A DNA stretch of 64,000 bases from assembly GCA_902569975.1 (NCBI GenBank), contig CACFWD010000001.1, forward strand, positions 62,001 through 126,000. Direction: 5' to 3'. Position numbers and translations under genes: made by a program. Source of the DNA: an uncultured Pelagibacteraceae bacterium. Its GTDB lineage: Bacteria > Pseudomonadota > Alphaproteobacteria > Pelagibacterales > Pelagibacteraceae. This document shows, piece by piece, positions 1 to 64,000 of this stretch. Numbering within the stretch: the stretch's first letter is position 1; every line of letters starts with the position of its first letter. The notes beneath the pieces were generated by a model, which was not told the DNA's origin, did no database searches, and saw only the letters and a list, made by a program, of their open reading frames with translations.

Positions 1-618
1 TATTATGGATCAAATGCAAGTGAACAATATAAATTAGGTAATATTTTTCCCTACATAGATGGTAAAGCATCTATAAGTAGGACAGCAAGGTTTTTTCCAA
101 CTTATTGGATATTTAAACCTGCAATGTTTCTGACATCTTATCTTTTAATTAAATATTGGTTATATAATAAAAATATATTTAAATATTTTGATCATCAAAA
201 TGAAGATGTTAATAAATTTGTTTATTTTGGTATAGCTTCCGCGATTGCTTTAACACTTCATTCTATTTTTTTAGGTATAAAATTTGATAATGATTTATAT
301 AAATTATTTAGGAGAATAATTATGTTTGTGTTTATTATTTTTGAGATAGCTGCTCAAGTATATTTAGTGAAAGTACTTTACTCCACAAAAGATAAAGTAT
401 TAAAATATATAAATCTTACAGTATTAAAATTAAAATTATTTTTAGTCAGCACACTTGTAATTATTGCAGTTATAAGTATCCCAATTATTAGTTTACCAGG
501 TGATAATTTCTTTGGAATAAATTTAAAATATTTAAAACATGCCTTAGAGTGGGACTATTTTATAGGAGTTATAACTTTTTATCTTTTAACTTTTTTTATG
601 TGGAAAAGAATTAATTAA
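1..618 (+). CDS. hypothetical multi-pass membrane protein, 5' partial (frame open to window start)
   Basis: Frame of ORF 124..618 has no stop back to base 1 ([49 protein letters not shown]...); several hydrophobic helices. Confidence 0.7.
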
Positions 619-1733
619 TTTACAATCCATCCTCCACCTAAAACTTTATAACCTTTTTTATCATGATTATAAAAAACACATGCTTGCCCAGGTGAAATCC
701 CGTCTTCAAAATCTTTTAAATTTACTTCGGCTGAATTATTTTGTTTTAAATTAACTCTAGCATTCAATAGTTCTCCTGTTGATCTTACTTTTACTAGAAC
801 ATCTTCATTTAAATACTCTTTATCAACTAGTAAATTCAGATTATCTATTTTTATGATTTTTTTCCCAAGTTTTTCTCTTGGTCCAACAACGATTTCATTT
901 TTTTTGGAATTTATATTTAAGACGTATAAAGGCTCTATATTAGAAACCTTTATCCCTTTTCTTTGTCCAATCGTAAAATTTATAATTCCATCATGTACTC
1001 CTAAAACTTTACCATCAAGATCTTTAATATTCCCTTTCTTAAAAGAGTCAGGTCTAAATTTTCTAATTACCGATGCATAATCTCCATTTGGTACAAAACA
1101 AATATCTTGGCTATCTGGTTTTTCTGCAACATTTAAATTTAATTTTTTAGCAATTAATCTTGTTTCATTTTTAAACATTCCACCTAGTGGAAACCTTAAA
1201 TAATTTAATTGTTCTCTAGTTGTATTGAATAAAAAATAACTTTGATCTCTGTTTTCATCTATTGCACGATACATATTGGTTTCATTACCTTCGGTTATAC
1301 TTTTTACGTAATGTCCAGTAATTAAAGCATCTGCTTTTAACTCTTTTGAGACTTCAAATAAGTCTTTAAATTTTACTGTTTGATTACACTGAACACAAGG
1401 AATAGGTGTTTCACCTTTTAAGTAACTACCAATAAAATTATCAATAACTCCTTGTTTAAATTTATTCTGGAAATATAAAACTTTATGTTCAATATCTAAT
1501 TTGTTTGCGACTCTTTTTGCGTCCATAATATCTTGACCTGAACAGCATTGCTTAGATGAAGCAACTTCCTTTGAATTATCATAGAGTTTTAAGGTTATTC
1601 CAATTACATTGTAACCTTGTTTTTTCATTATTCCGGCAACAGTTGAAGAATCTACTCCACCTGACATTGCAACTACAACAGTTGTATCAGATGGTTTTTT
1701 TTTAAATCCTATAGAGTTTAATTGGTTGTTCAT
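615..1733 (-). CDS. mnmA: tRNA-specific 2-thiouridylase MnmA
   Basis: [61 protein letters not shown]; internal Met at 1733 preferred over ORF start 1811. Confidence 0.95.
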
Positions 1734-1773
1734 TAACTGGTATTTATACTTATTTCTAATATAAGTTAAATAA

Positions 1774-1950
1774 ATGATATTTGATTTTGAGCCTGGTGAC
1801 AAAGTAATCAATCCGTCTGCTAAAGAGTGGGGTATTGGGCAAGTTCAGTCGATTATTAAGGAAAAAGTAACAGTAAATTTTCAAAATGTTGGAAAAAAAG
1901 TAATTAATTCAAATAACATAAAATTACAAAAAATAAATGATGGAAATTAA
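1774..1950 (+). CDS. DUF3553-like small protein
   Basis: Hand translation [79 protein letters not shown] pattern. Absent from the supplied ORF track. Confidence 0.8.
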
Positions 1951-2710
1951 TATTGAAAAAATAGTAAGAGATTTAATTGATACTTTTTTAAATGCAGGAG
2001 AAATTTCAATTAAGTTAAGAAAAGATGGGCTTATAAAAAAAATTAAATCTGATAATACACCAGTAAGTAATGGTGATATGGAGGTAAATAAAATAATCAT
2101 TAAAAAACTTAAAGAATTAACTCCGTCAATTCCTATTATTTCAGAGGAAACACCTGAGAATAAATTAACAAAAAACCTTAAAAATTTTTGGCTAGTTGAC
2201 CCTATTGATGGAACTTATGATTATATAAATAATTTAGATGAATTTACAATTAATGCAGGATTAATTTTAGATAACAAGCCAGCTGCAGGATTAATTTGTG
2301 CACCAGCAAAGAAAAGAATGTTTTTTTCTTATGGAATTGATAATGCTTATGAACTTATAGATGGAAAAGAAATTAAACTTGATGGATCAAAAAACTTTAA
2401 TAAATCTAAAATTAAATTTGTATCTTATTCGGATAAAATAAAGCCAGAAATTCAGAAAATATTTAATAAGTTGAATGTTAAAGAATACACAAGAATGAAG
2501 AGTTCATTGAAATTTTGTGTAATTGCTTCAGGAGAATTCGATGGGTATGTAGCTGAACCAAGAGCATGTGAATGGGATATAGCTGCAGGTCATGCAATTT
2601 TGAAACATTCTGGAGGTTCAGTAACTGATTTTGAAAATAATGAAATTATTTATGGTAAAAAAGATTTTAAAAACCCAAGTCTTATTTTAAAAAGTAGTAA
2701 AATAATATAA
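1937..2710 (+). CDS. cysQ: inositol monophosphatase family / 3'(2'),5'-bisphosphate nucleotidase (CysQ-like)
   Basis: ISEETPE, WLVDPIDGTYDYINNLDEFTINAGLI, ACEWDIAAGHAILKHSGG motifs. Confidence 0.8.
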   Translation: MMEINIEKIVRDLIDTFLNAGEISIKLRKDGLIKKIKSDNTPVSNGDMEVNKIIIKKLKELTPSIPIISEETPENKLTKNLKNFWLVDPIDGTYDYINNLDEFTINAGLILDNKPAAGLICAPAKKRMFFSYGIDNAYELIDGKEIKLDGSKNFNKSKIKFVSYSDKIKPEIQKIFNKLNVKEYTRMKSSLKFCVIASGEFDGYVAEPRACEWDIAAGHAILKHSGGSVTDFENNEIIYGKKDFKNPSLILKSSKII

Positions 2711-2850
2711 TGGATGAACAGCTTAGAATTATTTTAATTATCATTGTAACAGTATCTATTTTTGGATTACTGGTATTTGTATTTGTAAGAAACTATGTAA
2801 AAAATAAAATTGATTATCTTGTTAAAAAAGAAAAAAAAAAGTTAAAGTAA
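2710..2850 (+). CDS. small single-TM hypothetical protein
   Basis: MDEQLRIILIIIVTVSIFGLLVFVFVRNYVKNKIDYLVKKEKKKLK*; start overlaps upstream stop (TAATG). Confidence 0.55.
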   Translation: MDEQLRIILIIIVTVSIFGLLVFVFVRNYVKNKIDYLVKKEKKKLK

Positions 2851-3405
2851 GTTAATTATTTTTAGATAATCATTTTTTTCAACATCCATTACTTTTTTTG
2901 AAGTTTCAAAACTAAAACCATTACGAGCTAATAGTGATATATCTTTTTTATAAAATAATGACCTGTTATCTTCAGTTCTGGCAGGACCTATTCTTTTTTT
3001 TTTACATAATTTTATTGCTGAAAAAAAATCTTGATCAGAATTTTCATTAGTGATTTTATCAACTGTCTCTTTTATGAATTGATTATTTATACCTTTTCCA
3101 ATCAAATAATTTCTAATTTTATTTATTGAATTTCCTCTTCGGATCATGCTTTTAGCTTTACTTTCTGAGTAAAATTTATCATTAATAAATTTATTTTTTT
3201 CTAAATCTGATAAAACAATATCAATTAGATTTTTTACGTCCTCCTTTTTAACATTTGACACTGAAATTTTTAAATATTTTTTCAAAAGATAGGTTTTTAG
3301 CTGTTGTTTTGATGGTGCATACTTCTCTACGTAGGCAAAAGCAAAATTGCGCATCTCATCTACAGTAACTTTTAATGTTTTTTTTCTGTTTCTTATAGGA
3401 ATCAT
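2842..3405 (-). CDS. recX: regulatory protein RecX
   Basis: RecX-like helical repeats: FAFAYVEKYAPSKQQLKTYLLKKYLK, ...FINDKFYSESKAKSMIRRGNSINKIRNYLIGKGI. Confidence 0.75.
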   Translation of the reverse strand: MIPIRNRKKTLKVTVDEMRNFAFAYVEKYAPSKQQLKTYLLKKYLKISVSNVKKEDVKNLIDIVLSDLEKNKFINDKFYSESKAKSMIRRGNSINKIRNYLIGKGINNQFIKETVDKITNENSDQDFFSAIKLCKKKRIGPARTEDNRSLFYKKDISLLARNGFSFETSKKVMDVEKNDYLKIINLL

Positions 3406-3433
3406 AATAAGATTTATTATAATACTTTTAATA

Positions 3434-3907
3434 ATGATCGAACAAATTTATAGTTACTTTACAATTGAAACACTTTACTTTTGGATAAATATTGGAGTTT
3501 TGCCTTTTTGGCTACTTATTATTTTTTTTCCTCAGTCTCATCTTTGCAGATATCTAGCAACTTCGATATTTCCAATCTTTTTACTAAGTGGAGCTTATAT
3601 ATTCATATTATACAAAGCCTATTTAGGATCATTTAATTTCGAAAATAATTTTAGTCTCTACTTAGGAATAAATTATATATCTGAACTATTTCAAGATGAT
3701 TACTATTTGTTAATGTTTTGGACACATTTTGTATCCATTAATTTATTTATAGGCGGATGGATGATTAATGATGCTCAAAAATTTTCTATGAATAAAATCT
3801 TATTAGCATTTCCTTTAATTATTACATACTTAATTGGTCCAATCGGTATATTTATTTATTGGGTAATTAAAATTTTTTATGCAAAAAATCTAAATCTCCA
3901 CAAATAA
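3434..3907 (+). CDS. ABA4-like family membrane protein (DUF4281-like)
   Basis: MIEQIYSYFTIETLYFWINIGVLPFWLLIIFFPQS...WTHFVSINLFIGGWMINDAQ...ITYLIGPIGIFIYW; start at 3434 preferred to 3347. Confidence 0.7.
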   Translation: MIEQIYSYFTIETLYFWINIGVLPFWLLIIFFPQSHLCRYLATSIFPIFLLSGAYIFILYKAYLGSFNFENNFSLYLGINYISELFQDDYYLLMFWTHFVSINLFIGGWMINDAQKFSMNKILLAFPLIITYLIGPIGIFIYWVIKIFYAKNLNLHK

Positions 3908-3911
3908 ATTT

Positions 3912-4718
3912 TTAATGATTTTTGCTTATAATAATTAACCTGTTATCATCATCTTTTGATCTTTTGGGAGTGTTTAAATTAAAAAAGTGTACAGTATATT
4001 TTTTTTTCAAAATCGAAAAATAATTTTTATATAATATCATGTCCTTTAAACTCACATCCTCAATAATATAAAATCCGTTTCTAGCAAGACATTCAATTGT
4101 ATTTTCGAAAAATATTTTTCCAGCTTCAAATTCATGAAGTCCATCATCAATTATGATATCTGCAGAATTTTTTTTAACATTAGCTTTAGATATAAATTGA
4201 GAAATTGATAATTTATTTGTTTGATCGCACTGGTATGTTTGAATTCTTTCCTCTGAAAAAAGAATATTGTTGTCAATATCAACACCAATAATATTTGCGT
4301 TATTAAAAAAATCACGCCACATTCTTAAACTTGCACCTGGTTTTCCTTTTATACCCATTGAGGATGGAATGTCAGGATTGTTTGTACCGATACCACATTC
4401 AATTAATAATTTCACGTCCTCCTTTTTAAGTTTAAAAATTAATTCATATATATCAGCATAATTATGAGCTAACCAATTGTATGGTTTAATTTGCTCAGAT
4501 GACTCGCCTTTATCACTTCCATATTTTTCACACAATACATTAATTTCAGAATTAAAATTTTTATTGTATTGAGTAAAATAATTATAACTAAAATCATTTA
4601 TTTTATGATTAATAGATATCTTTTTATAAAAGAAAATTTTATAAAATTTTTTAAGCTTTCCAAAAAAAATAATTTTATCAATCTTATCAAGAAAAATTTT
4701 TAACATTTTTAATATCAA
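3912..4718 (-). CDS. class I SAM-dependent methyltransferase (sugar O-methyltransferase-like)
   Basis: CEKYGSDKG...LLIECGIGTNNPDIPSSMGIKGKPGASLRMWRDFFNNANIIGVDID...IIIDDGLHEFEAGKIFFE. Confidence 0.7.
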   Translation of the reverse strand: MILKMLKIFLDKIDKIIFFGKLKKFYKIFFYKKISINHKINDFSYNYFTQYNKNFNSEINVLCEKYGSDKGESSEQIKPYNWLAHNYADIYELIFKLKKEDVKLLIECGIGTNNPDIPSSMGIKGKPGASLRMWRDFFNNANIIGVDIDNNILFSEERIQTYQCDQTNKLSISQFISKANVKKNSADIIIDDGLHEFEAGKIFFENTIECLARNGFYIIEDVSLKDMILYKNYFSILKKKYTVHFFNLNTPKRSKDDDNRLIIISKNH

Positions 4719-5875
4719 ACCTTTAACGAGCTTATAATTCTATTTAAACTTTTAAAATGTCGAAATTTTGTATAATTCATTGCTTTTTTTAAAACTTTTT
4801 TTTTTTTCTTATCTTTTTTTTCCTCATTTGTCATTTCAGCTTGTTTAAAAATTCTCAAAAAATCTTCTAAATTATTTGACTCAAAAATAAAACCTCCGCT
4901 TCCATTATCTAATATTTCTCTTGGCCCATTGGGGCAATCTGAGGAAATAATTGAAGTTTTAGAAAATGCTGCCTCTAATAATACAAACCCTGGATCTTCC
5001 CATTTTGAAGTTAAAACAAAATATTTAGCATGTTTTAAATATTTAAACACATTTTGAACATGGCCCAAAAAAAGAATATTTTTATCTATATTTAATTTCA
5101 TAGTTAAAGACTTTAATTTTTTCTCAAGTTCTCCATCTCCCAATAAAACTAAAAAAAAATTCTTATCTATTTCAAGAATTTTTTTGAATGCTTTAATTAA
5201 AAATATTTGATTTTTTTGGTCTACAAATCGACCAATATTAAGAATATATTTTTTATTTTCTAAATTATTTTCTAATTTTTCTTTTGTTAAAATATTAAAT
5301 TTGGAAACTTCTAAGATCGGATCATTAAGAACATAACATTTTTTCTTATCAAAAATTTTATTATTTATTAAATAATCATGGGTGTCTTCTGTTGGGCACA
5401 TAATCGCAGATAGTTTTTTATTTGAAAATTTCCAAAGAAAATTTCTAAAAATATTTAATTTGGGGTAGCCAGATATTCTTAATACAAACTTACATTTAAA
5501 ATTGAATAAAATTAATAATATTAATGGTAAAGCTGAAATTAAATGAATTATGAATATATCTGTTTCATTTCTACTTTTAAGAAATCTATAAAGTTTAAGA
5601 AATGAAACACAGCTTATAAGTAAATAAGAAATTCTACTTTTAATAAATGAGTTTCTTGGCAAGTTTGAGTAAAAAGTCCTTGAATTAATCAAATTAATTA
5701 ATTGAATTCCTTTGCTTTTGATGTAGTCCTCATGTTCATTCCATTCACCAACAATATTTAAAATTTGTGGATTTAAATTATTTTTGGAATATTGTTTGAC
5801 TGAAGTTGCTGAATTTAAAACTGCTTGAACAGTTGCTACTTTTGATAAATAAGGGCACCAATATAATAAATTCAT
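4715..5875 (-). CDS. glycosyltransferase, GT4-like
   Basis: NIGRFVDQKNQIFLIKAFKKI, FLGHVQNVFKYLKHAKYFVLTSKWEDPGFVLLEAAFSKTSIISSDCPNGPREIL. Confidence 0.85.
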   Translation of the reverse strand: MNLLYWCPYLSKVATVQAVLNSATSVKQYSKNNLNPQILNIVGEWNEHEDYIKSKGIQLINLINSRTFYSNLPRNSFIKSRISYLLISCVSFLKLYRFLKSRNETDIFIIHLISALPLILLILFNFKCKFVLRISGYPKLNIFRNFLWKFSNKKLSAIMCPTEDTHDYLINNKIFDKKKCYVLNDPILEVSKFNILTKEKLENNLENKKYILNIGRFVDQKNQIFLIKAFKKILEIDKNFFLVLLGDGELEKKLKSLTMKLNIDKNILFLGHVQNVFKYLKHAKYFVLTSKWEDPGFVLLEAAFSKTSIISSDCPNGPREILDNGSGGFIFESNNLEDFLRIFKQAEMTNEEKKDKKKKKVLKKAMNYTKFRHFKSLNRIISSLKV

Positions 5876-5893
5876 GTTAAATTAATACAATTT

Positions 5894-6985
5894 ATGAACG
5901 TAAAACAAAACATATTTTTTTTTCTTCCAAACTTTATTATTGGTGGAGCTAGCAGATCAATATTAAATATTTGTAAATTAATTAAAAATAGTAATAACAC
6001 GATTAGTGTGATTTCTCTCGGTAAAAATCAATACAAAAGTTATTTTAATAAAATAAAAGTAAACGTAATTGAGCTTGAACAAAAAAAAACAATATTTGCT
6101 ATTTTTAAGATATATTCAATCTTAAAAAAACAATCAGTTAAAAAAAAAACAATTTTTGTTTCTAATATAAATTATGCAAATGTTTTAAGCTGTATTTTTT
6201 TTAATAATTTAAGAAATTTTAAATTAATTTTAATTGAAAGAACTCCTTTACAAGAATTAAGAATTTTTTTTAATTTAAAAGACTTTTTTAAAAAAAATTT
6301 TATTTATTTTTTAATAAAAATTTTTTATAAAAAAGCTGATATAATTATTGGAAATTCTTTTGGTGTTTCCTCTTTCATTAAATCTAAGCTTAATTTACCT
6401 ATTCAAACAATTTATCCAATTATAAATTATAAAAAAGTTAAAAAAAAATATAACAATAAACTCCAAATATCCTGGATTGGAAGAGATTCAAATGAAAAGA
6501 GAATTTTAGATTTTTTAAAAAGTTTAAGTCTAATTAAAAATAAAGATATTACAATTAATATCGTTTGTGATCAAAATATAAAAATTAAATATAAAAGTTT
6601 AATTAATATAAAAAATTTTAAAAAAATTAATTTTTATCAATATAGTCTTGTAAAAAATTTTATTGAAAATATATATAAAAAAACTGATATTTATGTAAGT
6701 ACATCTGTATTTGAGGGATTTCCAAATACTATAGTTGAAGCAGTTTTAAATAAATGTTTGGTTATAACAAGCGATAGTTATGGTGGATGTAGAGATATTA
6801 TAAAAAATAATAATCATGGATTACTATTTAAAACTAAAGATTATGAAGAACTCGCTAAAAAAATTAATTTTGCTTTAAATAATTTTAAAGATTGTAAAAA
6901 AAAAATTGATAATGCTAACAAGGCTTTATTGAGGAAAAGTAAAAAATATAATAACAAATATAAAAAATTATTTAATTCAATCTAA
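5894..6985 (+). CDS. glycosyltransferase, GT4-like
   Basis: IIGGASRSILNICKLI N-terminus; TDIYVSTSVFEGFPNTIVEAVLNKCLVITSDSYGGCRDII. Confidence 0.8.
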   Translation: MNVKQNIFFFLPNFIIGGASRSILNICKLIKNSNNTISVISLGKNQYKSYFNKIKVNVIELEQKKTIFAIFKIYSILKKQSVKKKTIFVSNINYANVLSCIFFNNLRNFKLILIERTPLQELRIFFNLKDFFKKNFIYFLIKIFYKKADIIIGNSFGVSSFIKSKLNLPIQTIYPIINYKKVKKKYNNKLQISWIGRDSNEKRILDFLKSLSLIKNKDITINIVCDQNIKIKYKSLINIKNFKKINFYQYSLVKNFIENIYKKTDIYVSTSVFEGFPNTIVEAVLNKCLVITSDSYGGCRDIIKNNNHGLLFKTKDYEELAKKINFALNNFKDCKKKIDNANKALLRKSKKYNNKYKKLFNSI

Positions 6986-6997
6986 TGATAAATCTTT

Positions 6998-7582
6998 ATG
7001 TCTAAAGCAATCGATTTTTATTTTGATATAATTAGTCCTTACTCCTATATCGCGCACAAAAAAATTAAAAAAAATAACGAAGTTTTATTTAATTATAAGC
7101 CAATCTTATTGGGAGGGCTTCATAAAATAGCTAATATTACTGCACCTGCATTCAATTATCTCAAAATGAAAAATATGAAAAATGATTGTGAGTTAGTATC
7201 AAAAAAAAATAATATTAAATTTAAATGGAATGAAAAATTTCCAATAAACTCACTTTATATAATGAGAGGATATTTAGTTTTAGATGAAGATAAAAAAAAA
7301 AAATATTTAGATAAATTTTTTGATGCTTATTGGAGAGATAATATAGACCTTTCAATTAAAGATAATCTTAATCAAATATTAAAATTTTTAGATATAGATC
7401 CAGGTTTATTTTTTAAGGATATACAAAATGAGGAAATAAAAGAGGAATTAAAGCAGTTGACAGCTAAAGCATTTAATAATGAGGTTTTTGGTGCTCCAAC
7501 CTTTATTTACGATAACAAGATTTTCTGGGGTCAAGACCGATTAGAGTATGCAATTGAGGAATTTCTCACTAAAAACAACTAA
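6998..7582 (+). CDS. 2-hydroxychromene-2-carboxylate isomerase / DsbA-family
   Basis: FYFDIISPYSYIAHKK...PILLGGLHKI...EVFGAPTFIYDNKIFWGQDRLEYAIE. Confidence 0.85.
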   Translation: MSKAIDFYFDIISPYSYIAHKKIKKNNEVLFNYKPILLGGLHKIANITAPAFNYLKMKNMKNDCELVSKKNNIKFKWNEKFPINSLYIMRGYLVLDEDKKKKYLDKFFDAYWRDNIDLSIKDNLNQILKFLDIDPGLFFKDIQNEEIKEELKQLTAKAFNNEVFGAPTFIYDNKIFWGQDRLEYAIEEFLTKNN

Positions 7583-7585
7583 CTG

Positions 7586-8569
7586 ATGATTAAAAAAATT
7601 TTTATTAAGTTAGCACGACTAATGGGTTATGAGATAATAGATCAAAATAACTTTGTTTCACCAACATTAAATAAAGAATTAAATGAGGATCTATCAGATT
7701 TCAACAATCAATCTATAATTCTACCTCTTGGCAAAATAAAAATTACAAGAAAAATTAATTCTTTATTAATAGTTTTTAGAACAAACACTTCTGTAGAAAT
7801 TTGGGACCAAAATAAAAAAAGATTATTTGAGTATCCAAAAATAGAATATTCAACTAGATCTCTTAATTCATTAATAAAATCTATTAAATTTTTAAGGAAA
7901 AAATTACCTGAAATAAGTGTAGAATTAGTTATTTTAGATGATAACTCTAAAAATGAAAATCTTGAAAAAATTAAGAAAATATCCCAACAAGAAAAAAATG
8001 TTAAAATTATATCTCTTGATCACAATGAATATAAAAAAATTATTAAAGAACAAAAATCTATTGAAACATTTTCAAATCTTGCAAGTTTATTAAAATCTTT
8101 TGAAATAGGAAAAGATAAAGGTGAAGATTTAGTTTTTTTTGTTGAAGATGATTACTTACATTTTGAGTCCATGCTTGAAGAAATGATTTCTTCATTTCAA
8201 AGAATTGCCTCACAATTGAATAAAGATATTTTTATGAGTCCTTCAGATTATCCGTATCTGTATATGAACAATGAGAAAACAAATATACTAATAGGTAATA
8301 AACGTCATTGGAGAACTATAAATAAAACTTTATGTACTTTTCTAACCTCTAAAAAATTAATCAATCATTATTGGGATAATTTCAGAAATTCTTGTATTGA
8401 TCGTCATGACCCATTTGAAAAACATTTAAATGAAATATACAAAAAAGAAATTTGTATCTCTCCGATTAAAAGTCTTTCGCTTCATTTAACAAATATTAAT
8501 TCTAGTTATGGATTAGCTCCTTTTATAAACTATAAAGAATTGTGGGAAGAAAATAGATTTGAAGATTAA
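7586..8569 (+). CDS. putative glycosyltransferase (GT-A-like)
   Basis: VELVILDDNSKNENLEKI...KGEDLVFFVEDDYLHFESMLEEM resembles a GT2-type nucleotide-sugar domain. Confidence 0.5.
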   Translation: MIKKIFIKLARLMGYEIIDQNNFVSPTLNKELNEDLSDFNNQSIILPLGKIKITRKINSLLIVFRTNTSVEIWDQNKKRLFEYPKIEYSTRSLNSLIKSIKFLRKKLPEISVELVILDDNSKNENLEKIKKISQQEKNVKIISLDHNEYKKIIKEQKSIETFSNLASLLKSFEIGKDKGEDLVFFVEDDYLHFESMLEEMISSFQRIASQLNKDIFMSPSDYPYLYMNNEKTNILIGNKRHWRTINKTLCTFLTSKKLINHYWDNFRNSCIDRHDPFEKHLNEIYKKEICISPIKSLSLHLTNINSSYGLAPFINYKELWEENRFED

Positions 8570-9029
8570 AGAGAAAATAAAAGCTCCTTTGTTTAGATTA
8601 AATTCTACAAATAAATACGAATATTCTCTTAAAAACTCTTTAGGAAAGTATGTAGTAATTTATTTTTACCCTAAAGATGATACTCCAGGTTGTTCAATTG
8701 AGACAAATGATTTTAACAAGCTTCTGAGTAGATTTAAAAAACTAAATTGTGATTTGTATGGTATTTCAAAAGATACCTTAAAAAGTCATGATAAATTCAG
8801 AGAAAAATATAAAATTAAGTTCGATTTGTTATCAGACGAAAGTTTAAAAACAATAAAGAAATACAATGTTTGGGGTAAAAAAAAATTTATGGGTCGTGAA
8901 TTCATGGGTATTTTAAGAACTACATTTTTAATTGACCCTAAAGGAAAAATTTTAAAAATTTGGAAAAATGTGAAAGTAAAAGGTCATGCTAAAGAAGTTT
9001 TAGATACTTTAAATTCTCTAACTAAATAA
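8559..9029 (+). CDS. bcp: peroxiredoxin, BCP type
   Basis: VVIYFYPKDDTPGCSIETNDFNKL...YGISKDTLKSHDKFREKYKIKFDLLSDE. Confidence 0.93.
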   Translation: MKIKEKIKAPLFRLNSTNKYEYSLKNSLGKYVVIYFYPKDDTPGCSIETNDFNKLLSRFKKLNCDLYGISKDTLKSHDKFREKYKIKFDLLSDESLKTIKKYNVWGKKKFMGREFMGILRTTFLIDPKGKILKIWKNVKVKGHAKEVLDTLNSLTK

Positions 9030-9030
9030 A

Positions 9031-9055
9031 AAAGGCCCCGAAGGGCCTTTATTTA
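9031..9055. terminator. intrinsic terminator-like hairpin after bcp
   Basis: AAAGGCCC CGAA GGGCCTTT (9031-9050) followed by atttatt. Confidence 0.75.
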
Positions 9056-9146
9056 TTGATTAACTAAGAGGAAGTTAAATTGTTAAGGAGCTTTTTTTTG
9101 CAAGGTAAATAATGAGAGAGAAAAAAAACTCCTTAATCATATGCAA

Positions 9147-10448
9147 TTAATCTCTAATCGCGTAGGCTATTACACCAGTTTCAGTAACGTCCGTACCTTT
9201 GGTTTCAGCTTCTTTACTTAATCTAATACCAATTGTTGCTTTCATAATGCTCCAAACAATTAAAGCTACTACGAAAACAAAAACGTTAATTGAAATTACG
9301 CCTAATAATTGAGTTCCAAATGAAGTATCTGGATTTGTAATCGGCACTGCTAACGTACCCCAAATACCAGCAAATAAGTGAGCTGGTATTGCTCCTACTA
9401 CATCATCAATTTTCAATGAGAATAAAAGCTTAGTACCATAAACTACGATTACACCACCAACACCACCAATTAAAATAGCAGCTATCGGTGAAGGCATTAA
9501 TGGTTCTGCAGTAATTGCAACTAATCCACCAATACATCCATTTAACATTTGAACAACATCTGTTTTTCCAAAATTTAATCTTGTGACAGTTGCTGCAGCC
9601 ATTACACCACCAGCACCAGCTAAGAAAGTATTAAGAAATATTGTTGACACTGCAATTGCATCATCAGCAGTTCCAATAGCTAATTGAGAACCACCATTAA
9701 ATCCGAACCAACCTAACCATAGAATGAATACTCCAACGGTTACAAGTGGAATAGATGAAGCTGCAAAAGGCTTTAATGGAGCCGGTGCTCCAGACTTTGT
9801 AAATCTTCCAAGTCTTGGACCTAACATCATCGCTCCTGCTAGAGCCGCAGCTCCACCAGTTGAGTGGACCAAAGTTGAACCAGCAAAATCTGAGAATCCA
9901 GCAGCTGCTAACCATCCGCCGCCCCACTGCCAACCCATTACGATTGGATAAATAATTCCTGATAAAATTGCTGCAAATAAAAAGAACGGCCATAGCTTAA
10001 TTCTTTCAGCTAGTGTTCCTGATACGATTGATACTGTTGTTGCACAGAATACCATTTGGAAATACCAATCTGATCCATCAGCATAACCAGTGTCAACTGA
10101 GCTTGAATCTGACCATGGAATAAAGCTACCTATATACCCACCTTCCGGTATTCCATAAGCAAGATTGTATCCAAACATCCAGAACATAATTCCAGCAATT
10201 GATATTAAGCCTATATTTTTTGCACAAATTACGGATACACTTTTAGAAGTAACCATGCCTGATTCTAACATTGCAAATCCGCAAGCCATAAAAAAGACTA
10301 GGAACCCACAAATTAGAAATAGCAAGGTGTTAAATATAAAACCTATTTCTGCAGAAACTGTGGTCTCTGCCATACCTGCACTACTCATGTTTAATAAAAA
10401 TACTAAACTAATGAGTGGTACACTAATTTTATTAATTAATTTTGTCAT
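9147..10448 (-). CDS. amt: ammonium transporter Amt
   Basis: ACGFAMLESG, MWMFGYNLAYG, HSTGGAAALAGAMMLGPRLGRF, WLGWFGFNGGS, FAGIWGTLAVP. Confidence 0.96.
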   Translation of the reverse strand: MTKLINKISVPLISLVFLLNMSSAGMAETTVSAEIGFIFNTLLFLICGFLVFFMACGFAMLESGMVTSKSVSVICAKNIGLISIAGIMFWMFGYNLAYGIPEGGYIGSFIPWSDSSSVDTGYADGSDWYFQMVFCATTVSIVSGTLAERIKLWPFFLFAAILSGIIYPIVMGWQWGGGWLAAAGFSDFAGSTLVHSTGGAAALAGAMMLGPRLGRFTKSGAPAPLKPFAASSIPLVTVGVFILWLGWFGFNGGSQLAIGTADDAIAVSTIFLNTFLAGAGGVMAAATVTRLNFGKTDVVQMLNGCIGGLVAITAEPLMPSPIAAILIGGVGGVIVVYGTKLLFSLKIDDVVGAIPAHLFAGIWGTLAVPITNPDTSFGTQLLGVISINVFVFVVALIVWSIMKATIGIRLSKEAETKGTDVTETGVIAYAIRD

Positions 10449-10545
10449 AAGACCTCCCTTATTGTTAAGAGATGACTTATATTTTTATAGATATAAATAA
10501 CTAACGCTGATTAGGAAAATTTGCTATGCAGTATTTGCATATAGA

Positions 10546-10590
10546 AACAGCCTTAATGCTTAATTTTAGTTCATTAAGGCTGTTAAAAAA
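10546..10590. terminator. hairpin between amt and HU gene
   Basis: 13-bp perfect inverted repeat AACAGCCTTAATG (10546-10558) / CATTAAGGCTGTT (10572-10584), followed by AAAAAA on + strand. Confidence 0.7.
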
Positions 10591-10593
10591 GTT

Positions 10594-10869
10594 CTATTTA
10601 TTGAATACTTCTTTTAAAGCTTTTGCAGGTAGAAATTTAACCTTTTGTGATGCCGCAATTTGAATTTGCTCACCAGTTCTGGGATTTCTACCAACTCTAG
10701 CTTTTCTTTTAGCTACTTTGTAAGTACCAAATCCAGCAATTTTTACTGAATCATCACCTTTTAAAGCATCTAAAATAGTGTTGGTAATAGTGTCAAAAGT
10801 TCTCTCAGCATCTGCCTTACTTAAATTTAAAGCCCCTGAAAGCTTAACTATTAATTGTTTTTTGTTCAT
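10594..10869 (-). CDS. hup: HU family DNA-binding protein
   Basis: MNKKQLIVKLSGALNLSKADAERTFD...VKIAGFGTYKVAKRKARVGRNPRTGEQIQI. Confidence 0.95.
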   Translation of the reverse strand: MNKKQLIVKLSGALNLSKADAERTFDTITNTILDALKGDDSVKIAGFGTYKVAKRKARVGRNPRTGEQIQIAASQKVKFLPAKALKEVFNK

Positions 10870-11023
10870 TTTAGCTCCGGTTTATTGGTTAAATCTATGT
10901 TTCAAAAAAACTACGTAAAATCAACCTTTTTTTTAGTAGGTTAAATATTTATATCCACAATATATAGTGTTAGATCAAATTAATGTTGATTTTATTGGGT
11001 TTTTTTCTTTTTAATATTTAATT

Positions 11024-12136
11024 TTATTTAAATAATCCTAAATCTTTTAGATCATTAAAAGTTGTAAAAAACATTAAAGATATTAATAAAAACAGCCCGA
11101 TTCGGAAAAAGCCCTCTTGCGTTTTTTGTGACAATGGACGACCCAAAACTTTTTCGAAGGCATAAAACATCAAATGCCCACCGTCTAACATTGGAATAGG
11201 AAATAAATTAACTAAGCCGAGACTTATAGAAATATAAGCCATCATACTTATAAAAGCCAGTAAACCAATATCAGCAACTTGCCCAGAAATTTTGGCAATT
11301 CTGATAGGCCCACCTAATTGAGAAGTATCAGCTTTACCAACTATCATTCCTCCTATGTATTTTAATGATGCAACACTTACGTAATATACCTCATTTGCAG
11401 CATGCAATAATGACTGAGCTGGGCCTAACTTAACGTGGTTAATCTCATTGTTATATGCACCAAGTTTTATTCCGACCATTCTTTTATTCACTGAATTACC
11501 TAAATTATCTTCGCTTAAAGCTATGATAGGTTTTATCTTTAGTAAAAATTCATCATAAGATCTTTTTACTTTAAAATCGATAAAATCATCAGTAGACATG
11601 GTAATATATTTTGAAACATCCATAATACTTTGAACTGTATTTCCATCAATTTCCAAAATAACATCATTCACTTGGAGACCTCCAGTCATTGCAGGACTAT
11701 CTTTTTGAACTTCATTTATGACAGCTGGTGTAAAATCTTTACCTACAAATGTATAAATTGAAAAAAAAATTACTAAAGCTAATAAAAAATTTGCTAATGG
11801 ACCACCAAAGACAATTAAAGTTCTTTGATATAGAGGTTTAAGAGTAAATAATTTTTGTTGATCTTCTTCACTATATTTTTTTAAAATTTCTTCATGATCG
11901 GATTGTGAATATACATTCCGGTCCCCAAAAAATTTAACATATCCTCCAAGTGGTATCCAGCATATCTTCCATCTAGTACCCGATTTATCATTCCAACCAA
12001 AAATTTCTTTACCAAATCCAATTGAAAAATCGGTAACTCCTACACCAAATTTTTTTGCAAAATAATAATGTCCGTACTCATGAATAAATACAACTATGAG
12101 AATTAGAATAATAAACGGGATTATATAAGTAAGCAT
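11024..12136 (-). CDS. rseP: RIP metalloprotease RseP (site-2 protease)
   Basis: HEYGH motif, WIPLGGYVKFFGD, PDZ region, LGLVNLFPIPMLDGGHLMFYAFEKVLGRPLS. Confidence 0.93.
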   Translation of the reverse strand: MLTYIIPFIILILIVVFIHEYGHYYFAKKFGVGVTDFSIGFGKEIFGWNDKSGTRWKICWIPLGGYVKFFGDRNVYSQSDHEEILKKYSEEDQQKLFTLKPLYQRTLIVFGGPLANFLLALVIFFSIYTFVGKDFTPAVINEVQKDSPAMTGGLQVNDVILEIDGNTVQSIMDVSKYITMSTDDFIDFKVKRSYDEFLLKIKPIIALSEDNLGNSVNKRMVGIKLGAYNNEINHVKLGPAQSLLHAANEVYYVSVASLKYIGGMIVGKADTSQLGGPIRIAKISGQVADIGLLAFISMMAYISISLGLVNLFPIPMLDGGHLMFYAFEKVLGRPLSQKTQEGFFRIGLFLLISLMFFTTFNDLKDLGLFK

Positions 12137-12158
12137 AATTATTTAAAGATAACTAAAG

Positions 12159-12542
12159 TTATATTAAATTGAAATCACTTTTTTTAATTGAGGCAAAACC
12201 GCCCTCTATATGAGACACTTTTTTAAAACCCATATCTTGCAATGATTTTGAAGCTAATGCAGACCTGGCTCCTGCTGCACAAAATAAAACCATTTCTTTA
12301 TCCATATCTAGTTTACCTTGTTTAAAATATTGACTATTTGGGTCTATCCAAAATTCTAACATACCTCTAGGTATATGAACTGCATTTTCAACTTTTCCTT
12401 CTTTTTCAAGTTCTCTGATATCTCTGATATCTATTAGATTACATTTATTTTCTTTAACCAACTTCAGTGCTTCATCTGCGTTTATAGTTTTTATTTCAGA
12501 ATAAGCTTCTGCAACTAATGTTTGAGCCGATTTAATTGTCAT
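12159..12542 (-). CDS. rhodanese-like domain protein
   Basis: NLIDIRDIRELEKEGKVENAVHIPRGMLEFW...VLFCAAGARSALASKSLQDMGF. Confidence 0.88.
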   Translation of the reverse strand: MTIKSAQTLVAEAYSEIKTINADEALKLVKENKCNLIDIRDIRELEKEGKVENAVHIPRGMLEFWIDPNSQYFKQGKLDMDKEMVLFCAAGARSALASKSLQDMGFKKVSHIEGGFASIKKSDFNLI

Positions 12543-12577
12543 ATTTAATATTTACTTTATAATTGAATTTTTTACCA

Positions 12578-13198
12578 CTAAACTTTTTGAATTAATGACA
12601 CAGTATTATTAGTTGGTTTATTTACATCTTTTGATATTTGATGAAAAACTAAATCAGGTTTTTTACGTTCTTTTAAAAAACTAGAACCTGATAATTCTAA
12701 ATTTAAATATCGATTTATATCTGTTTGATTAAGTATCACTGGTTGTCGATGATGAATTTCACTTATTTTTTTGGATGCATCCTCTGTAATCAAGCTAAAT
12801 TGATCATTTTCATAAATTCCTGCGAAAAAAATAGTTTTTTTATCCTCCCTAAAAAAATAATGAGGAATCTTTTCTTTTTCTTCTCTTTTCCACTCATAAA
12901 ATCCATCTGCAACCGCAACACATCTAAAATCTTTTATTAATTTTTTAAATGATATTTTTTCATCTATCGTTTCTAATCTTGCATTAATTAATGCTTTAAA
13001 ATCCTTATCTTTAGCCCAACTAGGAACTAAACCCCATTGCATGTTCTCTAAAGTATTTCCATTTTTATATTTTTTTATCACTGGAAGTTTTTGATAAGGG
13101 TGAGCATTATAATTTTCCTTATCTTCTACTTGAATAGCTGATTTAACTAATTTATTTGTTTTGGAAACCGGACTAGTTATAACGTATCTACCACACAT
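12578..13198 (-). CDS. SOS response-associated peptidase (YedK/SRAP/HMCES-like)
   Basis: MCGRYVITSP...WGLVPSWAKD...NARLETIDEKISFKKLIKDFRCVAVADGFYEWKR...HHRQPVIL. Confidence 0.93.
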   Translation of the reverse strand: MCGRYVITSPVSKTNKLVKSAIQVEDKENYNAHPYQKLPVIKKYKNGNTLENMQWGLVPSWAKDKDFKALINARLETIDEKISFKKLIKDFRCVAVADGFYEWKREEKEKIPHYFFREDKKTIFFAGIYENDQFSLITEDASKKISEIHHRQPVILNQTDINRYLNLELSGSSFLKERKKPDLVFHQISKDVNKPTNNTVSLIQKV

Positions 13199-13225
13199 AA
13201 GTTTATAAAACTTTAAATATATTTA

Positions 13226-14017
13226 TTAATTTTTGATTATATCTAACCAATTTTGAATTTCATGAGTTTTATTTTTGAAATCTAAACCATTTTCTTTGGA
13301 TTTAATAAGATCAATATGTTTATTAAATGATTCCTCATCTTTAAAATATTCATTAGCAATCATTTTGCCTATTCTTGCATGAGATAAATTTATCATTTGC
13401 CAATATTCATAATCTGGATGATATTGCAGTCCCCAAACTTCTGATTTTCCTGATTTAAAATATACGCCCATGTTTTTATTTACTTTATCACTAGCAAGAA
13501 GAGTTGCCCCTTTTGGTAATTGAGAAACCTCATCAAAGTTAAAAGCTGGAGTATCAAATTTAATTTTTTTATTTTTATAAAGAGGATTTTTTTTTCCTTC
13601 TTCACTAATTTCAACATCAGTTGCTATACCTATATGAGCACCATTTTTACCAGGCGTGACCTTACCACCAGCCGCTGTTGAACAAACTTGTAAGCCCCAA
13701 CAAATTGCAAGAATCTTATTACTGTGTTTAAAGCAATTAGCTGCAAAAGTTATATGCTTCTTGATTTCTGCTGTCATATCATTGATTCTCATGGCACCAC
13801 CTGTAAAAATAATTCCGTTATAATGATCCATATTTTCTAATATCTCTTTAGTTTCATTATCATTAGCCGGATTTATAATTTTTACATTAGTAAGTGGTTC
13901 TAGTTTCAAAACTATATTCTTTAAATTTTCAGCACATGATGCCTTAGCAGCTTTTATAAATACCTCAGAGTCTTTAGGATTATTTCCCTCAACAATTAAC
14001 ACATTAATACTACTCAT
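13226..14017 (-). CDS. type 1 glutamine amidotransferase domain protein
   Basis: GIIFTGGAMRIND, ILAICWGLQVCSTAAGGKV, EVWGLQYHPDYEYW (Cys nucleophile, HP). Confidence 0.85.
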   Translation of the reverse strand: MSSINVLIVEGNNPKDSEVFIKAAKASCAENLKNIVLKLEPLTNVKIINPANDNETKEILENMDHYNGIIFTGGAMRINDMTAEIKKHITFAANCFKHSNKILAICWGLQVCSTAAGGKVTPGKNGAHIGIATDVEISEEGKKNPLYKNKKIKFDTPAFNFDEVSQLPKGATLLASDKVNKNMGVYFKSGKSEVWGLQYHPDYEYWQMINLSHARIGKMIANEYFKDEESFNKHIDLIKSKENGLDFKNKTHEIQNWLDIIKN

Positions 14018-14020
14018 TAA

Positions 14021-15184
14021 TTAAAAAAGAGTTCCCGACATACTGTGTTGATACATAACTTTCATATCAGCCTCGGATAATTTTTTTGGATTACCTCCAG
14101 TTGAAGGGTCCTCTAAAGCCATTTTAGATAAACGATCTAATTCAAAATCTTTTTCATCAATAACTTCTGATAATTTATGAGGCATATTAAGTTTTTTTCT
14201 AAGATCTAATACCCAATTTAAAAATCCCTCAAATGATCTATCTTTTAATTCCAAATAATCACAAATTTTAATTATCTTCTTTTCAATTACATCTTTATTA
14301 AAAGTTAATACATAAGGCATAAAAATTGCATTTGATAAACCATGATGAACATTATTTAATGCATTAACTGGATGGCTTAGTGAGTGAATTGCACCTAGAC
14401 CTTTTTGAAAAGCAGTTGCGCCCATACTTGCAGCAGTTAACATATTCATTCTTGCCTCTAAATTTGATCCATTATTTACAGCCTCAAGTAACCATTTATC
14501 GATTAATTTAATACCCTCTAATGCAATTCCATCAGCCATAGGATGGTATCCAGGAGCACAATAAGCTTCTAGATTGTGAGCAAGTGCATCCATCCCTGTT
14601 GCAGCAGTAATTTTTGGAGGTAAACCAACAGTTAAAACAGGATCAAGAATTACGATCGAAGGTAAAAATTTTGGATGAAAAATAATTTTTTTAACTCCCG
14701 TCTCTTCATTTAAAATGACAGCAGCTCTTCCAGTTTCAGAGCCTGTTCCAGCTGTGGTTGGCACTGCTATAATTGGTGCTATTTTTTCTGAATTAGCTTT
14801 TGTCCAATTATCTCCAACATCTTCAAACTCCCAAATCGGTAATGATTGACCAGACATAAACGCGATTGATTTTCCAACATCAAGTCCACTTCCACCTCCA
14901 AAACAGATAACCCCATCACAATTATTTTTTCTAAAACTTTCTACGCCTTCATTTACATTTGTCCCTGTTGGATTACCAACAACATTTGAAAACAATTCAA
15001 CATTTATTTTTTCGTTTTTTAAAATTGATATAGTTTTTTTTACTATGTCTGTTTCAGCTAAACCTTTATCAGTAACAAATAATGGTTTTAATAAATTAAG
15101 ATTTTTACATGCTTGTGCAATATCATTAACCCTATTTTCTCCTACCCACATGGTAGTCGGATAATTCCAGTTATATTTTTGCAT
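14021..15184 (-). CDS. iron-containing alcohol dehydrogenase
   Basis: DGVICFGGGSGLDVGKSIAFM, PTTAGTGSETGRAAVI, TAATGMDALAHNLEAYCAP, GAIHSLSHPVNALNNVHHGLSNAIFMP. Confidence 0.94.
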   Translation of the reverse strand: MQKYNWNYPTTMWVGENRVNDIAQACKNLNLLKPLFVTDKGLAETDIVKKTISILKNEKINVELFSNVVGNPTGTNVNEGVESFRKNNCDGVICFGGGSGLDVGKSIAFMSGQSLPIWEFEDVGDNWTKANSEKIAPIIAVPTTAGTGSETGRAAVILNEETGVKKIIFHPKFLPSIVILDPVLTVGLPPKITAATGMDALAHNLEAYCAPGYHPMADGIALEGIKLIDKWLLEAVNNGSNLEARMNMLTAASMGATAFQKGLGAIHSLSHPVNALNNVHHGLSNAIFMPYVLTFNKDVIEKKIIKICDYLELKDRSFEGFLNWVLDLRKKLNMPHKLSEVIDEKDFELDRLSKMALEDPSTGGNPKKLSEADMKVMYQHSMSGTLF

Positions 15185-15256
15185 AATAATATTATAGTGT
15201 TTTATGAAATTAGATGCTGTATATCACTTTATAAACTATTTTTTAACAAAAATATT

Positions 15257-16633
15257 ATGCAAAAAACTATTACACCAATAGATAATACTGTTTATGTGGA
15301 AAGAGAATATCACTCAAACAAAATTGAAGAAACAGTAGAGAGTTCAATGAAGGCTCAAAAAGATTGGTCTAATTTAGCTGTAAGTGAAAGAGTTAAACTA
15401 CTTAATAATTTTGTTAATGATTTTTTATCAAGGGGTGATGTTATTGGAGAAGAATTAAGCAGACAGATTGGAAGACCAATTTCTCAAGCTATTGGTGAAC
15501 TAAATGGTTTTAAAGAAAGAGCTGATTATATGTTATCGATTGCAGAAAAAAAATTGGCAAACATTGATGTTACTAAAGATAATAATTTTAAAAGTTATAT
15601 AAAAAGAAGAGCGCTTGGAATTGTTTTTGTAATAGCACCATGGAATTATCCTTATCTTGTGGCTGTGAACTCGATTATACCTGCGATGGCTGCAGGAAAT
15701 TCTGTTATTTTAAAACACTCTGCTCAAACACCTTTATGTGCTGAACAACTTTATCAATCAGCAAAAAAAACATTGCCTAAAGATGTTTTTAATTATTTGC
15801 ATTTAAACCATGAAGATGGATTAAAAGTAGTATCTGATAAAAGAATTAATTTTGTATCTTTTACAGGATCTGTAAAAGCAGGTTATGATGTTCAAAGAGC
15901 AACGCATACTAAGTTTATTGATATGGCACTAGAATTAGGTGGAAAAGATCCAGCTTATGCAAGACATGATTGTGATTTAGAAAAAACAGTCGAAAACCTT
16001 GTAGATGGTTCTTTTTTTAATTCTGGTCAATCATGTTGCGGTATTGAAAGAATTTATGTTGATGAAAAAATTTATAACAACTTTATAGAGTTATTTGCCT
16101 CTAAAGCTTATAACTATAAACTTGGCAACCCACTAGAAAAAGAAACTAATTTAGGGCCTGTGGTAAAACTATCTGCAGCAAATTTTATTCACAAACAAAT
16201 GGATGATGCTATCACTAAAGGTGCTAAGAAGATAATTGATGAAAAAAAATTTAATTTTCCAAAAGAGCACAAAAATTATATGGTTCCTCAAGTTTTAACT
16301 AATGTTGATCACAATATGGGGTTTATGACTGAAGAAACATTTGGGCCTTGTGTAGGAATAATGAAAGTTAAAGATGAAAATGAGGCTATCAAATTAATGA
16401 ATGACAGTCCTTATGGTTTAACTGCCTCAGTATGGACTAAAGATATAGAAATTGCAGAAAAAATTGGTAGTCAAGTTCAAACTGGAACTTTTTTTATGAA
16501 CAGATGTGATTATTTAGATCCAGCTCTTTCTTGGACTGGAGTTAAAGAAACTGGTAAAGGTTGCTCATTATCTGAAATTGCATACGAAAAACTTACTACT
16601 CCAAAAAGCTTTCATTTAAGAAAAGAGCAATAA
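15257..16633 (+). CDS. aldehyde dehydrogenase family protein
   Basis: APWNYPYLVAVNSIIPAMAAGNSVILKHSAQTPLCAE, FVSFTGSVKAGYDV, ELGGKDPAYA, FFNSGQSCCGIERIYV; ORF start moved to 15257. Confidence 0.95.
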   Translation: MQKTITPIDNTVYVEREYHSNKIEETVESSMKAQKDWSNLAVSERVKLLNNFVNDFLSRGDVIGEELSRQIGRPISQAIGELNGFKERADYMLSIAEKKLANIDVTKDNNFKSYIKRRALGIVFVIAPWNYPYLVAVNSIIPAMAAGNSVILKHSAQTPLCAEQLYQSAKKTLPKDVFNYLHLNHEDGLKVVSDKRINFVSFTGSVKAGYDVQRATHTKFIDMALELGGKDPAYARHDCDLEKTVENLVDGSFFNSGQSCCGIERIYVDEKIYNNFIELFASKAYNYKLGNPLEKETNLGPVVKLSAANFIHKQMDDAITKGAKKIIDEKKFNFPKEHKNYMVPQVLTNVDHNMGFMTEETFGPCVGIMKVKDENEAIKLMNDSPYGLTASVWTKDIEIAEKIGSQVQTGTFFMNRCDYLDPALSWTGVKETGKGCSLSEIAYEKLTTPKSFHLRKEQ

Positions 16634-17389
16634 ATGGAACTAATTTATAAAGGTAAAAACGCGATAGTAACTGGAGCTAGTGGTGGTATGGGATTAGAAA
16701 TATCAAAAATATTATCTGAAAATAACATTAATGTGCTTATGTTGGATATTCAAAATCCAAGTAAATCATTTTTAAATGAAAATATAAACTGCACATATAG
16801 AAAAGTAGACGTAACTAATTTAAGAAAATTAAAATCTATAATCCAAAAATATTTTAAAGAAAATAAAAGTATTGACTATTTGATTAATACTACAGGTGTT
16901 TTATGGTTTAATAAAGATGTTTCTGCAGCAGATATAAAGCCTGAAGTTTGGGATAAAGTATTTAATATAAACTTAAAATCCATGATGCATTTATCAAAAA
17001 TTATTATTCCGTTAATGAAAAAAAATAATTTTGGTTCTATGGTTCATATTTCCTCGGTGGATGCTTTATCTGGAGATGATAAACCACAAGATGCATATGG
17101 TGCATCAAAAGCTGCAATGATTAGACTTTCAAAATCATTAGCAATTCAATTTGCCTCTAATAACATAAGATCAAATATAATTTTGCCTGGTCCAATAGAA
17201 ACTGGTATGCAAAAACGATGGAAAAAAAATCCTAAAGCTAAGAAAAATTTGGAAAAATTTATTCCCCTTCAAAGAGTTGGAAAACCCCAAGATATATCTA
17301 ACGCTTGTATGTTCTTATTAAGTGATCAGGCAAATTATATTACTGGAACTGAAATTATAGTTGACGGTGGGATTACTTCAAAACCTTAA
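16634..17389 (+). CDS. short-chain dehydrogenase/reductase
   Basis: AIVTGASGGMGLEISKIL, INTTGVLWF, VHISSVDALSGDDKPQDAYGASKAAMIRLSKSLA, ITGTEIIVDGGIT. Confidence 0.93.
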   Translation: MELIYKGKNAIVTGASGGMGLEISKILSENNINVLMLDIQNPSKSFLNENINCTYRKVDVTNLRKLKSIIQKYFKENKSIDYLINTTGVLWFNKDVSAADIKPEVWDKVFNINLKSMMHLSKIIIPLMKKNNFGSMVHISSVDALSGDDKPQDAYGASKAAMIRLSKSLAIQFASNNIRSNIILPGPIETGMQKRWKKNPKAKKNLEKFIPLQRVGKPQDISNACMFLLSDQANYITGTEIIVDGGITSKP

Positions 17390-17396
17390 AATTAAA

Positions 17397-17422
17397 TTAG
17401 GCGCCTAATTAAAGGCGCCTAA
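17397..17422. terminator. terminator-like hairpin between convergent SDR and dctP-like genes
   Basis: TTAGGCGCC (17397-17405) taattaaa GGCGCCTAA (17414-17422). Confidence 0.7.
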
Positions 17423-17432
17423 AATTAAATAA

Positions 17433-18509
17433 TTATCTATAAGGATATCCAGCTTTTTCCATTGTTGCTGCATATAATTTAAATGCATCAACAACTTTTT
17501 TAGCTCTTGGACTAATCTTAGAAGTTTCATCCCAGAATTGCTCAGAGTCTTTAACTACTTGACTCCACTCATTTGCTGGAAGACTTGTAAGTTCCATTTT
17601 CTTACCATTAACACGAAGATCAGCTTCACCACCCCAATACCATACTTGTCTGTAGTAATGAGAGTCGTTAATTGACATTCTGTAAAGAGCTTGAAGTTTT
17701 GGACTTAATTTATCCCAACTTTTTTGGTTAGCAAAATAAGATCCAAACCATGCACCTGTAACAGAATTTGTAAGTGCATATTTACAAATATCAGCCCAAC
17801 CCACTTCATAAGCCTCTGTAAATCCACACCAACACACACCATCTAGTTCTCCAGTTTGCATTGCAACTTCAACATCATCCCATGGTACAATTACAGGAAT
17901 TAACCCATATCTTGCTAAGAATTTACCTGCAGTTGGAACACCAAAAACACGCAGTCCTTTCATGTCAGAAAGTTTTGTTATCTTTTTATTTACTGTAAAT
18001 AAATGACATGGATCCCAAGCACTTGTGCTTAGCCATTGAACACCTTTTACTTCACTATAAGCTTCATCCCATATTTCATTTAAGCCATAATACTTAAATA
18101 AAGAAGGAACATCTAAGCTGTATCTTGTTGCAAATGGAAAATAACCACCAAAAACTTGGATATCTACAGGTGATCCCATCGTGGCGTCATCACTCTGCAC
18201 AGCATCAATAGTTCCCGCTTGCATTGCTCTAAACAATTCATCCGTAGGAACAAGTTGATCTGCATAATAAAGTTCTATTTCCATTTCTCCGAATGCAGCT
18301 TTATTAAAAGCCTCTATTTGTGGCTTAATAACATGTGCACCAAGCGGAGCCCCAGAATAAGTCTGTAATCTCCATTTGATTGGGTTTGATGCAGAGTAAG
18401 CATATGGAGCTTTGATTGCAGTTGCTCCAGCAGCACCTAATGTTAGTAAACCTGCTTTTTTAATAAACGAACGTCTTTTATTCGTTATTATTTTCTTATC
18501 TTTTTTCAC
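17433..18509 (-). CDS. TRAP transporter substrate-binding protein (DctP family) with Tat-like signal
   Basis: NKRRSFIKKAGLLTLGAAGATA signal; WRLQTYSGAPLGAHVIKPQIEAFNKA...LYYADQLVPTDELFRAMQAGTIDAV; adjacent DctM/DctQ. Confidence 0.92.
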   Translation of the reverse strand: MKKDKKIITNKRRSFIKKAGLLTLGAAGATAIKAPYAYSASNPIKWRLQTYSGAPLGAHVIKPQIEAFNKAAFGEMEIELYYADQLVPTDELFRAMQAGTIDAVQSDDATMGSPVDIQVFGGYFPFATRYSLDVPSLFKYYGLNEIWDEAYSEVKGVQWLSTSAWDPCHLFTVNKKITKLSDMKGLRVFGVPTAGKFLARYGLIPVIVPWDDVEVAMQTGELDGVCWCGFTEAYEVGWADICKYALTNSVTGAWFGSYFANQKSWDKLSPKLQALYRMSINDSHYYRQVWYWGGEADLRVNGKKMELTSLPANEWSQVVKDSEQFWDETSKISPRAKKVVDAFKLYAATMEKAGYPYR

Positions 18510-18627
18510 TTGGTCTCCTCTCGTTTAATAAATATTTAAAAATACTATTATAAATTAAAATCTTAATAAACTGATTTATCTTTGAAAAGTTAATAAAATT
18601 TTAAAATAAATTAAACCTTAAGTTGAA

Positions 18628-19965
18628 TTATCGAGATAAATATTTCTCTGGCAGATAAGTTGCAATTTCAGGAAAAGCCATAACTATCGCTAAACCTATT
18701 ACCATAATAAGAACAAATGGAAGAATAGATCTATAAATATCTTGAAGAGTTATTTCTTTTGGAGCCATTGCTCTCATTAAAAATAAATTGTATCCAAATG
18801 GAGGCGTCATGTAAGCAATTTGACATGTTATAGTATAAAGAACTCCATACCAAATAGGGTCAAAACCTAAAGAAATTATTAACGGAACATATAGTGGAGC
18901 AACAATTACTAACATTGCTGTATCATCTAAAAACATTCCCATTAAAATGTATGAAAGCTGCATCATTATTAACACTCCCCATGGGGTTAAATTCCATCTT
19001 TCAATAAATAATGTTTCAATCGCCCGTCCGGCTCCTAATCCATCAAATACAGCACCAAAAGTTAAAGCAGCTAAAATAATCCACATGAACATACAAGAAA
19101 CACCTAAAGTCTTTTTTAGGGTATTTTCTAAAACTTGTTTATTAAATCTTCTCTTATAAATAGCTGCTAAAGTTGCCAAGAACGCACCAACAGCAGAACA
19201 TTCCACTAAACTTGCAATCCCCATTAAAAATAATCCTGTCATAAAGAAAAAAATTAAAAAAGGAATAATTCCAGCTTTAAGTAATCTTATTTTTTCTAGA
19301 GTGCTTATTTCTCTCTCTTCTTTCTTCAATGGAGGACCAAGTTCAGGCTGTAGTTTACATCTTATATAAATATAAATCAAAAATAATGAGGCCATTAATA
19401 AACCTGGCAAAATTCCAGCCATCCAAAGTTTGCTTACTGGTTGACGAGCAATCATTCCATATAAAACCATTACAACACTTGGTGGAATTAAAATACCAAG
19501 TGAACTCCCAGCTTGTACAACTCCAGTAATCATTCTTTTATCATAATTTCTTTTTAACATTTCAGGTAATGCAATGGTTGCCCCGATTGCCATTCCTGCA
19601 ACACTTAAGCCATTCATTGCTGATATAGCTACCATCATAAACATTGTTCCTATTGCCAAACCTCCTTTTATACCTCCAAAAAGAACATGAAACATTTTAT
19701 AAAGATCATTCGCTATTCCTGACTCGGATATCATGAAGCCCATGTAAATAAACAAAGGTAGTGTTAACATCGGGTACCATTTAAAAAGTTTCCATGTAGC
19801 TGTATAAGGCATTTCCATTGAGCCCTCTCCCCAAATTAAAAGTGCAGAGGCTGCCGCAACAAAACCTATGGCACCAAATACTCTTTGCCCTGTGAACATC
19901 ATGACTAACATTGTTATAAACATGAATAGTGCAATGAATTCGTAACTTAGGTATTGTGCTAACAT
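18628..19965 (-). CDS. TRAP transporter large permease (DctM)
   Basis: LTLPLFIYMGFMISESGIANDLYKMF, GIVQAGSSLGILIPPSVVMVLYGMIA-type, MFLDDTAMLVIVAPLYVPLI, TPPFGYNLFLMRAMAP. Confidence 0.95.
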   Translation of the reverse strand: MLAQYLSYEFIALFMFITMLVMMFTGQRVFGAIGFVAAASALLIWGEGSMEMPYTATWKLFKWYPMLTLPLFIYMGFMISESGIANDLYKMFHVLFGGIKGGLAIGTMFMMVAISAMNGLSVAGMAIGATIALPEMLKRNYDKRMITGVVQAGSSLGILIPPSVVMVLYGMIARQPVSKLWMAGILPGLLMASLFLIYIYIRCKLQPELGPPLKKEEREISTLEKIRLLKAGIIPFLIFFFMTGLFLMGIASLVECSAVGAFLATLAAIYKRRFNKQVLENTLKKTLGVSCMFMWIILAALTFGAVFDGLGAGRAIETLFIERWNLTPWGVLIMMQLSYILMGMFLDDTAMLVIVAPLYVPLIISLGFDPIWYGVLYTITCQIAYMTPPFGYNLFLMRAMAPKEITLQDIYRSILPFVLIMVIGLAIVMAFPEIATYLPEKYLSR

Positions 19966-19967
19966 AA

Positions 19968-20507
19968 TTAAATCTTTTTCTCTTTCATTTTTGCAAAATC
20001 TTTAAATAATGTTGAAAATGCTTGAAGTAACATCAATAAAATTCCAAATAACATTAAAGTTTTTATTGGCCAAACGTAGGGCGCCCATGCAGTGAAAAGT
20101 TTTTGCTTAGTTTCAATTGTATAAATCAAACTTGTTATTGATCCAAGAAATAACAAAACTAGGTAAAAAATAAGAAAAATACTAGTGAAAATATCCATTT
20201 TAGCTTTGCCTTTTTTTGAGAGTTTTCCGTAAAACAAATCCATTCTAACATGATCATCAGTGATCATTGAATATCCACCACCTAGGAGATAATAAGCTGT
20301 GATAGTAAATTGTGCCATTTCTATAATCCACATCAAAGGATAATTTACTATATTTCGTGTAACGAAAGATAAGATCAAAAGAAACATCATAAAAAAAACC
20401 CAGTACATGACAAATCTTCCAACTTTCTCACAAGTTAGATCAACGTATTTAACATATAATGAAATTAATTTTGGCATTGTTGAATATTTCTGCTGTTTAT
20501 AAAACAA
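19968..20507 (-). CDS. TRAP transporter small permease (DctQ)
   Basis: 4 TM; YPLMWIIEMAQFTITAYYLLGGGYSMITDDHVRMDLFYGKLS. Confidence 0.9.
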   Translation of the reverse strand: MFYKQQKYSTMPKLISLYVKYVDLTCEKVGRFVMYWVFFMMFLLILSFVTRNIVNYPLMWIIEMAQFTITAYYLLGGGYSMITDDHVRMDLFYGKLSKKGKAKMDIFTSIFLIFYLVLLFLGSITSLIYTIETKQKLFTAWAPYVWPIKTLMLFGILLMLLQAFSTLFKDFAKMKEKKI

Positions 20508-20531
20508 ATGAAAAAATCTTACAAATTTAAA

Positions 20532-21116
20532 TTAAATTAATTGTTGATTTATAATTTCTTGAATTTCTTTAATCATGATTTTCGGAGATTGCATTGTAGG
20601 ATGTATTTCTTGAGCTTTTTGATAACTTTCAATTGCTTTTTCATAATTTTTTAATTTTATGTTTACTAACCCTTGCCCCGCTAACGCTCCGAAATGCCTG
20701 TGCTCTAAGCTTAAAACTTTATTAATATCATTTTGAGAACCCTGATAATCACCTAACATATATAAAACTGTTGCTCTTTTATTCCAAGCTTCAGCCCAAT
20801 TGGGGTCTTCTTTAATTACTTCAGTGAATATTTCTACAGCTTTTACTAATTGATTATTTACAACTGATTTTGATCCTTCTGCTAATCTAATTGTTAATCT
20901 ATCTTTTGTTGGATGGGTGCTCCATATTTCCCATATTTTTTGCTCTATATTAGCTGTTAATGATTTCTCATTTTTTTTTAATTTATCGAATAGTGTGTTT
21001 AGTTGATTTTTTCTTTCATCTGCTTGTAATTGAGATGAGCTAAATAAAATTAAAAACAAAAAAAATAGTTTTGAAAATCTCATGTTAAGAAAAAATTTTA
21101 CCAAATAATATTTCAC
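20532..21116 (-). CDS. TPR repeat protein, secreted
   Basis: Signal-like N-terminus; WAEAWNKRATVLYMLGDYQGSQNDINKVLSLEHRHFGALAGQGLVNIKLKNYEKAIESYQKAQEIHP. Confidence 0.85.
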   Translation of the reverse strand: MKYYLVKFFLNMRFSKLFFLFLILFSSSQLQADERKNQLNTLFDKLKKNEKSLTANIEQKIWEIWSTHPTKDRLTIRLAEGSKSVVNNQLVKAVEIFTEVIKEDPNWAEAWNKRATVLYMLGDYQGSQNDINKVLSLEHRHFGALAGQGLVNIKLKNYEKAIESYQKAQEIHPTMQSPKIMIKEIQEIINQQLI

Positions 21117-22092
21117 CGTGTTTCTTGGGAGAATAATACTTTTCTAATATATTTCTTCCATTTAAAGCTATCTCTTCTCTCAATTCTTTATTTTTAAGGT
21201 AAAAGTTTATTTTTTCTAATAAATCCTCTTTATTTTTAAATGAAACAAAGTGTTTACCGTCTATTAATGGTATAGGTAACTCTAAGTCATTAATAGAGCT
21301 GGAACATATCATAAATGAACAGCTTGCTAGTATCTCTAAATGTCTGAAAGTAAATTCACCTTTACCTTCCAAAGCTAAATTTATAGATGAATTATACATG
21401 ACTGACAAATATTCTTTAAAAGGAATTTTGAAATTTTCAGCTCTACCAAAAAAATTAAAGTCTTGACTATGTAAATAATCAATTATCTCCCGCCTATAAG
21501 GAGAAGTTGTTTGGCCAGAAAAAAAAATATCATATGAGGGATTATAATTTGGTTTTGAATGACCTATAAAATTCCAATTAATACTCTCTTTATTTTTTAA
21601 GATTTTGTAATCTATTAATGTGCAAGGAAGAATAGTTGTAAAATACTTTTTGCTAGACGTTATTTTATTATTTTCTCTTTTAATTACAAAATCAAAACCC
21701 TCAAGTATTTCATCTTTAATTTTATTAATACTTTTATCGGTACTATCTACTATAACTTTTTTTATGTTAAATTTTTTTGATAAATTAAATAATTTATTTT
21801 CAAGATCTAATTTATCTTGTCTGTAATTTTGAAATTTCCAATTTATAAAAATACCATCAAATAAATAATCTAAAATTTTTGAAAAAATTATACAGTAGTT
21901 ATAGGGTAATTCTAAAACAAAAGCATTGGTATGAATTGCAGCATCAATATAACCCGAGGTATTTTTTGTTATTTTTCTTTTAAAAGAAAAGTTTTTTAAC
22001 ACAACATAAATATCATATAAAAAGCATATTAAAAAATTTTTAAAATTTTTTTCTTTTATTTTTTTTGTTACTGGAATGTAAATTATTCTCAT
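21085..22092 (-). CDS. glycosyltransferase-like protein (GT1/CgeB-type C-terminal domain)
   Basis: FRHLEILASCSFMICSSSINDLELPIPLIDGKHFVSFKNKEDLLEKINFYLKNKELREEIALNGRNILEKYYSPKKHGE. Confidence 0.6.
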   Translation of the reverse strand: MRIIYIPVTKKIKEKNFKNFLICFLYDIYVVLKNFSFKRKITKNTSGYIDAAIHTNAFVLELPYNYCIIFSKILDYLFDGIFINWKFQNYRQDKLDLENKLFNLSKKFNIKKVIVDSTDKSINKIKDEILEGFDFVIKRENNKITSSKKYFTTILPCTLIDYKILKNKESINWNFIGHSKPNYNPSYDIFFSGQTTSPYRREIIDYLHSQDFNFFGRAENFKIPFKEYLSVMYNSSINLALEGKGEFTFRHLEILASCSFMICSSSINDLELPIPLIDGKHFVSFKNKEDLLEKINFYLKNKELREEIALNGRNILEKYYSPKKHGEILFGKIFS

Positions 22093-22173
22093 TAAGATAT
22101 TAGATTATAATTGAATAACGTATTTTAGATATATTTTAAAGACTGAGAATTAACGAATTATAAGTTAAAAAAA

Positions 22174-23283
22174 TTAATCAAGGATATCTTTTAAAGGAGA
22201 AATTTGACCAATCTTAAAAATTAGAGCATCTTTTTCTTTAAATCCATATTTTTCAGCATTTTTTTTAAATCTAATTGGAGGCTCCATAATAGGCTCTAAA
22301 GATAATACAAATGTACCCCAGTGCATACCTAGAATTTTTTTACTTTTCAAATCCCGCCCAAGACTGAGTGCCTCCTCCGGATTTGTATGATAAATAGATT
22401 TGTCCTTGTAGGGCATTATTGGATAAAAATTATATGCACCTATATTAATTATTGTAAGATCAATAGGCCCATACTTGTATCCTAAATCTTTATAAATATT
22501 TCCAATACCAGTATCACATGCAAATAATATTTTTTTTCCATCATATTCAATTAAAAAATTACCCCATAAAGTTTTATTTGTATCTGTTAAACTTCTTTTG
22601 GACCAATGAACTGCAGGAAGAAATGTAACTTTTAATTTTTCATTAACTTTTATTTCATCATACCAATCCATTTCATTTACATTTTTATATCCATTTTTTG
22701 AAAAATATCTGCCGAGTTTGAGAGGAAGCATTACTTTTGCATTCTTGAAAGGAAACCTACGAATTGTCGTCATGTCTTGATGGTCATAATGATTGTGGGT
22801 GAGTAAAAAAAGATCAATTTTTGGAATTTCATTTAATTTTAAGGCAGGTTCAGTAAATCTTTTTGGACCAAAAATTAAAGGGCCAGCGTTTTTAGAAAAA
22901 ACTGGATCTGTTATGATTATAGTATTCCCAAGTTTAATAATAAACGTTGCATGCCCGATCCATGCTATATAATCATCGTTTTTAAATTTTTCTAAATCTG
23001 ATAATACTTTCTTTTTGTCAACTACATGGTCTCTAGGAACAGTCATATCGAGTTTTTTTTTCTCTTCGTTAAAAATTTTATATGACCATTTTACATTTTC
23101 GTCTCTTTTTGGAGAGCCCTCTGGATTCCTAAAAGTTCCATCTGGTAAATGATGATAAGATTTTTTATTCATCTCTATTGATAAACAATTATAAGTGAAA
23201 ATTAAATTAAAAAAAATTATAAGATTAAAGAATTTTATATTCAAAATTTTGAGTGGTTTTATTAATTTGCAAAAGTTTAGCAC
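22174..23283 (-). CDS. MBL-fold metal-dependent hydrolase (NAPE-PLD/UlaG-like)
   Basis: YIAWIGHATFIIKLGNTIIITDPVFSKNAGP, FLLTHNHYDHQDMTTI, ILFACDTGIG; possible true start near 23172. Confidence 0.88.
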   Translation of the reverse strand: MLNFCKLIKPLKILNIKFFNLIIFFNLIFTYNCLSIEMNKKSYHHLPDGTFRNPEGSPKRDENVKWSYKIFNEEKKKLDMTVPRDHVVDKKKVLSDLEKFKNDDYIAWIGHATFIIKLGNTIIITDPVFSKNAGPLIFGPKRFTEPALKLNEIPKIDLFLLTHNHYDHQDMTTIRRFPFKNAKVMLPLKLGRYFSKNGYKNVNEMDWYDEIKVNEKLKVTFLPAVHWSKRSLTDTNKTLWGNFLIEYDGKKILFACDTGIGNIYKDLGYKYGPIDLTIINIGAYNFYPIMPYKDKSIYHTNPEEALSLGRDLKSKKILGMHWGTFVLSLEPIMEPPIRFKKNAEKYGFKEKDALIFKIGQISPLKDILD

Positions 23284-23911
23284 CGTTTCTAGTATGAAAT
23301 TTTTTTGCCATTTCAGTAAGTGGTGAAAGTGTCACTAATCTATTCAAATGATTAGACTTTTTAATTTTTTTAAAAACTTCTTTGACAATTAATTTTCCTC
23401 CACCTTTTTTTTTCGACCAAACTGTATAAGCTATAGCTATACGTCCAACATTTTGACCTCTAAGAGTACTTTGTAAATGAGCATCTTGACTAAATACGTC
23501 TAATTCTTCTACAGATTTTGGTATTTGATTCGTATAAGCAAAACACATAACTGCATGTATTTCTCCACCATATTTAACTCCGAATATTTTTCTTCCATAA
23601 CTTCTTCTAAAAGTATTGTCTAATTCTGGTCTGACTGGGTCTTCATCAGTGTTACATTCTTTTAATTCAATTAATTGCGCACCCTTAACCCAATCAAATA
23701 AATTATTAATATTTTTAGTTATCAGGTGCTTGTTTTTTCGAATCCTTGCTTTAATTCTTGGTTTAAATTTTTTTGTAGTCTTAGAGCTAGTATTTTCAAG
23801 ATATTTAGTAACCAATTTTTTTTTGACGCTTTTAAATACTTCTTTTGAGCTCGTATTTACACGATATTTAGCAGTCAATTTTTCTTTAACATTTTTGAAT
23901 ATCTGTCTCAT
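23225..23911 (-). CDS. GNAT-like acyltransferase domain protein with N-terminal 21-aa tandem repeat
   Basis: GVKYGGEIHAVMCFAYTNQIP...NVGRIAIAYTVWSKKKGGGKLIVKEVFKKI...TLSPLTEMAKKFHTRNGAKLLQINKTTQNFEY. Confidence 0.5.
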   Translation of the reverse strand: MRQIFKNVKEKLTAKYRVNTSSKEVFKSVKKKLVTKYLENTSSKTTKKFKPRIKARIRKNKHLITKNINNLFDWVKGAQLIELKECNTDEDPVRPELDNTFRRSYGRKIFGVKYGGEIHAVMCFAYTNQIPKSVEELDVFSQDAHLQSTLRGQNVGRIAIAYTVWSKKKGGGKLIVKEVFKKIKKSNHLNRLVTLSPLTEMAKKFHTRNGAKLLQINKTTQNFEYKIL

Positions 23912-24036
23912 TAATTTTTCCTACACTTTATTTAACATTTTAAATTTGTCGCAGGTAGGCATTTTTGTCATACCAGCTAGTTCGATCAGTAATAATCATC
24001 GTTTAATTTAACAAATAAATGCTTAAAGTGATACAG

Positions 24037-24498
24037 ATGGATAAATTTAAAAATTGGATGGTAGAAAGTGCTAACATTCTTTTTGATGACAGCAAAAACG
24101 ATTTAAGAGCTTTGCCAAAATCTGTAAGGTTGCAAATACTTTTAGTTTTAAGTTTTATTTGGACAACAGTTTTTAGTCTTTATGTTTTTTCTTACTCGAC
24201 TTTTGCATTAGGGTGGGCTGGAACATATATTGCTCACATCGGATTAATTTTTGCAGTTTATATGACATTTAAACAATTTCATCGTGCTGAGGAAAAATCT
24301 AGTAGTGTCTTTAAGACTAAAAATTTTGATCCTTTTAAAATAATGTCTATAGTGTTTGTTGTGGTATTTATGTTTGTGTTCTCTAAAGGGATAGAAGTTT
24401 TAAACTCAAGTAATTCTTACAGTATAAAATATGATGGTCCAGATAAAACACCTTGGGAAAAATGGTTACCGTTCACTAAGAAAGAAAAACAAAAATGA
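24037..24498 (+). CDS. hypothetical membrane protein
   Basis: MDKFKNWMVESANILFDDSKNDLRALPKSVRLQILLVLSFIWTTVFSLYVFSYSTFALGWAGTYIAHIG; overlaps next gene by ATGA. Confidence 0.65.
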   Translation: MDKFKNWMVESANILFDDSKNDLRALPKSVRLQILLVLSFIWTTVFSLYVFSYSTFALGWAGTYIAHIGLIFAVYMTFKQFHRAEEKSSSVFKTKNFDPFKIMSIVFVVVFMFVFSKGIEVLNSSNSYSIKYDGPDKTPWEKWLPFTKKEKQK

Positions 24499-24878
24499 AT
24501 AATTTAATTAAAAATTTACAACTTGGTTTATTGGTAATAATTCTAATTAGCACAATTATTGCTGTTATTATTGAAATTAATAATATGTATAACTCAAAGT
24601 CTGTTACTTTAGCAGATCTTTTATTGATGTTTTTATATTTAGAAGTGATGGCAATGGTCCGAGTTTTTTGGGAAGAACAATCAATTCGAATTACTTTACC
24701 TTTATTAATCGCTATTACAGCTTTATCTAGATTTATTATTATGCAGGGTAAAGAAATGGATCCTTCCGCATTAGTCTATCAATCTGGTGCAATTTTACTT
24801 ATAGCCGTTGCAATTGTAGTGATGAGATTAAGACATAGCAAAAAACTTGGTATTGAAACAAAAAGTAAAAAAAAATAA
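24495..24878 (+). CDS. PsiE-like (phosphate-starvation-inducible E) membrane protein
   Basis: TLADLLLMFLYLEVMAMVRVFWEEQSIRITLPLLIAITALSRFIIMQGKEM. Confidence 0.75.
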   Translation: MNNLIKNLQLGLLVIILISTIIAVIIEINNMYNSKSVTLADLLLMFLYLEVMAMVRVFWEEQSIRITLPLLIAITALSRFIIMQGKEMDPSALVYQSGAILLIAVAIVVMRLRHSKKLGIETKSKKK

Positions 24879-24880
24879 CT

Positions 24881-25141
24881 TTAATTCCATCTCTCAATAG
24901 ATTTTAGTAATTTAGATCCAAGTGGACTAATGGGTTCTTGAAAAACTATTTTTTTACCAGTTTTCTTTCTTACTAATATTAAAAGCTTTTTTGCTAAATT
25001 TTTTTTTCTAAAAAGAGGATTAACAAAAATATACTCTACTTCACCTTTGTTATTAAATCGGACAAAACCGAGAGTAGTGTTTTTATTTTTTAATGTTAAT
25101 ACTCCATCTGTCTCGCTTAAAAATCCCTCTTCTAATATCAT
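24881..25141 (-). CDS. small GNAT-like domain protein
   Basis: LGFVRFNNKGEVEYIFVNPLFRKKNLAKKLLILVRKKTGKKIVFQEPISPLG. Confidence 0.6.
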   Translation of the reverse strand: MILEEGFLSETDGVLTLKNKNTTLGFVRFNNKGEVEYIFVNPLFRKKNLAKKLLILVRKKTGKKIVFQEPISPLGSKLLKSIERWN

Positions 25142-25145
25142 ATGA

Positions 25146-25310
25146 CTAATTTTTAATTAATAAATAAATTGCTACAATCATTAATAAAGCAGCAATTATA
25201 ATAAGATAATTCAATTTTATTTTAAATTTTTTATAAAAAAATTCATTAATTTTTTCCCAAAATAAAACGATCAAAAAAAAGATGACAGTTGGTATTATAA
25301 ATTTTAACAT
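25146..25310 (-). CDS. small membrane protein (54 aa)
   Basis: Hand translation MLKFIIPTVIFFLIVLFWEKINEFFYKKFKIKLNYLIIIIAALLMIVAIYLLIKN*-like; two TM segments; tight spacing to neighbours. Confidence 0.45.
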   Translation of the reverse strand: MLKFIIPTVIFFLIVLFWEKINEFFYKKFKIKLNYLIIIAALLMIVAIYLLIKN

Positions 25311-25323
25311 TTAATTTAAATAA

Positions 25324-26754
25324 TTACTTTTTATCTCCGACATAAACTGAAACTCCTCTTGAATTAATATCTACATCAAATTTTTTGTGTAATGGAGGAA
25401 AAGCTCTTTGTGAACAGTCTAATCTATCGCATGTTCTACAAGATACACCTATTGGTATTTCTGAGGATTTATCAGTAATGTTCATGTTTTCTGTATAAAT
25501 AAAATCTTTAGCGTATTTAGCTTCACATCCGAGTCCTATTGATAATATACTTTTTGATTGTCCAAATCTTCCAATTCCTTTTTCGACTGTTCTTGCAATA
25601 CAAACATATTTTTCACCATTCGACATTTTACTCACAGCAGCTTGGATAACTCCAGGTCTAGTTAATGCAGAATATACATTCCATCTAGGACAAGCACCAC
25701 CATATCTGGGTATTTCAATTCCAGATAAAGAAAATCTTTTTGAAATGTTACCAGCCATATCAACTCTTAAAAAATGAAAAGGAATACCTGGTAATTTAGG
25801 ATCTTGCAAACAAGTTACTCTATGAGCAACTTGTTCAAATGAAGTTGCAAATGTATTTTGTAGTAATTCTAAATCATATTTAAGTTTTTTACATTCAGAG
25901 TGAAAAAGTTTATATGGCATTAATATTGCTGCACCACAATAATTTAATAGAGCAATTTTAGTTAATTTTTTTGATTCCTCTGATGGAAATGTAAATTTTG
26001 ATAAATATTCATCTATTATTTTACCTGCCCCCTCTTGGGCTATTTGAGCTGCCGCATGAAGTTTTTTTGTTTCTAAAGAACTGTAATCACTTAATAAAAG
26101 TTCTTTTTTATTTTTTAAATATATTTTCGAAAATAGTTTATTTTCTTCAGGGATTACATCTTTTACAATTATACCATATTCAGATCTTAAATAATCACAA
26201 AGAGCAACATATCTTGTTCTATTATTTTTTTGAACTTTTTCAAAAACTTTATTTGCAAAATCCTCCAACTTTGGAAAATAATTTTTATTTTCTTGGAGAA
26301 AATCTGAAATTACCTCTCCGGGAAAAGAATTTTTTCTATTATCGACTATTTTACCTGAAATGGTCTCAATTCTATTGATCATTTCATGATCTTTTTTTTT
26401 TAAAATATCTCCCAATCTAACAATAGCTTTTCCTATTTTAGGATTTGTTCCTACAAGATCCTTTACTTCAGGACCTAAAATATCTAAATCCTCAAATAAT
26501 TTGTCATCTAAAATTTCTGATAAAGTGTTTTCTAAATTGATATCTGTTTTTGAGGTTAACTGAGATAGCTGAATATTAAGTTTTTCACAAATCTTCAAAA
26601 GCAAATCTCCATCTATTTTTCTTTTTCCGCCCTCAATTAAATTTAAATAGCTAGGTGAAATACTTAACTCCTCAGCAAGTTTATTAGCTTGAAGTCCTAA
26701 TTGTCTTCTAAAAGCCTTTATTTTTGGACCAATTTTTAAATCTAATTGACTCAT
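25324..26754 (-). CDS. XRE-family short-chain fatty acyl regulator (ScfR/RamB/PccR-like; ImmA/IrrE + DUF2083 domains)
   Basis: IKAFRRQLGLQANKLAEELSISPSYLNLIEGGKRKIDG HTH; LHAAAQIAQEGAG; FHFLRVDMAGNISKRFSLSGIEIPRYGGACPRWNVYSALTRPGVIQ; C-terminal CRTCDRLDCSQRAFPPLH. Confidence 0.9.
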   Translation of the reverse strand: MSQLDLKIGPKIKAFRRQLGLQANKLAEELSISPSYLNLIEGGKRKIDGDLLLKICEKLNIQLSQLTSKTDINLENTLSEILDDKLFEDLDILGPEVKDLVGTNPKIGKAIVRLGDILKKKDHEMINRIETISGKIVDNRKNSFPGEVISDFLQENKNYFPKLEDFANKVFEKVQKNNRTRYVALCDYLRSEYGIIVKDVIPEENKLFSKIYLKNKKELLLSDYSSLETKKLHAAAQIAQEGAGKIIDEYLSKFTFPSEESKKLTKIALLNYCGAAILMPYKLFHSECKKLKYDLELLQNTFATSFEQVAHRVTCLQDPKLPGIPFHFLRVDMAGNISKRFSLSGIEIPRYGGACPRWNVYSALTRPGVIQAAVSKMSNGEKYVCIARTVEKGIGRFGQSKSILSIGLGCEAKYAKDFIYTENMNITDKSSEIPIGVSCRTCDRLDCSQRAFPPLHKKFDVDINSRGVSVYVGDKK

Positions 26755-26762
26755 ATTTTCTA

Positions 26763-26853
26763 TTTGTAAATTTTGTAAATTTATTTTTACAATTTTTTTC
26801 CATTATTTACAACACTTTTTATCATTTTTATAGATTTTGTAAATTTTGTAAAT
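26763..26853. promoter_or_regulatory. tandem TTTGTAAA operator-like repeats between regulator and aceA
   Basis: TTTGTAAA at 26763-26770 and 26772-26779; TTTTGTAAA at 26835-26843 and 26844-26852; inverted copies TTTTTACAA 26784-26792 and ATTTACAA 26805-26812. Confidence 0.7.
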
Positions 26854-26865
26854 TATAAGATTTTC

Positions 26866-27027
26866 ATGAACGAAAAATTAAAAAACAGTGAAAATGAAGC
26901 TCAAATCATAAGACATGAGGATCTTGATAGACATAATAGCAAAGGTACTTACATGAGAGATGATCATTGTGATTGGGGTTCAAGTGGAATGAAAGATCTA
27001 GTTGAGACCCTTAACGACTCAAACTAG
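26866..27027 (+). CDS. small hypothetical protein (53 aa)
   Basis: MNEKLKNSENEAQIIRHEDLDRHNSKGTYMRDDHCDWGSSGMKDLVETLNDSN*; between operator repeats and aceA. Confidence 0.55.
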   Translation: MNEKLKNSENEAQIIRHEDLDRHNSKGTYMRDDHCDWGSSGMKDLVETLNDSN

Positions 27028-27087
27028 TTTTAATTCGTTCAGCTAAATTCATTTCTTACTTAAAATTAACATCACAGGATAAAAATA

Positions 27088-28362
27088 ATGAGCGCAGAAA
27101 ATATCTCATACGACTTAAAAAGATTTGCAGGAATAAAAAGAGATTATACTCCGGATGAAGTAGAGAGATTAAGAGGCTCAATTAAAATTGAATATTCGAT
27201 GTGCAAACATCAATCAATAAAATTATGGAATTTATTAAATTCTGAAAATTATGTTAATACACTTGGTTCTTTATCAGGAAACCATGCAGTTCAGCATGCT
27301 AAAGCTGGATTAAAAGCAATCTATCTAAGTGGTTGGCAAGTAGCGGCAGATGCAAACAGTGCTGGTGAAATGTATCCAGATCAATCTTTATATCCATATG
27401 ATAGTGCACCAAAATTAGTTGAGTCTATGAATAATGCTTTAATACGAGCAGATCAAATTCAACATATGGAGATTAAAGACGGCGATATGAAAGAGGATAA
27501 AAAAGTTGATTATATGTTACCGATTATTGCTGATGGTGAGGCGGGTTTTGGTGGACCTTTAAATGTTTTTGAACTTGCAAAGAAATTTATAAAAGCGGGT
27601 GCTGCTGGAGTTCACTTTGAGGATCAATTAGCGAGTGAAAAAAAATGTGGTCATATGGGTGGTAAAGTTTTAGTGCCTACAGGAACAATGATTAAAAATT
27701 TAAAAGCAGCAAGATTAGCTGCTGATATAGCTGATGTGCCATTAATTATATTAGCTAGAACAGATGCTAATGCTGCAAAATTAATTACCAATGATCATGA
27801 TGCGAATGATAAACCTTTTTTAACAGGTGAAAGATCTCCAGAAGGTTTTTATTATGTAAAAGCTGGAATTGACCAAGCAATATCTAGGGGGCTAGCTTAT
27901 GCGCCTTATTCAGATTTAATATGGTGTGAAACTGCAACACCAAATTTGGAAGAAGCTAAAAAATTTGCTGATGCTATTCATAAAAAATTCCCAGGTAAAC
28001 TTTTAGCTTACAATTGTTCTCCATCATTTAATTGGAAAAAACATTTATCTGATAATGAAATTGCCTCATTCCAACAAGAAATTGCAAATATGGGTTATAA
28101 GTTTCAATTCATAACTCTAGCTGGATTTCATACTCAAAATATTGCAATTTTTGAATTAGCAGAAAAATATAAAAAAGAAGGCATGTCTGCTTATTCAAGA
28201 ATACAACAACAAGAATTTGCTCGTGAAAAAGATGGTTACACTAGTGTAAAACATCAAAGAGAAGTTGGTACTTCTTATTTTGATGCTGTGTCTAATACAA
28301 TAAGTGCAGGAAAAAGCTCTACTACAGCAATGGATGGCTCAACTGAGTCTGAACAATTCTAA
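27088..28362 (+). CDS. aceA: isocitrate lyase
   Basis: [88 protein letters not shown]. Confidence 0.97.
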
Positions 28363-28394
28363 TAAAAAAAATCCCTCTTTTTTTATTGATAAAT

Positions 28395-28422
28395 TTAACT
28401 GACTCAGAAATGGGTCAGTTAA
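28395..28422. terminator. hairpin between convergent aceA and ABC permease
   Basis: TTAACTGAC (28395-28403) ... GTCAGTTAA (28414-28422); overlaps stop of the minus-strand gene. Confidence 0.5.
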
Positions 28423-29186
28423 GATTTAATATTATATCCTTTTTTGAGAAGTACAATGACGACCGTAATACAAATTGTTAAAAACATAAACATTGTGCCT
28501 ATACTTATCCAAATATTAAAGTCTGAAACTCCATAGAAAGAAAATCTCAATCCATTAATAAGATAAACAACTGGATTAAAGTAAGTAACTGCTTGCCAGA
28601 AAGGTGGAAGCATATCTAATGAATATAAACTGCCTCCTAAAAATACCATTGGTGTTATAAATAAAGTTGGAATAATTGACATTTGTTCAAAATCAGAACT
28701 CATTAATCCTATTAAGAAGCCAAATAATGCAAAAGTAAATGCCACTAAAATTAATAAAAAAATCATCAATAAGGGATATTTAACTTGGACATCAACAAAA
28801 AATAATGACGTAATAAATATGATTATACTCACAATTAATGTTTTTGTTGCTCCTGCTCCAACAAACGCAAGAACTACCTCAAATGTTGAAATTGGAGCTG
28901 CAAGTATTTCGTAAATCGTCCCGTTGAATTTGGGAAAAAAAATTCCAAACGATGTGTTACTTATTGATTGGGTTAATAAAGTTAACATCAATAAACCTGG
29001 AACAATATAAGATCCATAACTTATTCCATCTATTTTTTCCACATAACCTCCAATAACAGAGCCAAAAACAATAAAATATAGTGAAGTCGTTAATACCGGA
29101 GATAATAAGGATTGTGTTAAAGTTCTTCTGAACCTATCCATTTCGTGAAGATAAATTGCTTTTAACGCCAAATGATTAATTTTCAT
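28419..29186 (-). CDS. ABC-2 type transporter permease
   Basis: [69 protein letters not shown]. Confidence 0.93.
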
Positions 29187-30135
29187 TTTTTTCCTTTACC
29201 AAACTAACAAAAATTTTTTCTAACGTGCTTTGCTCTGTTTTTAAATCTTTTAATTTTAAACCTGCATCTTTTAAGTCTTGTAATAAATTTGTAATTCCTG
29301 TTTGTTTAGCTTGGACATTGTAAGTGTAGTCTAAGCTCATTTTGTTTGTTCCTAAGGATAAATCATATTTATAAAGTGATGATGGAATTTCACTTATATT
29401 TTCCTGTAATTCCACAGTTAATTTTTTATGTCCCATTTTCTTCAGTAATTCTTTTGTATCATCAACAACAATAATCTCTCCTTGATTTATTACACCAACC
29501 CTATCCGCAATAGCTTCTGCTTCCTCAATGTAATGGGTTGTTAAAATAATTGTTACCCCGGTCTTTCTCAAATTTTCTACGATTTTCCACATATCTTTTC
29601 TTAACTCAACATCCACCCCTGCTGTGGGTTCATCTAAAAATAAGATCGAGGGTTCGTGAGATAAAGCTTTTGCAATTAATACTCTTCGTTTCATTCCACC
29701 CGATAATTGTCTAAGTCTAAGATCTTTTTTATCCCACAGACTTAATTGTTTTAAAATTTTTTCTATATGACTTGGGCTAGGTTTTTTCCCATAAAGACCT
29801 CTTGAATAAGATACATTATTAAATACTGTTTCAAATTGTTCTAATGTTAATTCTTGAGGAACTAAGCCTATTTTAGATCTTGTTTCTCTATAATCATTAA
29901 TAATATCAAAATTATCTACTTTCACGTCACCTGAAGTAGGATTTACTATTCCACAAATAATACTTATCAAAGTAGTTTTTCCTGCCCCATTTGGACCAAG
30001 CATTGCAAAAATTTCTCCCTTTTTGATATTAAGGTTTATTTTTTTTAATGCCTCAAATCCATTGTCGTATACTTTTGACAGGTTATTTATACTTATTTGA
30101 TCGTTTGACATGTAGTTATGCATATATAGAGACAA
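29176..30135 (-). CDS. ABC transporter ATP-binding protein
   Basis: [72 protein letters not shown]. Confidence 0.95.
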
Positions 30136-30179
30136 TTTAGAGTATTACAATAAATTAAAATTTACCTTAATTTATAAGT

Positions 30180-30548
30180 ATGAAAAAGTTTTTAATATTT
30201 ATCTGTTTTGTATTAACATTTAGTTCCAAAGCAATTGGTAAAGAAACCACTTATAGCAAAGATTTATTTGATAAAGCTCTATCAGGGGGAAAAGTTGTAG
30301 TTGTAAGTTCTTGGATTAAATATTGTACTTCTTGTGCAAGCCAAATGAAAGTTCTTGAAAAAGCAAAAAATGATTTTGATAATATGGAATACTTCGCTTT
30401 TGATGTAACAAATAAAGAGATTGCTCAATTTTTTAATGTTCAATATCAAACAACACTTTTAATTTTTAAAGATAATAAAGAAGTTTACAGAAGTATTGGA
30501 GAGACCACCAAAGAACTTATTTATGATGCTTTAAAATCCTCTATTTAA
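30180..30548 (+). CDS. thioredoxin-fold protein (DsbD C-terminal-like), secreted
   Basis: Signal peptide; VSSWIKYCTSCASQMKVLEKA...FDVTNKEIAQFFNVQYQTTLLIFKDNKEV. Confidence 0.8.
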   Translation: MKKFLIFICFVLTFSSKAIGKETTYSKDLFDKALSGGKVVVVSSWIKYCTSCASQMKVLEKAKNDFDNMEYFAFDVTNKEIAQFFNVQYQTTLLIFKDNKEVYRSIGETTKELIYDALKSSI

Positions 30549-31977
30549 ATTTAATTTTTAGAATTATTGCTGGCAAGAAAGTTGCAATCAAAAAAGATAA
30601 AAATAATAAAGATTGGGCTATAAAAGGAGAAAACAAGTCTTTAGACAAAAATACTCCAACTAACAAACTTTTAGAAAAATCTGGAAATGGAAACATAAAA
30701 AATCCAGCAACTAGACCAATTATAATCGAAACATAAGCAGTTTTTTCATCCACTTTATTATAAAAACTATAAAAAACAGTCACTACAAACGCACAACAAA
30801 ATAAATCTGCGAGTAAGAATAAATATAAAATATCAAATCCTTTTGAAGCAACTCCAAAAACAATTACAGACAAGAGTAAAATAAAATATTTAGATGTTTT
30901 TAAGTAATCACTTTTTTTATCTAAGTTAAAAGTTGCTTTGCCATCAACTATAAACAAACTAGAAATAGCATTAACTAAAGTATCAACAGTCGAAATTGTT
31001 AACGCAAGACCAAGGATAATGATCAATAAGGATAAAATTTCTGTTTGATCTTTTAATAATAGACTAAAAAAACCCAAATCAGGTCTAACAGATGGATCCA
31101 TTGAAAATGAAACCATTCCAATAAAACCCATCAAGAAAACTATTGGAACAATAATAAAAAAAGAAATTATCAAACCACTTTTTAAAGTTTGATAATTTTT
31201 TGCTGCATATACTCTTTGCCAATTTCCCTGATGAAATAAATTAGTTGCTGCAACTGCTATAAAGAAAGTTAATCCAGCAGTATATCCTGGAATATAATTT
31301 GAACTTATAAGTTGAGAGTTTTTCTCATTAATTAAAGAAAAAGAAAAATTATCTCCTGAAGATGAACTAATAATTGAAATCAAAATAAATAACAAAACAC
31401 CAATTACAATCATTTGAATATTATCAGTAAATATGGACGCTCTTAATCCCCCATAAAGTGTATAGCTTAAAGTAGCCACCAAAACAATTAATGCTGTAAT
31501 CCACAATTCTGTTCCAGATATATAATTAATTAATACAGCAACCGCAGTTACTTCTGCACAAAGAAAAATGAACATATAAAAGATTGTCATTAACAAAATT
31601 AACTTAAAAAGACTTTTGCCGAATTTTTTTCTCATGAACTCAACTAAAGATGATCCTTTTGGAAACTCATTTCTGATTTTTTTTCCAAAATAAATTAGGA
31701 AAATCATTGGAAAAGCTGTGCCTAATGCGTAACCAATAACAGCACCTACTCCGCCCCACGTTGCAGCTGCAACAGGACCAAATAAAATCCAAGCCCCTAA
31801 AGCTGATGCTACAAGACTAGTGGTGATCGAAAATAAACCAATGTTTCTATTTGCAGTTAAATAATTATTTATTCCCTTAAATTTTTTAGAATGGTAAATT
31901 CCTAAAACTGCAAATAATAAACATATTACTATTACTAATAATAATGATGTTGATTGACTTAAAAAATATGTTTCCAT
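30541..31977 (-). CDS. Na+:solute symporter (SSS family), predicted thiamin/thiamin-precursor transporter (ThiV-like)
   Basis: SSS features (GLFSITTSLVASALGAWILFGP, YTLYGGLRASIFTDNIQMIVIG); preceded by a TPP riboswitch. Confidence 0.88.
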   Translation of the reverse strand: METYFLSQSTSLLLVIVICLLFAVLGIYHSKKFKGINNYLTANRNIGLFSITTSLVASALGAWILFGPVAAATWGGVGAVIGYALGTAFPMIFLIYFGKKIRNEFPKGSSLVEFMRKKFGKSLFKLILLMTIFYMFIFLCAEVTAVAVLINYISGTELWITALIVLVATLSYTLYGGLRASIFTDNIQMIVIGVLLFILISIISSSSGDNFSFSLINEKNSQLISSNYIPGYTAGLTFFIAVAATNLFHQGNWQRVYAAKNYQTLKSGLIISFFIIVPIVFLMGFIGMVSFSMDPSVRPDLGFFSLLLKDQTEILSLLIIILGLALTISTVDTLVNAISSLFIVDGKATFNLDKKSDYLKTSKYFILLLSVIVFGVASKGFDILYLFLLADLFCCAFVVTVFYSFYNKVDEKTAYVSIIIGLVAGFFMFPFPDFSKSLLVGVFLSKDLFSPFIAQSLLFLSFLIATFLPAIILKIKFK

Positions 31978-31981
31978 TTAA

Positions 31982-32045
31982 TCCCTTTCTGAATTACCGG
32001 ACAGGTTCATAGGGTTTAATCTCAGTCTGTTAAGACACCCCTAAT
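31982..32045 (-). ncRNA. TPP (THI-element) riboswitch
   Basis: Minus strand reads AGGGGTGTCTTAACAGACTGAGATTAAACCCTATGAACCTGTCCGGTAATTCAGAAAGGGAT, matching THI box GGGGTG..CTGAGA..ACCCTNTGAACCTG..CGGNTAAT..AGGGA. Confidence 0.95.
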
Positions 32046-32082
32046 TTTAATATAATCTATTTATTATTTAATTAAAGTAAAA

Positions 32083-32265
32083 TTATCTTTTCAAGCAATT
32101 GTTTATGAGTATGGCCATTAAGATCCAAATTATAAATACTTCACCATTAGTAAATGTATAATCCGCTCCAGCAAATCCAGCAACGATATTTAATCCATAA
32201 ATAATGATTGTAGAAACGACCAAACTTATTAACAAATCTTTTAATGCACATAAATACTTCATCAA
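32083..32265 (-). CDS. small membrane protein (60 aa)
   Basis: MMKYLCALKDLLISLVVSTIIIYGLNIVAGFAGADYTFTNGEVFIIWILMAILINNCLKR; two TM segments. Confidence 0.45.
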   Translation of the reverse strand: MMKYLCALKDLLISLVVSTIIIYGLNIVAGFAGADYTFTNGEVFIIWILMAILINNCLKR

Positions 32266-32378
32266 AAAATTTTATACACTTTGATGGTTTATGTAAACTT
32301 GAATTAAAAAAAAATTTGAATTTTACTCTAGTATAAAGGGAAGATAATTTAGTTGTCGAGAATCTACTAAAGCACTAG

Positions 32379-32619
32379 GTTGTATTCAAGAAATATATTT
32401 CTTTTTAACTTAAATAAATAAATTGAATACAACTAAGCTTAAGTTTAGGTTGATTACTGAAGGAGGTTATTTATATGATTCTAAAGCCACCTGACACTTA
32501 GCTGGCTAAAAATATATTTCAAAAACAATTAAAACTTAAAATCCGTTTGGATTTGAATGCCAAAGAGGCAAAATGAGAGGAGCTCTTTTGGTGAAAGAGC
32601 TGAAAGAGCGAACCTCTCA
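32379..32619 (+). ncRNA. candidate structured RNA (strand uncertain)
   Basis: Series of hairpins: GTTGTATTCAA/TTGAATACAAC; AGCCA/TGGCT; AAATCC-gttt-GGATTT; TGCC-aaaga-GGCA; nested TGAGAGG[AGCTCTTT-tggtg-AAAGAGCT]CCTCTCA; locally elevated GC in an AT-rich genome. Confidence 0.45.
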
Positions 32620-32638
32620 CAAAAGTTCTTTAAAAAAA

Positions 32639-33100
32639 TTAATGAGGAGCTCTATACTTACTGTGACAAGCCTTGCAATTAGCCCACATAAATTTTTGTA
32701 ATGTGCCTCTTATGTCATCTGAATCTTCAATAATTCTAGTTAACTCAATCATATCTGTTGAGGCTTTAGTCATTAAATTATTAAAATTTTCTTTATCTTC
32801 CCAAATTATTGGCAATGCCTCTGTTTTAAAACCCTCTTGTGTATTTTCAGGAAAATAATCAATTAAAATTTTATAATTTTCACTCATTTCAAGCATTAAG
32901 CTTTTAGCTTTTTCAAAATCTCCTTTAGACGCAACTGCTTGTACTCTTTTAGCAGTGCTGTAGTTTTTACTAAATAATGCTTTTCTTCCTTTAATAATTT
33001 CCTCAACTGAAAGTTCTGAGCTAGCAGGAAATGAAAAGGTCAAAATAACTAATGTAAAGAAAACATATATTAAAGTATTAATAGTATATTTAATTAGCAT
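32639..33100 (-). CDS. cytochrome c' / c-556 family
   Basis: Signal peptide and C-terminal heme motif WANCKACHSKYRAPH. Confidence 0.88.
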   Translation of the reverse strand: MLIKYTINTLIYVFFTLVILTFSFPASSELSVEEIIKGRKALFSKNYSTAKRVQAVASKGDFEKAKSLMLEMSENYKILIDYFPENTQEGFKTEALPIIWEDKENFNNLMTKASTDMIELTRIIEDSDDIRGTLQKFMWANCKACHSKYRAPH

Positions 33101-33628
33101 ATGAGATTAAAAAATAGCTTAACAGAATATGGATTCATTTCCAAAATATTTCATTGGTTAAGTGCCGCAGTTCTTTTTACTCAAATTCCACTTGGTTTTT
33201 ATCTAGTAGATTTAGATTTTAGTGAAAAACGATTTTTTATTGAAAATGTTCATGTAACTATTGGTTTGGGTATTTTTTATCTAACAATATTAAGATTAAT
33301 TTATAAACTTTTTAATCCTACACCAGCTTTAGGAAATAGTGTTTTTATTGGACAACGAGTTATAGCAAAATTAAATCATATACTTTTATATTTATCAATT
33401 TTAGTAATTACTATTTCTGGTGCACTAAAAAAATTATTTAATGGAGAAATGCTTGATTTATTTTTCTTTGATTTAGAAATAAAAGATAACTTTGATTTAG
33501 CTGAACTTTTTTATGAGATTCACATATATGGAAATTATACTCTAATAGCCTTAATTCTATTACATATATCTGCAGTCATAATTCACAAAATTTTATTTAA
33601 GGAAAATTTACTTAGAAGAATTTTATAA
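33101..33628 (+). CDS. cytochrome b561
   Basis: KIFHWLSAAVLFTQIPLGFYL, VHVTIGLGIFYLTILRLIYKL, EIHIYGNYTLIALILLHISAVIIHKI. Confidence 0.88.
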   Translation: MRLKNSLTEYGFISKIFHWLSAAVLFTQIPLGFYLVDLDFSEKRFFIENVHVTIGLGIFYLTILRLIYKLFNPTPALGNSVFIGQRVIAKLNHILLYLSILVITISGALKKLFNGEMLDLFFFDLEIKDNFDLAELFYEIHIYGNYTLIALILLHISAVIIHKILFKENLLRRIL

Positions 33629-34333
33629 GATTAAACAAATTAATTTATCTTTAAACATCATATTTTTTTTATATTTGAGATTTATTTCTTTCAATCCTTC
33701 TAAAATCTCTTTGTTTGTAAAAGTTAATAAAGTAGATATGTATCTATTTTTTATCATATTTAAGTATTTTTTTTTTGTTATTTTAACTTTATAAAAAAAT
33801 TTTTTTTTAATTACCATGGTGTTTGATTTAATAATTAAATTGAATATCTTTTTATCTCTTATTAGAGATTTAGCTAATTTATTTTTCATTAGCTTGAAAG
33901 TAGGTATTTCATTTTTATTGATGTCCAGTGAAAATATAAATATTTTTCCACTAGAAGTTAAATTTTTTTTTGATAAATGTAAAATCTTTTTTATTTCGCT
34001 TAATTGAAATAAATGAATTGTTTGTTTGATAATTATTAAATCGAATTTCTTTTTGTTATTTAGAAAAAAATTTAATGCATTAATCTTTTTAAATTTTATT
34101 CTTTTATCTTTATCTTTGTGATTAATTAAATCTATGCCTAAAGGTTTATTTGTAAGTTTTAGTTTAGAGCTTAAACTGCCTAAAATTTTTCCACGACCAC
34201 ATCCAATATCTAAAATTTCAGAATTAGAGTCTAAGTTGGTATTCTTTACTAAAAATGAATTAAATTTTTTTATGTAATCCTTAGATGACAACCACGTTTT
34301 ATTGTCCCAATTTTTAATGACAGTTGATGCCAT
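33623..34333 (-). CDS. class I SAM-dependent methyltransferase
   Basis: SEILDIGCGRGKILGSLSSKL...PLGIDLI...FDLIIIKQTIHLF. Confidence 0.8.
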   Translation of the reverse strand: MASTVIKNWDNKTWLSSKDYIKKFNSFLVKNTNLDSNSEILDIGCGRGKILGSLSSKLKLTNKPLGIDLINHKDKDKRIKFKKINALNFFLNNKKKFDLIIIKQTIHLFQLSEIKKILHLSKKNLTSSGKIFIFSLDINKNEIPTFKLMKNKLAKSLIRDKKIFNLIIKSNTMVIKKKFFYKVKITKKKYLNMIKNRYISTLLTFTNKEILEGLKEINLKYKKNMMFKDKLICLIL

Positions 34334-34751
34334 ATTTCTTTAATCTCCAATAATTGTAAGGCCAAGGAGTTAAAAAACCTACTATTAACATTATTGGTAT
34401 CACCCACCAAGTTAGTATAGCACCACCAGTTAGAACATAGTCAGTAAAATTCATCATTACTTCCATACTAATCATAGAGATCAAACTCATACCTAAAGCG
34501 GTCTTTATCGCGTTAACAAAATTTATTTTTTGTATCATCAAAATTATAGTTTCTAAAATAATACTTGTAATTAAACCATTTATTATTGCTAAAATCATTA
34601 TCCCTAAAACAGGAAAAGGAATTTCAGTTACTTGAAAATATAATATTGTTCCAAAATCTCCAATTGCACAACCAAATACACACCAAGCAGTATTTTTTGC
34701 ACTTCTTTTCCACGTATGTTTGCATGACCAATTAAATGTATCTGCTATCAT
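34314..34751 (-). CDS. DUF4396-like membrane protein
   Basis: TFNWSCKHTWKRSAKNTAWCVFGCAIGDFGTILYFQ...SLISMISMEVMMNFTDYVLTG. Confidence 0.75.
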   Translation of the reverse strand: MIADTFNWSCKHTWKRSAKNTAWCVFGCAIGDFGTILYFQVTEIPFPVLGIMILAIINGLITSIILETIILMIQKINFVNAIKTALGMSLISMISMEVMMNFTDYVLTGGAILTWWVIPIMLIVGFLTPWPYNYWRLKKYGINCH

Positions 34752-34816
34752 AATTACTTACTCATTTTAAATAGATATTTGATTTATATTAACAAGTACA
34801 TGTGTTAATTTAAGCA

Positions 34817-35497
34817 ATGATCTTTAAACAACTGTTTGATACTAAATCATCAACTTATACTTATATCATTGCATCTGCTAAAGGCCGAGAGGCCATGATA
34901 ATTGATCCTGTTATAGAAAATGTAGTCGAATATATAAAATTATTAAAAGAATTAGATCTTAAATTAGTAAAAGTAATAGATACACATATTCATGCAGATC
35001 ATGTAACAGGTGCATCTAAACTAAAAGATATAACTAAATGCTCTACTATTATGGGTGATCATACTCCGGCTGAGACTGTAGAAATTAAAGTTAAGGATGA
35101 TGAATATATAAATTTAGATAATTTAAAAATCAGAGCTATGTACACGCCTGGACATACTTCAGATAGTTATAGTTTCTTAATGAATAATTATTTGTTTTCT
35201 GGGGATACATTGTTGATAAATGGGACTGGAAGAACTGATTTTCAAAATGGTAACTCAAAAGATGCTTACAACTCAATTTTTAATAAACTTTTAAAATTAC
35301 CTGATGAAACATTGCTCTACCCAGCTCATGATTATAAAGGTGAAAAAGTAAGTACAATTGGAAAAGAAAAAAAATATAATCCAAGATTACAAGTTAAAAG
35401 TGTTGATGAATACATAGAAATAATGAATAATTTAGATCTTCGAAAGCCAGTATCAATAGAAGAAAATATTTCTAAAAATTTAAAATTAGGTGCCTGA
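34817..35497 (+). CDS. MBL-fold hydrolase, ETHE1/persulfide dioxygenase-like
   Basis: MIFKQLFDTKSSTYTYIIA, DTHIHADHVTGASKL, YTPGHTSDSYSF, FSGDTLLINGTGRTDFQNG, PAHDYKG. Confidence 0.88.
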   Translation: MIFKQLFDTKSSTYTYIIASAKGREAMIIDPVIENVVEYIKLLKELDLKLVKVIDTHIHADHVTGASKLKDITKCSTIMGDHTPAETVEIKVKDDEYINLDNLKIRAMYTPGHTSDSYSFLMNNYLFSGDTLLINGTGRTDFQNGNSKDAYNSIFNKLLKLPDETLLYPAHDYKGEKVSTIGKEKKYNPRLQVKSVDEYIEIMNNLDLRKPVSIEENISKNLKLGA

Positions 35498-35932
35498 AAT
35501 AGGATTTCCTTTTAACCATTCGCTGTCTTCTTTTTCATAATGCTCTTTTTTCCAAATTGGAGATCTCTTTTTAATTTCTTCAATTATATATCTTGAAAGT
35601 ACATATGCTTGATCTCGATGCTTACCAGCAACTGCAATTAATATACTTACATCACCTAGATTAAGATATCCCTTCGCGTGCTCAATAAATACAGCTTTAT
35701 CTTTAATATCTAGTTTTTGATCTGCTTCTTTATAAATTTCTTTAAAGCTTTTAATTACCATCTCGTCATGACTATCATACGTAATTCCAGTAACTGTTTT
35801 GTTATCATTGCTATTTCTAACGGTGCCTAAAAAATAAATTGATGCTCCAAACTTAGAGTCTTTAATAAACTTTTCAGCATTTGAGATAAGGATTTTATCT
35901 TTTTTAGAGTCTACTATCTTTGTATGAAGCAT
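35486..35932 (-). CDS. moaE: molybdopterin synthase catalytic subunit
   Basis: GASIYFLGTVRNSNDNKTVTGITYDSHDEMV...HAKGYLNLGDVSILIAVAGKHRDQAYVLSRYIIEEIKKRSPIWKKE. Confidence 0.93.
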   Translation of the reverse strand: MLHTKIVDSKKDKILISNAEKFIKDSKFGASIYFLGTVRNSNDNKTVTGITYDSHDEMVIKSFKEIYKEADQKLDIKDKAVFIEHAKGYLNLGDVSILIAVAGKHRDQAYVLSRYIIEEIKKRSPIWKKEHYEKEDSEWLKGNPISGT

Positions 35933-36201
35933 TAACCTCCTCCGATGGGGGGTATGATACCAATTTTTTGATCTTTTGTGATTTTATAATTGTCGCTTAT
36001 TATCTCATTATTTTCAGAACAAAAAGCTGAAGATTTTACAACTTTAATAAAACCCTCATTACCATTAAAATTTTCTTTTAAATATTTTATAATTTCATTT
36101 TTTAAATCATTTACTGATGCTTTTTCTTGAACTTCAAGTTCTAAGTAGTCTTTGTTACTAAAATCTCTACTAGCTCCAAATAATTCTAATTTAATTTTCA
36201 T
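35932..36201 (-). CDS. moaD: molybdopterin synthase sulfur carrier subunit
   Basis: Ubiquitin-like, C-terminus IIPPIGGG; between moaE and moaC. Confidence 0.88.
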   Translation of the reverse strand: MKIKLELFGASRDFSNKDYLELEVQEKASVNDLKNEIIKYLKENFNGNEGFIKVVKSSAFCSENNEIISDNYKITKDQKIGIIPPIGGG

Positions 36202-36668
36202 TTCTTTAATTTAGACGAGAATTTCAAATTCTCACTATTAAATTGTGATTTATTTTTATTTATAAAATCATCCATAATCTTTACTTTTTCTTCCTCAAAT
36301 TCTGAAACCTTTCTTTCATTAAGATCTACATATAAAGCTAGAATTTCAATTGTAGAAGCTATGAATTTTTTTTCTTTATGTATCATTTCCATTTTGTATT
36401 GAAGTCGTTTTTTATCATGATCAAAATAAATACAATTTATATCCACTTCATCATTCAGTTGAAGCTCCTGATTATAAGTTATATGAGACTCTACAATCAT
36501 TGTGCTTTTTTTTGTTGTTTTTGCCGAGTGTTCACCCATTTTAAAAATATTATTTAGCGTATCGGCACCATATTTATCAAACATTAATAGGTAATATGAA
36601 ACGTTCATATGGTCATTATAATCGATCCAATCTTTAATTACTTTTTGAGTACTTAGATAAACGGACAT
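36198..36668 (-). CDS. acyl-CoA thioesterase (4HBT/hotdog family)
   Basis: VIKDWIDYNDHMNVSYYLLMFDKYGADTL...MIVESHITYNQELQLNDEVDI. Confidence 0.83.
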   Translation of the reverse strand: MSVYLSTQKVIKDWIDYNDHMNVSYYLLMFDKYGADTLNNIFKMGEHSAKTTKKSTMIVESHITYNQELQLNDEVDINCIYFDHDKKRLQYKMEMIHKEKKFIASTIEILALYVDLNERKVSEFEEEKVKIMDDFINKNKSQFNSENLKFSSKLKK

Positions 36669-36674
36669 GTGGAA

Positions 36675-37220
36675 TTAGAATATATTTTTTAAAAATTCAG
36701 GCAACCCATCTGGATTAGTCCACAATCCACTTTTTCCACCTTCTTTAATCAATAGCTTCACGTTATCTATTTTTAGATTTGGATTTACTATCTTACTTAA
36801 ATCATAAATAGTTATTAAAGCAGCATTCACACCCATGATAGCTTCCATTTCTACACCTGTTTTAGCTACTGCTGAAACTACACAGAAAACTTCTAATGAG
36901 CTATCAACCTCATTCATAATAATTTTTGTTGCAGTGTGATCAATTGGAAGTGGGTGACAAAGTGGAATTAATTCACTTGTTTTTTTTACACCTAGCAATG
37001 CTGATACTTCAGCTAAAATTATTGGATCTCCTTTGGGCATTTTTTTATTTTTGATAAGATCAAAAACCTCTTTACCTACATAAATTTTTCCTGAGGCTAA
37101 TGCTCTGCGATATGTCTCTTTTTTAGATGAAACATCAACCATATTAAAAGAGTTTTTTTGAAATATCTCTTTTGCCCAATCTTGAAGCTCTTTTTGATTT
37201 ATAATTTTTAGTTTAGTCAT
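36675..37220 (-). CDS. moaC: cyclic pyranopterin monophosphate synthase
   Basis: MVDVSSKKETYRRALASGKI, LIPLCHPLPIDHT, KTGVEMEAIMGVNAALITIYDLSK. Confidence 0.95.
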   Translation of the reverse strand: MTKLKIINQKELQDWAKEIFQKNSFNMVDVSSKKETYRRALASGKIYVGKEVFDLIKNKKMPKGDPIILAEVSALLGVKKTSELIPLCHPLPIDHTATKIIMNEVDSSLEVFCVVSAVAKTGVEMEAIMGVNAALITIYDLSKIVNPNLKIDNVKLLIKEGGKSGLWTNPDGLPEFLKNIF

Positions 37221-38209
37221 TAACCACCAGTTTTCGATAAATTTTTTGTTAAACCAGTTTCTCCCAGCTCTAAATAATGAGATTCTTTTTTAAATTTCAT
37301 TTGGCCAAGTATTAAATCTTGTAATTCTGCAATTTGATCATCTTTTTGTAATAAATGTCTGATACTTATTCCTGTATTTCCAAATAAACATAATCTTAGA
37401 TCCCCTCTAGAAGTAATTCTTAATCGATTACAAGATTTGCAAAAATCTTTAGAGTAAGGTGCAATTATACCGAATTTACCTTTGTAATCTGGATTAATAT
37501 AATTTATTGATGGTCCTGCATCTTTACCTAGAGTTTGATAAATCCAATTATTCTTATTCAAGTATTCTTTAAAAATCTTTGACGAAATGTGATATTTTCT
37601 AAAATAATCTAAGTTATCACCAGTTTGCATTAATTCTATAAATCTAAAATCTACTTTATTTATCTTTATAAATTCTCCCCAAGAATTAAAATCTTTTTCA
37701 GATGCGTTAATATTATTTAAAAGGACTGCATTTACTTTTATATTTTCAAAATTTAAATCTTGCAAAATTTGAATTCCTTTTAAAATTTCAGGTAATCTGT
37801 CATGACCTGTTATGGATTTAAAAGTCTTTCTATCAAGACTATCAATACTTATATTTATTCCATTTAAACCACTATCAACTAACATTTGAGCTTTTTTGTC
37901 TAAATGATATCCATTTGTAGTTATTGTAACTTTTTTAATTCCAGCATCTTTTAAAATCTTAATTATTTCAAAAAAATCTTTTCTAACTGTTGGTTCTCCT
38001 CCTGTTATTCTTATTTTGCTTACACCTAATTTTGAAAAAACTATTGCTAAACGTCTTATTTCATCTAAATGAAGAAATTTTCTATTATCACTTTTATCAA
38101 CTTGATAACCATTAGCTAAACAATAACCGCATTTAAAATTACAAACATCCGTTATTGACATTCGAATATATGGAAACTTTCTACCGAAATTATCTTGCAA
38201 TAAACTCAT
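37220..38209 (-). CDS. moaA: GTP 3',8-cyclase (radical SAM)
   Basis: RMSITDVCNFKCGYCL, KIRITGGEPTVRKDF, NISIDSLDRKTFKSITG, FCKSCNRLRITSRGDLRLCLF. Confidence 0.95.
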   Translation of the reverse strand: MSLLQDNFGRKFPYIRMSITDVCNFKCGYCLANGYQVDKSDNRKFLHLDEIRRLAIVFSKLGVSKIRITGGEPTVRKDFFEIIKILKDAGIKKVTITTNGYHLDKKAQMLVDSGLNGINISIDSLDRKTFKSITGHDRLPEILKGIQILQDLNFENIKVNAVLLNNINASEKDFNSWGEFIKINKVDFRFIELMQTGDNLDYFRKYHISSKIFKEYLNKNNWIYQTLGKDAGPSINYINPDYKGKFGIIAPYSKDFCKSCNRLRITSRGDLRLCLFGNTGISIRHLLQKDDQIAELQDLILGQMKFKKESHYLELGETGLTKNLSKTGG

Positions 38210-38267
38210 AAGTTTAACTTATAATAAAAAATATTTTAAAGAAACATGTTTTGTTTAGATAAAAGAA

Positions 38268-38579
38268 TTAAATAAAAATTAAAAACCAATATACGGCTAA
38301 ACCTGCAACAATTGTAGCAATAATATTTTTACTTAAGATCCCAATAATTACAGCAATGATAGAAGCTAAAATTTTAGGATTATTTTCAAATTGTAAAAAT
38401 CCCATCTCATCTAAAAAAACTGCTGGAAATATAATTGCTGGAAAAATTGCAGATGGTACATAAGACAAAACTTCTCTAACTCTATCGTTAAACATCTCTT
38501 TCTTTAACAAAGCGATCATTGAGAATCTTGTGAAAAAAGTAATCAATCCACAATAGATAATTAATGCCCAATCATTCAT
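38268..38579 (-). CDS. azlD: AzlD-like branched-chain amino acid transport protein
   Basis: ITFFTRFSMIAL...VREVLSYVPSAIFPAIIFPAVF; pairs with AzlC. Confidence 0.85.
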   Translation of the reverse strand: MNDWALIIYCGLITFFTRFSMIALLKKEMFNDRVREVLSYVPSAIFPAIIFPAVFLDEMGFLQFENNPKILASIIAVIIGILSKNIIATIVAGLAVYWFLIFI

Positions 38580-39294
38580 ATTTTTTAATCATCTTTGTTA
38601 AAATCATTGCAACAAATAATCCAACTAATGCCGCTACAATTACATAAGCTTTATAAGGTATAAAGTTAAAGCCAAATGTTGCTACTAGTCCCGAAATTAT
38701 TATAACAACTACATTAACCAGCTTTCTAAAATCATTAACAAGTAGTGCTAAAAAAGTTAAAGGAACAGCAAAACTCAAACCTAGTTTATCTGGGATAGCT
38801 GCACCTAAAATAATTCCTAGAAAAGTAGTACTTTGCCAAACAACCCAGCAAGTAGCACCTCCTCCAATTAAATGAAAATATTTATTTTTTTCTTTATTCT
38901 TTTTTAAATATTCATTTGATCTTGCAAATGCTTGATCAATTAAAAAATATGAAATTATAATTTTCCAAGTTAATTTTAGATCAGATAGATGTTCAGATAC
39001 AACTGCTCCATAAAGTAAATGTCTTGAATTGACAGCACCAACAGAACTAATAATTACTAAAGACGAAGCGCCACCAGAAAATAACTGTAATAAAACTATT
39101 TGAGAAGCACCACCAAAAATTATCAGAGACATCCCCATTGTTTCAAAAGGTGTAAAACCAATATCAATGGCAAGTACACCAAATATTAAACCGAATGGGA
39201 CTACGGGTATCATTAATGGGCTTACATCAATAACACCTTTAAAAAAAACCTTCAGATTACTTTTCATATTTAAAAAATCTTTTATTAGAAGCAA
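38572..39294 (-). CDS. azlC: AzlC family permease
   Basis: LMIPVVPFGLIFGVLAIDIGFTPFETMGMSLIIFGGASQIVLLQLFSGGA...NSRHLLYGAVVSEHL. Confidence 0.9.
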   Translation of the reverse strand: MLLIKDFLNMKSNLKVFFKGVIDVSPLMIPVVPFGLIFGVLAIDIGFTPFETMGMSLIIFGGASQIVLLQLFSGGASSLVIISSVGAVNSRHLLYGAVVSEHLSDLKLTWKIIISYFLIDQAFARSNEYLKKNKEKNKYFHLIGGGATCWVVWQSTTFLGIILGAAIPDKLGLSFAVPLTFLALLVNDFRKLVNVVVIIISGLVATFGFNFIPYKAYVIVAALVGLFVAMILTKMIKKYE

Positions 39295-40346
39295 ACAATA
39301 TGATCAATATGAATTGGTCTTTTTATTCCAAACTTTTCCTCTACTTCATGTTGATGGATGTGATGGGAATGGACAAATACAGGTATAAGAGTATTGCTAG
39401 GTGTTTTAAGAGTATAAATAAAATTAGTTCCTCTAAATTTTCTATCAACTACCTCTAATTTTAAATTACTTTTATCATCATGTTCTAAGTCTTCTGGTTG
39501 AAGGAGTAATTGTACATTTGAACCTTTAGGGTACTCTTTAATAAAATTTCCTTCAATAGTTCCCAAATCCCAGCTTTCTAGTGTATTTTTGCCTGTTACT
39601 TTTGCTGGAATTAATATTCCTCTATTTAGAAAATTAACTACCTCTACTGAATTAGGGAAATGATAAACTTTATAAGGATCGTCAAATTGCTTTAGTTCTT
39701 GATTAATAATTATTCCACACTTTGAACCTAAATAAAAAGCTTCATAAGAATCATGTGTAACTATAATTGTAGTAATCTTTAATTTATTTAATATTTTTTT
39801 TAATCTTACTTGTATTTCTTCCTTAAAACTTTGATCAACATTAGATAAAGGTTCATCTAATAAAAGAAGATCTGGTTGAGTTATTAAGGATCTTGCAAGT
39901 GAAGCTCTTTGAGCCTCTCCAGCACTAATCTGATGGGGATATTTATTTAATATGTGAAAGATATCTAATAAATCAACTATTTCTTTTAAACTAATTTTTT
40001 TATCTTTTTTTCCTTTATTTCTCTCTGCACCTAATAATATATTTTTTTCTACTGTATAATGTGGAAACAAACTATTATCTTGGAAGGCCAGAGATATATT
40101 TCTATTTTCTGGTTCTACATTAATTGTTTTAGAAGATAACATTTTATTGTTTAATTCAATAGATCCATTATTTATCTTTTCTAATCCTGCAATTGTTCTT
40201 AAGATTGTAGTTTTTCCTATACCTGATGGACCTAGAAGACATATAACGTCTCCTTCATTCTTTATAGAAAAGGATACATTTTTAACTTTTGTTTTTCCGC
40301 TTACATTAAAATCAACATTTTTAACTTCAAAAAAATTTTTAGTCAT
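39285..40346 (-). CDS. fbpC: iron(III) ABC transporter ATP-binding protein
   Basis: LLGPSGIGKTTILRTIAGLEKINNGSI, ISAGEAQRASLARSLITQPDLLLLDEPLSNVDQSFK; next to FbpA/FbpB. Confidence 0.9.
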   Translation of the reverse strand: MTKNFFEVKNVDFNVSGKTKVKNVSFSIKNEGDVICLLGPSGIGKTTILRTIAGLEKINNGSIELNNKMLSSKTINVEPENRNISLAFQDNSLFPHYTVEKNILLGAERNKGKKDKKISLKEIVDLLDIFHILNKYPHQISAGEAQRASLARSLITQPDLLLLDEPLSNVDQSFKEEIQVRLKKILNKLKITTIIVTHDSYEAFYLGSKCGIIINQELKQFDDPYKVYHFPNSVEVVNFLNRGILIPAKVTGKNTLESWDLGTIEGNFIKEYPKGSNVQLLLQPEDLEHDDKSNLKLEVVDRKFRGTNFIYTLKTPSNTLIPVFVHSHHIHQHEVEEKFGIKRPIHIDHIVCF

Positions 40347-41958
40347 TTGATTCTCTTAATATATATCTTGAGGTAACCATAATAAAGAAACTTGCAATTA
40401 AAATTAAAAATAATGAGGGCACTGCAGCAGCCTCTAATAAATCTTCAGATGCAGAAATATAGGCTGTAGTGGCAAAAGTTTCAAAATTAAAAGGTCTTAA
40501 AATAAGAGTTATGGGTAATTCCCTTACAATTTCTAACGATATTAAAATTACAATAAATAAAAGAGAATTTCTTAAGAAAGGAACATGGATATTCATGAAA
40601 GTTTTTCTTTTAGAAAAACCAAGAAGGTATGCGCTCTCATCAACTGAAATATTAATTTTTTCATACCCAGATTTTATTCCATTAAAAGCTAAAGAGTAAA
40701 ATCTTACAAAATAAACTAAAACCAATCCAAGTATAGAACCAATAAATATTTTTTTAATAGATAAAAAACCTAATGACTTAATTATATTTTCATCAAACCA
40801 AGCAATAAAAGTTATGAATGCAATAGCTAAAATTACTCCAGGAATTGCGTAACCAGAAATTGACAATGTGGACAAAATATTTAAAGTTTTATTATTTGAA
40901 ACCCTATTGCCATAGTTTGATAATAAAGAGAACATTATTAATACTAAACTAGATAAAAAAACTAAATAAAGAGTATTTAATAAAAGATCAATTACTTGTA
41001 GATCAAACAAGTTTTCTGGAAATTTTATTGTCCAATATAACATTTGGCTTAATGGAAATAAAAAACTCATAAAAAATACAAAAAAACATCCTACAAATGC
41101 TAAGACTGACTTATTGCCAGAAAGTTCTAATTTTTCCTTTTGTTTAAAACCACCTCTAGAATTAAAGTGATATTTTGCTTTTCGTCTAGATAAATTCTCA
41201 AGTATAAATAACGAAAATATAAATAATAATAAGAAAAAAGATATCCTGTTAGCAAAAGCTAAATCATCAAAAGTTATCCATGAATTATATATGCCAGTTG
41301 TTAAAGTATTGATTGAAAAAAAATCTACTGCTCCAAACTCAGCTAAAGTTTCCATGGCAACCAGAGATAAACCAGCAACTATTGCTGGTCTAGCGGCTGG
41401 TAATATAATTTTATAAAAAGATTTAAACTTTGAAAAACCAAGATTTTTTCCTAAATCTATTAAGTTTTGTGATTGATATAAAAAAGATGCTCTAACAAGA
41501 ATGTAAACATAAGCAAATAAAGAAAAGCTAATTGATATTATTGCACCAAACATTCCATCAAACTTTGGAATACTTTTATTGTAATTTGCATCACCAAATA
41601 GGCTTTTTAAAATAGTAAAAGCAGTTCCATAGTTTTCAAAAAAAGCTGTTAATGAGTAAGCATAAATATAAGGAGGAACTGCAAATGATAAAATCAATGC
41701 CCATTTGAAAAAATTACTACCTGGAAATTGATAAAAAGATACTAAGTAGGCTGTTCCAGTACCTAATAAAAATGTGCAAATCAATACTGAGATTAATAAT
41801 GCAACTGAATTAAAAATATATTCTATTAAAAAAGTATTTTTTAAAATTTCATAGTAATTAGACGTACTTTCAAAGAAACTTGTAAACACCGTGATAATTG
41901 GAATTAATACAAAAAAAGATATTAGAAAAGAACTAAGATACCAGCTGTTGAATTTCAT
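40339..41958 (-). CDS. fbpB: iron(III) ABC transporter permease (two fused permease domains)
   Basis: ILPAARPAIVAGLSLVAMETLAEFGAVDFFSINTLTTGIY; second domain with MNIHVPFLRNSLLFIVILISLEIVRELPITLILRPFNFETFAT; start moved from 42024. Confidence 0.9.
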   Translation of the reverse strand: MKFNSWYLSSFLISFFVLIPIITVFTSFFESTSNYYEILKNTFLIEYIFNSVALLISVLICTFLLGTGTAYLVSFYQFPGSNFFKWALILSFAVPPYIYAYSLTAFFENYGTAFTILKSLFGDANYNKSIPKFDGMFGAIISISFSLFAYVYILVRASFLYQSQNLIDLGKNLGFSKFKSFYKIILPAARPAIVAGLSLVAMETLAEFGAVDFFSINTLTTGIYNSWITFDDLAFANRISFFLLLFIFSLFILENLSRRKAKYHFNSRGGFKQKEKLELSGNKSVLAFVGCFFVFFMSFLFPLSQMLYWTIKFPENLFDLQVIDLLLNTLYLVFLSSLVLIMFSLLSNYGNRVSNNKTLNILSTLSISGYAIPGVILAIAFITFIAWFDENIIKSLGFLSIKKIFIGSILGLVLVYFVRFYSLAFNGIKSGYEKINISVDESAYLLGFSKRKTFMNIHVPFLRNSLLFIVILISLEIVRELPITLILRPFNFETFATTAYISASEDLLEAAAVPSLFLILIASFFIMVTSRYILRESND

Positions 41959-42036
41959 ATTATAATCCGCCTTATAATTGAAAAAGTAAAGTGTCCACAA
42001 TAAATCCCCATTCACTGCGGACACTATTTAAGAAAA

Positions 42037-42186
42037 TCAAAAATTAAATACTTTTAGGATATGCGGAACCTCCTTAGTTTTAATTTGAGACACTTTTCTT
42101 TTATTTATTCTTTCATTGATCTTTTTACACTCCTGTAAACATGGGGTACATGCACTGGAAGATTTATTTAAATCAACTTCAGACAT
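42037..42186 (-). CDS. small Cys-motif protein within fbp operon
   Basis: MSEVDLNKSSSACTPCLQECKKINERINKRKVSQIKTKEVPHILKVFNF*; CxxCxxxC; absent from ORF track. Confidence 0.5.
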   Translation of the reverse strand: MSEVDLNKSSSACTPCLQECKKINERINKRKVSQIKTKEVPHILKVFNF

Positions 42187-42210
42187 AAATTTTTTTTGTT
42201 TTTTCACTTG

Positions 42211-43239
42211 TTATTTCCATCCTGCAGCTGTCATAACTTCTAATGCAGCAGCTTGATTTTTTCCATAAGAAGCTAGTTTAGTTTTCATGTCTTGTTTGAA
42301 ATCTAATCCTAAGTTGTTTACTACTAATGGACTTGGTGAAACACCATCAATCATTGGAAACTCAAAAGTATTATTTGTGAAGTGTTCTTGAGATTGTGGA
42401 GTTAATAAAAACTCTACAAGTTTTACAGCATTAGCTTTGTTAGGTGCTCCTTTTACTAAAGCCGCACAACTAACATTCATATGCGTTCCTCTATCATTCT
42501 GATTAGGGAAGAAAGCTTTAACTTTTTTAGCAGCTTCTTGTTGCTCTGCACCTTTTTTACCTGATAACATTAAAGCTAGATAATAAGTGTTAGCCACTGC
42601 AATATCAGCTTCTCCTGCGGCTACAGCCATGATTTGAGCTCTATCATTTCCTTTTGAGTCTCTAGCCATATTTGCAACAACTCCTTTTGCCCATTCAGCT
42701 GCAGCTTTTTTTCCATTATTCTCAATTAATGAAGCTACAAGAGATTTGTTATATATGTTGCTAGATTTTCTTATTACTAATCTTCCTTTCCATTTAGGAT
42801 CAGCTAATCCTTCATAAGTCATTCCAGATAATTCAGCACCAGTAACTCTTTCTGGTGAATAATAAATTATTCTAGCTCTTTTTGCGATTCCAACCCACTT
42901 ATCAGTCCTAAAGCTTTTTGGAACAGCTGCTTTGATAGCTTTAGACGTCAAACCACTTTGAAGATGACCTTTGGCATCCATAGCACCACATCTTCCTGCG
43001 TCAGCAGTGATATAAAGATCTGCAGAAGAATCAGCGCCCTCTTCAATTATTCTTTTTTCTAATGCACCTGATTTCCCATTTATCAGGTTAACTTTAATTC
43101 CAGTCATATTTGTGAACTTGGAATAAAGCTCAGAATCTGCCTTATAGTGTCTTGCATTAAAAACATTAACTTCATTTGCAACAACAAAAGTTGAGACAAA
43201 TAAAGATGCAATCAATGACAAAATCGATATTTTTCTCAT
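42211..43239 (-). CDS. fbpA: iron(III) ABC transporter periplasmic binding protein
   Basis: ANEVNVFNARHYKADSELYSKFTNMTGIKVNLINGKSGALEKRI...DLYITADAGR...ADIAVANTYYLALML. Confidence 0.93.
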   Translation of the reverse strand: MRKISILSLIASLFVSTFVVANEVNVFNARHYKADSELYSKFTNMTGIKVNLINGKSGALEKRIIEEGADSSADLYITADAGRCGAMDAKGHLQSGLTSKAIKAAVPKSFRTDKWVGIAKRARIIYYSPERVTGAELSGMTYEGLADPKWKGRLVIRKSSNIYNKSLVASLIENNGKKAAAEWAKGVVANMARDSKGNDRAQIMAVAAGEADIAVANTYYLALMLSGKKGAEQQEAAKKVKAFFPNQNDRGTHMNVSCAALVKGAPNKANAVKLVEFLLTPQSQEHFTNNTFEFPMIDGVSPSPLVVNNLGLDFKQDMKTKLASYGKNQAAALEVMTAAGWK

Positions 43240-43267
43240 TATTTCTCCTTATTCCTCCGCATATATT

Positions 43268-43311
43268 ATTGAGAATGATAACTATTCTCATTGCGAATGA
43301 TTATCAATCGC
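43268..43311. promoter_or_regulatory. Fur-like iron box(es) upstream of fbpA
   Basis: TTGAGAATGATAACTATTCTCATTGCGAATGATTATCAATCG; inverted repeat TGAGAAT-gataact-ATTCTCA (43270-43290) and adjacent GCGAATGATTATCAATCGC. Confidence 0.8.
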
Positions 43312-43352
43312 ACGGATGTCGCACCCTTTAATTTGCTATTTTTCCTATGAAA

Positions 43353-44243
43353 TTACGATTTCCAATCGCCGATTTTACTAAATAAAAAGTTTCTAAATGC
43401 TTGGACTCTAGCAGTATTTTTAAGTGATTGAGGGTAAACGAAGTGAGCTTCTGTTATTGGTCCTTCAGACTTAGGTAATACTTTTATTACATTGTTAGAA
43501 TTACTCACCAAATACTCAGGTAAAGCAGCCAGACCTACTCCTGACTCAACAGCCAACAAAAGACCCATTACACTATTTACTTTCATTATAGGTTTTCTTT
43601 TTTTACCATCGTGCATTCCTAATTTTAAAGCCCAATCTGGGTTATAGACTGGGGAAGGTGCACCTTTACCGAAAGATATAAATTTATGCTTATTTAGATC
43701 ACTTATTATCTTTGGCATACCGTATTTCTCTAAATACTTGCTTGATCCGTATATATAATATTTTAGATCAATTAGTTTTTTTTGAATATAATTTAGTTGT
43801 TTAGGTCTTCTCATAAAAATACCTATATCAGCTTGTCTAGTACTTAAATCTAACTCTTTATCCTCAAAAATAAGGTCAATTTCTACCTCAGGATTTAATC
43901 TCATAAATTCCTCAATTCTTGGTGTTAACCAATGAGTTCCAAAACTTCTAACAGTTGTGATAGTTAATTTTCCAGTTGGCTTATTTTTTTGATCTCCTAA
44001 GGTTGTTTCAACTTCCTTTAATTTACTAATTACTTCATGTGCTGTTTTAAATACATATTCTCCATTTTCTGTAAGTGTGAGCCCTCTTGCATGCCTTTCA
44101 AATAACTGAACTTTTAAATCCTGTTCTAAAGATTGAATTTGTCTGCTAATTGCAGATTGACTAAGGTTTAAATTTATAGTGGCATTAGTAAAACTTCCTG
44201 CCTCAGCTACTGCATGAAAAATTTTAAGTTTATCCCAATCCAT
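43353..44243 (-). CDS. LysR family transcriptional regulator
   Basis: MDWDKLKIFHAVAEAGSFTNATINLNLSQSAISRQIQSLEQDLKVQLFERHARGLTLTENGE. Confidence 0.95.
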   Translation of the reverse strand: MDWDKLKIFHAVAEAGSFTNATINLNLSQSAISRQIQSLEQDLKVQLFERHARGLTLTENGEYVFKTAHEVISKLKEVETTLGDQKNKPTGKLTITTVRSFGTHWLTPRIEEFMRLNPEVEIDLIFEDKELDLSTRQADIGIFMRRPKQLNYIQKKLIDLKYYIYGSSKYLEKYGMPKIISDLNKHKFISFGKGAPSPVYNPDWALKLGMHDGKKRKPIMKVNSVMGLLLAVESGVGLAALPEYLVSNSNNVIKVLPKSEGPITEAHFVYPQSLKNTARVQAFRNFLFSKIGDWKS

Positions 44244-45244
44244 TATTTGTTTAAATCAACTAAAACTCTCCCAGAAATTTCACCATTTAATATTTTAGGA
44301 TAAGTTTCAATTAACTCCTCCAAGCTAACTGTTTGAACAGATTTTTCTATTAAATTAAAGTCAACTAGTTTTGCTGCTTCGCCCCAAATAAATTCTCTTC
44401 TCTTGATACTACAATTAGCAGAATCCATTCCCCAAAGCTTTATACCTCGTAACATAAATGGAATAACATTAGTGTTAAGCTCATTAGTACTAGCATTACC
44501 ACAAACTGCAATAATGCCATTCGAATTGGTTTGAACAATCGCATTTGCTAAAATTTTTCCACCAACAGTATCAACTACTCCATCCCATAAACCCTTATCT
44601 ATAAGCTTAGGATCTTTATCAAATTCACTACGATTTATAACATTTTTAGCACCTAGAGATTTAAGATAATCTGCTTTTGACTCTTTTCCAGATACAGCTG
44701 TCACATTGTATCCCATTTTATTAAGTATCATTACCGCAATACTTCCTACTCCTCCTGATGCTCCAGTAACTAAAACATCATTTACTTTCGCGCCAAGTAA
44801 TATTTCTTCTCTAGCTTTTATTGCAAATGCAGCCATTAAAGAAGTAAAGCCTGCAGTTCCTAAAATCATTGCTTGCTTACTTGTTAAGTCATTTGGTTTC
44901 TTAACTAAAAAATCACCATTGACTTTTGCCATTTGTGCATAACCACCATAAAAAATTTCTCCAACTCTGAACCCAGTTAAAATGACTTGGTCGCCTGACT
45001 CAAATTTTGAATTTTCACTTTCAACTACAGTTCCTGAAAAATCAATTCCAGGAATGTGAGGGAATTCTTTTACTAATCTTCCTCCATTTTTTAAAATCAT
45101 TCCATCTTTAAAATTAAGATCTGAATAATCTACTTTGATAGTTACATCACCATGTTTTAAAAAACTTTTATCTAATGATTTTACTTCTCTTGTAAAGTTG
45201 TTGCCTTCTTGATTTAAAACTAATGCTTTAAATTGATCGGACAC
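44243..45244 (-). CDS. acuI: MDR-family oxidoreductase, YhdH/AcuI-like (acrylyl-CoA reductase)
   Basis: VDYSDLNFKDGMILKNGGRLVKEFPHIPGIDFSGTVVESENSKFESGDQVILTGFRVGEIFYGGYAQMAKV; DVLVTGASGGVGSIAVMIL; GIKLWGMDS. Confidence 0.85.
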   Translation of the reverse strand: MSDQFKALVLNQEGNNFTREVKSLDKSFLKHGDVTIKVDYSDLNFKDGMILKNGGRLVKEFPHIPGIDFSGTVVESENSKFESGDQVILTGFRVGEIFYGGYAQMAKVNGDFLVKKPNDLTSKQAMILGTAGFTSLMAAFAIKAREEILLGAKVNDVLVTGASGGVGSIAVMILNKMGYNVTAVSGKESKADYLKSLGAKNVINRSEFDKDPKLIDKGLWDGVVDTVGGKILANAIVQTNSNGIIAVCGNASTNELNTNVIPFMLRGIKLWGMDSANCSIKRREFIWGEAAKLVDFNLIEKSVQTVSLEELIETYPKILNGEISGRVLVDLNK

Positions 45245-45246
45245 TT

Positions 45247-45861
45247 TTAATCTTTTGAATTGCTAATTAACCTTAAATATCTATTTTGGTAACTTAGATC
45301 TTCTTTGAATTGACCTAAATAATAATTTGTAACTGTTGTTGCTTGCTCTTTTTTTATTCCTCTCATAGTCATACATTGATGAGTTGAGTCTATAGTAACT
45401 GCTACTCCTTTTGCATCCAAAGCTCCCATAAGTGTATTCGCAATTTGCATAGTTAATCTCTCCTGAGTTTGCAATCTTTTAGAGAAAACCTCAACAACTC
45501 TAGCTAATTTACTTAGCCCAACAACTCTTTCATTGGGGATATAAGCTAAGTGCGCTTTACCTATAATAGGTGCCATGTGATGTTCACAATGACTTTGAAC
45601 AGAAATATTCTTTTGAATAACCATGTCATCATACCCATCTACATCACCAAATGTTTTATCTAAAACTTGGATAGGATCTTCTTTATAACCTTTAAAATAT
45701 TCTTTAAATGCCTTAACCACTCTTTTTGGTGTTTCCAATAATCCTTCTCTAGTTGGATCTTCACCCATCCAAGTTAAGATAGTTTTAAAAGCTTCCTCTG
45801 CTTCTTTATCAGAAACCTCTTTAGAATTTTGATTATTATCTATATTTTTAACTAATTTCAT
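45247..45861 (-). CDS. folE: GTP cyclohydrolase I
   Basis: GEDPTREGLLETPKRV, VQSHCEHHMAPIIGKAHLAYIPNERVVGLSKLARVVEVFSKRLQTQERLT. Confidence 0.96.
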   Translation of the reverse strand: MKLVKNIDNNQNSKEVSDKEAEEAFKTILTWMGEDPTREGLLETPKRVVKAFKEYFKGYKEDPIQVLDKTFGDVDGYDDMVIQKNISVQSHCEHHMAPIIGKAHLAYIPNERVVGLSKLARVVEVFSKRLQTQERLTMQIANTLMGALDAKGVAVTIDSTHQCMTMRGIKKEQATTVTNYYLGQFKEDLSYQNRYLRLISNSKD

Positions 45862-45937
45862 GGAGGGTTTTATACCTATAATTGCGCATTTTTAAAATAT
45901 TTAATATCTATAGATATGTGCTACATAATCACCGAAT

Positions 45938-46405
45938 ATGTTCAAAAAAAGAGAAAATGTAGCGGAAATTGAAGAGGGAAATCTACTTTCACCTAAATTT
46001 GATAATGATGGATTAATACCTGTTATTACAATGTGTTCTAAATCAAAAGAAATTTTAATGCATGGTTATATGAATGTTGAAGCATTAAAAAAAACTATTG
46101 AAACGAAAGAAGCTCATTATTACAGCAGATCAAGAAAAAATATCTGGCATAAAGGTAAAACAAGCGGTTTTGTTCAAAAAGTAACTGAAATCAAAATTGA
46201 TGATGACCAAGACTCTATTTGGTTAACCGTTGATATTGGCGATGGAGCTAGCTGTCATGTTGGTTATCGATCTTGTTTTTATAGATCTATTCCACTTGGG
46301 CCAATTGAAAATGGAAGAAAAGTAGAAATGAAATTTACTGAAAAAGAAAAAAAATTTGATCCTGAAAAAGTTTATAAAGGTCAACCTAATCCCACAAAAA
46401 TATAA
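45938..46405 (+). CDS. hisI: phosphoribosyl-AMP cyclohydrolase
   Basis: HGYMNVEALKKTIETKEAHYYSRSRKNIWHKGKTSGFVQKV...DIGDGASCHVGYRSCFYRSI. Confidence 0.93.
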   Translation: MFKKRENVAEIEEGNLLSPKFDNDGLIPVITMCSKSKEILMHGYMNVEALKKTIETKEAHYYSRSRKNIWHKGKTSGFVQKVTEIKIDDDQDSIWLTVDIGDGASCHVGYRSCFYRSIPLGPIENGRKVEMKFTEKEKKFDPEKVYKGQPNPTKI

Positions 46406-46780
46406 ATGAAAAAAAAACAGAAAAATGTACTAGGTGAAGACTTAGAAGAGTGTTCACTTGATCCATTGACTGGATGGTATCGTGACGGTTGTTGTAACAC
46501 AGATGAGAATGACCATGGTGTACATACAGTATGTGCAAAAGTTACATCTGAATTTTTAGAATGGTGTAAAGAAGCTGGAAATGACTTAATTACCCCACAT
46601 CCAGAGTTTGGGTTTTCTGGTTTAAAAGATGGAGATGGATGGTGTGTTTGCGCTAGTTGGTATGCCAAAGCTGTTGAGGCAGGAAAAGGTTGTCCAATTT
46701 ATCTTAAAAGCACCCATCAAAATACTCTTAAAGTTTTACCTATTGAAACACTTAAAAAATTTGCAATTGATCTATCATAA
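46406..46780 (+). CDS. DUF2237 family protein
   Basis: DPLTGWYRDGCCNTDENDHGVHTVCAKVTSEFLEW...PEFGFSGLKDGDGWCVCASWYAKA. Confidence 0.88.
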   Translation: MKKKQKNVLGEDLEECSLDPLTGWYRDGCCNTDENDHGVHTVCAKVTSEFLEWCKEAGNDLITPHPEFGFSGLKDGDGWCVCASWYAKAVEAGKGCPIYLKSTHQNTLKVLPIETLKKFAIDLS

Positions 46781-46786
46781 TATTTG

Positions 46787-46948
46787 ATGAATGATGACTT
46801 TTTATCAATTATTTATCTATTATTAGTATTGGTATTAATTTTACCTGGATTTATTTATGCAAACAAAAACAGAAAAATTTTTTTTAATAATTTTTTAATA
46901 TGGCTTGTTATTATAGGAGTAATAGTAATTTTTTTAAAATTTTTATAA
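46787..46948 (+). CDS. small membrane protein (53 aa)
   Basis: MNDDFLSIIYLLLVLVLILPGFIYANKNRKIFFNNFLIWLVIIGVIVIFLKFL*; two TM; hand translated. Confidence 0.5.
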   Translation: MNDDFLSIIYLLLVLVLILPGFIYANKNRKIFFNNFLIWLVIIGVIVIFLKFL

Positions 46949-46953
46949 TTTAA

Positions 46954-48573
46954 TTACATATTTCCATATTTTGGGCCACCTCCACCCTCTGGTGTTATCC
47001 AAATAATATTTTGGGAAGGCTCTTTAATATCACATGTTTTACAGTGAATACAATTTTGAGAATTAATGACAAATTTATTTTGATTATTTTCCTTTTGGAC
47101 CTCATAAACTCCAGCTGGACAATATCTCTGAGCAGGCTCATCATATTTTTCTAGCGTATAATTAATTGGTAAATTAGGATCTTTTAGTTTCAAATGAACA
47201 GGTTGATTGTCTGCGTGATTAGTGCCAGTTAAGTATACAGAGCTTGTTTTGTCAAAAGTTAAGACGTTGTCGTATTTTGGATATTCTATTTTTGGCATTT
47301 GATTAGCAGGTTTTAATGTTTCATGATCGGCATGCTTATGTTTCAGAGTAAATGGAAGTCTTCCTCTGAATAATATTTGATCTATTCCTGTAAATATAAT
47401 TCCTAAAATTAATCCCCAGCTAAAACTTGGTTTAACATTTCTTGCCTTATATAACTCTTTATATAACCAACTCTCTTTAAAAATTTTTTCATAAACAGAT
47501 AAATTATCTCCTTTTTTAAAGTGATAATTAATTGTTTCCGCAGCAATTATTCCACTTTTCATTGCGGTGTGAGAACCTTTAATCTTTGGCATATTTAAAG
47601 TTCCAGCATCACAACCAATTAATAAAGCACCAGGCATGTACATTTTTGGTAAACTTTGAAATCCACCTTCTATTAGTGCTCTAGCTCCATATGAAATTCT
47701 TTTTCCACCTTCTATAATTTTTTTAATTGCTGGATGTGTTTTAAACCTCTGGAATTCATCATATGGAGATAAATGTGGATTTTTATAATCTAGACCAATT
47801 ACGTATCCTAAAAAAACTTGTTTATTTTCCGCATGATACATAAAACTTCCTCCATAAGTATTATTATCCAATGGCCATCCAGCGGTGTGCATTACTAAAC
47901 CCTCCTCATGATTTTTATCATCTATTTCCCAAATTTCTTTAAATCCTATTCCATATTGTTGAGGGTCTTTACCTTTGTCTAATTCAAATTTTTTAATAAG
48001 TTGTTTTCCCAAATGACCTCTACAACCTTCAGCAAAAACTGTTACTTTTCCTAAAAGCTCAATTCCTGGTTCAAAACTATCCTTTTTATTTCCATCTTTA
48101 TCTATTCCCATATCTTGAGTGATTACACCTTTAACAGATCCATCTTCATTATATAAAATTTCACTTGCCGGAAAACCTGGAAAGATTTCAACACCTAAAG
48201 TTTCAGCCTGTTCAGCAAGCCATCTACATAAATTTGCTAAACTTATAATATAATTTTTATGATTTTGTTGTACTGATGGAAGAAGCCATGTAGGCCAACT
48301 TAATGATTTTGTTTTTCCTAAAAATAAAAATTTTTCTTTTGTTACTTTTGTTTTAATTGGTGAATTTAATTCTCTCCAATTAGGTATTAATTCGTCTAAT
48401 GCACGTGTTTCAAAAACATTTCCACTTAAAATATGGGCTCCAATTTCTGAAGCTTTTTCTAACAAACAAACATTCAAACTTGAGTCTAATTGTTTTAACT
48501 TTATTGCTGTGGATAAACCAGATGGACCTCCACCTATGATAACAACATCATATTCCATTGACTCTCTAGACAT
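46954..48573 (-). CDS. electron transfer flavoprotein-ubiquinone oxidoreductase
   Basis: DVVIIGGGPSGLSTAIKLKQL, GAHILSGNVFETRALDELIPNW, LIGCDAGTLNMPKIKGSHTAMKSG, 4Fe-4S NCIHCKTCDIKEPSQNI. Confidence 0.96.
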   Translation of the reverse strand: MSRESMEYDVVIIGGGPSGLSTAIKLKQLDSSLNVCLLEKASEIGAHILSGNVFETRALDELIPNWRELNSPIKTKVTKEKFLFLGKTKSLSWPTWLLPSVQQNHKNYIISLANLCRWLAEQAETLGVEIFPGFPASEILYNEDGSVKGVITQDMGIDKDGNKKDSFEPGIELLGKVTVFAEGCRGHLGKQLIKKFELDKGKDPQQYGIGFKEIWEIDDKNHEEGLVMHTAGWPLDNNTYGGSFMYHAENKQVFLGYVIGLDYKNPHLSPYDEFQRFKTHPAIKKIIEGGKRISYGARALIEGGFQSLPKMYMPGALLIGCDAGTLNMPKIKGSHTAMKSGIIAAETINYHFKKGDNLSVYEKIFKESWLYKELYKARNVKPSFSWGLILGIIFTGIDQILFRGRLPFTLKHKHADHETLKPANQMPKIEYPKYDNVLTFDKTSSVYLTGTNHADNQPVHLKLKDPNLPINYTLEKYDEPAQRYCPAGVYEVQKENNQNKFVINSQNCIHCKTCDIKEPSQNIIWITPEGGGGPKYGNM

Positions 48574-48596
48574 AAACTAGTTTTTAACTGTAAGTA

Positions 48597-49550
48597 TTAT
48601 TTTTGTATAGTGTTTAATTTGTTCAATTCTTCCATGAACTGAGGTATAGCCTCAAATAAGTCTGCCTCTAGACCGTAGTCTGCGACACTAAAAATGGGTG
48701 CTTCTCCATCTTTGTTAATTGCAACTATCACTTTACTTTCTTTCATTCCTGCTAAATGCTGAATTGCACCCGAAATTCCTATAGCGATATATAAATCTGG
48801 CACTACTACTTTTCCTGTTTGACCAACTTGATGATCATTGCTTATATATCCAGCATCTACTGCAGCTCTTGATGCTCCGATTGCTGCTCCAAGCTTATCA
48901 GCGATTTCAGTAATTAATTTAAAATTGTCTCCACTTTGCATTCCTCTTCCACCTGACACAACAATTCTTGCTGTTCCAAGTTCTGGTCTGTCAGATTTAA
49001 TTTCTTCCCTTTTAACAAATTTTGTATTTGAAAATTCTTCACTCGCTTCTACTTTTTCAATTGAAGCTGATCCCCCAGTACTTTCACATGGATCGAAGGA
49101 AGTTGGTCTTATAGTTACACATTTTTTATTGTCATTACTTTTAATTGTTGCAAAGGCATTTCCAGCATAAATTGGTCTTAAAAAAGTATCTGGTGATATT
49201 ACCTTAATAATATCACTTACCTGAGAAGTATCAAGATAAGCGGCAATCCGTGGCATTAAATTTTTTCCAAATGTATTTGCTGAACAAATAATATGAGAAT
49301 AATTCTCTGCAAGTTTAACAATCACTGGAGCAAAATTTTCTGCTGTGAAGTTTTCATAGTGAGCTGCCTCTACACTCAGTACTTTTTTAACTACTGAGAG
49401 TCCAGATAATTGTTTTGCAGCTTCTGCAGTGTTTTGACCAATAATTACGGCATGAACATCAGAATCAATTTGAGATGCAGCTGCAGCTGCATTAAGAGTA
49501 AATGGTCTTAACTCTTTATTATTATGCTCTGCTATAAGTAAAACTGCCAT
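48597..49550 (-). CDS. etfA: electron transfer flavoprotein alpha subunit
   Basis: RIVVSGGRGMQSGDNFKLITEIADKLGAAIGASRAAVDAGYISNDHQVGQTGKVVVPDLYIAIGISGAIQHLAGMKESKVIVAINKD. Confidence 0.96.
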   Translation of the reverse strand: MAVLLIAEHNNKELRPFTLNAAAAASQIDSDVHAVIIGQNTAEAAKQLSGLSVVKKVLSVEAAHYENFTAENFAPVIVKLAENYSHIICSANTFGKNLMPRIAAYLDTSQVSDIIKVISPDTFLRPIYAGNAFATIKSNDNKKCVTIRPTSFDPCESTGGSASIEKVEASEEFSNTKFVKREEIKSDRPELGTARIVVSGGRGMQSGDNFKLITEIADKLGAAIGASRAAVDAGYISNDHQVGQTGKVVVPDLYIAIGISGAIQHLAGMKESKVIVAINKDGEAPIFSVADYGLEADLFEAIPQFMEELNKLNTIQK

Positions 49551-50299
49551 TAAATTACCTTCGCCTCATTTTTTAATTTTTGAACTAATTCAGCAACATT
49601 TGCTACTTTTATACCTGCTTTTCTTTTTGGAGGCTCCTCTACTTTTAATTGTTCTATTCTTGATGATATATCTACACCTAAATCAGAGGCTAAAATCTCT
49701 TCAATAGGTTTTTTCTTGGCCTTCATTATATTTGGTAATGATGCATATCTTGGTTCATTCAACCTTAGATCACAAGTTACAATAGCTGGAACATTTATTT
49801 CAATTGTTTCAAGACCTTCATCTATTTCTCTAGTTACCTCCAATTTATTATCTTTAACATCAATCTTTGAAGCAAATGTTGCTTGTGGCCAATTTAGTAA
49901 AGCACTCAACATTTGGCCTGTTTGATTGCAATCATCATCAATTGCTTGTTTGCCCATAAATACTAAATCTGGTTTTTCTTTATCCACTATTTTTTGTAAA
50001 ATTTTTGAAACAGCAAGTGGTTCTAGAATTCCATCAACTTTTACATGAATACCTCTATCTGCACCAACGGCTAAAGCTTTCCTAACTGTTTCTTGAGCTT
50101 TTTCTTCTCCAACGGTTATTGCAACTACTTCTGTAGCTTTGCCTGCCTCTTTTATTTTAACAGCCTCTTCTATCGCATTGTCGTCAGGAGGATTCGTTGA
50201 CATTTTAACATTGTCAGTGACTATACCAGATCCATCTTCTTTAACTCTGATTTGAACGTTGTAATCAATAACTCTTTTTACAGCTACTAAAATTTTCAT
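49550..50299 (-). CDS. etfB: electron transfer flavoprotein beta subunit
   Basis: [70 protein letters not shown]. Confidence 0.96.
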
Positions 50300-52731
50300 T
50301 AAGCTCTCAATAAATTATTTTCTGAATCGTATGGACTTTCATCTAATACGGTAGCTTCGTACATTTCACCTAGTATATCAACTTGTAATTTGTCGCCTAC
50401 ATTTGAACAATCTGGTTTAACCATTGCAAGGGCTATTGATTTATCTAGCCTAAATCCAAATTCTCCCCCAGTTGCTCTTCCAACAACTTTTCCATCTTTA
50501 AAAATAGGATTATTTCCTAATACATCCGCATCTGTAGTATTATGAACCTCTAAAGTAACCAATTTATTATCAAAACCTTTTTCTCTCCATTTATTAAGTG
50601 CCTCTAAACCAATAAAGTTTCCTTTATTTGGGTGAACAAATCTATCTAGACCAGACTCATATGGTGAGTATTCGATTGATAATTCTGTACCAACTAGTTT
50701 GTAAGATTTTTCAACTCTAAGACTATTCATAGCTCTAATTCCAAAAGGCTTGATTCCTAAATCTTTTCCCGCTTCCATTAATTTATCAAAAATATGATTT
50801 TGATATTCAATTGGATGATGCAGTTCCCAACCAAGCTCGCCCACAAAGTTTACTCTCATCGCATTTACTGGAGCATATCCAACATTTACATTTTTAGCAG
50901 TCAGCCATTTGAAATTCTCATTAGAAAAATCATCTGTTGAAACCTTTTGCATTAATTGTCTAGCTTTAGGGCCTGCTACGACTAAAACTCCTGTGCTATT
51001 TGTTAAATCTTCAAATATTACTGATCCATCATCCGGCATCCATTTTTGAATCCAGTCATGATCTAATCGTAAATTTGCTCCAGCAGAAACTAAATAGTAA
51101 CTATTCTCTGCTTCTTTCATTATTGTAAACTCTGAATGTACTCCTCCTTTAGTATTCAGAGCGTGACATAAATTAATTCTTCCAATTTTTTTAGGAAGTT
51201 TATTTGCAACTAGATAATCTAAAAATTCCTCGGCTTTAGGCCCCCTAATTCTACATTTTGCAAATGCAGTCATATCTAAAAGGCCTACATTTTCTTTTAC
51301 ATTTTGACACTCTTTTTTAATTGCATCGAACCATTTTGATCTTCTAAATGACCAATCATCTTTTTGTTCCATTCCATCTGTTGCAAAAAAATTTGGTCTT
51401 TCCCATCCGAACTTCTGGCCAAATACAGCACCTAAATTTTTCATTCTTTCATAACAAGGAGCTGTTCTCAATGGTCTTGCTGCTGGTCTTTCTTCATCTG
51501 GATAATGAACTATGAAGACATGACTATATGCTTCTTCATTTTTTGCTTTTAAATAGGATTTAGTTGCATAATTTCCATAACGTCTTGGTTCAACACCTAA
51601 CATATCAATTGTAGGTTCACCATCAATGATCCATTCTGCTAATTGCCAACCTGCTCCACCTGCTGCTGTTATTCCAAAACTATGTCCTTCATTAATCCAA
51701 AAATTTTTAAGTCCCCACGCTGGTCCAACGATTGGATTTCCATCGGGAGTATAACATATTGCACCGTTATAAACTTTCTTTACTCCAACTTCTCCAAATG
51801 CAGGAACTCTATGAATTGCTCCTTCTATATGCGGAGCTAATCTGTCTAAGTCTTCTTGAAATAATTCATATTCAGAATTTTTCGACGGTCCTTCCAGATA
51901 ACAAGCCGGCGCACCATCTTCATAAGGACCTAATATTAATCCTCCGGCCTCTTCTCTCATATACCATCTACTATCACTATCTCTCAAGACACCCATTTCT
52001 GGTAATCCATCTTTTTTTCTTTTTTGAATTGCAGGGTGAGGTTCTGTGACTATGTATTGATGCTCCACAGGAATTACTGGAACATCTAATCCTACCATTT
52101 CACCTGTTTGTCTTGCAAAATTTCCAGAACAAGAGATAACGTGTTCACACTCAATTGATCCTTTATCTGTTTCCACAACCCATCCATCTTTAGTTTGTCT
52201 CATTGATAGAACGGTTGTGTTTCTATAAATTTCAGCTCCTCTATTCCTTGCACCTGTTGCTAAAGCTTGAGTTAAATCTGCTGGTTGAATATATCCATCC
52301 TCTGGATGCTGTATTGCACCAACCAAATCATCTGTATGACACAACGGCCAAATTTCTTTTACTTGTTCTGGTTTTAAAAATTTTACATCTACTCCAATAG
52401 TTCGGGCAACACCTGCATATTGATGATACTCATCCATTCTGTCTTTTGTACTTGCTAAACGAATATTTGAAACAACGCTAAAGCCAACATTTTTTCCAGT
52501 TTCTTCTTCCAATGTTTTATAAAGATTAACTGCGTATTTATGTAGTTGTCCCACAGAATAACTCATATTAAACAAAGGTAATAATCCTGCAGCATGCCAA
52601 GTAGATCCTGAAGTTAATTCTTTTCTTTCGATTAAGACAACATCTGACCAACCTTTTTTTGCCAAATGGTATAAAGCGCTAACTCCAACCACTCCACCAC
52701 CAACTACTACAACTTTAGTTTTTGTTTTCAT
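50299..52731 (-). CDS. dimethylglycine/sarcosine dehydrogenase-like FAD oxidoreductase with GcvT domain
   Basis: [46 protein letters not shown]; GcvT-like [54 protein letters not shown]. Confidence 0.93.
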
Positions 52732-52787
52732 TCAAAGATTCCTACTAAATTTTTAATAAATACGAAACAAAATAAATATACAGATTG

Positions 52788-53261
52788 TTAAATTGAGCTC
52801 CCTAGAGAGATTGGATTTGAAACCATTGTGGTCAACCAGCAATCTTTTAACGCCCCATCCAAAGTATATTTTTCAACTTGCCAGTTGAACTTATGATAAA
52901 TTTTGTTTTTATCTAAAATAATTACCTCAAATTGAGCCCATTTGTCACTACTACCGAGCTCTGTGATTGTATGTGACAGATGATTAATCATCATTTGATA
53001 AGAATCACTTTTAATCATTCTTTTAAAGTTTCCCAAAGGTCCAGTTACTTTTTTATTATTGGGATGCGCAAAATTCCAAGTCTGCTCTATGCCGCCATCT
53101 TTAAAATCTAAGTCATTATTTTGTAAACCTGTGAGTTGGATTTTAACAACCTCTGAAGGTAATATATTTTTATTCGGTGTTTTTAGATCTGCTTTAGATA
53201 TTGAATTAAAAATTAATAGAATGAATAAAATGCTAAATTTTGTTTGCAGTATTTTCAACAT
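52788..53261 (-). CDS. DUF4864-like secreted protein
   Basis: VVKIQLTGLQNNDLDFKDGGIEQTWNFAHPNNKKVTGPLGNFKRMIKSDSYQMMI. Confidence 0.75.
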   Translation of the reverse strand: MLKILQTKFSILFILLIFNSISKADLKTPNKNILPSEVVKIQLTGLQNNDLDFKDGGIEQTWNFAHPNNKKVTGPLGNFKRMIKSDSYQMMINHLSHTITELGSSDKWAQFEVIILDKNKIYHKFNWQVEKYTLDGALKDCWLTTMVSNPISLGSSI

Positions 53262-53802
53262 CTTTTAAAAATTTTTTTCTTTTTTTATCCTCAACAAATG
53301 GTACAGCAAAGTAACGTCTGTATATAACATCCGTGATGCCGCATATATTAAATACCCCTCTTCTTAATCTTTTTGTTGGCATATTAAGAAAAAAGGTTCT
53401 CACTGCAAATTGAGGTGATCCATATGTGCAAAATACAACTGCTTTTTTTCCTTTTAAGTTTCCAATTGGATAACCATAATTTCCAAAAAGTTTTTTAAAT
53501 TTAAATGCCCAAGGAGGTGCTAAAACTTTATCAATCCAGCCCTCTACAATTGCTGGCATTCTAAAATTCCAAATTGGTGCAATGATGACTATTGCATCTG
53601 AGTTATCTATTCTTTTTCTATGATCCAATACTTTTTCATCAGGTTGTTCTCCTGAAAATACTGGGTCAAATTTTTCTTTATATAAATCAATTAAATCAAC
53701 TGAATGACCTTTTTTTTCTACGCTTTTTATAAAAGTATCTCGAATTGCAGCATTGAATGAATTTTCATCATAATGTCCATAAATAATAAAAATTTTTTTC
53801 AT
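53233..53802 (-). CDS. NAD(P)H oxidoreductase, flavodoxin-like fold
   Basis: KKIFIIYGHYDENSFNAAIRD...DLYKEKFDPV...DAIVIIAPIWNFRMPAIVEGWIDKVLAPPWAFKF. Confidence 0.88.
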   Translation of the reverse strand: MKKIFIIYGHYDENSFNAAIRDTFIKSVEKKGHSVDLIDLYKEKFDPVFSGEQPDEKVLDHRKRIDNSDAIVIIAPIWNFRMPAIVEGWIDKVLAPPWAFKFKKLFGNYGYPIGNLKGKKAVVFCTYGSPQFAVRTFFLNMPTKRLRRGVFNICGITDVIYRRYFAVPFVEDKKRKKFLKDVENTANKI

Positions 53803-53832
53803 AAATTTATTTAATTAAAAGATATATAGGTA

Positions 53833-55443
53833 TTATTCTGAAGTTTTGTACTTACTATTATTAATAATAAATACAAAAATAATAGGTAAAACTAATGTTA
53901 ATACTGTTACAACAATTAATAAAATTCCAAGTTCAGAATAATCAGCTGTAGTTTGTATTTCGCCAGAAACTTTATCTCTTACCTCTCTTGTCACTGTGAA
54001 AATTTGATTTAAGTATTTTGTGCCCAATGCGCTTGCAGATAAAGCAAGATTAGTGAATGAGGCAAAAACTGCAAAGAAAGTTGCTTTTAAATGAGCAGGA
54101 GCATTTTTTGCTATCCAAGCAAGCAAAGGTATCATAGACACTTGTCCCAATGGAGATTCTAATGCTGTATTAATTAGTGCAATAAACTTTGCATCAACCA
54201 CCCCACCTGTTAACGAAGCTGTCCAATCATGAAAACCATAATACATTCCAACACTAGGTAAAAATAAAATTGCACCAACAATACTTAAAACAACAATTAT
54301 TTTAGCTATTGAATTATTTGCCATAAAAGGTCTTAACAAAACTATACCAGCCAATGTTAAAATTGATGCGAGCAATGATAAAATTGAAAAAAACTGCTCG
54401 TTAAATCCAAGCACATCAATCTCAAACCATGTAAGTCCAGGCCCAGGACCTGGCATAGCTCTAAATATAAAAATAATTACAGCTGTACCTACAATTGTAA
54501 GTCTTAACTCCTCAGGCAACTCTTTAATAAGTTTAAACATCAAAAATAAAATAATTACAACTGACCCTAAAAAAACGATTTCTTGGGCAAACGGAACATT
54601 AAAAGAGCCAACAGATAAAGTGAAGATAACGAAAATTAAACTGCCTACTAAAATCCACCAATTTACTTTCGTTTTTTCATTTCCTCTTTCTTCTTTAAAA
54701 TCTAAACCTTGAAATTGTAAATTTCTTATCTGTTTATTTCTCAAATAATTAGCAAAAATCACTCCCAAAATTGAAACTAAAGGGATAACAAGGGCATAAA
54801 TATAAATTGAACCATATAAATTTATTTTGCCAGCCTGTTCTAAGCTTTCAATATCTCTAAATAAAATTACATTAATTAATGCAACAAGTACTGTACCACC
54901 AATAATAGCAAACCTTCCTAGAGTTTGCATTGTCGTATGCATTATTTTTATTTGATCTTTGGAATAATCATTTCCTGACTCATCAATTAAAGGAACAGCT
55001 TCTACCGTCATTGCATCTGCAACTACATCTTGAACTACATAACCAACTGGAGCTAAAATCACACTAATAACGAACCAAGTTTCTACTGAAAAAATTTTAG
55101 CCATGTCTTCAGTATGAATAATAAGCCCATACATAATTAATAAACTAAGAGCAATTAATGATGCTCCAAAGTAAACCATATAATTTTTTCGTTCCCAAAT
55201 AAGATCAACTAAATGACCTAACGGCATTTTTAACGCCCAAGGAATTCCTGCCCAAAAACCTAATCCTGCAAGAAAAGCTGCCGATAAATTTAAATAATCT
55301 TTAACAAAAAATGTTCCAACAATTCCAGTTAATCCAGAAATTCCAGCAGCCATATAAACCATTAATGGGGGTAAATAAGTCCATTTAAATTGGCGGCCCA
55401 AATCTAAAAAAGTATTATCTAAAAATTTGATTATTTTATTCAT
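53833..55443 (-). CDS. MFS transporter, BT1/folate-biopterin transporter-like
   Basis: 12-TM; GLGFWAGIPWALKMPLGHLVDLIWERKNYMVYFGASLIA; GYVVQDVVADAMTVEAVP. Confidence 0.7.
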   Translation of the reverse strand: MNKIIKFLDNTFLDLGRQFKWTYLPPLMVYMAAGISGLTGIVGTFFVKDYLNLSAAFLAGLGFWAGIPWALKMPLGHLVDLIWERKNYMVYFGASLIALSLLIMYGLIIHTEDMAKIFSVETWFVISVILAPVGYVVQDVVADAMTVEAVPLIDESGNDYSKDQIKIMHTTMQTLGRFAIIGGTVLVALINVILFRDIESLEQAGKINLYGSIYIYALVIPLVSILGVIFANYLRNKQIRNLQFQGLDFKEERGNEKTKVNWWILVGSLIFVIFTLSVGSFNVPFAQEIVFLGSVVIILFLMFKLIKELPEELRLTIVGTAVIIFIFRAMPGPGPGLTWFEIDVLGFNEQFFSILSLLASILTLAGIVLLRPFMANNSIAKIIVVLSIVGAILFLPSVGMYYGFHDWTASLTGGVVDAKFIALINTALESPLGQVSMIPLLAWIAKNAPAHLKATFFAVFASFTNLALSASALGTKYLNQIFTVTREVRDKVSGEIQTTADYSELGILLIVVTVLTLVLPIIFVFIINNSKYKTSE

Positions 55444-55878
55444 TTAGTCACTTAGAACTGGGAAGGCTTGTCTGATTTTTAAAAAATGTTTCTGATATTC
55501 CATTTTAGTACACTTGTTTTCAATATACTCCATTTTATTATCCTCAATTAATTTTTTTGCATTTTCATCACGAATACCTAATTGGAGCCAGAGAACTTTT
55601 GCACCAATTTTCACTGTGTCTTTTGCAATTCCATACACCTCCTTAGATGGTCTAAATACATCAACTATATCTACAGATTCATTAATATCTGTAATTTTTG
55701 CATAAACCTTCTCACCCAGAATTGTTTCTCCTTCTGCAGAAGGATTTACAGGATAAATTTTAAATCCATAATCCTGCATATACTTCATAACTATAGTTGA
55801 TGTTTTTTTAGGATCTTTACTAACACCGACCATAGCAATAGATTTGAATTTTGAGAGAATCTCTTTAATTTCACTCAT
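55444..55878 (-). CDS. CoA-binding domain protein
   Basis: FKSIAMVGVSKDPKKTSTIVMKYMQDYGFKIYPVNPSAEGETILGEKVYAKI...VLWLQLGIRDE. Confidence 0.9.
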   Translation of the reverse strand: MSEIKEILSKFKSIAMVGVSKDPKKTSTIVMKYMQDYGFKIYPVNPSAEGETILGEKVYAKITDINESVDIVDVFRPSKEVYGIAKDTVKIGAKVLWLQLGIRDENAKKLIEDNKMEYIENKCTKMEYQKHFLKIRQAFPVLSD

Positions 55879-55883
55879 ATTGA

Positions 55884-56075
55884 TTATTTATTTTTTGTTA
55901 AAATTTTTTCTTTACAGAATTTTTTAGCTTCTTCAATGGTCATTGGTTTTTCCAATTTTTGACTGCCTGCAACACAAGCATCTATAGCTCTTTTAAAGTT
56001 ATGATCTCTAAAGTTTAAAACTACATAAAGTCCAACAAAAACAAAAATTATAATTAAGATATTCTTAATTTTCAT
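55884..56075 (-). CDS. small membrane-anchored hypothetical protein
   Basis: MKIKNILIIIFVFVGLYVVLNFRDHNFKRAIDACVAGSQKLEKPMTIEEAKKFCKEKILTKNK. Confidence 0.6.
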   Translation of the reverse strand: MKIKNILIIIFVFVGLYVVLNFRDHNFKRAIDACVAGSQKLEKPMTIEEAKKFCKEKILTKNK

Positions 56076-56845
56076 TTATTTTTCCATTTTGGTTTTCTTT
56101 TTTCTAAAAATGCAGAAATTCCCTCTTTTGCATCCATTGCCATCATATTGAGTGTCATCATCTTGCTGGTATAAGCGTATGCTTTTCTTAACGGCATTTC
56201 TAATTGTTTGTAAAAAGTTTGTTTACCAATTTTAATTGTGAGATTGGATTTTGATGCTATTTTTTTTGCTACTTTAATAACTTCATTATTTAATTTAGAC
56301 TTTGAAAAGCAATCATTAATTAATCCAATTTCTTTTGCATAGCTTGCTTTGATTGGTTCTCCTGTTAACAACATTTTCATCATAGTTTTTCTATTTATTT
56401 TTCTACTAACGGCAACCATCGGTGTACTACAAAATAATCCAATATTTACTCCTGGAGTAGCAAACAAAGCATCTTTTGTACTATATGCCAAATCACAACT
56501 TGCAACTAATTGACATCCAGCTGCGTATGCTGCTCCATGAACTTTAGCTATAACTGGTTTTTTTCCTTCAACAATTTGAAGCATTAATTTTGAACATAAA
56601 TTAAATAGCTTTTGATATTTTTCTCTTACTTTTAAATTTTTTACTTCTTTAAGATTATGTCCAGCACTAAAACCTTTGCCAGATCCTTCAAGAATAATTA
56701 CCTTTGTTTTTTTGTCTTTATCAAGTTTTTTAAATACTTTGATTAAATCTTTTAAATTTTTAAATGATAATGAGTTATATGTTTTGGGCTCATTGATTAT
56801 GATAGTAGATATTCCGCTAGATAAATTTTTAACTTTTATATTCAT
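56072..56845 (-). CDS. enoyl-CoA hydratase/isomerase family
   Basis: VIILEGSGKGFSAGHNLKEV, KPVIAKVHGAAYAAGCQLVASCDLAYSTKDALFATPGVNIGLFCSTPMVAVSRKI. Confidence 0.93.
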   Translation of the reverse strand: MNIKVKNLSSGISTIIINEPKTYNSLSFKNLKDLIKVFKKLDKDKKTKVIILEGSGKGFSAGHNLKEVKNLKVREKYQKLFNLCSKLMLQIVEGKKPVIAKVHGAAYAAGCQLVASCDLAYSTKDALFATPGVNIGLFCSTPMVAVSRKINRKTMMKMLLTGEPIKASYAKEIGLINDCFSKSKLNNEVIKVAKKIASKSNLTIKIGKQTFYKQLEMPLRKAYAYTSKMMTLNMMAMDAKEGISAFLEKRKPKWKNK

Positions 56846-56853
56846 TAAAAATT

Positions 56854-57228
56854 CTATTTTAGCTTTCCTTCTTCTCTCATCTTAGCTCTAATTTTAGTAG
56901 CTGAAATTTTCTGTATTTCTTCAGGTAATTCAATCTCCTCAATTTTATATCCAACACCTCTGCCATAACAAATATTGGTAATATTAGGCACTAACATTAT
57001 TTTAAATCTTCCCTCGAATTCTGGACTTAATCTGTCCTCTATATTTTTTTTAACTGTTTCAAAATTAAAAGGATTATCATCTACACCTTGAACATCTCTT
57101 ATTTGAATACAAACTTGACCTGTTTTTTTAATTATTTCTTTAAATAAAGTATAATGACCATCATGAAATGGTTGCCATCTTCCTAACATTTGTGCTGTTG
57201 GTTTTTTATTGTCCCATTCGTAAGCCAT
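56854..57228 (-). CDS. nucleotidyltransferase (cytidylyltransferase-like fold)
   Basis: AQMLGRWQPFHDGHYTLFKEIIKKTGQVCIQIRDVQG (HxGH-like HDGH), C-terminal ISATKIRAKM. Confidence 0.75.
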   Translation of the reverse strand: MAYEWDNKKPTAQMLGRWQPFHDGHYTLFKEIIKKTGQVCIQIRDVQGVDDNPFNFETVKKNIEDRLSPEFEGRFKIMLVPNITNICYGRGVGYKIEEIELPEEIQKISATKIRAKMREEGKLK

Positions 57229-57635
57229 TATTTTATTTCCTTTAATATTTTAGGTGCCCAGTTTTTAGCATCTTGAGTGGTAACATGGAAGTTATACTTA
57301 TCTGGTTTAACAAACATTTTATTGGTATCATCAAATCTACCCTCTTTGATAGTGTCGACCCAAATAATATAATCAGCTGGAAATAAACTTCTTGCTTCAG
57401 GTGTTGGACAAATAAAATCTGCAACAACATAACTTCCATCTTCTCTCATCTTTAGAGCAAAGTCTGCCATTCTTTTGGCTTGCCTTTTTCTCCCCTCCTC
57501 TGAAAAATCCCAATCATTAGCTTCTTTTCTAACTTCATCTGCATTTAATCTTTTTGCATTTAGCATTGGAGCTAATTCATTAGCTAAAGTTGTTTTGCCA
57601 GATCCAGGTAATCCCATTATTAATATAATTTTCAT
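57228..57635 (-). CDS. P-loop kinase, adenylylsulfate-kinase-like
   Basis: MKIILIMGLPGSGKTTLANELAPMLNAKRLNADEVRKEANDWDFSEEGRKRQAKRMADFALKM; true start at 57635. Confidence 0.8.
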   Translation of the reverse strand: MKIILIMGLPGSGKTTLANELAPMLNAKRLNADEVRKEANDWDFSEEGRKRQAKRMADFALKMREDGSYVVADFICPTPEARSLFPADYIIWVDTIKEGRFDDTNKMFVKPDKYNFHVTTQDAKNWAPKILKEIK

Positions 57636-58261
57636 TATTTTACTCGATACAATCCAAGCCAAGCATTTACATCTTTGCTGGCAATATAATCTGATTTAAA
57701 AAACTCTAATTCTTCCCATTTATTATCTTGTTTTAAATTTTTGATTTTTTTATCAAAGCCATAATCTTTGTAGATACCTTCGTTGATTGTGAAACAAATC
57801 AATCCATCTTTTTTTGTTACTCGAACAAATTCATCTAAAGCTTGTGGTTTTACATGTCCAAAAGTAAAAGTTCCAACACACATTGTTGCATCATAAAAAT
57901 TATCTTTAACATCAATAGGTTTATTTAAGTCAACTTTTATTAGTTTTTGATAAAGTTGATTTGGAACAGTATCAAGTAATTTTTGTGATAGATCGGCTCC
58001 GTGAAAATTTCTAAAACCATATTTTTTTAATTGCAAACCTACTAAACCAGTACCACATCCTGCATCGAATACGAGCATTTCTTTATTTTCAGTATATCTT
58101 CTAAAAACATCAACAGTTTCTTGTGGTCCTGTATAATTCCACTCAACCATATCTTTATTATATTTATTTTTTTCACCCCACTCATCATAATATTTCATAA
58201 CTTCATCAGTGGTCTTAAGTTTGTATATGGGAACTTTATTTCCAACATCTTTAAGTGCCAT
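57635..58261 (-). CDS. class I SAM-dependent methyltransferase
   Basis: MLVFDAGCGTGLVGLQLKKYGFRNFHGADLSQKLLD...DATMCVGTFTFGHVKPQALDEFVRVTKKDGLICFTINE. Confidence 0.85.
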   Translation of the reverse strand: MALKDVGNKVPIYKLKTTDEVMKYYDEWGEKNKYNKDMVEWNYTGPQETVDVFRRYTENKEMLVFDAGCGTGLVGLQLKKYGFRNFHGADLSQKLLDTVPNQLYQKLIKVDLNKPIDVKDNFYDATMCVGTFTFGHVKPQALDEFVRVTKKDGLICFTINEGIYKDYGFDKKIKNLKQDNKWEELEFFKSDYIASKDVNAWLGLYRVK

Positions 58262-58269
58262 TTTAAATA

Positions 58270-59481
58270 TTACTCCATTAAACTATTTGCTACCCATTTA
58301 TGAAATTGATGAGTTGGTTGATCCATTATAGGTGAAAAATTTCCACCATTGTACACTGGTGAGTTTCTACCTTCTTGCATTCCTTCAATTGCATTTATGT
58401 CCTCTAACATAACATCTTTCCAAAATCTTGAATTCTCTTTTCTTAATTCTTTTAACTCTACTCCATTTGCACTTTCATTACCTACATAATACATTTGCAT
58501 ATGCTCTTTAGTTTTGTTCATAGTTAAAGGTTCTAACCAAAAAACATAAAAGTGATCTATATGCAAACCAATCATTACATTTGGAAATAAAGCTATATAT
58601 TCTGAATTTTTTAACATATCTTTATCCCAATTAGAGAAAGTATTAAACTTTTTATTTCCTTTGGTGGGTTGTTCATATTTTTTGCTTCCTTGTCCAGCAA
58701 ATCTATTAGGTAATCCTTGAATGTGATAATGATCATTAATATTTGAAACCTTATTTAATTCTGGATGAATTGTTGGCAAGTGATAACTCTCACAATAATT
58801 TTCTATTGCAAATTTCCAATTACAATTAACTTCTAAACTAAAGTAACCATAATCCTTTGAATGAACTAAAGATTTGTAATCATCTTTATTAATGAACTTT
58901 TGCCATCTATTTTCTAAAGGTTTGATATATTCATCAAACTCAATTTCATTTGAATTAATATTTACAAAAATTATATCCATCCAAACTCTGGTTTTAACCT
59001 CTTTTAATTTACTTTTTGACTTATCAAAATTTTCTAATTTATGATTATTCAGACCGCCAATATGTGGTGTTGCGATAAGATTTCCATTGAGATCATACGA
59101 CCAAGAATGATAAGGACATCTAATTACATTTTTTAAGCTACGTGGTTTATCTAAAAGTTTAAAACCTCTATGACTACAAACATTATGAAATACTCGAATC
59201 TTCATGTCTTTATCTCTTAACAAAATCAATGGAATCCCAAGTAGATTGTGTGGTTTAGCATCTCCAGGATTGGGAATGGAACTTGCTACCCCAATTACCG
59301 TCCATTTGTTATAAAAAACCTTTTCTCTTTCATAGGTCAAATAATCATTATTTATATAACACTCATTAGGCAGGCCATTAGCTACTTCTATTGTTTGATC
59401 AACATTATTGAGTTTCTCAATATCTAGTATTTTTGATAAGGGTAAATTTTTAAGATTTTGATGCACAAAAAAAATTATCAT
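58270..59481 (-). CDS. Rieske 2Fe-2S aromatic-ring-hydroxylating-type oxygenase alpha subunit
   Basis: VFHNVCSHRGFKLLDKPRSLKNVIRCPYHSWSYDLNG (CxH..CxxH) and NYCESYHLPTIHPELN (mononuclear Fe site); start moved from 59676. Confidence 0.92.
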   Translation of the reverse strand: MIIFFVHQNLKNLPLSKILDIEKLNNVDQTIEVANGLPNECYINNDYLTYEREKVFYNKWTVIGVASSIPNPGDAKPHNLLGIPLILLRDKDMKIRVFHNVCSHRGFKLLDKPRSLKNVIRCPYHSWSYDLNGNLIATPHIGGLNNHKLENFDKSKSKLKEVKTRVWMDIIFVNINSNEIEFDEYIKPLENRWQKFINKDDYKSLVHSKDYGYFSLEVNCNWKFAIENYCESYHLPTIHPELNKVSNINDHYHIQGLPNRFAGQGSKKYEQPTKGNKKFNTFSNWDKDMLKNSEYIALFPNVMIGLHIDHFYVFWLEPLTMNKTKEHMQMYYVGNESANGVELKELRKENSRFWKDVMLEDINAIEGMQEGRNSPVYNGGNFSPIMDQPTHQFHKWVANSLME

Positions 59482-59520
59482 GAGCATAATTTTTGGCAAC
59501 AAATTTCGCCGCACCCATAA

Positions 59521-60294
59521 ATGAATTTCTTTGACAGCTTTTTCAAAAAGGATAATGATCGAGAAATGAAATTTTCTTTGGAAATAGGACCTCAAACAGA
59601 CCTTGAAACAGTTCCGAATGTAAGTGATGTTTATATAACCATGCTGCCAGGCGGAGACTATAAAGAGACGGCACAACAGGCAGTTGAGTTAGTCAAAAAG
59701 GGTTTTAATCCAGTCCCCCATTTTCCAGCAAGATCAATGCAAGATGAAAAGCAGCTAAAAGATTATGTTTCTAGATGTAAAGATGGAGGAGTAAAACAAG
59801 TTTTAGTGATTGGTGGTGGCAGAGAACCGATGGGAAAATTTGATAGCTCTTTCCAACTTTTAGAGACTGGTTATTTTGAGAAAATGACAATAGGAATTGC
59901 TGGACACCCAGAGGGGAGTCCTGATATATCCGATTCAGAATTAGAAAAAGCTATGATTAACAAAAAGCCTTACGCTGATTATATAGTAACTCAATGGTTA
60001 TTAGATCCTCAGCCAATCATAGATTTTATCTCTAAACAAAGCGTACCAGTGCATGTGGGAATTACTGGGCCTCTAAAAATATCTAGCTTAATCAAATTTG
60101 CTAATATTGTGGGTGCAAAAAATTCTCTAAATTTTCTTAAATCTAATTTTAGTAAGGCGTTAGATTTATTAAAACCTAAAGACCCTAATGATCTAATTGG
60201 GAAAGTTAAATCGCATACAGATTTCTTCCACATTTATACATTCGGCGGCTTGAAGGAAACTAACAAGTGGTTGAAGGAGAATGGTTATGTCTAA
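59521..60294 (+). CDS. methylenetetrahydrofolate reductase-like protein
   Basis: FSLEIGPQTDLETVPNVSDVYITMLPGGDYKETAQQAVELVKKGFNPVPHFPARSMQDEKQL...VLVIGGGREPMG...GIAGHPEGSPD. Confidence 0.8.
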   Translation: MNFFDSFFKKDNDREMKFSLEIGPQTDLETVPNVSDVYITMLPGGDYKETAQQAVELVKKGFNPVPHFPARSMQDEKQLKDYVSRCKDGGVKQVLVIGGGREPMGKFDSSFQLLETGYFEKMTIGIAGHPEGSPDISDSELEKAMINKKPYADYIVTQWLLDPQPIIDFISKQSVPVHVGITGPLKISSLIKFANIVGAKNSLNFLKSNFSKALDLLKPKDPNDLIGKVKSHTDFFHIYTFGGLKETNKWLKENGYV

Positions 60295-61645
60295 AGAATT
60301 TGATTATACTAAACTAAAACATGTTACTTCAGTTAATCAATCAGATCGAAAAGTACCATATAATTTAAGACAAAGTGGGCCAACTAAGGTTGAAATGTTA
60401 ATTTCAACAAGAGTAAGAAAATCACCTTATTGGCATTTATCAATGCAGGCAGGTTGCTGGAGAGCAACTGTTTATAATCGTATTTACCATCCAAGAGGAT
60501 ATGTAAAACCTGAAGATGGTGGAGCTATGGTTGAATATGATGCGATTGTAAATCACGTAACTATGTGGAACGTAGCTGTTGAAAGACAAATCCAAGTTAA
60601 AGGTCCCGATGCAGAAAAGTTTGTTGATTATGTGATTACAAGAGATGCAACAAAAATTTCACCGATGAGAGCAAGATATGTAATTTTATGTAATGCTTAT
60701 GGTGGTGTTTTAAATGATCCAATTCTTTTAAGAATTTCTAAAGATGAATTTTGGTTTTCATTATCAGACTCTGATATTGGTATGTATTTGCAAGGTGTGA
60801 ATGCAGATGGAAGATTTAATTGTACCATTCAAGAAATTGATGCTTGTCCTGTTCAAATACAAGGTCCAAAATCAAAATCTCTGATGAAAGATTTATTAGG
60901 TGATCAAGTTGACTTAGAAAATATGCCATTTTATGGTCTGGCTGAAGTTAAAGTTGCAGGGCGAAGTTGTGTGATTTCTCAATCAGGATTTTCTGGAGAA
61001 GCTGGCTATGAAATATATTTAAGAGATGCAACTCTATATGCTGATGAAATGTGGAATGCTGTGCTTGAGGCTGGAAAAAAACACCAGCTTATGGTTATTG
61101 CACCAGCTCACCATAGAAGAATCCAAGCTGGTATTTTGTCTTGGGGACAGGATATGGATATGCAGCATAATCCTTTTCAATGTAACTTGGGCTACCAGGT
61201 TTCTTTATCAGGAAAAGGTGAATGGAACAAAACCTCTGATTATGTTGGTAAAGCTGCACTTGAAAAAATGGGTAAAGAACTTAAAGATGGTAAGAAACCA
61301 TACTCACTTCAGTTGGTTGGATTAGAGTTAGGTGGAAAACCTATTGATGATTATGCGCCAGATTTTTGGTTAATATCAAATGAGAATGGTGGAGATCCAG
61401 TTGGTTTCATTACTTCACCATGGTGGCATCCTGAAAAAAAAACTAACATTGCAATGGGATATGTTCCTTTTGATGGAACATTAAATGCAAATGGATTTCC
61501 AAAAGGTAAGGTTGGAACTAAATATAAAGTTCATTTACCTGAAAAATACTCTGATACTCCAGGAAAGCCTGTAGATGCAGTAATAGTAGATATTCCATTC
61601 AAAGAGTCTTTCAACGCCAATACAAGAGAAGTTTCAAAAGGTTAA
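60281..61645 (+). CDS. GcvT-family THF-dependent methyltransferase (DmdA/LigM-like)
   Basis: RKSPYWHLSMQAGCWRATVYNRIYHP, VTMWNVAVERQIQVKGPDAEKFVDYVITRD, VQIQGPKSKSLMKDL, SQSGFSGEAGYEIYL. Confidence 0.88.
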   Translation: MVMSKEFDYTKLKHVTSVNQSDRKVPYNLRQSGPTKVEMLISTRVRKSPYWHLSMQAGCWRATVYNRIYHPRGYVKPEDGGAMVEYDAIVNHVTMWNVAVERQIQVKGPDAEKFVDYVITRDATKISPMRARYVILCNAYGGVLNDPILLRISKDEFWFSLSDSDIGMYLQGVNADGRFNCTIQEIDACPVQIQGPKSKSLMKDLLGDQVDLENMPFYGLAEVKVAGRSCVISQSGFSGEAGYEIYLRDATLYADEMWNAVLEAGKKHQLMVIAPAHHRRIQAGILSWGQDMDMQHNPFQCNLGYQVSLSGKGEWNKTSDYVGKAALEKMGKELKDGKKPYSLQLVGLELGGKPIDDYAPDFWLISNENGGDPVGFITSPWWHPEKKTNIAMGYVPFDGTLNANGFPKGKVGTKYKVHLPEKYSDTPGKPVDAVIVDIPFKESFNANTREVSKG

Positions 61646-61656
61646 TCTGATTTATG

Positions 61657-61674
61657 AGGGGGAGTAATCCCCCT
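61657..61674. terminator. G/C-rich hairpin after GcvT-family gene
   Basis: AGGGGGA gtaa TCCCCCT; no clear U-tract. Confidence 0.5.
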
Positions 61675-61683
61675 TCATCGTAA

Positions 61684-61788
61684 ATGACAAATGGCTTCTT
61701 AATAGTAATTTGCATTCTTATAGCTATTGCTTTAATAATATTCCCATTAATCGTATCTTACAAAGAGCAAAAAAATAAAAAAAAATAA
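61684..61788 (+). CDS. micro membrane protein (34 aa)
   Basis: MTNGFLIVICILIAIALIIFPLIVSYKEQKNKKK*; stop immediately adjacent to next start. Confidence 0.4.
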   Translation: MTNGFLIVICILIAIALIIFPLIVSYKEQKNKKK

Positions 61789-62331
61789 ATGTTCGGTGAA
61801 TTTTTAAATATAGTATTTAAATCAATTAAATTAGATAAAACTTTATACAGTGATAATAAAAACTTTGGTGAAGCTGCAATTTATTTTGCAGGGTTAATAA
61901 TGATCTTAGATGGTATTGCTGGTGCTGTAGCAGCTAACACAATAATCAAAACAGCTGTCGCGATGTCAGGTCTTACAGCGATACTAACTTGGTTAGTTTG
62001 GGGCATTTTTATTTATGTAATAGGTGTTAAACTTTTTCCAGATAAACAAACTAAAGTTCCTTTTAAAAAAGTTTTAACTGCAGTGGGTTTTGCACATGCG
62101 CCTGGATTAATAAGATTTTTTGCAGTAACTCCTGAATTAATGGTTCCAATAATTTTTCTAACACAATTTTGGATCTTTGCAGCTTTAATAATCTCAACAA
62201 AACAAATTTTAAATTTAAAATCAAATCTTAAATCATTTGGAATAGTGTTTTTGTCTTTCTTGATAATTGCTTTTTTATCAATTTCTTTTGTCATGAGCAG
62301 GATGGATGCTTTACCAATTAATAATATCTAA
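61789..62331 (+). CDS. Yip1-domain-like membrane protein
   Basis: AAIYFAGLIMILDGIAGAVAANT...LTWLVWGIFIYVIGVKLFPDKQTKVPFKKVLTAVGFAHAPGLIRFF. Confidence 0.75.
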   Translation: MFGEFLNIVFKSIKLDKTLYSDNKNFGEAAIYFAGLIMILDGIAGAVAANTIIKTAVAMSGLTAILTWLVWGIFIYVIGVKLFPDKQTKVPFKKVLTAVGFAHAPGLIRFFAVTPELMVPIIFLTQFWIFAALIISTKQILNLKSNLKSFGIVFLSFLIIAFLSISFVMSRMDALPINNI

Positions 62332-62498
62332 ATTGGAAATATTGTTTTAGAAATTCTACAAGATTTACAAATTTTAAATCCTATTAAAATTAAGTTATGA
62401 AAAACACTTTCATGTTTTTCTTTACACTCATCACAAATATTATCTAAATCTTTTATATTTTTATCAATTAGAATACTTTTTTTATTTTTTTTAATCAT
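62328..62498 (-). CDS. small zinc-ribbon-like protein (56 aa)
   Basis: MIKKNKKSILIDKNIKDLDNICDECKEKHESVFHNLILIGFKICKSCRISKTIFPI*; CxxC...CxxC; absent from ORF track. Confidence 0.5.
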   Translation of the reverse strand: MIKKNKKSILIDKNIKDLDNICDECKEKHESVFHNLILIGFKICKSCRISKTIFPI

Positions 62499-63153
62499 TA
62501 TCAGTTAATCCAGCACCAGCAGCACTTTTCTTTAAACTATCGTTTTCATCTACAAATGTTTCTTCGGACAACTTATATAAATTATTCCAGTCTTTTTCTA
62601 AGAAGTTATCTTTATTTTCAATTATATTGATCTCTATATTTTCAACAATTTTAGGAAGCTTCAGTTCTAGAAAATTTGATGAAATATTGATATTAAAATT
62701 TAACAAAAACTCAAAATTATCAAATTTGATTTTTATTTTTTTTCCTATTATCTCTGAACTTTTACTTAAAAAGGGTAAAATTAATAAAGGAAAGCATATT
62801 TTATTAAATGTAATTTTTTGAAATTTTTCAACATTTCTAATTTGATCAAGAAAGTTTATTCCCAAAATAATTGGACAGTATGGATATTTTATAGATGAAT
62901 TTTTCTCATTGATTAAATCTAAATTTTCAAACTTTTCTTTGGCTTTTAAAATATAATATTGATTTAATGTCTTGATACCTGGCAATCCAAATAATTCTAA
63001 TAAGCGAATACTTTTACCAATTTCTTCCGCAACTCCCCATGAAAAACCCATAGCTTTACTTGATCGTTTAGCGATAGTATCTATTTCACTTAAAGATTTC
63101 ATCTTTCGGTTATGAATTATATATCCATTGTTGATCAAAATTTTGTAGATCAT
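62491..63153 (-). CDS. DUF3726-like protein
   Basis: MKSLSEIDTIAKRSSKAMGFSWGVAEEIGKSIRLLELFGLPGIKTLNQYY; C-terminus SLKKSAAGAGLTDND; likely internal start at MKSLSE. Confidence 0.65.
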   Translation of the reverse strand: MIYKILINNGYIIHNRKMKSLSEIDTIAKRSSKAMGFSWGVAEEIGKSIRLLELFGLPGIKTLNQYYILKAKEKFENLDLINEKNSSIKYPYCPIILGINFLDQIRNVEKFQKITFNKICFPLLILPFLSKSSEIIGKKIKIKFDNFEFLLNFNINISSNFLELKLPKIVENIEINIIENKDNFLEKDWNNLYKLSEETFVDENDSLKKSAAGAGLTDND

Positions 63154-64000
63154 TGGGGAGTGGAGCGCCCTGAAACATGCATATTCTAAGCCATTTGTCT
63201 GATTTTGGATCGAACTTTAATGCTCCAAAAAAAGATAACTTTAATCTAAGCATATCAATTGGAATTACTTTTTCACTAATAGTATTATCTTGAATTTCTG
63301 AGTATGGAAATTTTTCAATTATAAAAGCTCGCCTAACAACGTGTCTCAAATCGTTATTTTTTAGTAAAAATTTATCTATTGTTAAGTTTTTTTTTGTTTC
63401 TAAAAGCTTCTCGTGTAATTTTTTAATATCTCTAGCTATCGCAAGTGGTTGTTCTAAATCTGAACCTTCCTCATCAAATCTGTTTGCGTATCTTGGCTCT
63501 TCTTTATTTTTTGAAATAAACCAAAAATTTTTAAAATTTTCTTTTTTTTTAAAATCAATTTTTAAAATATTATTGTACTTTGTTTCAACAATTTTTCTTA
63601 AATCTTCAATTGTACGATTTGTGGGTATTGTAAAATATTTTTCCTCATCTGAGCTCATTTGGCTTACCAGTGGTTTTGTTATATTATCAAAAGGTTCTAA
63701 CATCATTGAAACAATATATTCTATACATTCATCACAGGTTTTTTTCTCTACCCATAAATAAATTTCATTAAATGGATAATCTATTCCAAAATCAAACTCT
63801 ATTTCAATAAATTCTAAAAATATTTTAATATCTTTAAGTAAAGAATTGATTTTATTTTTTTGGTATTCACTTTCTGTATTCCAGCTTGTTATGTTTTTTA
63901 AAGAATTTTTAAGGCAATTTTTAAAAATTCTAATTTCTTTTAAACTGGCTTTTTTTATTTCTCTTATCTTTTTTAAGGCAACTTCTCTACTTAAAATCCA
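63110..64000 (-). CDS. hypothetical protein, 5' truncated by window edge
   Basis: Frame of ORF 63110..63706 is open through base 64000 (...FNEIYLWVEKKTCDECIEYIVSMMLEPFDN...). Confidence 0.65.
   Translation of the reverse strand, partial: WILSREVALKKIREIKKASLKEIRIFKNCLKNSLKNITSWNTESEYQKNKINSLLKDIKIFLEFIEIEFDFGIDYPFNEIYLWVEKKTCDECIEYIVSMMLEPFDNITKPLVSQMSSDEEKYFTIPTNRTIEDLRKIVETKYNNILKIDFKKKENFKNFWFISKNKEEPRYANRFDEEGSDLEQPLAIARDIKKLHEKLLETKKNLTIDKFLLKNNDLRHVVRRAFIIEKFPYSEIQDNTISEKVIPIDMLRLKLSFFGALKFDPKSDKWLRICMFQGAPLPNDLQNFDQQWIYNS

Follow-up and report, generated by a model that had tools for sequence, protein, structure and literature searches.

A conserved SAR11 gene pair as a candidate route for moving the first methyl group of glycine betaine onto tetrahydrofolate

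Several described systems bear on the locus reported here, which comes from SAR11, the commonest bacteria of the ocean. First, DmdA (P. ubique SAR11_0246; structure 3TFH) is the enzyme that demethylates DMSP. Second, in lignin O-demethylation by Sphingobium SYK-6, the GcvT-type demethylases LigM and DesA are paired with an MTHFR and act on aryl methyl ethers. Third, betaine-homocysteine methyltransferase (BHMT) and MtgBCD take the first methyl off glycine betaine to leave dimethylglycine; a 2025 study attributed glycine betaine demethylation in SAR11 to BHMT (PMC12478193). The nearest counterpart of all is a pair of genes in strain HTCC1062, SAR11_1264 (metF) and SAR11_1265 (AMT), whose substrate was called unknown (Sun et al. 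2011, PMC3160333). The literature that we searched holds no assignment of function to SAR11_1265. The mRNAs of this pair drop together to 0.10–0.20 in stationary phase (PMC5069961). The figures 2.1 and 4.4 in a table of that paper are percentages of sulfur amino acids, and induction of the pair by sulfur limitation was rejected for that reason.

The window, meaning the whole stretch of 64,000 nucleotides analysed, belongs to a SAR11 (Pelagibacteraceae) genome. A preliminary description had picked out three of its open reading frames, encoding a Rieske oxygenase, an MTHFR-like protein and a GcvT/DmdA-like protein; all three are present, and their Pfam scores confirm the families claimed. The GcvT/DmdA-like THF methyltransferase, of the SAR11_1265 type, occupies 60287..61645 on the plus strand (PF01571, 136.6 bits against a cut-off of 25.6), and the MTHFR-like protein, of the SAR11_1264 type, lies at 59566..60294 on the same strand. 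For the former, the start at 60287 (MSKEF) is more likely than the alternative at 60281 and gives an 8-bp overlap with the MTHFR stop, the same as in the relative L171. For the latter, the start given previously was 59521, which leaves a spacer of about 39 bp to the divergent Rieske gene. A spacer of about 80 bp is more likely, because homology with many relatives starts only at ATG 59566, 15 codons further in (242 aa), which follows a GAGAA stretch. Upstream, neither the window nor six related loci gave an Rfam match to a riboswitch or other known RNA.

Family membership, adjacency and gene order identify the pair with SAR11_1264/SAR11_1265, a comparison that did not directly include the HTCC1062 sequences. 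The overlap of the MTHFR-like gene with the GcvT-like gene, remarked on earlier for the window, recurs in 110 of 110 SAR11 loci and is therefore not due to chance. These loci are related, and some perhaps represent one organism fetched twice, so they do not amount to 110 independent events. With a probability that we put at roughly 0.55, the pair constitutes a glycine betaine:THF methyltransferase that works without cobalamin, homocysteine or O2, together with an MTHFR that oxidizes methyl-THF. We infer the substrate, the direction in which the MTHFR runs and each of the catalytic steps from what was computed, namely families, clade, pairing, linkage and co-occurrence.

The GcvT-like protein resembles DmdA in its fold, its superclade and its THF-contact residues, and 5-methyl-THF, which DmdA makes, would be its expected product too. 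Its best PDB match is DmdA 3tfh, which is also the top fold match of its AF2 model (pLDDT 84; TM 0.92 by target). In the tree, it belongs to a clade of its own (support 99/97), sister to true DmdA and a third DmdA-like clade, and the superclade of all three has support of 100/99. Identity within the clade is 64–98% for most proteobacteria and 50–57% for homologs on haloarchaeal plasmids. Unlike DmdA, to which it is 25–30% identical, the protein has a conserved N-terminal extension of about 40 residues and a longer C-terminal half. On the DmdA equivalog model (NCBIfam NF009133, cut-off 410 bits) it scores 229 bits and other clade members score 245–270, whereas true DmdA proteins score 536–601 (SAR11 DmdA, 587). 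The earlier warning against assuming DMSP as the substrate is supported: the protein falls outside the DmdA clade and does not reach the cut-off for DmdA. The protein also falls short of the NCBIfam GcvT cut-offs (147.7 and 127.3 bits against 300 and 235.85), and a separate GCV_T gene scoring 266 bits is present in the same genome. The likeness to LigM and DesA is one of logic, a GcvT-type demethylase paired with an MTHFR; the scores of 39.3 and 44.1 bits are far below the respective cut-offs of 580 and 800.

At the level of residues, the THF contacts E244, Y246, S160 and D146 are invariant in this clade, the third clade and DmdA, and the clade itself has an invariant signature consisting of R23, P26, N28-L29-R30-Q31, G33 and N145-D146. 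The Trp reported to contact DMSP in DmdA is W171 in the numbering of PMC7487153, corresponding by offset to W197 in the 3TFH chain. In alignment A2 this position is W or Y in four DmdA rows and Phe (F237) in 19 of 20 members of the GcvT-like clade. The clade-specific residues W60, H70 and W381 are only candidates for an aromatic cage.

These comparisons bear on the main rival to glycine betaine, which is that the GcvT-like protein is a second, divergent demethylase of DMSP or a related sulfonium and that the MTHFR recycles the methyl-THF. It is the main rival because 13 of the 110 SAR11 loci (including L098 and L100) have, in what is putatively one operon with the pair, a gene for a DmpX-like (DMSP-binding) protein: an OpuAC protein and a permease lie upstream of MTHFR-GcvT, and in a further 12 loci, on short stretches, the permease alone is seen at the very end. 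The sole PDB match of the OpuAC protein is the DMSP-binding DmpX (7YLE). The same OpuAC-permease-MTHFR-GcvT order occurs in locus L217, where a DddP-like gene is close by and the OpuAC protein retains each of the eight residues reported for the DMSP pocket. This match and pocket point to DMSP in strains that have this protein, and DmdA is the closest solved relative of the methyltransferase. However, true DmdA coexists in the same genomes (G350, G012, G082, G440 and G304 each have a separate copy), so those genomes already have an enzyme for DMSP. The low DmdA scores and the replaced Trp argue in the same direction, as do the context outside SAR11, which is N-methylglycine oxidation rather than DMSP genes, and the homologs in haloarchaea of inland salt lakes and saline soil. 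On balance we regard the DMSP reading as unlikely. Removal of the second DMSP methyl, from methylmercaptopropionate (MMPA), was speculated for SAR11_1265 by Sun et al. 2011 (PMC3160333), and it is highly improbable. A thioether methyl is, by established chemistry, donated far less readily than that of a sulfonium; a route for MMPA exists, with dmdB/dmdC-like genes (by size and appearance) adjoining dmdA in L231 and L232; and the context outside SAR11 does not match.

That context favors glycine betaine instead and, in contrast to the MMPA guess, ties the pair to dimethylglycine/sarcosine oxidation across phyla. Among 11 other alphaproteobacterial families, 6 have a dimethylglycine-dehydrogenase-type gene no more than 10 kb from the GcvT-like gene, against 0.22 families expected (P about 2e-8), a linkage beyond chance of the kind that a glycine betaine:THF methyltransferase calls for. 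No such linkage was seen in the other 5 of the 11, and the Pfam families of neighbors in L156, L158, L162 and L166 gave no hint of substrate. In L153–L155, soxBDAG, the dehydrogenase, MTHFR and GcvT stand in a row. L152 has GcvT, dehydrogenase, etfB and etfA, retaining the order dehydrogenase-c23-c24, and cluster c24 (ETF alpha) is retained in L168 as well. The conserved partner of the pair outside SAR11 is a dimethylglycine-dehydrogenase-type oxidase. The window has one too, about 8 kb from the pair, a connection that the preliminary description did not draw. Its genes lie at 46.9–52.7 kb on the minus strand and comprise a putative dimethylglycine dehydrogenase (50299..52731; Pfam DAO, FAO_M, GCV_T and GCV_T_C), which we take to be SAR11_1253, and three open reading frames identified by the appearance of their sequences: electron transfer flavoprotein (ETF) beta directly downstream (49550..50299), ETF alpha (48597..49550) and ETF:quinone oxidoreductase (46954..48573).

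Haloarchaeal plasmid islands also join a GcvT-like homolog to an MTHFR. They variously contain FolD, formate-THF ligase, formate dehydrogenase, SHMT, one or two FAD oxidoreductases, creatininase, threonine ammonia-lyase and a BCCT transporter. The island of Haloarcula marismortui also holds a Rieske gene.

Co-occurrence extends this picture to whole genomes. All 17 near-complete SAR11 genomes that carry the pair have the dehydrogenase as well, and 11 of these have no BHMT match; three of the 11 (G029, G037 and G056) also have no Rieske gene. Genome G304, in which the GcvT-like gene adjoins the dehydrogenase, is without BHMT, MTTB-family and Rieske-type enzymes, and two complete genomes of the same family (G241 and G518) have neither the GcvT-like gene nor the dehydrogenase. 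G009 (92% complete) has the dehydrogenase and no GcvT-like match of this clade.

The divergent Rieske gene behaves differently from the pair. Its product (58270..59487, minus strand, from ATG 59487 or 59481 and not from TTG 59676) scores 63.6 bits on PF00355 and 157.9 bits on PF00848, the catalytic domain, and carries the C-x-H...C-x-x-H motif as CSHR...CPYH. Its best PDB match is carnitine monooxygenase (6y9c/6y8j), and it groups with CntA and GbcA, with Glu at the bridging position (ENYCESYH); unlike GbcA, it scores 128.5 bits against a cut-off of 670 (NCBIfam NF058607). The preliminary description had read the three genes as one candidate oxidative demethylation pathway in which this enzyme starts the degradation. 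Conservation turned out to be partial: MTHFR-GcvT is fixed, and the divergent position next to it is taken by the Rieske gene in just 38 of 110 loci, that gene being missing or replaced in many others. It is absent from 3 of the 17 near-complete genomes, and none lies close to the pair in the other alphaproteobacteria that we surveyed. With so patchy a distribution, neither core membership of the Rieske gene nor the label "oxidative demethylation" is supported, and the gene is an optional, accessory neighbor; the pair alone is the core, and its reading as a unit that harvests C1 groups from a methylated osmolyte gains support. A three-gene pathway could draw on the divergent adjacency and on the H. 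marismortui island, but a Rieske monooxygenase releases formaldehyde, which would make the MTHFR needless, and we consider this reading very improbable.

A SAM-dependent methyltransferase gene (57635..58261, minus strand; PF08241, 46.7 bits) is 8 bp from the Rieske gene and probably co-transcribed with it in the window; in other loci this variable neighbor occurs with or without a Rieske gene. An APS-kinase-like P-loop kinase (57228..57662, minus strand; PF01583, 45 bits) is a backbone gene that adjoins MTHFR where the Rieske gene is absent (L009, L011–L013, L039 and others). Since the Rieske protein is nearest to carnitine monooxygenase, the pair could act on some other betaine or N-methylated compound (proline betaine, carnitine, a choline-derived compound, homarine or trigonelline), with the Rieske enzyme working on the same pool. 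In L220, a 41% identical Rieske gene accompanies aldehyde dehydrogenase, DHDPS-like, DAO and homocysteine-methyltransferase genes, a set that resembles hydroxyproline-betaine catabolism. The pair's constant partners, of the dimethylglycine-dehydrogenase and sarcosine-oxidase types, fit glycine betaine best, and we find a different betaine quite doubtful.

For glycine betaine, the GcvT-like protein would transfer one N-methyl directly to THF, through a DmdA-like reaction modified for a quaternary ammonium, giving dimethylglycine and 5-methyl-THF. Because the product would be methyl-THF and not methylene-THF, an MTHFR partner is expected, and it would run in the oxidative direction to 5,10-methylene-THF. 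By its scores the MTHFR-like protein is divergent (PF02219, 26.9 bits against a gathering cut-off of 24; TIGR00676 (fadh2), 26.2 bits against 293.7). Its sole PDB match is a 5,10-methylenetetrahydrofolate reductase, 7xg9 (E 1.6e-32), which we believe to be SYK-6 MetF. The dimethylglycine dehydrogenase with ETF and ETF:quinone oxidoreductase, plus sarcosine oxidase encoded elsewhere, would then carry the next two methyls to methylene-THF. The overall first reaction would match that of BHMT and MtgBCD, which differ in using homocysteine or cobalamin acceptors and in belonging to unrelated families (PF02574 and PF06253) that are missing in several genomes holding the pair; here, the first demethylation would proceed without cobalamin, homocysteine or oxygen. 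The Rieske enzyme may offer an alternative means of demethylating or hydroxylating some betaine, as an option and not a required step. Besides the DmpX-like protein, the five families without linkage and genome G009, two further points count against this scheme: some genomes also have BHMT, so that the proposed step would be redundant there, and we know of no precedent for the cobalamin-independent passage of a methyl group straight from a quaternary amine to THF.

More broadly, we give about even odds to the proposition that this widespread GcvT-fold clade of SAR11, other proteobacteria and haloarchaea, which had no assigned function before, moves a glycine betaine methyl straight onto THF. 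If so, the clade would supply the initial step that glycine betaine breakdown lacks where BHMT, MtgB and GbcA are absent, and would account for the way in which haloarchaea that have dimethylglycine oxidases and BCCT transporters could begin to use glycine betaine. If the pair is indeed such a demethylase, annotations as DmdA-like, GcvT or aminomethyltransferase would need correcting, and the signature residues of the clade would serve as a metagenome marker for glycine betaine turnover.

The GcvT-like protein encoded in the window is built on the DmdA plan and is distinct from DmdA. Maximum-likelihood analysis of 84 sequences with a GcvT domain, in which several long branches are flagged, groups it with homologs from many alphaproteobacteria, other members of their phylum and plasmids of haloarchaea, 30 sequences in all (support 99/97). 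True DmdA, together with a third DmdA-like clade, forms the sister group; a node with 100/99 support unites the three clades and sets them apart from glycine-cleavage T-protein, TMAO demethylase-like and oxidase-fused domains. Like DmdA, the protein retains the THF-contact residues, and DmdA is the best structural match of its AlphaFold2 model (pLDDT 84). Unlike DmdA, it carries Phe in place of the reported key DMSP Trp and scores far below the curated DmdA cut-off of 410 bits, which SAR11 DmdA exceeds. In the third clade (L175-L178 and L151), the three members tested score 371–394 bits, narrowly short of that cut-off; one member of that clade, on a Phaeobacter plasmid, has OsmC, enoyl-CoA hydratase and acyl-CoA synthetase genes alongside.

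ORF calls and family searches confirmed the three genes of the preliminary description: a minus-strand Rieske oxygenase gene (58270–59487 or 59481), an MTHFR-like gene (probable start 59566, end 60294) and the GcvT-like gene (probable start 60287, end 61645), which shares 8 bp with the MTHFR stop. These had been read as one candidate oxidative demethylation module. The MTHFR-GcvT part held, its overlap being unbroken in 110 of 110 SAR11 loci, but the Rieske gene did not hold as a core member, since it is the direct neighbor in just 38. This divergent side is variable: a P-loop kinase, NMNAT-like or methyltransferase gene neighbors the pair in 44 loci and a permease in 25 (same strand, 11- to 75-bp gap by alignment), counts that serve as description only, given that the loci share ancestry and an organism may figure twice. 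An OpuAC-type, DmpX-like binding-protein gene is visible 5′ of the permease in 13 of these 25, the other 12 stretches being too short to reveal one. Judged by family, adjacency and gene order, the pair matches the HTCC1062 genes SAR11_1264/1265, which a 2011 paper (PMC3160333) called metF and an aminomethyltransferase whose substrate was unknown. Their mRNAs drop together in stationary phase (PMC5069961), which fits an operon.

Gene context points to glycine betaine as the substrate, with a probability of roughly 0.55. The GcvT-like enzyme would fill the step lacking ahead of dimethylglycine, the first demethylation of glycine betaine. It would be paired with MTHFR because its product would be methyl-THF; dimethylglycine dehydrogenase and sarcosine oxidase would yield methylene-THF by themselves. 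Among 51 genomes at least 90% complete, 17 are SAR11 genomes with the pair; the dehydrogenase occurs in all 17, Rieske in 14, BHMT in 6 and neither of the latter two in 3, where BHMT was sought with a SAR11 query at E 1e-20, a distant enzyme may escape and absence from an incomplete genome is no proof. The dehydrogenase is likewise missing from two complete genomes of this family that have no GcvT-like gene. The SAR11 genome G009 (92% complete) has the dehydrogenase and no match in the GcvT-like clade, either an assembly gap or a true exception. MTTB-family enzymes were absent from five SAR11 genomes tested (G012, G082, G350, G440 and the window's own G000, which is 62% complete) and from G091 and G304.

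Outside SAR11, three loci (L153–L155) read soxB, soxD, soxA, soxG, dehydrogenase, MTHFR, GcvT-like, and L152 reads GcvT-like, dehydrogenase, etfB, etfA, its dehydrogenase being 78% identical to that of the window (50299–52731). The GcvT-like gene also accompanies the dehydrogenase in L161–L165, mostly with soxA. The two lie within 10 kb in 6 of 11 alphaproteobacterial families, against a chance expectation of 0.22 under a simple uniform-placement model with one genome per family; this count omits the more distant proteobacterial G585, G645 and G678, where only a 32% identical relative is nearby. Haloarchaeal homologs lie in islands whose genes serve folate C1 oxidation together with glycine-serine metabolism, a context absent from one locus, L150. 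The plasmid islands L147–L149 and L233–L236 resemble routes that lead to glycine, serine and pyruvate and start from glycine betaine or creatine; several carry their own folate synthesis genes. An earlier paper (PMC3102087) had noted dimethylglycine-oxidase-like genes close to BCCT transporters in, among others, H. marismortui, leaving the first-step enzyme unnamed.

The chief evidence against glycine betaine, and for DMSP instead, comes from one SAR11 locus, L217 of G082. There, an OpuAC-type binding protein, permease, MTHFR and GcvT-like gene follow one another in that order on one strand (L217:5263–8027). The binding protein's sole PDB match is the DMSP-binding DmpX (7YLE), and by alignment it conserves all eight reported DmpX pocket residues (W35, T64, W84, E113, W152, A153, Y200, W202). 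Ruegeria DmpX bound betaine poorly. These findings favor DMSP in strains with this arrangement, although glycine betaine transport in SAR11 is reported to be multifunctional (cited to Noell and Giovannoni). Weighed together, these points leave DMSP an unlikely substrate and glycine betaine the preferred one. Divergent from the L217 pair (8276–14787) are genes for a Rieske protein, a BHMT-like protein, a second, dimethylglycine-dehydrogenase-like protein (about 36% against that of the window), a SAM methyltransferase and a DddP-like M24 protein, the last scoring 360 bits against a cut-off of 600. Parts of this cassette recur near a related Rieske gene in L220.

The window's Rieske protein, an alpha subunit of the carnitine-monooxygenase-like kind, carries Glu at its bridging position; it scores under the GbcA cut-off, and no reductase gene was identified beside it. 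Elsewhere in SAR11, the Rieske gene shares a cassette with a BHMT-like gene and a dehydrogenase gene. The substrate of the Rieske protein is probably some betaine. In L220 (5415–11576), Rieske accompanies aldehyde dehydrogenase, DHDPS-family, DAO and homocysteine methyltransferase genes, a set that we take to resemble a hydroxyproline-betaine catabolic cluster.

The gene pair was already known; judged by the papers searched, the functional assignment, the clade and the linkage across domains are new. Overall, the module is better drawn as MTHFR-GcvT with dimethylglycine dehydrogenase and ETF, the Rieske oxygenase being optional.
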